Source of the DNA: an uncultured Pseudomonadota bacterium
GTDB lineage: Bacteria > Pseudomonadota > Gammaproteobacteria > Burkholderiales > Rhodocyclaceae
Assembly: GCA_903888645.1 (NCBI GenBank)
Contig: CAISUK010000353.1
Location: 1-35,285 of the forward strand
Length of the DNA: 35,285 nucleotides
Direction: 5' to 3'
The translations under genes and the position numbers were made by a program. Position 1 is the first letter of the stretch, and every line of letters starts with the position of its first letter. The notes below the pieces were generated by a model. That model saw only the letters and a list, made by a program, of their open reading frames with translations. It made no database searches and was not told the DNA's origin. Below are positions 1 to 35,285 of this stretch, piece after piece.

Positions 1-678
1 CAGATGCAGACCGACCCGGTCGGCACCCCACACCGAAATTGCGGCATCGACCGCCTCCAGCATCAGACGGGCACGATTTTCGATCGGACCGCCGTAAGAA
101 TCTTCGCGCTTGTTGGTGCCGTCTTCGAGGAACTGGTCGAGCAGATAGCCGTTGGCGCCATGCAGTTCGACGCCGTCGAAGCCGGCCTTTTTGGCATTTT
201 CAGCACCTTTTCGAAACGCAGCGACGATCACTGGAATCTCGCTCGTATCAAGGGCACGGGGCGTGACGTATTCGCGCTGCGGCCGCAGCAGCGCAACATG
301 ACCGAGCGGGGCAATGGCACTCGGCGCAACCGGTAAGTGACCATGCAAATGCTCAGGATGGGAAACGCGTCCGACATGCCACAACTGCATAAAAATTCTG
401 CCGCCACTGGCATGAACGGCACGGGTGACGAGTTTCCATCCCGCCACCTGTTCGTCGGACCAGATACCGGGGGTATCGGGATAACCCACACCCAGTGGAT
501 CGACCGAAGTCGCCTCGCTCAGGATCAGGCCGGCACTGGCCCGCTGCGCGTAATACTCGGCATTCAACGTGTTGGGGACGCGGCCGGCACTGGCCCGGGT
601 GCGGGTGAGCGGCGCCAGAATGACACGATTGGGGAGCCAAAGCTCACCAACCTGAAGGGGATCAAAAAGTGTGGTCAT
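1..678 (-). CDS. NADH:flavin oxidoreductase / Old Yellow Enzyme family alkene reductase, partial (runs off left edge)
   Basis: Minus-strand reading from ATG at 678: MTTLFDPLQVGELWLPNRVILAPLTRTRASAGRVPNTLNAEYYAQRASAGLILSEATSVDPLGVGYPDTPGIWSDEQVAGWK...FMQLWHVGR...GFDGVELHGANGYLLDQFLEDGTNKREDSYGG; typical OYE motifs. Not in the ORF track because it is open at the edge. Confidence 0.93.
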   Translation of the reverse strand, partial: MTTLFDPLQVGELWLPNRVILAPLTRTRASAGRVPNTLNAEYYAQRASAGLILSEATSVDPLGVGYPDTPGIWSDEQVAGWKLVTRAVHASGGRIFMQLWHVGRVSHPEHLHGHLPVAPSAIAPLGHVALLRPQREYVTPRALDTSEIPVIVAAFRKGAENAKKAGFDGVELHGANGYLLDQFLEDGTNKREDSYGGPIENRARLMLEAVDAAISVWGADRVGLHL

Positions 679-1034
679 GGGGTTTGGCCTTGAAAGAAAA
701 TGTGACTGAAGCGTGAAACTCGCTTCAAGTTGAAGGAACTTGTTGGAGCGGCGTTGGAAATCCCAATTTTACGCAGTGCGGCAAGGGCAATCGGAAGCCT
801 GTGACTATAACGGCCTCGCTCAAATTCACAAAGAATGAGTTTTCATGGATATCCGGATTCTGCGATTGATATGACAAAGCTATTTTGCATCGCATGGCGT
901 AATCAACGGATCGGCTAACTGCATGGAAGGGCTCGATGTCAACCCCCGGCCATAACCGGACGCAGCAGCTGCAAAAAAGCGAAGGTGTTGAACGGCAGGA
1001 AAGTGGTCTGAAAACGGTCTCTCGGCTAATCGCT

Positions 1035-1673
1035 TCAGCCCGGCAGTAGATTGTGATCCATGGCGTAGCGGACCAACGCTGTCAGATTGTCGAGATTCAT
1101 CTTGCGCAGCAGGCGCGTCTTGTGTGAGCTGATCGTTTTGGCGGAGAGCGATAGTTCTTCAGCGATCTGCGCGCCGCTCTTACCGCCGACGAGCATTTCG
1201 AAAACCTTGTATTCACGATTTGACAGTCGCGCATGCGGCGCCTTTTCGGCGCCTTTTCGGCTGAATTCCATCGCCAGGCGTTCGGCAATAATGGGACAAA
1301 TGTAACTGCCGCCGGCCGCGAGGCGGCGAACGGCGGCAACCAGGTGCTCGCCAGCATAGTCCTTGGTTATGTATCCCTGGCAGCCTGCATTTAGGGCCCG
1401 CGCCGCGTATTGCTCTTCGCGGTGCATGGTCAGTGCCAGTATTTTCAAGGTCGGCGCGATTCTGCGGATATTGCTGATCATCTCGATGCCGTCGCGTCCC
1501 GGCATCGTCAGGTCCAGCACAACCAGATCCAGCGCATGATCACGGATAGCCGCAAACACTTCGGCACAGTCGGCGGCTTGAGCGACGACTTCAAAGTCGA
1601 CCTCTTCACAGAGCAGCCAGACGACTCCCTGGCGGAACATCGGATGGTCGTCGGCTACGAGTAATCGGATCAT
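1035..1673 (-). CDS. NarL/FixJ-family response regulator (REC + LuxR HTH)
   Basis: MIRLLVADDHPMFRQG..., phospho-acceptor LVVLDLTMPGRDG, C-terminal LSNREYKVFEMLVGGKSGAQIAEELSLSAKTISSHKTRLLRKM HTH. Confidence 0.95.
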   Translation of the reverse strand: MIRLLVADDHPMFRQGVVWLLCEEVDFEVVAQAADCAEVFAAIRDHALDLVVLDLTMPGRDGIEMISNIRRIAPTLKILALTMHREEQYAARALNAGCQGYITKDYAGEHLVAAVRRLAAGGSYICPIIAERLAMEFSRKGAEKAPHARLSNREYKVFEMLVGGKSGAQIAEELSLSAKTISSHKTRLLRKMNLDNLTALVRYAMDHNLLPG

Positions 1674-3040
1674 TTCTGGACATCAATGGACGTTACGCCG
1701 GCGGTTGTCTGTGCCGGCGGAACTACGGGCAAAATCATCTTGATCGTGGTTCCCTGGTTCGGGCGGCTCTCTATGTCCAACTGCCCACCAAGGGCTTTCG
1801 CGCGCTGGCGCAACCCGAGCAACCCGCAGCGGCCGCGCTCTTCGGAATCGGCGGCCAGACCAAGGCCGTCATCAACGATGCAAAGACCGAGCGCACGTCC
1901 TGTGTGCCGGACGGTGATAAGGACTTTCTTCGCCGCAGCATGGCGAGTGATGTTGGTCAGACACTCCTGAACGCTGCGAAATACTGTTGTAGCAACGGCT
2001 TCAGCGCATTCGTCGACGGTTGGGTCGACTGTCGCTTCGCATGAAATGCCGGTTCGCTCGCTAAATTCGTCGGCCAGCCATTCGATTGCCTCGGCTAGGG
2101 GGCGCTCTTCGAGAATCAGTGGCCGCTTGGCGGCGACGATGCGGTGCGATTCGTCAAGGGTGTCGGCGATCAGAGTCTTCATGTGGCCCAGGCGGACTGC
2201 GCATTTCGCCGTGTCAGTTCCGATGCTGCGCTCCAGTGCCAGAATATCCAGCTTCAGCGCCGACAGGCTCTGCCCCAGCCCGTCATGCAACTCGCGGGCA
2301 ATCAACCGGCGTTCGTCTTCCCGAACGACTTGCAACTGATCGACCAGACCGCGCACCAGCATTCGAGCAGCGCCAGCCTGGTCCTGATCGGCGCAAGCTG
2401 TTGTCCGGCCGTCTGGGCGTGTCAACAGATATGCCATGTCCGCGGCCAGTTGTTTCAGCAAAGCCATGCACTCATGGTTAAGGAAGTAGGGTTCCCTGGA
2501 AAGGACTAGCAGGCGGCCGAGGGACTTGTCGCCACTTGCTACCGGCAGCGATGCCATTGCTGCGTGTCCCGCTGCCAAGACTTCCTGCAGCCATGGGTGA
2601 TCGGCTGTTTCCCTGCGCAGATCGTTGAATACCACGACATCAAGGCCATGCCCGCCAGCCTCGACAATCTCCGCGATGTGGCGGGAGACTTCCGCCGAAA
2701 AACAGCCCGGCCCCACTTGTCCGCAATAACACATGGCCTTGTTCGCGCAGCCGGTGTTCCCTGCCTGCAACGAAACAGACATGGCCGAGAATAGTCTGGA
2801 TTCGGCTGCCAAACGTGCAATGGATTCGAATAACTCGGCGTGACTGCCGGCGCGGATCATCGCCGCGTTGATGCGGCCAAACACGCGGTGAAGGCGAACC
2901 AGGCTGGCCATCTGGGGTTCGTGGTGCCGCTGGCTGTCCGCCTCATATACGCGCCGCCCCTTGCTGGTCGTGCCAACAAGCGTCAAAGCCGGGGCTTGGC
3001 GCTCGCTAAGGTGAATCAGCTGCTGCTCGGATACTCCCAA
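1670..3040 (-). CDS. Soluble GAF-domain sensor histidine kinase (HisKA_3/NarX-like)
   Basis: ERRLIARELHDGLGQSLSALKLDI (HisKA_3 H-box), FRSVQECLTNITRHAAAKKV (N-box), DDGLGL and GLLGLRQRAKALGG; no obvious TM segment; stop overlaps the response-regulator start. TTG start at 3040 or an internal ATG is possible. Confidence 0.9.
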   Translation of the reverse strand: MGVSEQQLIHLSERQAPALTLVGTTSKGRRVYEADSQRHHEPQMASLVRLHRVFGRINAAMIRAGSHAELFESIARLAAESRLFSAMSVSLQAGNTGCANKAMCYCGQVGPGCFSAEVSRHIAEIVEAGGHGLDVVVFNDLRRETADHPWLQEVLAAGHAAMASLPVASGDKSLGRLLVLSREPYFLNHECMALLKQLAADMAYLLTRPDGRTTACADQDQAGAARMLVRGLVDQLQVVREDERRLIARELHDGLGQSLSALKLDILALERSIGTDTAKCAVRLGHMKTLIADTLDESHRIVAAKRPLILEERPLAEAIEWLADEFSERTGISCEATVDPTVDECAEAVATTVFRSVQECLTNITRHAAAKKVLITVRHTGRALGLCIVDDGLGLAADSEERGRCGLLGLRQRAKALGGQLDIESRPNQGTTIKMILPVVPPAQTTAGVTSIDVQK

Positions 3041-3148
3041 GGGCTACTCCTGAAGACAATTTGGTTGGCTTGCGGCGCAAGTCAACAGCTTGGCGAGGTC
3101 GGGCCCGATCAAATCGACTTCGACATTCGCACGATGAACTAAGAGTAT

Positions 3149-3181
3149 TCGACTATCGGATTTTTTATCGGAATTAGTCGA
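3149..3181. promoter_or_regulatory. Inverted repeat TCGACTA-N19-TAGTCGA in divergent intergenic region
   Basis: Arms 3149-3155 and 3175-3181 are perfect 7-bp complements; the interval also carries a direct repeat of ATCGGA. Confidence 0.4.
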
Positions 3182-3214
3182 GTTTTACCCCAGTCTTGAA
3201 TGATGATTAAGCGA

Positions 3215-3229
3215 AATTCGCGGCGAATT
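3215..3229. promoter_or_regulatory. Perfect palindrome AATTCGC-G-GCGAATT, candidate regulator binding site
   Basis: 15-bp perfect inverted repeat between the two-component genes (-) and the oxidase gene train (+). Confidence 0.45.
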
Positions 3230-3262
3230 GTGCCAAATGTCACGCAATTCAAGCATGCACGG

Positions 3263-3285
3263 CAATGTCCCTATCCATGACATTG
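3263..3285. promoter_or_regulatory. Inverted repeat CAATGTC-N9-GACATTG
   Basis: 7-bp perfect arms with 9-nt spacer upstream of the first oxidase gene. Confidence 0.35.
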
Positions 3286-3439
3286 GCAATTAGACGTCAT
3301 CTACCGCGGAGGATTTCGTCTTGCGGATTTTTCCTACAAGAAATTCCGCCGAATCCCGTGCCCAATTCAGCCATTGGCGACTTACGGAGACGCTGATCAA
3401 TGGTCATGATGTGCCACGTTCGGAACAGAGGAGGTCACC

Positions 3440-5167
3440 ATGGCACCAGACAATCGGCAACAGGGGAATCGGCGCGGTCTTTTCGGACTATTTTTTGCGC
3501 TTACAGTCGCGGCATCCCTTCCCGCGATGGCGCAATCGTTCCGCGTGCAGTGTCCTGCTGGAACGGCGCTGCACCCTGCCATACCGGCCAATGATGGCAG
3601 CGTGGCGGTTGCGGACCGGGCGAAATACGCTACTGTCACTGCGCCGCTGCCCAGGACGGATGGCCTGCTCAACCCAACGCCGGCTATGGCCAACCCCGGG
3701 ATCAAGTGCCAGCAGTTGTCCGGCGGTGACGGCTTCGCCTCGATGGGCGACGGAACCCAGACTTACCTGTTCTCCTTCGGTCCGTTGTCTGGTCTCGGAA
3801 ATATCGTCAAGGGCCTGCCCGGAACGACGACAGCATCGGAGTTCCTCAAGAGCAACCTCGATAGCGCGAACGGGCCGCTCAGCACAGACGGAGTTTTGGC
3901 CGCAGTAAAGATCGGCGCTCCCGATAGTTTGAGTTATTCGTTCAACGGTGCCATCGGCTTGGTGCCGGACGTCCAGGCGGCTACCGTGCAAGACCCGACC
4001 ACCGGCCTCAATACGGCTCCCCTCGGTACCGAACTCACGGGCCACGTCGATCCGCGCCTGATCATGGATGTCGGCGTCATGAACGGCAACATTCCGGCGC
4101 CGATGATCGCCATCGACGAAGGTGATGAGCTCTTCCTGACGCTGACCAACGTTGGCATGATCATGCGTCCCGACCTGTTCGAGCAACACACCGTGCACTT
4201 CCACGGCTATCCGAACGCCTCGGCCTTCTACGACGGCGTGCCCGACGCCTCGGTGGCCATCAGCATCGGCGGCAGCTTTACCTACTATTACCTGGCGCCC
4301 GAAGCCGGGACCTACATGTGGCACTGCCACATTTCACCGCCCGAGCATTTGCAAATGGGCATGGTCGGGCAGTTGTACGTACGGCCCAGGCAGAACTCTG
4401 TCGCCTCCGGCAGCACGCTTTACGCGGCACTTAGCACCGCCAACCTGCCTGCGAATCTTGTGACCAAGTGCGGCGCCAACGACATTTTCTGTTCGACGCA
4501 AACGCCGCCGGCAAACACTGCAGCAGCCGACGGTCATCTGTACGCCTACAACGACGGCGACGGCACGACGGCCTATGACGTCGAGTACCCGATCCAGTTG
4601 ATGGGCTTTGATCCGAATTTCCACTTCGTCGGAATGACCTTCAACCCCGAATCCTTTGCCGACAACAAGGACAAGTTCTTCCTGGTCAATGGCCGCAGCT
4701 ACCCGGATACCATCAATCCGGCTCCGCTGAGCACGCAGGCGACCGACGGAACGGCGCACTTCTCCCAGCCCCTGCCGACGATCGTCAATATTCCCTGCCT
4801 CAGTCCGGCGAACGGTGTCTGCAGCGACGGCAAAGCACTGCTGCGGATCTCCGACCTCAACGTTACCGAGTACCACACCTTTGCCTCGCTGGGAATTCCG
4901 ATGCATGTGGTCGGTTACAACGCCCGCCTGCTGCGCGACGTCGACGGCAACAACACCGACTACAAAACGAACTCCGTCCACCTCGCCGGCGGCGAGTCGG
5001 CTGACGTAATCCTCGAAGCGGCCGGCGCCAGGCCCGGTCAGAAGTTCTATCTCTACGCGGCCGAACTCGATCACCTGTCGAACGACGCGGAGAACTTCGG
5101 CGGCATGATGACCGAGGTAAATATCTGTAGCGCCGGCGTCAACCCGACGACCAAGCTGTGCTTGTAA
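3440..5167 (+). CDS. Exported multicopper oxidase-like protein 1 (Cu motifs retained in N-terminal half)
   Basis: RBS AGAGGAGGT upstream; signal peptide LFGLFFALTVAASLPAMAQ; QHTVHFHGYP and GTYMWHCHISPPEHLQMGMVGQLYV copper-ligand motifs; C-terminal half has degenerate motifs (YHTFASLGIPMHVVGY, YAAELDHLSNDAENFGGMMTEV). Confidence 0.9.
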   Translation: MAPDNRQQGNRRGLFGLFFALTVAASLPAMAQSFRVQCPAGTALHPAIPANDGSVAVADRAKYATVTAPLPRTDGLLNPTPAMANPGIKCQQLSGGDGFASMGDGTQTYLFSFGPLSGLGNIVKGLPGTTTASEFLKSNLDSANGPLSTDGVLAAVKIGAPDSLSYSFNGAIGLVPDVQAATVQDPTTGLNTAPLGTELTGHVDPRLIMDVGVMNGNIPAPMIAIDEGDELFLTLTNVGMIMRPDLFEQHTVHFHGYPNASAFYDGVPDASVAISIGGSFTYYYLAPEAGTYMWHCHISPPEHLQMGMVGQLYVRPRQNSVASGSTLYAALSTANLPANLVTKCGANDIFCSTQTPPANTAAADGHLYAYNDGDGTTAYDVEYPIQLMGFDPNFHFVGMTFNPESFADNKDKFFLVNGRSYPDTINPAPLSTQATDGTAHFSQPLPTIVNIPCLSPANGVCSDGKALLRISDLNVTEYHTFASLGIPMHVVGYNARLLRDVDGNNTDYKTNSVHLAGGESADVILEAAGARPGQKFYLYAAELDHLSNDAENFGGMMTEVNICSAGVNPTTKLCL

Positions 5168-5178
5168 GGAGAACAGGG

Positions 5179-6786
5179 ATGAAAACCAATCAATCGCTCA
5201 AGTCGATCCTGCGGGCCGTGAATGTCGCAACGGTCTTCGTCGCGGCGACCTTCCTGTCACCGTCGACGCAGGCCGCTGCCCCGGGGATCACCGGGCCGAG
5301 CTTCGATCTGGTGGCGGTGGCGGGCAATATCAGCCAACCCGACGGCGCCACGATCTACTCCTGGGGCTATGGCTGCAACAGCGCGCCAGGCGGCTTCGCG
5401 CCTGCCGCCATCACCACTGCCACCTGCCCGTCAGGACAAATGCAGTTGCCCGGCCCCACTTTGATCGTCCACAAAGGCGACCAAGTCACGGTCACGCTAC
5501 ACAACAACCTCCCCGGTGCCGCTGGCAACACTTCAGTCCTGTTTCCCGGATTCAAGGTGACGGCGACTGGCGGCTCGCCTGGCCTGCTGACCCAAGAAGC
5601 CTCCAATATCAATGCGGTGACCTACACCTTCGTTGCCGATAGCGAAGGCACTCACTCCTACTACAGCGGTACCCAGGGAGACCTGCAGGTGGAAATGGGG
5701 CTGTTCGGGGCGCTGATCGTGCTGCCGAACTCGACGATCAACTCGCCGGCCTGTGCTAATACCCCGGTGAGCGCCGCGCAGCCGATCAATCGCGGTTCGG
5801 GGGTTCCTGGCGACTTCCGGCTGCCGGCGACCAACGGCGTCCACGCCGCCTACGACCAGGCGTCGTCCTGTTATGACCGCGAATACCTGATCCAGACCTC
5901 CGAGATCGATCCGCGTATCCATGAACAGGCCGCCGCGCAGGCCGGCATCGCTTGTACCTTACAGACCGGCTGCATGACGGTCGAGACCGAGCCCTACCAT
6001 GCGGCCTACTTCCTGATCAACGGCCGCTCGTTCCCGGATGACCTGGACCCCAATTACGCGCCGCAGTATCCGAACCAACCCTACAACGCCAACCCGCACC
6101 TGCATCCGGGCGAAGTCACGCTGGTACGGATTGTCGGCCAGGGCCGCATGCAGCATCCCTTCCACGAACATGCCAACCACCTGCGCATCCTGGCGCGGGA
6201 CGGTCAGATGCTGCTGAACAGCGCTTCCCACCTGTCAGGACCGCTGCTATTCACGACGACCACCAGCCCTGGCCAGACCATCGACGGCTTGTTCGAGTGG
6301 ACCGGCAAGAACCTCAACTGGGACGTCTACGGTCATGGCAATGGCATCGCCATGTCGGGTGGTGATGTCGATATTACCGATCCTGCGAAGCAATGCGACA
6401 CCAACGGCTATTTCACGTCGAATCCGGCAGCGAACAACTTCTTCGAATGGTGCGGAGATCACAAGAGGCCGCTCGAATTCAAACCCTTCGGCAGCGTTGG
6501 CAGCGGCGGTCCGGTGACATTGCCGGATCCAAACATCCTGGTGAACGGCGCCTGGTACGGCGGCAGTCCCTATCTGGGGCCGGATGCGACGGGACGCTCC
6601 GTCGGCCCGACACCGATACCGCCCTTTGGCACGGTCGCGAACAGTCCGAGTAGCGAGGCGGGTTTCGCTTTCATGTGGCATTCCCACAACGAACGCGAAA
6701 TCACCACAAACAACATCTTCCCGGGCGGGTTGATGACGATGATGCTGGTCGACCCTTGGGTCTTCCTGATCAACGAAGCGAATTAA
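5179..6786 (+). CDS. Exported multicopper oxidase-like protein 2 (Cu motifs retained in C-terminal half, no HCH Cys)
   Basis: AAGGAGAACAGGG-ATG start at 5179 (the ORF track starts at 5158); signal peptide ...VATVFVAATFLSPSTQAA; QLPGPTLIVHKGDQVTVTLHNNLP cupredoxin signature; RMQHPFHEHANHLRIL and FMWHSHNERE...GGLMTMMLV. Confidence 0.88.
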   Translation: MKTNQSLKSILRAVNVATVFVAATFLSPSTQAAAPGITGPSFDLVAVAGNISQPDGATIYSWGYGCNSAPGGFAPAAITTATCPSGQMQLPGPTLIVHKGDQVTVTLHNNLPGAAGNTSVLFPGFKVTATGGSPGLLTQEASNINAVTYTFVADSEGTHSYYSGTQGDLQVEMGLFGALIVLPNSTINSPACANTPVSAAQPINRGSGVPGDFRLPATNGVHAAYDQASSCYDREYLIQTSEIDPRIHEQAAAQAGIACTLQTGCMTVETEPYHAAYFLINGRSFPDDLDPNYAPQYPNQPYNANPHLHPGEVTLVRIVGQGRMQHPFHEHANHLRILARDGQMLLNSASHLSGPLLFTTTTSPGQTIDGLFEWTGKNLNWDVYGHGNGIAMSGGDVDITDPAKQCDTNGYFTSNPAANNFFEWCGDHKRPLEFKPFGSVGSGGPVTLPDPNILVNGAWYGGSPYLGPDATGRSVGPTPIPPFGTVANSPSSEAGFAFMWHSHNEREITTNNIFPGGLMTMMLVDPWVFLINEAN

Positions 6787-6802
6787 GGCAAGGAGTTCAC
6801 AA

Positions 6803-9800
6803 ATGACTTCCAAGAAAACCATGTTTGGCCTGATGCGTGCCGGTCTGGCTGCATGCAGTCTTCTCCTTGCCTCAGGTGCGGTGCAGGCGCAGAGCGCGGT
6901 CACGCTGACCGCGGCGCCGACCACCGCCAATCTGCCCGATGGACAGAGCGTGCCGATGTGGGGCTATATCTGCGGCGATTCCCTTGCGACGCCGGTGGCC
7001 TCGACAAATGCGACATGCACCTCGATGAATGGGGTGGGGCAGACCGGAAAGTCCTGGCAGCCGCCCTTGATAAGGGTTCAGGCTGGAACATCCGGGTTTG
7101 CATCTTTGACGATCACGCTGAACAACCAGTTGAGCTTTGCCGGCGTTGCCGTGCCGACGTCGATCGTCATCGACGGTCAGGCCGGTGGCGGCCTTGGCGA
7201 TTCATCGGCACGCATGCCGAGCCCGGCACACGCGCCTTACGGAACGACCTGGCCGGGAACGCTCGGCACCACCGGCCCGAACGACCCGGTTTTCACGCCG
7301 CCAGACCAGGGCCAAGGGCGCGTCCGCTCGTTCGCCACCGAGGTCGCGGTTGGGGCCACCACAAACAATGCTCTCACCTGGAACAAAATGCGTCCGGGTA
7401 CCTACCTGATTCATTCCGGCACCGAGCCGTCGATCCAGCATCCCATGGGCCTTTACGGCGTGCTGGTGGTCACCGAAACGACGGCGACCAGCGCCTACGG
7501 AACGGCTTACGATGCCGATGTTCCTTTGTTGTTCAGCGAGATCGATCCGGTCCAGAACAATGCGGTGACCGCGGCAGTAGGGACGACCGGGTTCAGCGAG
7601 ACCGACACTTGGGTCGGGCCGGGCGCTGCCTGCAAGAATGGTGCGGCCGCCTGCTATCCGCCGGCCGTCAACTATTCGCCGCGCTACTACCTGATCAACG
7701 GCACCTCCTTCGACCGCACCAATGTGACCGGGTCGACCCTCGTGGTGCCCGCTCCCGGCGTTAGCGGCAACGTGCTGCTGCGCATCGTCAACGCCGGCCA
7801 GCGCATGCATGCCCCGGCAGTCGTCGGCGCCAACATGACGTTGCTGGCCGAGGATGGCAACAAGGTTTCCGGTGGTACGCGCATCCAGGCCTCGGTTCCG
7901 ATGCCACCGGGCAAGACCTTCGATGTCGCGATTAAGCCCACCCAGATTGCGGCGGGTATCTATGATGCGGCGACGCTGCCCGTCTATGACCGCCAGCTCA
8001 GCCTGTCGACCAACAACCAGCGTGATGGAGGGATGCAGGCCTACATCGCGCTGAATGGCGGTGCCCCCTCAGGTGCCGGGTCCGCCGCCTCGGCGGTGGT
8101 CCTCAGCGCGGCCGACAAGACCTACTATTGCGTTGCCGGCACGACCCTATCGATTACGGACGTGTCCAAGGGCGTACTCGGCGGCGCCGTTGGCGCCAGC
8201 GGGGCATCGCTCGGCGTGGTGTCGCTGGGTGCCGGCGACAACTTGGCCTTCAACCCCGACGGAACCTTTACCTACGCGCCTGCTGCGGGAACGGTTTGCG
8301 GCGGCAGCTTTGCCTACAACGTCAATGGAACGCAAGCCCATACCGCAACCATCGCACAATGTGACGCGAATTCCTCAGCCGCAAGTGGATGCAAACTCGC
8401 TGCGGTGCCTGTCGCCAATGCAGTCACGTTCAACAGCAACGTCGCGTCGCGCTACGCTTCACCGCCTCCCGGCCTGATCGCCAGCGTCACCAACCTCTCG
8501 GGCTTGACCCTCAAAGTCAACGCGCCGACCAACGTTGTTGGCGGAACCGTAACGCTGAACGCCGACGGCTCTTTCGTCACAACGCGGTCGTGCACCGCGC
8601 CTTGCAGCGTCACATTCGCCTACAGCGTCAGCAACGCGCAGAACGTTTCTTCGAATTCGGCCCCGGTTACCGTCAATTTCCCAACGGGCAGCGGTTTGGC
8701 CGTTGCAGTCAAAGACGGCCCAACGGGCCTTCCGGTCAGCGACTATCGCTGGATCATCGAGGAAGACCGCACCTTCTGGGTCGACCCCAAGTGCCAGGTC
8801 AATTCAGCGGATCCACTGGTCCGTCCGTCGACCTGCCCGCCGCTGCCGGTGGAAAGCCTGGGCTACAACTTCCATTCCGCGCAAATGCCCGTCGTCGCGC
8901 AGGGTTGCGTCGGCACCGTTTCATGCGAAGCGGGCCAGAAGCTGCAAGGTCAGGACGCTGTATGCGATGTCGGCAACGGCGCCTGCCGCACCGGCGCAAC
9001 GCAGAAGACCCCGGTCAACCTCGCCGACGTCCATCTCGATCCGAACAAGCGCTACTTTGTCTCCATCCTCCCGGGCGACGGAATCAACCCGACCATTTCC
9101 GGTTACACCGGTACGCCGCAGGGTTGCGGCGCTTACACCGGCGCAACTGGCCAATGGGCGCTCTATGACCCGGCCTCCGGCAGTGCCGGCAATTGCGGCC
9201 ACGAAATGGGCGGTACGCAAGTGGCGCCGGGCGCGACAGCTATCGCCATCAACCTGCAGCAAACACCGCTGCCGAGCGCCAAGATCGCCGTCTTCGTGTT
9301 CGAGGACGACAATCCTGTGAACGGCGAAAACGATGCCGGTGGCGGCGTCGACGTGATCGCCCCGAACGAGCCTGGCCTCGGTGGTTTCGAGATCAAGTTG
9401 TTCGACCAGGCCGGCCAGCTTGGCGACAACACCGGCCAGATCACCTATGACATGTTCAACCAGCCGGTGAGCAACTCCTTGGCAGGCTTCATCGATCCGC
9501 TGACCAATCTCGACGCCTGCCCGATCACCGCGCGCAAGGACGGAGTGGTCGGCATGGTACCGACTTGCCCGAAGTTCGAGGCGGACGGCAAGACGCCATC
9601 ACCGCTGGCCGGCCAAGCCGTGATCGCCAACCTCTACCCGGGTCTCTATGAAATCCAGGCCTACCCGGCGGCCGACCGCATCGCCAAGGGCGAACAATGG
9701 TTGCAGACGAATACCCTCGATGGCGGCAAGCCGCACGAGGCCTTCATCAAGCCCAATGAGCCCGGCTACTTCCAGGAATTCGGTCCTGGCGGCTTCCACG

Positions 9801-12800
9801 TCTCGATCGGCTTCGCCAACCCGAAGATCATCAATGATCGCAAGGCCGGCTACTGCGCTTCGACCCTGAACGCGGGCGGCGCAGCCTCGTGCAATAACAC
9901 GCTGACTGTGGAAGTCACCAACAACCACATGAGCCGCACGCCGGACCAGCGCACCTATGACAGCGAGTCCTACGACCACTACAACTTCACGCAGTGCTAC
10001 GTTTCCGTCGGCCCGGCCGATGCCGAGGACTTCGCGTTCCAGCCCTGCGTTCTGACGGCTGGTACCGATGGCAAGACCCACGCCACGGCGACCTTCACGG
10101 GCATGCCGGCCGGCACCTTCAAGATGACGGTCTTCGACCAGTGGAACGACATCATGCTCGACGGCCTGGTTGGTACGGTCGAGATCGGCGCCGGGACGAC
10201 AGTCAAGAAGTTCCCGGTCACACAATGGCGCACCAACCTGTACACCCGCACCTTCATCGATGATCCCAAGGCGGCGAATCCTGGTGTCTCGGACGACTCG
10301 AAGCCAGGCCTCGCTCTGGTGAACATCAACATCCGCTATCGCGATGGTTCGGTTGCCTTCTTCAATAACACCGACCTGAACGGTTACGCCGCCTGGAATG
10401 AGGTTTTCCCCTTCATGAACTGGTTGGTGGTCGAAACGACGCAGACCCGCTACAAGCCAACTTGGGTGCACAGCGTGTACGACGCAGGTGGGCCGGTGGA
10501 CGGCTCCACCGGTTCTACGATGACTTCAACGATCGCTGCAAATCTGGCAAATACCGACGCACGAGTACCGTTGCCGACCGACCTGCGTTTCCCGGGAGCG
10601 AAGTACTGCGACAGCGCCGATTGCCCAGCAAACGATGGCTTCAACGGCAAATCGTCGGGTGCGCTCTTCCCGGGTCAGGGTTTCTTCAGCAACACCATGG
10701 GCTGGCAGGGTCTGCTCGGCCAGAACACCTTCATGGAGTTTGGCGTCAAGCCGTTCAAGAAGGCTGATCCGGTCGCGCTGGCACCAGCAGAAAACGGCGG
10801 CATCCACGGCATGGTGGTCTATGCGTCCACGCGTCCGTTTGACGATCCCTCGTTGCTGCTGCAGCTCTCCTGGGAGCCGGGCGTCCCTAATGCCACGATC
10901 AACCTCTACAACAAGACAACCGATGCCCTCGGAAACGAGGTGCTGAAGCTGGTCGATACGACGCAGAGCGCGAGCTGGGACGATTGGGCGCAAGGTTTCC
11001 GCAAGGACGGCAACGGCAACCTGCTGAAGGCCGCCGACGGCAATTACATCCCGAACATGAACTGCCCGGGCCAGGATGCCACCAGTCCCTTCTTTGCCAC
11101 GCTGAAGAACAGCAAGGAATACCTCGATCCGGACCGCAAACCGCTCGCCTACAACTCTCAATTCAAGTGCTACGACGGCTGGTCACAACTCAACCAGGCA
11201 CAGCCGGCACCTTACGACGGCTTCTACAAGTTCCCGAGCGTCACAGCGATCGACCCAAAGACCGGCAAGCCGGCCAAGAGCAATTGCACAGGCTGCACTG
11301 TTAACCCCGACGACGGCACGCCGATGCTGCCTGCCGGCAAGTACGTGGTCGAAGTCGTCATGCCGCCCGGCTACGAGCTAGTCAAGGAAGAGGACAAGAA
11401 CATTCTGATGGGCGACGTGATGGTCGCGCCGGTCAGTCAGCAGTTCGCCGGCTTCGGCAACGTCTTCATCAGGCCCGACCAGGCGGCGGTGAATTCCGTT
11501 TATAACGCGGCGAACCCGGGCGGCTTGAACAAGACCGTCGATCTCGGTTCCAAGACCTTCCCGCGTCACGAGGGCGATACCGGCAGCATCGAGACCTACT
11601 GGCCGTGCGTCGGCGCGCTGCGTCAGGTACCGGACTTCAACAGCGAGTTCCCCGGGGCCGGCCAGGCCGCTCCGTTCGCCGGCGCGATGCGCCACCTGTG
11701 CGACCGCAAGGAGATCACGCTATCCGACGAAAGCTCGGCTCTTGCAAAGTTCTACCTGTTCAGCTCGACCCACATCGCCGGCCACTTCACCGGCACCATC
11801 ACGAACGACTTTGCCTCGGAATTCGATCCGTTCTCGCCGCAATTTGGCGAGAAGTTCGGCCCGCCCAATTTGCCGGTCGGCATCCGCGATTTCAACGGCA
11901 ACGAGGTGGCGCGGGTCTATTCCGACCAGTGGGGCATCTACAACGGCCTGTATTTCTCGAGTTGGTCGGTCAATCCCCCGAACCCGACCGGCTATGCGCC
12001 GCAGATGTCGATCGCCTGCATGAACGACCCGGGCCCGATCCTGGACACACGTACCGGCTCGCCGACGCTCGGTCAGATGATCACCGACCCGTCCTACAAC
12101 CCGGCCTACAGCAACTTCTGCTATGAGCAGCCGTTCATGCCTGGCACGACCACCTACATGGACACGCCGGTCATCCCGACGCAAGCCTTTGCCGACGGCT
12201 ACAACCTGCCGGATACCGAGTACCCGGACGGTACGCCGGCGATCAAGACGGTGGTCAATAGCTCCACGACGATCTCCATTCCAGGCCCGTGGGTCGAGGC
12301 TGCCACGACAGCGGCTAACGCCACGGCAAGCTTTACGATTTCGGGCGTCAATCGCTGCCAGAGCGGTAACTGCAATAACCGGACGACGCTGACTTTCCCG
12401 ATAGGCACTGTGCAGTGCATGTCCAATGACACGGGTGGACCGAACTGCAACGACAGCGCCTCAGATACTCGCAACACTAACGTTGCAGCCTACATCCGCA
12501 GCCACATTGTTGCGCTCATGGGGACAGGCTACACGGCTTCCGGCAGGGGTCCTAACGTAACGGTGACCGCTCCGGCAGTCGGCTCGAGTTATAACGGTAC
12601 TTTCGTGGTGAACGCCACGAGCGGCCTGGGTACTCCGACCGCCCCGGTGCAACTTACAAACGGCGCAGATGCTTCCACCGCATCGGCTACCGGCATCACC
12701 ATCACGGCACTTGGCGACAAGGCGGTGCAGAACCCCAATTTCGCGGGTCCGAACGCGACCACGGCGCCTTACAACCAGAAGACGATCGTTCGCCACTATG

Positions 12801-15800
12801 GCTTCGGCGCTGCGGGCACGGCTTCCCTGGTGGCACCGGATGGCTCGACCACGGCCAATTTGGCGATCAACAGCTGGGCCGACGCGACGATTTCGGCTAC
12901 CGTGCCGTCGCTGTCTGCCGCCTTCAACTGCAGCGTGCAGCAGATCGGCGCTCCTGTCACCAAATGTGGTCAACTGGTGATCACCCGAGCCGACAACGGA
13001 AAGCGCTCGATTGACGCCATCACCGTCACCGTCGGCGGCAGCGCGCCCTGGATAGCAACGCCGACCGGCGTGACGCCGCCAACTGGCAAGACTGTCCACG
13101 ACTACGCCGCGGCCTTCGGGCGCATGAACCTGTCCGGCAACGGCAATGGCAGCGTTACCAGCCCGATCCAGGTCGCCATCGATAGCGCAGGGCCGGGCGA
13201 TTTGATCTTGGTGGCGCCGGGGAACTACCACGAAAACCTGATCATGTGGAAGCCGGTCCGCCTGCAAGGTGTCGGTGCGGCCTCCGTGACGATCAATGCC
13301 GATGCACACCCGGCGGGTCACATGGATCAGTGGCGTCGCCAGATGGTCTGCGTATTTGGTTTGACGCTGCAGGGCGTTCCCAACCTCGGCAATCAGCAGG
13401 GCGCCTTCGACCCGAGCGGCCAGTACTCCTGCCCGGACGCGATGTTCATTACGGGCGACCGTATTCCGTTCGAAGCGATCACCGGCTGGCAGGCCTCCGG
13501 CAACGGCAACCTCGCGCAGGTGCTGCAGGAGCCGACGCTGCTGGGTGCCTATGAAGGTGCGGGCATCACCACGGTGGGTCGTGGTGTGCGCGCTCCGGCT
13601 GGAGACCCGTTCTTCCTCGGAAACGATCCGGCGGCCGCGGGTGGTTTCCCGAATGGTTCGCGGTACCTGACCGATAGCAACACTGACTGCACCATCAGCA
13701 CGGGAACGGCGGCTTTGAATGGCGGCAACTACGGCACCAGTAATTATCGCTGCAACCCGTCGCGCGTCGACGGCCTGTCCGTCCTCAACAGCTCGCAGGG
13801 TGGTGGTGGATTGTTCATTCATGGCTGGGCACATAACCTTGAGGTGGCGAATAACCGCATCTCCTCAAACCACGGCACACTGGCCGGCGCCATCAACCTG
13901 GGCAACGGCGAAACCCCGCCGGTATTTTTGAACGACGGCACGACCTGCGGTACTGGTGTCGCGGCAACTGCGCCACTGTGCCCGCCGATTCCAGGCGGTA
14001 CGCCGACCGGCGCGGCGATCCCCTTCGGCTTCAATACTTTCGTTCGTATCCACCACAACATGCTCTACAACAACGCCTCGATCGGTGATGCTCTCTTCAC
14101 GGGCACGCCGGCAGGCGCGGGCGGCGTTACCGTCAGCGCCGGTGGTGACAACTACCAGATCGACCACAACTGGATTGCGGGCAACCTGACCACCGGCGAC
14201 GGTGGCGGCATCCAGACGCTGGGCGTGACCTTCAACGGCAAGATCAACAACAATGTCATCCTGTTCAACCAAAGCACCAACCCGACCCTGCCGACCAATG
14301 GCGGCGGCATCGTGATTCAGGGTGCCAACGAACCCCGCACCTTCCAGGGCACGGAGTGCGGTGGCGCCACCGACCACGACTGCCCGCCCGGCTTGGGCGA
14401 CGGCACCGGTGCCGGCCTGGTGATTGACGGTAACCTGATCTACGGCAATAGCGCCGAGAGTGGCACTGGCGGCGGCATCGCCCTGGAGCAAATCAACGGC
14501 AGCGAGGTGATCGCCTTTCCGACGGCGCCCGCCAACTGGTACGGCATCACGCTGATCAACAACATCATCGCCAACAACGTTGCCGGCTATGACGGCGGCG
14601 GCGTGTCGATGCGCGACGCGCTCAAGCTCAGCTTCATTAACAACACCATCGTCTCGAACGACACGACGGCCTCTGCCGGCGTGCTGTTCAAGACCTTGGG
14701 TGCCATCAACTCGAGCAGCCCGCCCCCGGGATGCAACGCGGTGACTGATCCAACGGCGCCGCAGAGTCCGAGCTGCCTGGGTCGTGACGCGCCTCATGGC
14801 CCGCAGCCTTCCGGCCTGGTGACGATGGCGCACACGCAGAACCTGAACGACGCGATCGCTGGCATTGTCGTCACGGGCACCGGCCCAAGGCTGACTTGCC
14901 CTGACGGGTATGGCTACGCGGTCAACGGCGCTCTCGGCCTGACTAATGGGGACTGCATGAAGTTCTCGCGGCCGGCGCTGGTGAACGACTTGTTCTGGCA
15001 GAACCGCAGCTTCCACGTCAATATCTCGAGCCGTGGAACCGGCCTGCAGTCTCAGCAGAATCTGGTCGTGATTGCCCCGGGGCTGGCTACCAATAGCACA
15101 CCGCTCTCTTCGCAGACGGCGACCGGTCAGTGCCCGACAGGTGCGTCGTATTGGGATATCGGCTTGCGGACTGACAACGTGGACGCTGGCCTGCTTTGCC
15201 ACCCCGGTGTGGGTGTGATCGGGTGCGCAGGCAACGGTAACAGCCTCGTTGTCACCAACTCGATCCTGACAGGCACTGGCGACATCGGCACCGCGGAAGA
15301 GACGGTTGCAAGCGCCACCAACAAGGTGGGCGTAGCCAACCCGGTCGTCGCGCAGGTCTGCAACGGCGCTCGCGTGCCCCCGGAGTATTGCGCCGTCGGG
15401 GCGGTAAACGGCCAGAACGGCGCGGCATCCTGCACGGGCTTCAACGCGCCTCCGGGAGCGTCGGAGAGCACCAGCACCTCGCCGCTGTTCGTCTTCAAGG
15501 GTATCCAGCCGACAGCGACGGTCGATGAAGGCCACAACTGGCTGAACCTGATATACGGTCCGCTGACCTTGAACCGCACGGCAGTGGGACAAGCGAGTTC
15601 CCCGCCGGAGTTGATGATCGCCTCGGCCGCCACCGGCACAGCGGGCGGCGCCTACTCGATTCCGGCGACTTCTGTCGCTGTCAATGGCGGGTCGAACTCG
15701 GTCGCCCCAGCCACGGACTTCTTCGGAAATCTGCGGCCCAGGACGACGGCCAATCCGGCTGACATCGGTGCCGTGGAATGTCAGGGCAGCGCTTGCAGCG

Positions 15801-16744
15801 GTTCGATTCCGGCACCGATCGCGAGTGTCACTGGTGGGCCACTGGCCTTCGGAAACGTCGCGACCGGCACGACCAGCCCGTCCAGGCAGTTGGTGCTGCA
15901 AAACAGCGGTAACGCGAGCTTGACCGGCATCATCCTAGCGTTCTCTTCGCCGAGCTACTCGCGGCCAGCGGGAACGGTAGGTGGGACTTGCACCACCACG
16001 CTGGCGCAGGCGAGCACCTGCACGATCAACGTGGTGCTCTCGCCGAACGCACTGGGTTTGGTCAATGCAACGCTGACTATCACGGCGAATGCTACGGTGA
16101 CCGGTTCGCCGGTGAGCCTCAGCGGTACGGGTGTTGCGCCGCCGACGTTACCTGCCTTGGGCGTGCTTGACACCTTCAGCCGCGCCAACGCGAATACGCT
16201 GGGTACGAGTTCGTCGGGAACTGCCTGGTCGCAGGTGACCTTACTTGGGGCGGCCGCGATCCACGTCGCATCCAACCAAGCGCTTTGCAGCGGCCTTGGC
16301 TGCGCACTGGGGGGTTATGCCTACCTGGGCAACGGGACGACCAGTGGTGTATACGGAAGCCGACAGGGTGCGGGAGTCACATTCACGACAGCTCCGCAGA
16401 ACAACTCAGCGCTGCTGCTGAAGGTGACCGGTGGTAGTGCGACTGTTGGCGCCAACGGCGTTCGCGTACGCTACAACGGCGGTACGATCTTCGTCGAAAC
16501 GACCACCAACTCGGGTTTCAGTTACACCCAGGCGAGCAGCTTCGCAGCGACCCTCGCAGCCGGCCAGACGCTGGGCGCGACGGTGGATGGCACTGGGTTG
16601 GTCAATGTCTGGGGCAACGGTGTCTTTGTCGGTAGCGCCCAATTGCCCAATGTGGCTCTTTGGACGACGGGCGGCGGGCGGATCGGCTTGCTCGTGCCCT
16701 CAGGGACTTCGACGATGGACAACTTCGTGGGCGGTAACTTCTAA
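6803..16744 (+). CDS. Giant (3313 aa) exported multidomain protein: degenerate multicopper-oxidase-like N-terminus, Ig/SdrD/SpaA-like regions, TIG-like region, parallel beta-helix, choice-of-anchor-D-like and C-terminal lectin-like domain
   Basis: Single uninterrupted ORF; signal peptide FGLMRAGLAACSLLLASGAVQAQ; MCO-fold remnant GTYLIHSGTEPSIQHPMGLYGVLVV; FNPDGTFTYAP Ig-like repeats; VFEDDNPVNGENDAGGGVDVIAPNEPGLGGFEIKLFD (SdrD-like); IQVAIDSAGPGDLILVAPGNYHENLIMWKPVRLQGVG and INNNVILFNQS/GGGI repeats (beta-helix); GPLAFGNVATGTTSPSRQLVLQNSGNASL (anchor-D-like). Confidence 0.85.
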   Translation: MTSKKTMFGLMRAGLAACSLLLASGAVQAQSAVTLTAAPTTANLPDGQSVPMWGYICGDSLATPVASTNATCTSMNGVGQTGKSWQPPLIRVQAGTSGFASLTITLNNQLSFAGVAVPTSIVIDGQAGGGLGDSSARMPSPAHAPYGTTWPGTLGTTGPNDPVFTPPDQGQGRVRSFATEVAVGATTNNALTWNKMRPGTYLIHSGTEPSIQHPMGLYGVLVVTETTATSAYGTAYDADVPLLFSEIDPVQNNAVTAAVGTTGFSETDTWVGPGAACKNGAAACYPPAVNYSPRYYLINGTSFDRTNVTGSTLVVPAPGVSGNVLLRIVNAGQRMHAPAVVGANMTLLAEDGNKVSGGTRIQASVPMPPGKTFDVAIKPTQIAAGIYDAATLPVYDRQLSLSTNNQRDGGMQAYIALNGGAPSGAGSAASAVVLSAADKTYYCVAGTTLSITDVSKGVLGGAVGASGASLGVVSLGAGDNLAFNPDGTFTYAPAAGTVCGGSFAYNVNGTQAHTATIAQCDANSSAASGCKLAAVPVANAVTFNSNVASRYASPPPGLIASVTNLSGLTLKVNAPTNVVGGTVTLNADGSFVTTRSCTAPCSVTFAYSVSNAQNVSSNSAPVTVNFPTGSGLAVAVKDGPTGLPVSDYRWIIEEDRTFWVDPKCQVNSADPLVRPSTCPPLPVESLGYNFHSAQMPVVAQGCVGTVSCEAGQKLQGQDAVCDVGNGACRTGATQKTPVNLADVHLDPNKRYFVSILPGDGINPTISGYTGTPQGCGAYTGATGQWALYDPASGSAGNCGHEMGGTQVAPGATAIAINLQQTPLPSAKIAVFVFEDDNPVNGENDAGGGVDVIAPNEPGLGGFEIKLFDQAGQLGDNTGQITYDMFNQPVSNSLAGFIDPLTNLDACPITARKDGVVGMVPTCPKFEADGKTPSPLAGQAVIANLYPGLYEIQAYPAADRIAKGEQWLQTNTLDGGKPHEAFIKPNEPGYFQEFGPGGFHVSIGFANPKIINDRKAGYCASTLNAGGAASCNNTLTVEVTNNHMSRTPDQRTYDSESYDHYNFTQCYVSVGPADAEDFAFQPCVLTAGTDGKTHATATFTGMPAGTFKMTVFDQWNDIMLDGLVGTVEIGAGTTVKKFPVTQWRTNLYTRTFIDDPKAANPGVSDDSKPGLALVNINIRYRDGSVAFFNNTDLNGYAAWNEVFPFMNWLVVETTQTRYKPTWVHSVYDAGGPVDGSTGSTMTSTIAANLANTDARVPLPTDLRFPGAKYCDSADCPANDGFNGKSSGALFPGQGFFSNTMGWQGLLGQNTFMEFGVKPFKKADPVALAPAENGGIHGMVVYASTRPFDDPSLLLQLSWEPGVPNATINLYNKTTDALGNEVLKLVDTTQSASWDDWAQGFRKDGNGNLLKAADGNYIPNMNCPGQDATSPFFATLKNSKEYLDPDRKPLAYNSQFKCYDGWSQLNQAQPAPYDGFYKFPSVTAIDPKTGKPAKSNCTGCTVNPDDGTPMLPAGKYVVEVVMPPGYELVKEEDKNILMGDVMVAPVSQQFAGFGNVFIRPDQAAVNSVYNAANPGGLNKTVDLGSKTFPRHEGDTGSIETYWPCVGALRQVPDFNSEFPGAGQAAPFAGAMRHLCDRKEITLSDESSALAKFYLFSSTHIAGHFTGTITNDFASEFDPFSPQFGEKFGPPNLPVGIRDFNGNEVARVYSDQWGIYNGLYFSSWSVNPPNPTGYAPQMSIACMNDPGPILDTRTGSPTLGQMITDPSYNPAYSNFCYEQPFMPGTTTYMDTPVIPTQAFADGYNLPDTEYPDGTPAIKTVVNSSTTISIPGPWVEAATTAANATASFTISGVNRCQSGNCNNRTTLTFPIGTVQCMSNDTGGPNCNDSASDTRNTNVAAYIRSHIVALMGTGYTASGRGPNVTVTAPAVGSSYNGTFVVNATSGLGTPTAPVQLTNGADASTASATGITITALGDKAVQNPNFAGPNATTAPYNQKTIVRHYGFGAAGTASLVAPDGSTTANLAINSWADATISATVPSLSAAFNCSVQQIGAPVTKCGQLVITRADNGKRSIDAITVTVGGSAPWIATPTGVTPPTGKTVHDYAAAFGRMNLSGNGNGSVTSPIQVAIDSAGPGDLILVAPGNYHENLIMWKPVRLQGVGAASVTINADAHPAGHMDQWRRQMVCVFGLTLQGVPNLGNQQGAFDPSGQYSCPDAMFITGDRIPFEAITGWQASGNGNLAQVLQEPTLLGAYEGAGITTVGRGVRAPAGDPFFLGNDPAAAGGFPNGSRYLTDSNTDCTISTGTAALNGGNYGTSNYRCNPSRVDGLSVLNSSQGGGGLFIHGWAHNLEVANNRISSNHGTLAGAINLGNGETPPVFLNDGTTCGTGVAATAPLCPPIPGGTPTGAAIPFGFNTFVRIHHNMLYNNASIGDALFTGTPAGAGGVTVSAGGDNYQIDHNWIAGNLTTGDGGGIQTLGVTFNGKINNNVILFNQSTNPTLPTNGGGIVIQGANEPRTFQGTECGGATDHDCPPGLGDGTGAGLVIDGNLIYGNSAESGTGGGIALEQINGSEVIAFPTAPANWYGITLINNIIANNVAGYDGGGVSMRDALKLSFINNTIVSNDTTASAGVLFKTLGAINSSSPPPGCNAVTDPTAPQSPSCLGRDAPHGPQPSGLVTMAHTQNLNDAIAGIVVTGTGPRLTCPDGYGYAVNGALGLTNGDCMKFSRPALVNDLFWQNRSFHVNISSRGTGLQSQQNLVVIAPGLATNSTPLSSQTATGQCPTGASYWDIGLRTDNVDAGLLCHPGVGVIGCAGNGNSLVVTNSILTGTGDIGTAEETVASATNKVGVANPVVAQVCNGARVPPEYCAVGAVNGQNGAASCTGFNAPPGASESTSTSPLFVFKGIQPTATVDEGHNWLNLIYGPLTLNRTAVGQASSPPELMIASAATGTAGGAYSIPATSVAVNGGSNSVAPATDFFGNLRPRTTANPADIGAVECQGSACSGSIPAPIASVTGGPLAFGNVATGTTSPSRQLVLQNSGNASLTGIILAFSSPSYSRPAGTVGGTCTTTLAQASTCTINVVLSPNALGLVNATLTITANATVTGSPVSLSGTGVAPPTLPALGVLDTFSRANANTLGTSSSGTAWSQVTLLGAAAIHVASNQALCSGLGCALGGYAYLGNGTTSGVYGSRQGAGVTFTTAPQNNSALLLKVTGGSATVGANGVRVRYNGGTIFVETTTNSGFSYTQASSFAATLAAGQTLGATVDGTGLVNVWGNGVFVGSAQLPNVALWTTGGGRIGLLVPSGTSTMDNFVGGNF

Positions 16745-16786
16745 GCCGTCTTGCCTAATGCAGCCTGATGTTTTCGCGGGTACAAC

Positions 16787-17311
16787 ATGAAACTGGATGC
16801 AAATATGAACGGGACTCGAACTCGGGCGAATCACAGTGTCTGGGTCAATCGGGTTCTTCTGGTGCTTGGCGTGACGGTCGCGACCAGCAGTTTCGCCCAA
16901 GCCTATGCTGCCATGAGTGACGAATCGGCTGCGGACGCCAAGTTATCCACACGTCAGGTGCAGCAACACGCTGGTGGGGCAGGCATCGATCATCGTATCA
17001 AGCTGCTGGCTGCGGAACTCAGCCTCGACCCCGGGCAACAAGCGGCGGTTCGCCGCTTGCTCCTCCAGCAGCGCGAGCAGACCCTGAAGGTATGGAGGAA
17101 CGATGCGGTCCCGTCGGCAGTTCGCATCAAGGCCACACATGGGATTGCCGACCGGACTGCCGAGCAGATTCGGGCCTTGCTGAACGATGAACAACGCAGC
17201 CGCTACATTCAGCCTCGGAACCGCGAGGCGGAGCAAAACCTTGCCTCAGGAGATGTCGAGTCGTGGATGGCCGGCAGAGCGCCGACCGGATCGGTGGCGG
17301 CGCATGAATGA
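16787..17311 (+). CDS. Small exported Spy/CpxP-like helical protein
   Basis: N-terminal signal (VNRVLLVLGVTVATSSFAQAYA) and LSLDPGQQAAVRRLLLQQREQTLKVW...TAEQIRALLNDEQRSRY, resembling LTxxQ-type periplasmic proteins; ATGA overlap with next gene. Confidence 0.6.
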   Translation: MKLDANMNGTRTRANHSVWVNRVLLVLGVTVATSSFAQAYAAMSDESAADAKLSTRQVQQHAGGAGIDHRIKLLAAELSLDPGQQAAVRRLLLQQREQTLKVWRNDAVPSAVRIKATHGIADRTAEQIRALLNDEQRSRYIQPRNREAEQNLASGDVESWMAGRAPTGSVAAHE

Positions 17312-17631
17312 AGCACCTTGCGCGCTTGAAAAGGGATATGGAAATGAATGAATCGAATGGTGCGTATCTTCGTCGGGAATGGTACCGCAACGGGTTGGCA
17401 GGCCTGATTGGAGCGGTCGTCTTGGTAGGCACAGCGGCGGGCGGCGAAAACCCAGTGGTGGACGGGGCGAGCGAGAATGCCAACGCGGCATCCCGCGTGT
17501 CTCCGCACGCGCTTGCTGCCCTGCGGCGAGCGCAGCAGGGTGACGCTTCTGCGCCCCGGGTCGGTCTCCAGTCGCAGATGCAGAAGGACGCGGCGCGGCG
17601 TCACCTCGCCCCAGGCAGACGCGGTACTTGA
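17308..17631 (+). CDS. Small membrane-anchored or exported hypothetical protein
   Basis: ATGA overlap with upstream gene; hydrophobic NGLAGLIGAVVLVGTAAGG; overlaps downstream CDS. Confidence 0.55.
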   Translation: MKHLARLKRDMEMNESNGAYLRREWYRNGLAGLIGAVVLVGTAAGGENPVVDGASENANAASRVSPHALAALRRAQQGDASAPRVGLQSQMQKDAARRHLAPGRRGT

Positions 17632-18194
17632 CCATGGGTGCGTTTTCGTCGTTCACCGGTAGACGCTGCTTCTCCTTCATGGCGGCGATGGTCGGCGCAT
17701 TGTGGGCGGCGACTGCCCTGGCGGGGGGTGCCGCGGAGCAGTCGCCAGTCGCACCGACGAATCCACCTGCCGAGGCCCACGGGAATGCCGGAGGCGCAGC
17801 GTCTGCCCAGGCGAGGCATTCTCCCTACCACTCGATGAGAATGACCGACAAGGCGAAAAAGCAGTATGTGGCCATGTGGGGCGTCAATAAATTGCGTGTG
17901 AGCTCGACCAATTCGGGCAACCTGATCCGTTTCACCTATCGGGTCGAGGATCCGGTGCTGGCCAAGACGCTCCTCGACCGTAGCGCGACGCCCTATATGT
18001 ACAGCCCCAAGGCGCAGGCCGTACTTCAGGTGCCGGTCATGGACAAGGTAGGCCCGCTGCGTCAGTCGATGTCGCCAAAGGCAGGCCAGGATTACTGGAT
18101 GGTGTTTTCGAACAAGGGAAACCTTGTCAGGCCGGGCGACCGGGTCGATATCCGGATCGGCACGTTTCAAGCCGATGGCCTGATGGTTGATTGA
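17628..18194 (+). CDS. Exported conserved-looking hypothetical protein
   Basis: Signal peptide FSFMAAMVGALWAATALAGG; mature part MWGVNKLRVSSTNSGNLIRFTYRVEDP...DYWMVFSNKGNLVRPGDRVDIRIG; overlaps upstream stop (TTG 17628 or ATG 17634 start). Confidence 0.65.
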   Translation: MTMGAFSSFTGRRCFSFMAAMVGALWAATALAGGAAEQSPVAPTNPPAEAHGNAGGAASAQARHSPYHSMRMTDKAKKQYVAMWGVNKLRVSSTNSGNLIRFTYRVEDPVLAKTLLDRSATPYMYSPKAQAVLQVPVMDKVGPLRQSMSPKAGQDYWMVFSNKGNLVRPGDRVDIRIGTFQADGLMVD

Positions 18195-18228
18195 GAGTGG
18201 TAATAGCGAGAAATTGGAGGGTTGAACG

Positions 18229-18990
18229 ATGAAAATGAAATTGTCGATTGCCGCTTGTCTGATTTCGCTGACGACCTCGGTCGCCCTGGCTGACACGCTG
18301 ACCGCGGCACAGATAGCCGACCGCAACGTGGCGGCCCGGGGCGGGGCGAACGCGTGGCGGACGGTCACTAGCATCACCATTTCCGGCCAAATGGATGCCG
18401 GCGGCGAGCAAGAAGCCAAACTACCTTACGTGCTGACCATGAAGCGTCCGCACAAGAGCCGCCTGGAGCTGCGATTCCAGGATAAGGCTGCCGTCCAGGT
18501 CTTTGACGGCACGCAGGGCTGGAAATGGCGTCCATTCCTCGGCCGCAACGAGGTCGAGGCATACTCCGCTGCCGAGACCAAGTCTGCTGCCGACGCCGCG
18601 GAGCTGGACGGTCCGCTGGCCGACTACGCCAAGAAAGGGACGGCGATCGAACTGCAGGGAATGGACAAGGTCGAGGGCAACCAGGCCTACAAGCTGAAAC
18701 TGACGATGAAAGACGGCAGTGCCAGGCACCTTTGGATCGACGCCAAGACCTTCCAGGATGTCAAGATCGAAGGTGAGCCGCGCCGCATGGATGGCAAGTT
18801 GCGCAACGTTTTCGTCTATAGCCGCGACTTTCGCAAGGAGGGTGGCCTGACCGTCCCCCATGTGCTGGAGACAGCGATCGAAGGCATCGCCCAGACGCAC
18901 AAGATGACCGTTGACAAGGTCGCCGTCAACCCGCCTGTCGACGACGGCATGTTCGGCAAGGCGACAGTCCAGGTGGCCAGTTCGCGTTAA
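18229..18990 (+). CDS. LolA-like / outer-membrane lipoprotein-sorting-type periplasmic protein (paralog A)
   Basis: Signal peptide MKMKLSIAACLISLTTSVALA; LTAAQIADRNVAARGGANAWRTVTSITISGQM; beta-rich periplasmic protein with GTQGWKWRPF. Confidence 0.7.
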   Translation: MKMKLSIAACLISLTTSVALADTLTAAQIADRNVAARGGANAWRTVTSITISGQMDAGGEQEAKLPYVLTMKRPHKSRLELRFQDKAAVQVFDGTQGWKWRPFLGRNEVEAYSAAETKSAADAAELDGPLADYAKKGTAIELQGMDKVEGNQAYKLKLTMKDGSARHLWIDAKTFQDVKIEGEPRRMDGKLRNVFVYSRDFRKEGGLTVPHVLETAIEGIAQTHKMTVDKVAVNPPVDDGMFGKATVQVASSR

Positions 18991-19138
18991 TCGGGCCCTC
19001 ACCTGTTCCTTTCCCCGCAAGTGGGGCGAGGGGCAGCTGATGCGAGCGTTTTAGAGTTTCATGCGATTGCCGTCCGGTGCGCAAGGCTCGAGATCCGTGT
19101 AAGGTTTTGCTGTTCGAAACTGTCCAGAGAGAATATCG

Positions 19139-19981
19139 ATGTTCATGACATTTGGGCGGGGAGCCTTGCTGGCGCTCCTGGCAGTGGCGCTGACAAGCCA
19201 GGCGGCCAACGAGGTGTCGCTGACCGCGGAACAGATCGTGGAGAAGAACGTGGCGGCGCGCGGCGGGCTCGACGCGTGGCGCAAGATCGGGACGATGGCC
19301 TGGCTAGGCCATGTCGAGACGCCGAACGTGCCGGGCGGGTCGATGCCCTTCATCCTTGAGTTCCGGCGACCCAACCAGACCCGATTCTCGGTCGATCCGC
19401 AGGGGCAACCCGGCATGCGCGTCTTCGACGGCAGCAACGGCTGGAAGGTGCGACCTGCCGGTAACGGGTCGGCGGACGTTCAGCCCTACGCGAACGAGGA
19501 ACTGAAGGCGGCGCGCGATGGCGCCGGTCTCGACGGGCCGCTGATCGACTACCAGACCAAGGGCATCGGCGTCGCCCTCGACGGCCCCGATAACGTCGAC
19601 GGACAACCGGCCTATCGCCTCCTAATCAAGTTGCCATCGGGCAGTCGCCAGCATGTCTGGGTGGACGCCAAGACCTTCCTCGATATCCGTTCCGACCGCG
19701 AGGCGGTCGACAAGCAGGGTCGCACTGGCATCATCTGGACGTCCTACCGGAATTTCCAGTCAGTCGACGGCCTGCGGATTCCGATGACGATCGAACGCAG
19801 CGCAGCGGGCGCCAAGGTGACAGACATGATGGTCATCGACCGCGTCGTCCTCAATCCGGATATCCATGCGCAGGCCTTCGCCAAACCCGATGTGCCGGTG
19901 GCGCGGCGCAAGGTGGTGGTCGATGCCCGCAAGCCGCCACCTGGCGCACGAGACCAATCCGGCGCGACCGGTGCCAGGTGA
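19139..19981 (+). CDS. LolA-like / outer-membrane lipoprotein-sorting-type periplasmic protein (paralog B)
   Basis: LTAEQIVEKNVAARGGLDAWRKIGTMAWLGHV aligns by eye with paralog A; GSNGWKVRPA; signal peptide at N-terminus. Confidence 0.7.
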   Translation: MFMTFGRGALLALLAVALTSQAANEVSLTAEQIVEKNVAARGGLDAWRKIGTMAWLGHVETPNVPGGSMPFILEFRRPNQTRFSVDPQGQPGMRVFDGSNGWKVRPAGNGSADVQPYANEELKAARDGAGLDGPLIDYQTKGIGVALDGPDNVDGQPAYRLLIKLPSGSRQHVWVDAKTFLDIRSDREAVDKQGRTGIIWTSYRNFQSVDGLRIPMTIERSAAGAKVTDMMVIDRVVLNPDIHAQAFAKPDVPVARRKVVVDARKPPPGARDQSGATGAR

Positions 19982-21624
19982 TGACGGCGGGATTGGCGGT
20001 TCGCCACGGGTTGCTCGGCATAGTATGGGCGCTGGCCGCATCGACCAGCGGTTGGGCTGCCGCGACGCTACCCGACAAGGTCGGCGAAGCCATCTTCCGG
20101 CAAGGCATGTTGGCCTCAGGCCAAGCACTGGTGGGAACCCGCGCTGCCGACACCCGCGTTGCGGGTGCGGCGGCGGCCTGCGTCAATTGCCATCGGCGCA
20201 GCGGCCTGGGCTCGAAAGAGGGGCGAATTGACATTCCGCCCGTCACCGGGCGCTATCTGTTTCATGCGAGCTCCGAGAAATCTGACGATGTTGACCTTCC
20301 TTTCGTCGAGACCATGCGCATCAATCGCGAAGCCTACACGGACGAGGCCCTCGCCCGGGCGATACGTGAGGGGCTGGACGTGCAAGGAAAGCCGCTGGGC
20401 GACCTGATGCCACGTTTCGAACTCGGCGACAAGGACATGGCCGGCCTGATCGCTTACCTAAAGGGGATGGACCATCCCCGGCAGCCCGGGGTCACCAGCA
20501 CGGTTCTGCATTTCGCCACCATCATCACGCCGGACGCCGATCCGCTCAAGCGTCGCGGCATGCTCGACGTGCTGGAAAACTACTTTGCCAGCCGCAACCG
20601 GGTGCAGATGGCTCCAGGCGCGCCATTGCGCGCTTCACGCAAGATGATGTTCATGGTGCATCGCCGCTGGCAATTGCACGTCTGGGAGCTGACCGGTCCA
20701 GCCGAAGCGTGGGAAGACCAACTCAGTAAGCATCTGGCCGCGGAGCCGGTGATGGCGGTGATCTCGGGTCTGGGCGGGCGCAACTGGGCGCCCGTCCAGG
20801 CCTTCTGCGAACACCAGTCGGTGCCCTGTTTCTTTCCCAATGTCGAAGTGCCGCCGGCCAACGCCGACAGTGATTTCTACTCGACTTATTTTTCCCAAGG
20901 CCTGCTGCTGGAGGCAGCCTTGATCGCCAAGCGGGTTCTCGATCCGGCAGGCGAAAAGGCGGTCATGTCGGTGCTGCAGGTCTACCGCGCCGGCGACAGC
21001 GGTGAGGCAGCAGCAGCGTCCCTCGCCGCGGCGCTGAAGAATCGCGGTATCACGGTCCGCAGCCATGTATTGGCCAAAGTCTCGGCGGGTCAGGAGGTCG
21101 CCGCTGCGGTGCGCCAGGCCAAGCCCGCCGATGTCATGGTCCTCTGGCTGCGCCCGCCCGACCTGGCAGCGCTTGGCAGTGCCACGACGGTCCCGGATAC
21201 GGTCTATCTGTCCGGCCTGATGGGCGAACTCGAACACGCGCCGCTGCCTGCCGATTGGCGGGAGCGCAGCCATATTGCCTACCCGTTCGATTTGCCTGAG
21301 CGGCGCCGTGTGCGTGTCGATTTTCCGCTCGGCTGGTTCCGCATGAAGCAAATCCCGGTCGTCGATGAACGTCTGCAGGCCGATACCTACCTCGCCTGCG
21401 GCTTGGTGGCCGAAACCTTGAGCCACATGACCGACGCCTTCATCCGCGACTATCTGGTCGAGCGGCTTCAGGACATGCTTGCGCACCGCATCATCACCGG
21501 CTATTACCCGCGCCTGGCGCTCGCCCCGGGCCAGCGCTTCGCTTCCAAAGGTGGTTACATCGTCCGTTTCGCCCAGCCGAGCGGGCCGCAGGTGGTCGCT
21601 GAAGGCGACTGGATCGTGCCCTGA
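19978..21624 (+). CDS. Exported monoheme cytochrome c fused to a periplasmic-binding-protein-like domain
   Basis: Single CXXCH (CVNCHRRSG), downstream LMPRFELGDKDMAGLIAYLKGM typical of class I cytochrome c axial Met region; then ~370 aa alpha/beta region (TVLHFATIITPDADPLKRRGMLDVLENYF...). Overlaps the upstream stop; likely ATG at 19981. Confidence 0.8.
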   Translation: MMTAGLAVRHGLLGIVWALAASTSGWAAATLPDKVGEAIFRQGMLASGQALVGTRAADTRVAGAAAACVNCHRRSGLGSKEGRIDIPPVTGRYLFHASSEKSDDVDLPFVETMRINREAYTDEALARAIREGLDVQGKPLGDLMPRFELGDKDMAGLIAYLKGMDHPRQPGVTSTVLHFATIITPDADPLKRRGMLDVLENYFASRNRVQMAPGAPLRASRKMMFMVHRRWQLHVWELTGPAEAWEDQLSKHLAAEPVMAVISGLGGRNWAPVQAFCEHQSVPCFFPNVEVPPANADSDFYSTYFSQGLLLEAALIAKRVLDPAGEKAVMSVLQVYRAGDSGEAAAASLAAALKNRGITVRSHVLAKVSAGQEVAAAVRQAKPADVMVLWLRPPDLAALGSATTVPDTVYLSGLMGELEHAPLPADWRERSHIAYPFDLPERRRVRVDFPLGWFRMKQIPVVDERLQADTYLACGLVAETLSHMTDAFIRDYLVERLQDMLAHRIITGYYPRLALAPGQRFASKGGYIVRFAQPSGPQVVAEGDWIVP

Positions 21625-21747
21625 TTCGGACAAACCTTACAAAAACTTCCGATGGGACTGATTGTTGATAAATCTGTTGACGACTATCATCGGCCTTGGT
21701 CGCCAGAGATTTGTTGACAGGGCCACAAGTGCCGCTGGGTCGGCACA

Positions 21748-22227
21748 GTGTTCGGAGGATCGAAAGAAATTTTTCTGGGCAATCTAACCATGGGACGACG
21801 AAATTTCCAAATGACGTTGGGCGACGACTGTGATGAAGAAGAGTTGCACGTCATCGACCAGCAGCACTTGCATATCTATCAGCTGGTAAAAGACTTCAGC
21901 ACGGCTCTGCGCGGGGATTGCGACCGGGACAAATTGCTACTGATACTTGAAGAAACCATCCGAAGCGCACGAGTCAACTTTGCGACTGAAGAACGGCTGC
22001 TACAGGATGTCGACATAGCCCGTTACCAGACTCACAGGAACGCGCATCGATTGATTACCGACGAGCTGAAGTTGTTCCAGGGTTTCGTCGTCGTCAGTCG
22101 CTCGGTGACCTTCGCCCAATGCGTTCATGCGATGGATTCGCTTCTGGTACACCACATCCAGGACGATCCAACCTACTTTGCACATTACGATGAGTCACTC
22201 CAAATGACTCGAGCCGACGGCTGTTAG
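21748..22227 (+). CDS. Bacteriohemerythrin-like protein
   Basis: VIDQQHLHIYQLVKDF ... FATEERLLQDVDIARYQTHRNAHRLITDEL ... LLVHHIQDDPTYFAHY follows the hemerythrin ligand pattern; start may be ATG at 21790. Confidence 0.75.
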   Translation: MFGGSKEIFLGNLTMGRRNFQMTLGDDCDEEELHVIDQQHLHIYQLVKDFSTALRGDCDRDKLLLILEETIRSARVNFATEERLLQDVDIARYQTHRNAHRLITDELKLFQGFVVVSRSVTFAQCVHAMDSLLVHHIQDDPTYFAHYDESLQMTRADGC

Positions 22228-22962
22228 GCCAAGAGCATCCTGTCGTCAGATCGGCGAAGTTCGCTAACTCAGTGGTCCTCCCGAGTTTATCCGGGCGGAA
22301 CTCCATGCCAGGATGCCGCAGCAGGGAAGGCCGTGTCGTTTTGAATCACTACGCTAGCGCTTTCAGAAGGCGAATACTCTTCGTCACACGGAATTGCGCG
22401 CTCTTCGTATTTGCGCACGCGAACCAGTTCTGCTTCCAGAGATCAACATCCTCGGCCGACCTGCATGCCGCAATGGTTTTCCATACAGCCACGTGCTCTG
22501 GATAGGAGAACGCAATCGCCGACCCCGTCACGAAGTCTTTATTAGCCGAGTCAGAGAAGGTCAGCACCTAAACTCGAGCGGCAGGTTCAGGATCAGAAAG
22601 CTGCCTTTGAATTTGAAATTGTCACCAGGCCGCAGTGGGTCGGACTGAGCCACTGAGCATCACCCCCAAGTGAAACGCCAATAGCATTGTGCGCTGCATT
22701 ATTTTTTGTCAATCACGATATCCGGATCGTCGTTTTCATAACGCCAAGCCAGCAGATTCGGAATCTCACTGTGCTCATGGCAGGCGACAGACTCGGAAAT
22801 GTATCGGAACCCGGTCCAACGACTCCAAGCATGATTGATAAGTAGATTGCCGAATGGGCAGGATTGATGTTGAATGGCTACCATCATCTTTGAACCCGCT
22901 GGCCGTAGCTGATGTCCAATCTGACCATGGCCAAGGTCCGATCTGCCCCTTGGAGGGACACC

Positions 22963-23421
22963 ATGATTCAACTCAACGTTAACGGCAAAACTCATCAGGT
23001 CGATGTCGAGCCGGATACGCCGCTGCTTTGGGCATTGCGCGATACCCTGCTTCTGACCGGCACCAAGTATGGCTGTGGTCAGGCGCTGTGCGGCGCATGC
23101 ACCGTGCATGTCGATGGTTCGCCACTGCGTTCCTGTACCACGCCCGTCTCGGCGGTGATTGGCCGCAAGATCACGACCATCGAAGCCATCGACGCCAACC
23201 GTGTAGGCAAGGCGGTGCAGGAAGCGTGGCGCAAACTGGACGTGGTTCAGTGCGGTTATTGCCAGTCAGGCCAGATCATGAGCGCCGTAGCGCTGCTGAC
23301 CAAGAACCGAAAACCCAGCGACGCCGATATTGACAATGCCATGTCCGGCAACCTGTGCCGTTGCGCTACCTATGTGCGCATCCGCGCGGCGATTCATGAA
23401 GCAGCCAAGGCCCTCGGCTAG
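22963..23421 (+). CDS. iorA: (2Fe-2S)-binding subunit of molybdenum hydroxylase, isoquinoline 1-oxidoreductase alpha-type
   Basis: [52 protein letters not shown] and [16 protein letters not shown]...[15 protein letters not shown]. Confidence 0.93.
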
Positions 23422-23430
23422 GAGAACACC

Positions 23431-25638
23431 ATGAGCGAATTTGCCATCGAAAACCTCAGCCGGCGCAATTTCTTGCAGGGTAGCGCCGGGCTGACCCTGG
23501 GATTCTGTCTTCCCGCATTGGCAACTGCCGCTGGCGGCCCAGGCAAGGCCGCTGACGGTATCGTGGGCGCCAGCAACTTTGAGCCAAACGCCTTTTTGCG
23601 CATCGGTGCCGACAATACCGTAACGGTGTTTTCCAAGCATCTGGAAATGGGTCAGGGCACCTACACCGGACTGGCCACCATCGTCGCCGACGAACTCGAT
23701 GCGGACTGGAAGACCGTGCGCGTCGAAGCTGCAGCTGCCGACGCCAAGCGCTACAACAATCTCTTGTGGGGTCCGGCACAAGGGACCGGCGGCAGCACCG
23801 CCATGGCCAATTCCTGGGAACAGATGCGCAAAGCCGGGGCTGCCGGTCGCGCCATGCTGGTCAGCGCCGCAGCGCTCAAGTGGAATGTTCAGGCCAGCGA
23901 AATTTCGGTGCGCGACGGCGTTGTCCGCCATGCCGCAACCAAACGCTCCGCGACCTTCGGCCAACTGGCCGCGCTGGCCGCTGCGCAGGCTGTGCCTGGC
24001 GAGGTCACGCTCAAGGATCCGAAGGATTTTCGCCTGATCGGCAAGCAGGCCAACCGCAAGGACAGCGTCGACAAGACCAACGGCAAAGCCCAATTCACCC
24101 AGGATGTGCATTTGCCGGGCATGCTGGTGGCACTGGTGGCGCATCCGCCGCGCTTCGGTGCGACCGTCAAGTCATTCGATGCCGGGCGCGCCAAGGCAGT
24201 TCGCGGTGTCGTTGATGTCGTGCAGATTCCACAAGGCGTGGCTGTGTTGGCAAAAGACACCTGGAGCGCCAAGAAGGGTCGCGACGCGCTCGGCGTAAGC
24301 TGGGACGAAAGCGCCGCCTTCAAGCTGGGTAGCGATGACATCCTGGCGCAGTACAAGGAACTGGCCAAGACGCCCGGCCTGGTGGCCAAGCAGATCGGCG
24401 ATTCGACGGCCGCCTTCACCAAGGCGGCGAAAGTTGTGCGCGCCAGTTTCGATTTCCCGTATCTCGCCCACGCCGCCATGGAGCCGATGAATTGCGTCAT
24501 CCGGCTGACTGCCGATGGCTGCGAAGTCTGGAATGGCGAGCAAATGCACACCGGCGACCAATACGCGCTGGCGGCACTCTTCGGTCTCAAGGTGGAGCAG
24601 GTAAAGATCAACACGCTGTATGCCGGCGGCAGCTTCGGCCGGCGTGCCAGCAAGGATTCCGACTATGTGCTGGAGGCTGCGCAGATCGTCAAGGCGATCG
24701 CCGGCAAGGCGCCCGTCAAGCTGGTCTGGCTGCGCGAGGACGATATGCGCGCGGGTTATTTCCGGCCGCTCTTCCACCATGCCATGGAGGCAGCGCTGGA
24801 TGGCAGCGGCAATATCACGGCGTGGCGTCACCGGCTGGTTGGGCAGTCGATCGTCGCCGGTTCGCCGTTCGAAAAGATGCTGGTCAAGGATGGTGTCGAC
24901 GCGGTCTCGGTGGAGGGTGCGGCCAATCTGCCTTACGCGATTCCCAATCTCACGGTGGAACTGCACACGCCGACCAACATCATGGTCCCGGTGCTATGGT
25001 GGCGCTCGGTCGGTTCCTCGCATACGGCATATTCTACCGAAACTTTTTTCGACGAACTGGCGGCGGCGGCCGGCAAGGATCCGGTGGCGCTGCGCCTCGA
25101 ACTGCTCGCTGAACACCCGCGCCACGCGGGCGTTCTCAAACTGGCCGCCGAAAAGGCCGGCTGGGGAACCACACTCAAATCCGGTAAAGCCGGCGAACGG
25201 CGCGGTCGCGGTATCGCGGTGCATGAATCGTTCAATTCCTATGTCGCCCAGGTGGCCGAAGTCACGGTTAAAGCCGACGGCACCATCAAGGTGGATCGCG
25301 TCGTCTGCGCGGTTGATTGCGGTGTCGCCATCAACCCGGACAATATTCGCGCGCAGGTCGAAGGCTCGGTCGGTTTCGCCCTCTCCGCGGCGCTGCACGG
25401 CGAAATCACGCTTCGCGAAGGACGCGTGGAACAAGGTAACTTTGATAGTTATCCAAGCTTGCACATCGGCGAAATGCCCGCTGTCGAGGTCCATATCGTG
25501 GCGTCGACCAAGGCGCCAACCGGAATTGGCGAACCGGGGGTACCCTCTGTGGCACCGGCCGTCGCCAACGCAATCGCCGCTGCGACCGGCAAGCGCTGTT
25601 ATCGCCTGCCCTTCAGGCCGGCCGATCTTCTTGCCTGA
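23431..25638 (+). CDS. iorB: Molybdopterin-binding subunit of aldehyde/xanthine dehydrogenase family, isoquinoline 1-oxidoreductase beta-type, Tat-like signal
   Basis: [22 protein letters not shown] Tat-like leader; [104 protein letters not shown]. Confidence 0.93.
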
Positions 25639-25705
25639 GCCGGATAGCCCAAGCAGAGATCGCCGCTTCGCCGTGGTCGGGGCCGCAGTGGTCGCCGATT
25701 AGCGC

Positions 25706-26794
25706 CTACCTGCTGTCACTTGCCGAATTGGGCGATTGGGGAACGAAACCCATCCAGGTGCCACTTTCGATGGTTTTCGGCGCTACCTTCCGGCCCTGAT
25801 AGAAAATATTGATGTTTCTGCCTTGCGCAACGCGAAATATTTCATTCCTGGCAATCGCGATCGTTTGCGCGGCGCCTTGAGGAACATCGATGCGCGTGCC
25901 CTCGCCCGGATCCTGACGCTTCTTCTTGAACAATACGGCTGGCTCCTTGCCGATCACTGAAAAAACGCCGGCTGGCTTGCCTGGGTTGACCCCTTGCACC
26001 ACGACCACCTTGTCTGAATCGACTTCAACGCTGTCAGCGGGAGTTGCCCGGGTGACGGTCTGGCTATCCGGCAAAGTGCTTTGCTCGACAGAAACATTCC
26101 CCGCGCTGGCAGGGGATTGTTGACTATCCTTCAGCCCGCTATTTTCCACGGGTGCGGATTGCGCCAGCGATGCGCCAGCGGCTGAAGGTTCAGCCTTTTG
26201 GGCAGCATCGGAAGGCGCTGGCGTAGCCGGAATCGGATCCCGGTTCATCCACGCGGCCATGGCGACTGCCACAAGCAGAACAACCACGCCGCCGAATTTG
26301 CGCCAACCCCATCGGCGCTCGCCAAGCCCGCTGTCGGCGCTTAGTGCGCCGGCGATAGGCGCATCGTATGTCTTGACATCCGGCCTATCCAAATTTGCGG
26401 AACGATTATCCAGAACGGATAAACCGTCAGACCTTCCGGGAATCAGCGATCCCTCGATGACGCCACCCGAATTTATGCCGATTTCCATATAAAACGCGTC
26501 GCCTGCTATCCAACCGGACTGCTGAATTACGATGGATTCCGACGAATGGACTAGTCCGTTGAGGCGCCCGCCGACTACGATGTGCGGGGCTGTGATGGTG
26601 CCGGTGACAATGCCCGACTTGCCCACAACCGCCGCTCCATTGGCATCCTCGGCGCAGGAAACGTCGCCGAGGACGTCTCCCTGAATACGCAGGACGCCAG
26701 TAAAACTGATATTGCCGGAAATGCGAGCGCCAGCCCCGATCAACGTATCGGTGCGGCTCTGCGAATAACCCGCGCTCTTGCCATTGCCGGCCAA
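25706..26794 (-). CDS. Bactofilin (polymer-forming cytoskeletal) domain fused to TM segment and C-terminal periplasmic-type domain
   Basis: DTLIGAGARISGNISFTGVLRIQGDVLGDVSC...IVTGTITAPHIVVGGRLNGLVHSSESIVIQQSGWIAGDAFY; TM-like GGVVVLLVAVAMAAWM; C-terminal DVPQGAAQTIAIARNEIFRVAQGRNINIFYQGRKVAPKTIESGTWMGFVP. Confidence 0.85.
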   Translation of the reverse strand: MAGNGKSAGYSQSRTDTLIGAGARISGNISFTGVLRIQGDVLGDVSCAEDANGAAVVGKSGIVTGTITAPHIVVGGRLNGLVHSSESIVIQQSGWIAGDAFYMEIGINSGGVIEGSLIPGRSDGLSVLDNRSANLDRPDVKTYDAPIAGALSADSGLGERRWGWRKFGGVVVLLVAVAMAAWMNRDPIPATPAPSDAAQKAEPSAAGASLAQSAPVENSGLKDSQQSPASAGNVSVEQSTLPDSQTVTRATPADSVEVDSDKVVVVQGVNPGKPAGVFSVIGKEPAVLFKKKRQDPGEGTRIDVPQGAAQTIAIARNEIFRVAQGRNINIFYQGRKVAPKTIESGTWMGFVPQSPNSASDSR

Positions 26795-27104
26795 AGGATG
26801 CGCCTTTCTTTACCAACAGGATAAAGTCATGAATTCTGCCGAGTCGCTGGAAAAAAAACAGTCATCGCGACGAACGCATTATGCAGCGATTGGCAGCCTG
26901 GTGGAATCCTGTCAGCAGGTCAATTCAATGCACGAGTCGTATTTTCATGAAAGCGGTTGGGCCATGAACTGCCACTGACCATCTGCATTGCAGCAATTCG
27001 GAACCCGGCAAACTGGCCATATTGGATTCATTGGTTCCTGCGAACATTGGCAGCGGCCTTGTCAGATACAATGACAATAGTCGTAACCGCAATGAATCGC
27101 CATC

Positions 27105-28340
27105 ATGCAGAAAACAGCCGTCGAGCATCTACAACCAGGTGTCTTCATTTCGCTGGCGAACCTCGGTTGGCTGGATCACCCTTTCATGCTCAACGCATTC
27201 TGCATCTCCAGCGAGAAGCAGATTAGTACGCTCAAGGCCATGGGCCTGAAGGAAGTCTCCTGGGATCCTGCGCGCAGCAAAACCCAGCCGCTGGCTGTCT
27301 CGAAAGCTCCGCTTGAAGAAGATTTTGGTGCTGCCGCACTGGACGGCATGCTCAGGGAGAAGCGGAGACGCGTTGAACGCGTTCGCGCCCACCGCGAACA
27401 GTTCGCAAGACATGAACGAGAATACGAAAAAGACACTGCAACTGCCCGCGACCTCTTGAAATTGCTGGCGCCTCGGCCGATGGAAGCGCATTCGCAAGCC
27501 AAGGCGCTGGTCGGTCACATGGTGGATAGTCTGATCGCTGCCGAAAGCGAGGTTGTCCATCTGGTCAATAGCAAGGGCAAGGAGATCGGGCAGGCTTCTC
27601 ACTCGCTCAATGTCTCCGTACTTTCCCTGCTGCTCGGCAAAGCCTTGAGGCTGTCGGAAGAGGAGATGAAATGGTTGGGCATGGGCGCACTGTTTCATGA
27701 CGCCGGGAAGTCCGAGGTTCCCTTGCGCATCCTGCGCGCCAGCAGCCGCACACAACCTGAGGAAGAGTTCTATCGCGCTCATGTCGGCTATGGCATCAAG
27801 GTAATCGCCGGCATCCGTGACCTTGCGGTTCCCGTCCGGAATATTATTGCCTGCCACCATGAGTGCTGGGATGGTAGCGGCTTTCCCAACCGGCTGGTGG
27901 CAGAGAAAATCCCCAAACTGGCAAGAATCGTTGCGCTGGCCAATCGCTACGACAACCTCTGCAATCCGTTTGATGTGAAGCAATCAAAGACACCGGCAGA
28001 AACAATCACCCATCTATTCAAGAAGGAAGCCGCGCATTTTCAGACCGAGATGCTGCAAGTCTTCGTCAAGACGCTCGGCGTGTATCCAGCTGGGAGTTTT
28101 GTCGGACTCTCCAACGGCGCGATCGGATTGGTGATCGAGTCGAATTCGGCTGACATCCTCCATCCCCTGCTCATGCTCTACGACCCGGATATACCACGTG
28201 CCGAGGCGATCCTGCTCGATCTGCGCGATGCCGACCTGGCGGTGACGAGCGCGATCAATCCGGCGACCCTGCCGATGGAAGTCATCGAATATCTGGCGCC
28301 GCGCGGTCGGGTGGATTACTACATCGGCGCGCCGCCTTAG
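27105..28340 (+). CDS. HD-GYP domain protein (candidate cyclic-di-GMP phosphodiesterase)
   Basis: MGALFHDAGKSEVP (HD motif) and NIIACHHECWDGSGFPNRLVAEKIPKLARIVALANRYDNLCNP (HD-GYP region); N-terminal DUF3391-like segment. Confidence 0.88.
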   Translation: MQKTAVEHLQPGVFISLANLGWLDHPFMLNAFCISSEKQISTLKAMGLKEVSWDPARSKTQPLAVSKAPLEEDFGAAALDGMLREKRRRVERVRAHREQFARHEREYEKDTATARDLLKLLAPRPMEAHSQAKALVGHMVDSLIAAESEVVHLVNSKGKEIGQASHSLNVSVLSLLLGKALRLSEEEMKWLGMGALFHDAGKSEVPLRILRASSRTQPEEEFYRAHVGYGIKVIAGIRDLAVPVRNIIACHHECWDGSGFPNRLVAEKIPKLARIVALANRYDNLCNPFDVKQSKTPAETITHLFKKEAAHFQTEMLQVFVKTLGVYPAGSFVGLSNGAIGLVIESNSADILHPLLMLYDPDIPRAEAILLDLRDADLAVTSAINPATLPMEVIEYLAPRGRVDYYIGAPP

Positions 28341-28399
28341 GCATGGCCGAAGAATTCCTTCCATTCAGCTGAATGAAGTCTTGATAGTTGCCGCGAGAG

Positions 28400-28480
28400 C
28401 ACCGATAATGTGGGCACGGTTGTAATTCCGGCAAACTGGCGGCGTTTTGGACAGGGGTTCGATTCCCCTCACCTCCACCC
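28400..28480 (+). ncRNA. ssrA: Permuted tmRNA, acceptor piece (T-arm and 3' acceptor strand); 5' boundary approximate
   Basis: T-arm AGGGG-TTCGATT-CCCCT (28453-28469) followed directly by acceptor strand CACCTCC (28470-28476) and ACC; CACCTCC pairs with GGGGGTG at 28522-28528 including a G-U at pair 3. Confidence 0.85.
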
Positions 28481-28521
28481 AAGAGCATTGGCAGTGACGT
28501 GTCATCGACGTGTTCTTGGGT

Positions 28522-28720
28522 GGGGGTGCACCGGTTTCGACAGGGCGAACAAAGGTGAGCAGGCAACCCGTCAGGCGATCGACGTTAATGAAGCAAATCT
28601 CTAAACGCCAACGATGAGCGTTTCGCACTGGCCGCTTAAGGCCTATGCCGAGGCTGCTTGAGCCTTGTAACCAAAGAAAAGCCGGTGGGGACTTCGGTCC
28701 CCATCGTCAATTCTCGAGTT
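28522..28720 (+). ncRNA. ssrA: Permuted tmRNA, coding piece with tag reading frame ANDERFALAA; 3' boundary approximate
   Basis: 5' GGGGGTGCACCGGTTTCGACAGGGC; tag GCC AAC GAT GAG CGT TTC GCA CTG GCC GCT TAA at 28607-28639; downstream UUCG hairpin GGGGACTTCGGTCCCC at 28687-28702. Confidence 0.88.
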
Positions 28721-28771
28721 GGCTGCGGTTCTGGTGCCGACCGTTACCTATCCTGGCAATGATCTACCCCG

Positions 28772-29440
28772 TTACGCTGTGCCAAGAAATCCCAGGAGTT
28801 CGCTCGGGTGCTGAATGCTCGCGTCTGCTTGCCACTCGTTGAGCGGCGGACCGTCGCCAAGGTAGCCATAGGCGGCGATCACGGTTCGCATGCCGGCGGC
28901 GCGGCCGGCTTGGACATCGCGCAGATCATCGCCGACATAGATGCATTTGGCAGCGCCCACTCGTGCCAAGCGGCAGGCATGGAGCAACGGTTCCGGATGC
29001 GGTTTGGCATAAGCCGTGGTGTCGCCGCTGACAACGGCAATGGCGCGTTTTTCGAGTCCGAGTTGCTCGACCAGCGGCGCAGTGTAACGATGCGGTTTGT
29101 TGGTAACTATGCCCCAGCCGATGCCACGCGCGTCCAATGCGTCAAGCAGATCCATCATGCCGGGGAAGAGTGTCGTGCCCACACAAAGGTTGCGTTCGTA
29201 ATAATCGAGAAAACGGCGTTGCAAGTCGGGATAGGCGGAATCAGTTGGAACCAGCCCAAAGCCGACGCCCAGCAGTCCGCGGCTGCCGGCGGAGACGTGG
29301 ACACGCATTTTCTCGGCAGGCAATCTGGCCATGCCTTCTTCGTCAAGCAGGCGATTCAGTGCCGCGCCGAGATCCGGGGCGGTGTCAGCCAGGGTTCCGT
29401 CAAGGTCGAAGAAAACCGCATCAGGCATTGCGTGTGGCAC
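28772..29440 (-). CDS. gph: Phosphoglycolate phosphatase (HAD family)
   Basis: [26 protein letters not shown]...[39 protein letters not shown]...[11 protein letters not shown]...[28 protein letters not shown]. Confidence 0.95.
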
Positions 29441-30122
29441 GGACTAGATAGTTGACGCTCGTGTCGCTACCCAACGCGTAGACGCGGGTGAACGGGTTGT
29501 ATGTCATGCCGATAATCTCGGCAACATCCAGTTCGGCATCGCGACAGAAGCGCGAGAGTTCGGCCGGCCGGATCAGCCGGGCATAATCGTGCGTACCGCG
29601 CGGCAACAGGCCGAGAATATATTCGGCACCGACGATGGCGAACAGGTAGGCCTTCGCATTGCGATTGATGGTCGAAAAGAATACCTGGCCGCCGGGCCTC
29701 ACCAGTTTGGTACAGGCGGCGACAACGCTGGCCGGATCGGGAACATGCTCAAGCATTTCCAGGCAGGTGACGGCGTCGAAAGCGCCGGGCAATTCTTCTG
29801 CCAACGCTTCGACCGCTATCTTGCGGTAATCCACCTTGACGCCGCTTTCCAGAAGATGCAGGCGGGCGACGCCGAGTGGCTTGTCGGAAAGATCGATGCC
29901 AACGACATTGGCGCCGCGACGCGCCATGCCTTCGGAGAGAAGGCCGCCACCGCAACCGACATCGAGCACATTCTTGCCGGCCAGGCCGACGCAACGATCG
30001 ATCCAGTCCAGGCGCAACGGATTGATGTCGTGCAGGGGCTTGAACTCGGAGCCGGGATCCCACCAGCGGTGGGCGAGTTCGCCGAATTTATCGAGTTCGT
30101 GCGGATCGGCATTAACACTCAT
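29421..30122 (-). CDS. ubiG: Ubiquinone biosynthesis O-methyltransferase
   Basis: [41 protein letters not shown]...[43 protein letters not shown]; overlaps gph. Confidence 0.96.
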
Positions 30123-30169
30123 GGCGACTCCTCAGGCAAATAGATAACTGCAACTAGACCACTGGAAAG

Positions 30170-30198
30170 AAAAAAGCCCTGCCAGGCAGGGCTTTTTT
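30170..30198. terminator. Rho-independent terminator downstream of the OmpA-family gene (symmetrical, could act on both strands)
   Basis: AAAAAAGCCCTGCCAGGCAGGGCTTTTTT: perfect GC-rich hairpin flanked by A-run and T-run. Confidence 0.92.
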
Positions 30199-30213
30199 CC
30201 AGAGTGCAGAGAA

Positions 30214-30906
30214 TTACTTTGCTTCTCGCGTTCCAATCACTTCAATTTCGACACGACGATCTGGCTGCAGGCACTCGAGCACCTTCTTGCTCTTGCCGCC
30301 CTTGCACTGATCCGCCTTGGTAACCGGCTGCTTCTTGCCCTTGCCTTCGGTATAGACGCGGTTCGGCTCCAGGCCCTTGCCAACCAGATACGCCTTGACC
30401 GCTTCGGCGCGCTTCTCGGACAGCTTCTGGTTGTAGTCATCGCTACCGAAACGGTCGGCATGACCAACAGCGATAATCACCTCGAGCTTGATGTCGCGAA
30501 CCTTGACAGCCAGTTCGTCGAGCTTGGCCGTACCAGCCGGCAACAGGACCGCCTTGTCGAAATCGAACAGGGCATCAGCCGCCAGCGTCACTTTCTCGGC
30601 AGCGGGCTTCGGTGCCGGAGCCGGAGCCGGAGCCGGGGCAGGCTTTGGCTCTTCTACCTTGGGCGGCGGGGGTGGCGGAGCAGCCTTTTTCACCAGGTCC
30701 GGATCGCATTCCTCGATCGCCAAGGCGGGTGTCCAGTAACCGGTGCGCCAGCAAAGGCCAAACGGATCCTTGACGACATTGCCGCGCTGATCGATGACAT
30801 AACCAACGGTCCCTTTCAGGTCGACACCGGGTGTCTGTGCCACAGCGACACCGGCAACTCCAAGCAGAGCCGCGGCGAGCGTAGCTAATTTGATTTTCTT
30901 GATCAT
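30214..30906 (-). CDS. OmpA-family outer membrane protein
   Basis: Signal peptide MIKKIKLATLAAALLGVAGVAVAQ (ATG at 30904-30906, not the upstream start in the ORF track); Pro/Ala-rich linker; LFDFDKAVLLPAGTAKLDELAVKV...VIIAVGHADRFGSDDYNQKLSEKRAEAVKAYLVGKG. Confidence 0.95.
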   Translation of the reverse strand: MIKKIKLATLAAALLGVAGVAVAQTPGVDLKGTVGYVIDQRGNVVKDPFGLCWRTGYWTPALAIEECDPDLVKKAAPPPPPPKVEEPKPAPAPAPAPAPKPAAEKVTLAADALFDFDKAVLLPAGTAKLDELAVKVRDIKLEVIIAVGHADRFGSDDYNQKLSEKRAEAVKAYLVGKGLEPNRVYTEGKGKKQPVTKADQCKGGKSKKVLECLQPDRRVEIEVIGTREAK

Positions 30907-31022
30907 GATTACCTCGTTTCCAATAAATATTGCCATCTGGTCAGGAGTCGGCGGAAGCCAACTCCAGTCTTGAATCTGTCGAGTCATAAATCGCTTGCCA
31001 GTACCACTCCCGAAAATGCAAT

Positions 31023-32360
31023 TCAGGAATTCAGGATATTGTGCCATAGCTTTATGCAGTCGAGCAACGCGGCGTTGTCCAGTCCGAGCAGTATGCCATC
31101 AACAACACGGGGTTTGCCTCCCACCCAGACGTGCGAGACCTGCTCGCGACCGACGGCATGGACAAGGTGTGCGGCTGGATCGAAACACGGCTGCACGATC
31201 CAGTCGTCAAGCCGAACGGCGCAGAGATCGGCCTGCTTGCCGGGCAGCAATGATCCGATCTCGCCGTCGAGACCCAGCGCAGTCGCTCCGGCCAGTGTTG
31301 CCATGCGCAATGCCGCGTGCGCGCCAACAACGCTTGCATCCATGCTCGCGACCTTGGCCAGCAGGCTCGCCTGGCGCATTTCGCCGAACAGATCGAGGCG
31401 GTTGTTGCTGGCGGCGCCGTCGCTGCCGAGACCGACGCTGACGTTGCTGGCAAGCAGCGCGGCGAGCGGCGCCATGCCGCTGGCCAATTTCATGTTCGAG
31501 GTCGGACAATGGGCGACGTGGCAGCCATGCCCGGCGAGCAGCTCGATCTCTACCGGATCGAGGTGAACGGCATGAACGGCGATCAGGTTGGGTGCCAGCA
31601 GACCCAGTCGCCGCAAGCGTTCGATTGGGCGCAGACCATATTTGGAAAGACTTTCCTGAATTTCGGAGGCAGTTTCATGCAGGTGCACGTGGATGGGCAG
31701 ATCGAGCTGGGCGGCGAGCGTGCCGACCCGCTCGAAGGTGGCATCGGACACCGTATATGGCGAGTGCGGCGCCAGGCAAAACGAGATCGACGCCTCGTCG
31801 CGCAAGGCGTCGCGCGTCGCCAACCCTTTGGCCAGATAGTCATCGGCGTCGGTCGCGTAGGCCGAAGGAAAGTCCACGACGCCAATTCCCAGCGCTGCGC
31901 GCATGCCCAAGCCAAGCGCCGCTGCGGCAGCGGCCTCGGGAAAGTAATACATGTCGCTGAAACAGGTAATGCCGCCCCGCAACATCTCCGCGGCAGCGAG
32001 CGTCGTGCCATCACGGACGAAAGCCGCCGAGACGTGACGCGCCTCTGCAGGCCAGATGCGCTCCGCCAGCCAGCGCGGCAAGGCAATGTCATCGGCGTAA
32101 CCGCGCAACAAACTCATTGCGGCGTGGGTATGCAGGTTGATCAGGCCCGGCAGCAAAATATGCTGATCAAGACGAAGGTGCTGGCGCGGGTGAAATTTCA
32201 GCCGGGCTTCCGCTGCCGTCATGAGGTCCAGGATCCGGCCATCCGAGACGGCCAGCGCATGGTGCTCGAGGACGATCCCGGCCGGCTCGATGGGAATGAT
32301 CCAGCGCGGTTCGATAAGCAGGTCGATTTCGCGCGGCGGCGCGTGCTGCGATGCGGGCAT
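31023..32360 (-). CDS. mtaD: TRZ/ATZ family amidohydrolase, 5-methylthioadenosine/S-adenosylhomocysteine deaminase-type
   Basis: HILLPGLINLHTHAAMSLLRGYADDIALPRWLAERIWPAEA...GGITCFSDMYYFPE...HVHLHETASEI...LLAGHGCHVAHCPTSNMKLASGMAPL...VGLGSDGAASNNRLDLFGEMRQASLL; start likely the internal MPASQH. Confidence 0.9.
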   Translation of the reverse strand: MPASQHAPPREIDLLIEPRWIIPIEPAGIVLEHHALAVSDGRILDLMTAAEARLKFHPRQHLRLDQHILLPGLINLHTHAAMSLLRGYADDIALPRWLAERIWPAEARHVSAAFVRDGTTLAAAEMLRGGITCFSDMYYFPEAAAAAALGLGMRAALGIGVVDFPSAYATDADDYLAKGLATRDALRDEASISFCLAPHSPYTVSDATFERVGTLAAQLDLPIHVHLHETASEIQESLSKYGLRPIERLRRLGLLAPNLIAVHAVHLDPVEIELLAGHGCHVAHCPTSNMKLASGMAPLAALLASNVSVGLGSDGAASNNRLDLFGEMRQASLLAKVASMDASVVGAHAALRMATLAGATALGLDGEIGSLLPGKQADLCAVRLDDWIVQPCFDPAAHLVHAVGREQVSHVWVGGKPRVVDGILLGLDNAALLDCIKLWHNILNS

Positions 32361-32533
32361 GGGCGAATTTAAGCAGAATCGCCGAGGCATCACAACCCGC
32401 GGCGGGGACTAGCCTATCCAGGCAGTTTTTCCAGTCATTGTGTCCGCCATTTGCCACGCATGCACGACCTCTCAAAGCCATTTTCCGGTACCAGTCGGAA
32501 CATGTCGGCATGGTAGAATCGCGGTTTTCGTCA

Positions 32534-32549
32534 CGCCCCTGAAGGGGCG
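32534..32549 (+). promoter_or_regulatory. Hairpin in gyrA leader (CGCCCCT-GA-AGGGGCG)
   Basis: Perfect inverted repeat ending 15 nt before the gyrA ATG; TAGAAT -10-like box at 32514-32519. Confidence 0.45.
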
Positions 32550-32564
32550 GATACTTCCAACGAC

Positions 32565-35111
32565 ATGACGACTTCTTTCGCCAAAGAAACCATCCCGATC
32601 AGCCTCGAAGAGGAGATGCGCCACTCCTACCTCGACTACGCCATGAGCGTGATCGTTGGCCGGGCCTTGCCGGATGCGCGCGACGGCCTGAAGCCGGTAC
32701 ATCGCCGTGTTCTGTTCGCGATGCACGAGTTGAACAACGACTGGAACAAGGCATACAAGAAGTCCGCCCGTATTGTCGGCGATGTCATCGGTAAATACCA
32801 TCCGCATGGTGATACCGCGGTCTACGACACCATCGTGCGGATGGCGCAGAACTTCAGCCTGCGCTACATGCTGGTCGATGGCCAGGGCAACTTTGGTTCG
32901 GTCGATGGCGACAATGCTGCCGCCATGCGTTACACGGAAGTACGCATGGCCCGCATCGGCCATGAACTGCTCGCCGACATCGACAAGGAAACGGTCGATT
33001 TCGGGCCGAACTACGACGGCTCCGAGCAGGAACCGCTGATCCTGCCGTCGCGAATTCCCAATCTGCTGATCAATGGCTCGTCGGGCATTGCCGTTGGCAT
33101 GGCGACCAATATTCCGCCGCATAACCTCAACGAAGTCGTCGAGGCTTGTCTGGCCGTGCTCGAAAATCCAGCCATCGACATCGAGGATCTGATCCGCATC
33201 GTGCCGGCGCCCGACTTTCCGACGGCGGCGCTGATCTATGGCGTTTCTGGTGTCCGCGACGGCTATCTCACCGGCCGCGGCCGGGTCGTGATGCGTGCCC
33301 GCACCCATTTCGAGGACATCAAAAACTCGGAACGGCAATCGATCATCGTCGACGAGTTGCCCTACCAGGTCAACAAGAAGACGCTGCAGGAGAAGATCGC
33401 CGAGCTGGTCAACGAAAAGAAGATCGAAGGCATTTCGCATATCCAGGATGAATCGGACAAGTCCGGCATGCGCCTGGTCATCGAGTTGAAGCGCGGCGAA
33501 GTGCCCGAGGTGGTGCTGAATAACCTCTACAAGCAGACGCAGCTGCAAGATACCTTCGGCATGAACATGGTGGCCTTGGTCGATGGTCGGCCACGGCTGC
33601 TCAATCTCAAGGAAATGCTCGAAGCATTCCTTGCGCACCGCCGCGAAGTGGTGACACGCCGCACCGTGTTCGAACTGCGCAAGGCACGCGATCGCGGCCA
33701 TATCCTTGAAGGCTTGGCGGTGGCGCTGTCCAATGTCGACGAGATCATTGCTCTGATCAAGGCGGCGCCGACGCCGGCCGACGCCAAGCGCGGGCTGATG
33801 GCGCGAACCTGGAACTCGACGCTGGTCGAGGAAATGCTGGCACGGGCCAGTGCCGAGGCATCGCGTCCCGAAGGTCTGGCGCCAGAATTCGGCATGTCAC
33901 GGCGCGGCTATTTGCTCTCCGACGTCCAGGCCCAGGCAATTCTCGAACTGCGTCTGCAACGCCTCACCGGCCTCGAACAGGACAAGATCGTCACCGAGTA
34001 CAAGGAAGTGATGGAGATCATCGCCGACTTGCTGGATATCCTCGCTCGACCAGAACGCATTACCGAAATCATCAGCACTGAACTGACGGCGATCAAGGCG
34101 CAGTATGGCGACAAGCGTCGTTCCGAAATCATTCTGAACACGCAGGACTTGAGTCTTGAAGATCTCATCACGCCGCAGGACATGGTCGTGATGCTGTCGC
34201 ATGGCGGTTATATCAAGGCTCAGCCGCTGGCTGAATACAACACGCAGAATCGCGGCGGTCGTGGCAAACAGGCGGCGGCGATCAAGGAAGACGATTTCAT
34301 CGATCACCTGTTCACGGCAAACACCCACGATTACATTCTGTGTTTCTCGACGCGCGGTCGCTGTTACTGGCTCAAGGTTTATGAGTTGCCGCAGGGCAGC
34401 CGCGGCAGTCGGGGCAAGCCGATCATCAACCTGTTCCCTCTTGAGGAAGGCGAAAAGATTTCCGCGGTGCTGCCCGTCAAGGAATTCGACGAACAGCATT
34501 TCGTTTTCATGGCGACCGCCAAGGGTACCGTCAAGAAAACACCGCTCACCGATTTCTCTAATCCGCGCAAGGCCGGGATCATCGCCGTCGGCCTGGATGA
34601 GGGCGACTACCTGATCGGCGTTGCCATCACCGACGGCAGCTATGACGTCATGCTGTTCTCGGATTCCGGCAAGGCGGTTCGCTTCGCCGAGGACGATGTG
34701 CGCGGCATGGGCCGCAACGCCCGTGGAGTCCGTGGCATGATGCTTGAGGAAGGTCAGACGGTCATCTCCATGCTGGTCGCCGCTACTGAAGAATATGCAG
34801 TGTTGACGGCCACCGAAAATGGCTTTGGCAAACGCACACCGATCGCCGAATACACCCGTCACGGCCGCGGCACCAAGGGCATGATCGCGATTCAAACTTC
34901 CGATCGCAATGGCAAAGTGGTCGGCGCCGTCCTGGTCGAACCGAACGACGAAGTGATGCTGATTTCTACCGGCGGCATCCTGATCCGCACCAAGGTCCAA
35001 CAAATTCGCGAAATGGGTCGCTCGACCCAGGGCGTGACACTGATCAATCTCGATGGCGGCACAACACTTGCCGGCATCGAAAAAGTTATCGAAACTGACG
35101 AAGAGGAGTAA
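32565..35111 (+). CDS. gyrA: DNA gyrase subunit A
   Basis: [42 protein letters not shown]...[40 protein letters not shown]; full length with C-terminal repeats. Confidence 0.98.
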
Positions 35112-35116
35112 CCCGC

Positions 35117-35285
35117 ATGGCACGTGTATTCAATTTCAGCGCCGGTCCCGCAGCGCTGCCGGAAGAAGTCCTGCAACAGGCGGCCAACGAAATGCTCGAC
35201 TGGCACGGTTCCGGTCAGTCGGTGATGGAAATGAGCCACCGCGGCAAGGAGTTCATCAGCATTGCCGAAGCCGCCGAGCACGACC
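35117..35285 (+). CDS. serC: Phosphoserine aminotransferase, partial (runs off right edge)
   Basis: [56 protein letters not shown]. Confidence 0.95.

Follow-up and report, generated by a model that had tools for sequence, protein, structure and literature searches.

Three tandem two-domain multicopper oxidase-like proteins with reciprocally lost copper ligands: a candidate heterotrimeric oxidase of Burkholderiales and Acidobacteria

Three tandem genes in the stretch of DNA analysed here (the window, 35,285 nucleotides from an uncultured Rhodocyclaceae bacterium) encode secreted proteins, P1, P2 and P3, among which the copper ligands of one multicopper oxidase (MCO) appear to be divided. The motifs, homology, reciprocal ligand loss, conservation, synteny and co-occurrence of the three proteins are shown. 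The likely reading, with a probability of about 0.72, is that P1, P2 and the N-terminal unit of P3 (P3N) form a heterotrimer with one active site; this is the best model because the trinuclear centres of two-domain multicopper oxidases (2dMCOs) lie between subunits, and the assembly, its stoichiometry and its copper loading are inferred. The bolder statement, that we are dealing with a hetero-oligomeric MCO having three diverged protomers, one centre at a hetero-interface and one empty protomer, is favoured by a narrower margin.

Copper ligands and homology of the three units

The three reading frames (Table 1) are co-directional and separated by only 11 bases (P1-P2) and 16 bases (P2-P3), and each product starts with a signal-peptide-like sequence. 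Translation of P2 may begin at 5158 (GTG) or at 5179 (ATG), the latter being favoured by the alignment and the ribosome-binding site. Conservation was assessed in 84 loci. P2 was used to scan 85,462 species genomes, which yielded 244 relatives; the best 80 loci were analysed, and four further loci were added.

Table 1. Coordinates of genes and motifs in the window
Feature	Position	Strand	Remarks
P1	3440-5167	+	575 aa, by translation; secreted two-cupredoxin protein, type C 2dMCO-like
HTVHFHG of P1	4187-4207	+	His250 (T1), His253 and His255 (trinuclear centre)
HCHISPPEHLQMGM of P1	4322-4363	+	His295, His297 (trinuclear centre); Cys296, His303, Met308 (T1)
GIPMHVVGYN of P1	4892-4921	+	site of lost first HxH, domain 2
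LYAAELDH of P1	5051-5074	+	site of lost second HxH, domain 2
P2	5179-6786	+	535 aa; secreted two-cupredoxin protein
NTSVLFPGF of P2	5527-5553	+	lost first HxH motif, domain 1
YYSG of P2	5659-5670	+	lost HCH motif, domain 1
HPFHEHANH of P2	6154-6180	+	His329, His331 (trinuclear centre); His326 at T1-His position
MWHSHNERE of P2	6673-6699	+	His501 and His503 (trinuclear centre)
P3	6803-16744	+	3313-aa secreted protein
P3N, third 2dMCO-like unit	6890-8092 (approximate limits)	+	no copper ligands
Small secreted protein	17628-18194	+	188 aa; without known Pfam or NCBIfam family
Two tandem LolA-like proteins	18229-18990, 19139-19981	+	conserved in cluster, function unknown
Cytochrome c and probable periplasmic-binding-domain protein	19978-21624	+	MofC-like architecture; start codon uncertain

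Domain 1 of P1 (about residues 88-318, with an insertion) carries the T1 copper ligands and two HxH motifs; domain 2 (about residues 370-565) has lost its own copper ligands. The first ligand motif, HTVHFHG, aligns with HTIHWHG of type C 2dMCOs, and its ligands are invariant in 82-83 of the 84 loci, the remainder being gaps. The second, HCHISPPEHLQMGM, is aligned with HCHVNVNEHVTMRGM of 3g5w in the profile search of solved structures and keeps its ligands in all 84. Thus T1 ligands are found in domain 1 of P1 (82-84 of 84 loci) and are absent from P2 and P3. No HPxHxH or HCH occurs in the translated second half of P1. There, GIPMHVVGYN is matched by hhalign both to HPFHEHANH of P2 and to the type C motif FHLHGHD; the second site of this lost HxH is Ile or Val in 84 of 84 loci, and the ligand sites of the domain are Ile/Val, Thr and Asn in nearly all loci.

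P2 has the reverse arrangement: its domain 1 is ligand-free, YYSG being represented by Ser163 and Gly164 in all 84 loci, and domain 2 has two HxH of the trinuclear centre without a T1 Cys, the position of which is occupied by Ser502. The ligands of both HPFHEHANH and MWHSHNERE are conserved in 84 of 84 loci. The former aligns with HAIHTHG of 3g5w; the latter is aligned with FHDHVDTHVTAGGKHPGG of 2zwn, but with a very weak local score, and the context of the HSH is the same as in 2zwn, with a conserved PGG following it. The two motifs are separated by a long insert (about residues 340-490), far longer than in 2zwn or 3g5w.

P3 begins with the third 2dMCO-like unit, followed by cadherin-like, parallel beta-helix and choice-of-anchor Q and D domains. 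P3N matches P2 with an hhalign E-value of 2.5e-35, its profile search of PDB returns 2dMCO/CuNIR-type proteins, among them 4kns and 3g5w, and the Pfam match of P3 to a Cu-oxidase domain is sub-threshold. Among the loci examined, no genuine P3 has an HxH at a ligand site; the apparent P3 copies with HPFHEH (L084, L108) turned out to be the P2 reading frame, P3 being truncated there by the contig end.

The initial annotation had described the motifs and positions of P1 and P2, the lack of HPxHxH and HCH in the C-terminal half of P1, the replacement of the N-terminal HxH motifs of P2 by SVLFPGF and YYSG, and a serine in place of its type-1 Cys; translation confirms all of this to the residue, and the replacements lie at homologous positions. 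Its statement that the two chains jointly supply four HxH motifs and one T1 site holds by ligand count in 84 loci. It was incomplete in that the third, ligand-free unit at the N-terminus of P3 had been missed.

The three units are mutually homologous and align over both domains to type C 2dMCOs; P2 and P3N are the closest pair, and P3N has diverged furthest, with a mean column identity of 33%. Among solved structures, the profile search ranks the type C 2dMCOs 3g5w and 2zwn best for P1, and its top three for P2 are 3gdc, 3g5w and 2zwn. Compared by hhalign with the type C 2dMCO of a related genome (L004), P1, P2 and P3N give E-values of 7.6e-19, 4.4e-17 and 8.7e-6. Here P1 has its ligands where type C domain 1 has those for T1 and the trinuclear centre, and HPFHEH of P2 coincides with the first HxH of type C domain 2, the corresponding positions of the other unit being empty. 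P1 and P2 (E=1e-18) are likely paralogous two-cupredoxin proteins related to type C 2dMCOs. At that, hhalign does not prove the origin of P1 by duplication with P2 and P3, because P1 is equally close to the type C 2dMCO and to P2.

Pfam cupredoxin/MCO domains are recognised in P1 and P2 above the cut-off, and no NCBIfam MCO family matches P1, P2 or P3 at its own cut-off. A three-domain MCO (CopA, CueO, laccase) was rejected on these scores, which stay below the curated cut-offs (P1, 42 against 479 bits for the CopA model; P2, 33 against 525 for the CueO model). In copper nitrite reductases the T2 copper is bound by individual His residues from domain 1 together with one His from domain 2; this identity was also rejected, as HFH and HCH pairs are present in P1 and the ligand sites of its domain 2 are those listed above. 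AlphaFold monomer models of P1 and P2 (mean pLDDT 53 and 55) are uninformative on site geometry because the ligand-bearing domains are modelled worst, with low confidence. Foldseek, with low TM-scores, places 2zwn first for P2, and 3g5w and 2zwn within the top ten for P1.

Conservation, co-occurrence and gene neighbourhood

The loci span Burkholderiales (Paraburkholderia, Burkholderia, Cupriavidus, Collimonas, Pandoraea, Trinickia), with further loci in Sideroxydans, other proteobacterial MAGs and many Acidobacteria, the latter covered solely through the P2-based scan. The order P1-P2-P3 on one strand is kept in 80 of 80 loci, a few having neighbours cut by contig ends. Wherever the sequences of the 84 loci can be read, twelve ligands (the eight trinuclear His, and His250, Cys296, His303 and Met308) never vary, and therefore the ligand pattern is not due to chance. 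The lost sites of P1 domain 2 and P2 domain 1 likewise remain lost, so that the reciprocal loss of ligands holds throughout, in Burkholderiales as in Acidobacteria. A single gene broken by a frameshift or an assembly artefact is ruled out by the split at the same place in every locus; no natural P1-P2 fusion was found among the loci examined.

Separate searches with P1 and P2 in an order-level sample of 398 genomes, chosen independently of both proteins, found the same 7 genomes (Fisher p 3e-15, uncorrected for relatedness). Four of the genomes with P1 and P2 were new to the analysis and have the ligands and the third unit in place and the accessory genes present. In the phylum-level sample (399 genomes) P1 and P2 occur in the same two genomes, with one additional weak P2 match (G476); this single-chain protein, having the type C motif set and an extra cupredoxin domain, belongs to a different family and was discarded. 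The P1-to-P2 direction of this comparison covers Pseudomonadota only. Co-occurrence of P1 and P2 is thus shown and indicates joint function; it is no evidence of contact, which is inferred, because any operon would give perfect co-occurrence.

The initial annotation had further proposed that the active centre assembles between two polypeptides. In the samples searched, homologs always co-occur with reciprocal loss, and no homologue of P1 or P2 turned up that stood alone or carried all four motifs. The proposal is supported by the conserved reciprocal loss, by co-occurrence, and by the profile placement of P1 domain 1 and P2 domain 2 on type C domains 1 and 2; the assembly is an inference, no complex having been modelled or measured.

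Downstream of P3, a relative of the 188-aa secreted protein is found in 40 of the 48 loci with enough flank, and it is possible that this protein is part of the P1-P2-P3 complex. The product of 19978-21624 has a weak Cytochrom_C match, and MofC-like relatives are present in L024, L029, L057, L109, L110, L136, L137 and L139. The Cupriavidus metallidurans CH34 locus (L109) has type II secretion genes (GspF, GspE, GspD and pseudopilins) upstream of the set and, downstream of it, the small secreted protein, two LolA-like proteins, the MofC-like cytochrome c protein, SCO1 and a PPIase. By architecture this is a mof/ompB-type cluster, with MofC-like, SCO1 and PPIase genes all near P1-P2-P3; the MofB and MofC sequences themselves were not compared. 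Type II secretion genes are near P1 in 14 of the 64 loci with over 5 kb upstream, SCO1 is within reach of the three genes in 8 of 80 loci, and other contigs of the window's own draft genome encode close GspD (47% identity) and SCO1 (50%). An extracellular metal oxidase is a possible function of P1-P2-P3, the substrate being guessed from the MofC-like, SCO1, PPIase and type II secretion neighbourhood.

Several other features of these regions were observed. CH34, which carries the set on its chromid, is a much-studied model strain; the main text of its genome paper (PMC2864759), searched by term, mentions neither a copper oxidase nor a laccase. A divergent LuxR-type response regulator and a GAF-domain histidine kinase adjoin P1 in the window (1035-3040), and similar two-component genes are near the loci L029, L105, L109 and L110. 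The window also encodes 2Fe-2S and molybdopterin subunits of an aldehyde/isoquinoline-type oxidoreductase (22912-25638), relatives of which were not seen in the flanks of other loci. The Sideroxydans locus encodes a GspD-type secretin with a C-terminal cohesin domain (L105:2284-4665).

Proposed assembly and rival explanations

The 2dMCOs are homotrimers in which neighbouring protomers build each trinuclear centre, one contributing its domain 1 and the next its domain 2 (PMC13151041, PMC3192119). The eight trinuclear His are present solely in P1 domain 1 and P2 domain 2, which gives one centre by ligand count, not by structure. A homotrimer of P1 or of P2 cannot form a full site from its own ligands; in a ring P2-P1-P3N, ligand placement gives one complete site (P2 domain 2 with P1 domain 1) and two empty interfaces. 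In our model, P1, P2 and P3N would be three diverged 2dMCO-like protomers of a pseudo-threefold heterotrimer. Where P1 domain 1 meets P2 domain 2, the eight histidines would bind a three-copper cluster that reduces O2; electrons would enter at the T1 copper of P1 (His250, Cys296, His303, Met308) and then cross the His295-Cys296-His297 bridge. The remaining interfaces (P2 domain 1 with P3 domain 2, and P3 domain 1 with P1 domain 2) would be structural, and the long C-terminal part of P3 probably anchors the enzyme at the cell surface. More speculatively, the substrate may be a metal ion outside the cell, for example Mn(II) or Fe(II).

The best surviving rival, which we consider unlikely, is a P1-P2 dimer or (P1P2)n ring that forms the heteromeric site, with the P3 unit lying outside the ring, merely as a relic or as a domain for attachment. 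In its favour, P1 and P2 supply all ligands and P3N none, and P3N is the most diverged, with a type C match merely at 8.7e-6. Against it, all loci keep P3N directly behind P2, and retention of the complete two-domain fold would be less expected of a free domain. Moreover, P3N stays beside P2 even when cut from the giant surface protein: in G094, G547 and G646 the third unit is a gene of its own (about 650 codons) directly after P2, and therefore the third unit is retained for its own sake. Because it is kept as a separate gene beside P2, the heterotrimer is more likely than the dimer. In G094 the beta-helix protein is also a separate gene, located upstream of P1 (L022 5345-10381).

Much less probable is that P1 and P2 form separate homotrimers without a shared trinuclear centre, P1 being a blue-copper electron carrier or a nitrite-reductase-like protein with a partial second site, and P2 a metal-binding scaffold. 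The 2dMCOs are naturally homotrimeric (PMC13151041), and P1 and P2 match copper nitrite reductases as well as 2dMCOs. However, each of the four invariant HxH pairs would then be half a site, the ligand loss is reciprocal rather than random, and P1 combines MCO-type HFH and HCH pairs with empty ligand sites in domain 2. Lowest of all we rank degenerate, inactive MCO relatives with a surface or adhesion role, a very improbable reading that is suggested by the giant, repeat-containing, surface-type P3 and by an annotated Paraburkholderia record calling all three a 'hypothetical protein', and is opposed by T1 and trinuclear ligands that are strictly conserved across two phyla and by linkage to genes for the SCO1 copper chaperone and for cytochrome c.

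Comparison with known multicopper oxidases

No heteromeric or heterotrimeric MCO was described in the open-licence literature searched, and to our knowledge there is no earlier hetero-oligomeric multicopper oxidase; the trinuclear copper centres that we found described are all built from one gene product, alone or as a homotrimer. The multi-protein multicopper oxidase complex MnxEFG of Bacillus (PMC5622069) differs in that MnxG is its sole MCO, whereas MnxE and MnxF are unrelated accessory proteins.

With MofA/OmpB the P1-P2-P3 loci share accessory genes, namely MofC-like, SCO1 and PPIase (as MofB), and OmpB is exported via the type II pathway, according to the title of Mehta et al. 2006 (cited in PMC5566968). 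A set of three tandem MCO genes, accompanied by mofC-like and chaperone genes, has been described in Sideroxydans lithotrophicus ES-1 (PMC5566968), where they were treated as three MCOs in a text without ligand analysis. The Sideroxydans MAG locus L105 has P1-P2-P3, SCO1 and type II secretion genes, and by analogy the ES-1 cluster likely belongs to the same family. If the mof-like context is meaningful, common soil bacteria, C. metallidurans CH34 among them, have in these three proteins a candidate, so far uncharacterised, for the oxidation of metals outside the cell.

Type C 2dMCOs (3g5w of Nitrosomonas europaea and the metagenomic 2zwn) have, like the proteins described here, two cupredoxin domains per protomer, T1 in domain 1, two HxH in each of domains 1 and 2, and the centre between protomers. 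In contrast, their protomers are identical, with all four HxH on one chain and three active sites, whereas here two HxH are in P1, two in P2 and none in P3, and one site is expected. The six-domain MCOs (MofA/OmpB, MnxG, ceruloplasmin) also have six cupredoxin domains in total, one trinuclear centre and degenerate other interfaces, but all six of theirs sit on a single chain, whereas here each of three genes supplies two. In the prokaryotic six-domain MCOs T1 belongs to domain 2 and the trinuclear centre is located where domains 2 and 3 meet (PMC3600357), a type B-like layout, as opposed to the type C-like layout of P1-P2-P3 with T1 in domain 1 of the unit. An intermediate between homotrimeric two-domain and single-chain six-domain MCOs has so far been only a hypothetical ancestor. 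If the heterotrimer is real, P1-P2-P3 would be a living counterpart of this step, and the route from 2dMCO homotrimers to the ceruloplasmin-type six-domain oxidases would become directly testable.

Follow-up and report, generated by a model that had tools for sequence, protein, structure and literature searches.

Two-domain multicopper oxidases (MCOs) assemble as homotrimers, the three units closing a ring in which domain 1 of each subunit builds a trinuclear copper centre together with domain 2 of the following one, and ceruloplasmin presents the equivalent arrangement in a single chain. In ceruloplasmin, the trinuclear centre is found between domains 1 and 6 and the T1 sites are in even domains; in the bacterial six-domain MCOs, domains 2 and 3 enclose the centre and domain 2 has the T1 site (PMC3600357). 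Gene clusters encoding several MCO-like proteins have also been described. Three tandem MCO genes were noted in S. lithotrophicus ES-1 (excerpts of PMC5566968). According to excerpts of a second paper (PMC12016527), the proteins of the ES-1 cluster Slit_1812-1818 were present in larger amounts on magnetite than with Fe(II)-citrate in proteomics, and the third protein of the cluster is larger, lacks MCO motifs and carries adhesin- and polysaccharide-lyase-like domains. The same excerpts place similar clusters mostly in Burkholderiales, including Paraburkholderia and Ralstonia, and call their role unknown.

The window (i.e. the whole stretch of 35,285 nucleotides that was analysed) carries a cluster that resembles the make-up of Slit_1812-1818 as given in these excerpts: two cupredoxins with MCO motifs, a larger third protein without them and a cytochrome. 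Only SCO1, part of the ES-1 cluster, differs, no SCO1 gene being seen within the window. From this gene content, and from a Sideroxydans sp. locus (L091) with the same system as the window, the cluster is taken as homologous to Slit_1812-1818. The link to magnetite would hold for the window by analogy, as it concerns protein abundance in another species, for a cluster of the same make-up. Homologous clusters are already known from ES-1. In the excerpts of PMC12016527 and PMC5566968, a shared active site, a paralogy of three units, a split-gene form and a secretion link were not found, and the word "secretion" has no occurrence in PMC12016527. The features of the window are the following.

1035..3040, minus strand: response regulator and histidine kinase, divergent, possible regulators
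3440..5167, plus strand: MCO1, 575 aa, exported two-domain cupredoxin unit (Cu-oxidase_3, 6e-16)
4187..4363, plus strand: ligand stretch H250 to M308 of MCO1, inside domain 1
5158..6786, plus strand: MCO2, 542 aa, exported two-domain cupredoxin unit (Cu-oxidase_3, 2e-13)
6163..6171, plus strand: H336 and H338 (HEH) of MCO2, trinuclear, aligned to domain 2 of 2zwn/3g5w
6679..6687, plus strand: H508 and H510 (HSH) of MCO2, trinuclear, aligned to IFHDH of 2zwn with a weak local score
6803..16744, plus strand: the giant, 3313 aa, ATG start, signal-peptide-like N-terminus
6893..8062, plus strand: head of the giant (aa 31-420), a pair of cupredoxin domains lacking copper ligands, limits approximate
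8063..8737, plus strand: Cadherin/Ig-like domain(s) of the giant (about aa 421-645; Cadherin_5, 5e-7)
8738..12328, plus strand: Cys-rich arm of the giant with CNA-B/SdrD-like domains (about aa 646-1842), from AF2 and Foldseek
13070..15796, plus strand: beta-helix-like region of the giant (about aa 2090-2998), choice_anch_Q and weak NosD-type signal, limits approximate
15809..16132, plus strand: ASH / choice-of-anchor D domain of the giant (about aa 3003-3110; NF012200, 1e-12)
16133..16741, plus strand: variable C-terminal module of the giant, absent from most homologs
16787-17311, plus strand: small exported protein, weak LTXXQ (Spy/CpxP-like) signal (E 0.5)
17628..18194, plus strand: p188, conserved exported protein, located after the giant or the copper-less unit
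18229..19981, plus strand: two LolA-like exported proteins, downstream conservation in related loci
19978..21624, plus strand: mono-heme cytochrome c, CVNCH at aa 68, plus a periplasmic-binding part; domain make-up as in MofC-like proteins
28367-28730, plus strand: tmRNA gene, betaproteobacterial, tag ANDERFALAA

The copper ligands are divided between MCO1 and MCO2. Domain 1 of MCO1, which aligns with domain 1 of 3g5w, has a complete T1 site (H250, C296, H303, M308) and four of the eight trinuclear histidines (H253, H255, H295, H297). The remaining four (H336, H338, H508, H510) are found in domain 2 of MCO2, which aligns with domain 2 of 2zwn, FIFHDHVDTHVTAGGKHPGG being placed opposite the WHSHNEREITTNNIFPGG stretch with a weak local score. 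The T1 and trinuclear ligands of MCO1 and the trinuclear ligands of MCO2 are invariant in the aligned rows (79-81 sequences). Jointly, the two proteins thus hold the T1 set and the eight trinuclear histidines of an MCO, four per domain, while neither reaches eight by itself: domain 2 of MCO1 has no such histidine and domain 1 of MCO2 has lost its ligands. In the joint alignment, the majority residues at the ligand columns of MCO1 are T/L/P/Y/S/G/Q/L in MCO2 and T/V/V/E/S/G/Q/L in the giant (S/Q/L at the T1 columns), and those at the H336/H338/H508/H510 columns of MCO2 are A/L/Y/P in MCO1. Because two-domain MCOs build their centre between subunits, neither MCO1 nor MCO2 would be able to do so alone, but the pair would. 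On this ligand pattern, a trinuclear centre shared between MCO1 and MCO2 is very probable. The preliminary description had taken the two proteins for two separate oxidases, a view that has to be abandoned, as each holds half of a trinuclear centre.

By profile comparison, MCO1, MCO2 and the giant head are paralogs of two cupredoxin domains each (hhalign: 1e-31 for the giant head against MCO2, 2e-17 for MCO1 against MCO2 and 5e-10 for the giant head against MCO1). The single ORF of about 10 kb first described directly downstream of the two MCO genes was confirmed at 6803..16744 on the plus strand. Since homologs (about 2500-3750 aa) occupy the equivalent position in dozens of genomes, it is a real gene and not a chance ORF. 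A head model was obtained with AlphaFold from a profile of aa 28-660 built on 42 homologs (mean pLDDT 79). Among the best 50 Foldseek matches listed for this model, all are MCOs, copper nitrite reductase or MCO-related clotting factors, with E 2e-17 for CotA and a target TM of 0.64 for the two-domain MCO 3g5w. The N-terminus, described as a degenerate cupredoxin/MCO region, is thus of MCO fold and not unrelated to cupredoxins. Searching PDB sequences with the giant by itself had given a single, non-significant MCO match, superseded by the profile and fold searches.

The head has the MCO-type cupredoxin fold without its copper ligands. The preliminary description had found nearly all HxH motifs lost; over its 3313 residues, the giant has in fact no HxH, HCH, CxxCH or LPxTG at all. 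The last strand of its domain 2 is poorly aligned, the sequences being cut there, and the absence of HxH in this strand is taken from the motif scan. With these motifs absent, a heme protein or sortase-anchored identity for the giant was rejected, and the lack of LPxTG noted earlier holds. The locus resembles ceruloplasmin and the bacterial six-domain MCOs (MnxG, MofA, OmpB) in having six cupredoxin domains, one trinuclear centre and the other sites lost (PMC3600357). The six-domain bacterial MCOs are moreover secreted and linked with a cytochrome and SCO1 (excerpts of PMC5566968). They and ceruloplasmin are one chain, however, and the units here are three: no single chain of the ceruloplasmin or MnxG/MofA type and no natural fusion was seen among the genes of the system. 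The T1 site is also in a domain of the first type, unlike in ceruloplasmin and the bacterial six-domain MCOs. This position and the domain plan are those of 3g5w (a Nitrosomonas europaea blue copper oxidase) and 2zwn, in which both halves of the site are nevertheless in one chain, whereas the window has them in two chains, with a third paralog that has neither. Long frames that suggested a natural MCO1-MCO2 fusion in four loci (L053, L079, L035, L066) proved to be overlapping frames extended from stop to stop and were rejected. No fused form was found in a phylum-wide search with MCO1, where solely the own genome and one other (G348) were above the strict cut.

The arm of the giant is adhesin-like. 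For aa 660-1842, AF2 gave a pTM of 0.82, and Foldseek aligned parts of the model with TIE, SdrD and pilins of the SpaA/BcpA type (E 1e-10 to 1e-6); the global TM-scores are low because single domains alone match. These partial matches indicate a CNA-B-like fold, the SdrD_B family itself being above cut-off in the ortholog L119 and below it in the window giant. The likeness to SdrD/CNA-B adhesins and SpaA-type pilins is one of domain fold; the giant differs from them by having no sortase motif, by its fusion to a cupredoxin head and by many conserved cysteines. It has 65 Cys; in the stretch from aa 57 to 2853, most are conserved. The motifs first quoted, including the closely spaced Cys, are present; CDVGNGAC (721/728) and CTGC (1495/1498) are conserved, but CSGLGC (3162/3167) is not. 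The conserved arm cysteines are compatible with disulfides. Conservation falls beyond about aa 1850 and then returns in the region with beta-helix-type signatures, for which L119 has a weak Beta_helix match. Domain, fold and conservation evidence therefore support the Ig/cadherin-like, SdrD/SpaA-like and beta-helix-like parts proposed at first. The proposed lectin-like C-terminus received no family support and corresponds to the variable module, for which a 41% BLAST match was found in L100. In the last 70 residues listed for the giant homologs, no C-terminal anchor was recognised, and the ends differ.

The preliminary description had called for homologs with the same gene order. MCO1, MCO2 and the giant follow one another on one strand in all 80 related loci, a set fetched with MCO2. 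From the 399 genomes of the order, strong matches to the giant head and to MCO2 occur in the same 7, with a strong-match cut that was chosen after seeing the lists. None of these 7 genomes has a strong giant-head match without the MCO genes, i.e. no homolog devoid of the upstream oxidases was found among them. Broad matches were not counted: those to MCO2 (192 of the 399 genomes) are for the most part ordinary MCOs matched over one domain, and those to the giant are mostly cadherin-like domains. Neither the giant nor MCO1 is duplicated in the own genome. The system is carried by Pseudomonadota (including Burkholderiales), Acidobacteriota and MAGs labelled Myxococcota, the phyla being partly mixed in the MCO2 tree, and the giant is conserved long-range across phyla. 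The system is common among soil members of the Burkholderiales and Acidobacteriota, in which its genes can carry a "hypothetical" annotation.

Two genes replace the giant in five genomes (L099, L100, L111-L113): one for the arm precedes MCO1 and MCO2, and one for a copper-less unit follows them, with p188 behind it. Even with the arm as a separate gene, the copper-less unit thus stays behind MCO2. In an MCO2 tree rooted on one split-gene form, the split forms fall outside the fused ones, on long branches. The p188 gene is found in 40 of the 80 loci, a count limited by the flanks, and is also present in these split-gene relatives. A subtilase gene lies between p188 and SCO1 in two of them (L111:14297-16651, with cadherin-like repeats, and L112:3890-6331). 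SCO1, a copper chaperone family in Pfam, occurs in 14 cluster loci, including L121. A mono-heme cytochrome is linked in many clusters; for that of the window, the domain description of MofC-like proteins was used (excerpts of PMC5566968).

Several clusters lie close to type II secretion genes. Genes annotated gspG, gspF and GspE/PulE, plus a secretin, come after the cluster in Paraburkholderia (AP028202.1); homologs of these genes are directly upstream of MCO1 in C. metallidurans CH34, C. basilensis, Pandoraea, Trinickia, Sideroxydans sp. and others. The closest secretin shares a contig with the cluster in 7 of 9 genomes with the system; in the two others, including the own genome, the assembly is fragmented and the secretin falls on a different contig. 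In the own genome this is a separate short contig (C356, 1-6555), which carries GspE, secretin and pseudopilin homologs of the linked type II system. As relatives of these secretins are also present in genomes that lack the system, this evidence is one of linkage and not of exclusivity. An atypical type II system is nonetheless a probable export route for the complex, and for the giant, in which no anchor was seen, the genomic linkage makes it the likeliest one. An extracellular MCO reportedly tied to type II secretion is a single large MCO, versus three genes here.

These data lead us to favour, with reasonable rather than high confidence, one secreted oxidase of three units that combines a shared site, a copper-free giant head, an arm and export. 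Sequences and predicted folds establish the paralogy, the ligand pattern, the gene linkage and the type of arm; how the units would assemble, be exported, be tethered and act on a substrate is deduced from these. MCO1, MCO2 and the giant head would assemble as a pseudo-trimer of paralogous two-domain units, in which one trinuclear centre of the three possible would survive, at the junction of MCO1 domain 1 with MCO2 domain 2. The head would be the copper-free third unit, and we find it rather probable, from its paralogy, that it closes the ring. SCO1, in the clusters that have it, would probably assist in loading the copper, and the linked atypical type II system would probably export the complex in folded form. 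The cadherin/CNA-B/beta-helix arm would then tether the enzyme extracellularly to a surface, a matrix or a mineral. Electrons would enter at the T1 site of MCO1 and pass to the trinuclear centre, where O2 would be reduced. The likely substrate would be extracellular or solid-phase Fe(II)/Mn(II), with phenolic or humic material as the alternative; that it is a metal is a tentative proposal, slightly short of an even chance, and the carriers are mostly soil heterotrophs, not known iron oxidisers. Somewhat more doubtful still is the full combination of a split, obligate hetero-oligomeric MCO with an arm of about 2900 residues, dedicated type II export and oxidation of solid minerals.

The scaffold first proposed, docking two catalytic subunits at the surface, agrees with the strict linkage and the adhesin-like arm, but the head looks like a third member of the enzyme, since MCO1 and MCO2 each hold half of the trinuclear centre. 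In a related arrangement, MCO1 and MCO2 might form the shared-site enzyme by themselves, as a heterodimer or a 3+3 assembly, and the head would only dock that enzyme to the arm. The catalytic ligands, all in MCO1 and MCO2 and none in the giant, speak for it. We nevertheless hold it to be unlikely: the head is a full two-domain paralog whose strong matches are never found apart from the pair, and two-domain MCOs of this fold form a ring of three units.

The complete, conserved trinuclear centre of O2-reducing type and the absence of a multiheme conduit from the window likewise make it quite improbable that the cluster is an electron-transfer module comparable with Geobacter OmpB. Its cupredoxins would in that case pass electrons between the linked cytochrome and material outside the cell, O2 reduction being secondary, as the MofC-like cytochrome linked in many clusters and the need for OmpB in Fe(III) oxide reduction (excerpts of PMC5566968) could suggest. 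That degenerate relics or independent surface proteins share the locus by chance is already disfavoured and hardly credible. Copper sites are indeed lost in the giant and in the non-ligand domains, but the ligands are invariant, the gene order is constant and the giant is conserved across phyla.

If true, the three-unit oxidase with its split site would parallel ceruloplasmin with three chains in place of one and show a homotrimeric enzyme diversified subunit by subunit. It would also account for the missing motifs in one of the three ES-1 cluster proteins, and neither MCO1 nor MCO2 would be expected to be active when separated. The system may bear on extracellular oxidation of iron, manganese or humus.

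Some further features were observed. Small proteins similar to the LTXXQ-type one that follows the giant occur in few loci (L026, L075, L083). Downstream of the cluster, the window encodes, at 21748-22227 and 22912-25638, a hemerythrin-like protein and a [2Fe-2S]/molybdopterin oxidoreductase pair; L098 likewise has a hemerythrin-like gene behind its cluster. Finally, MCO2 has four more histidines (H314, H316, H333, H341), beyond the four expected ligands, that are invariant in 81 sequences and possibly form a second metal or substrate site.
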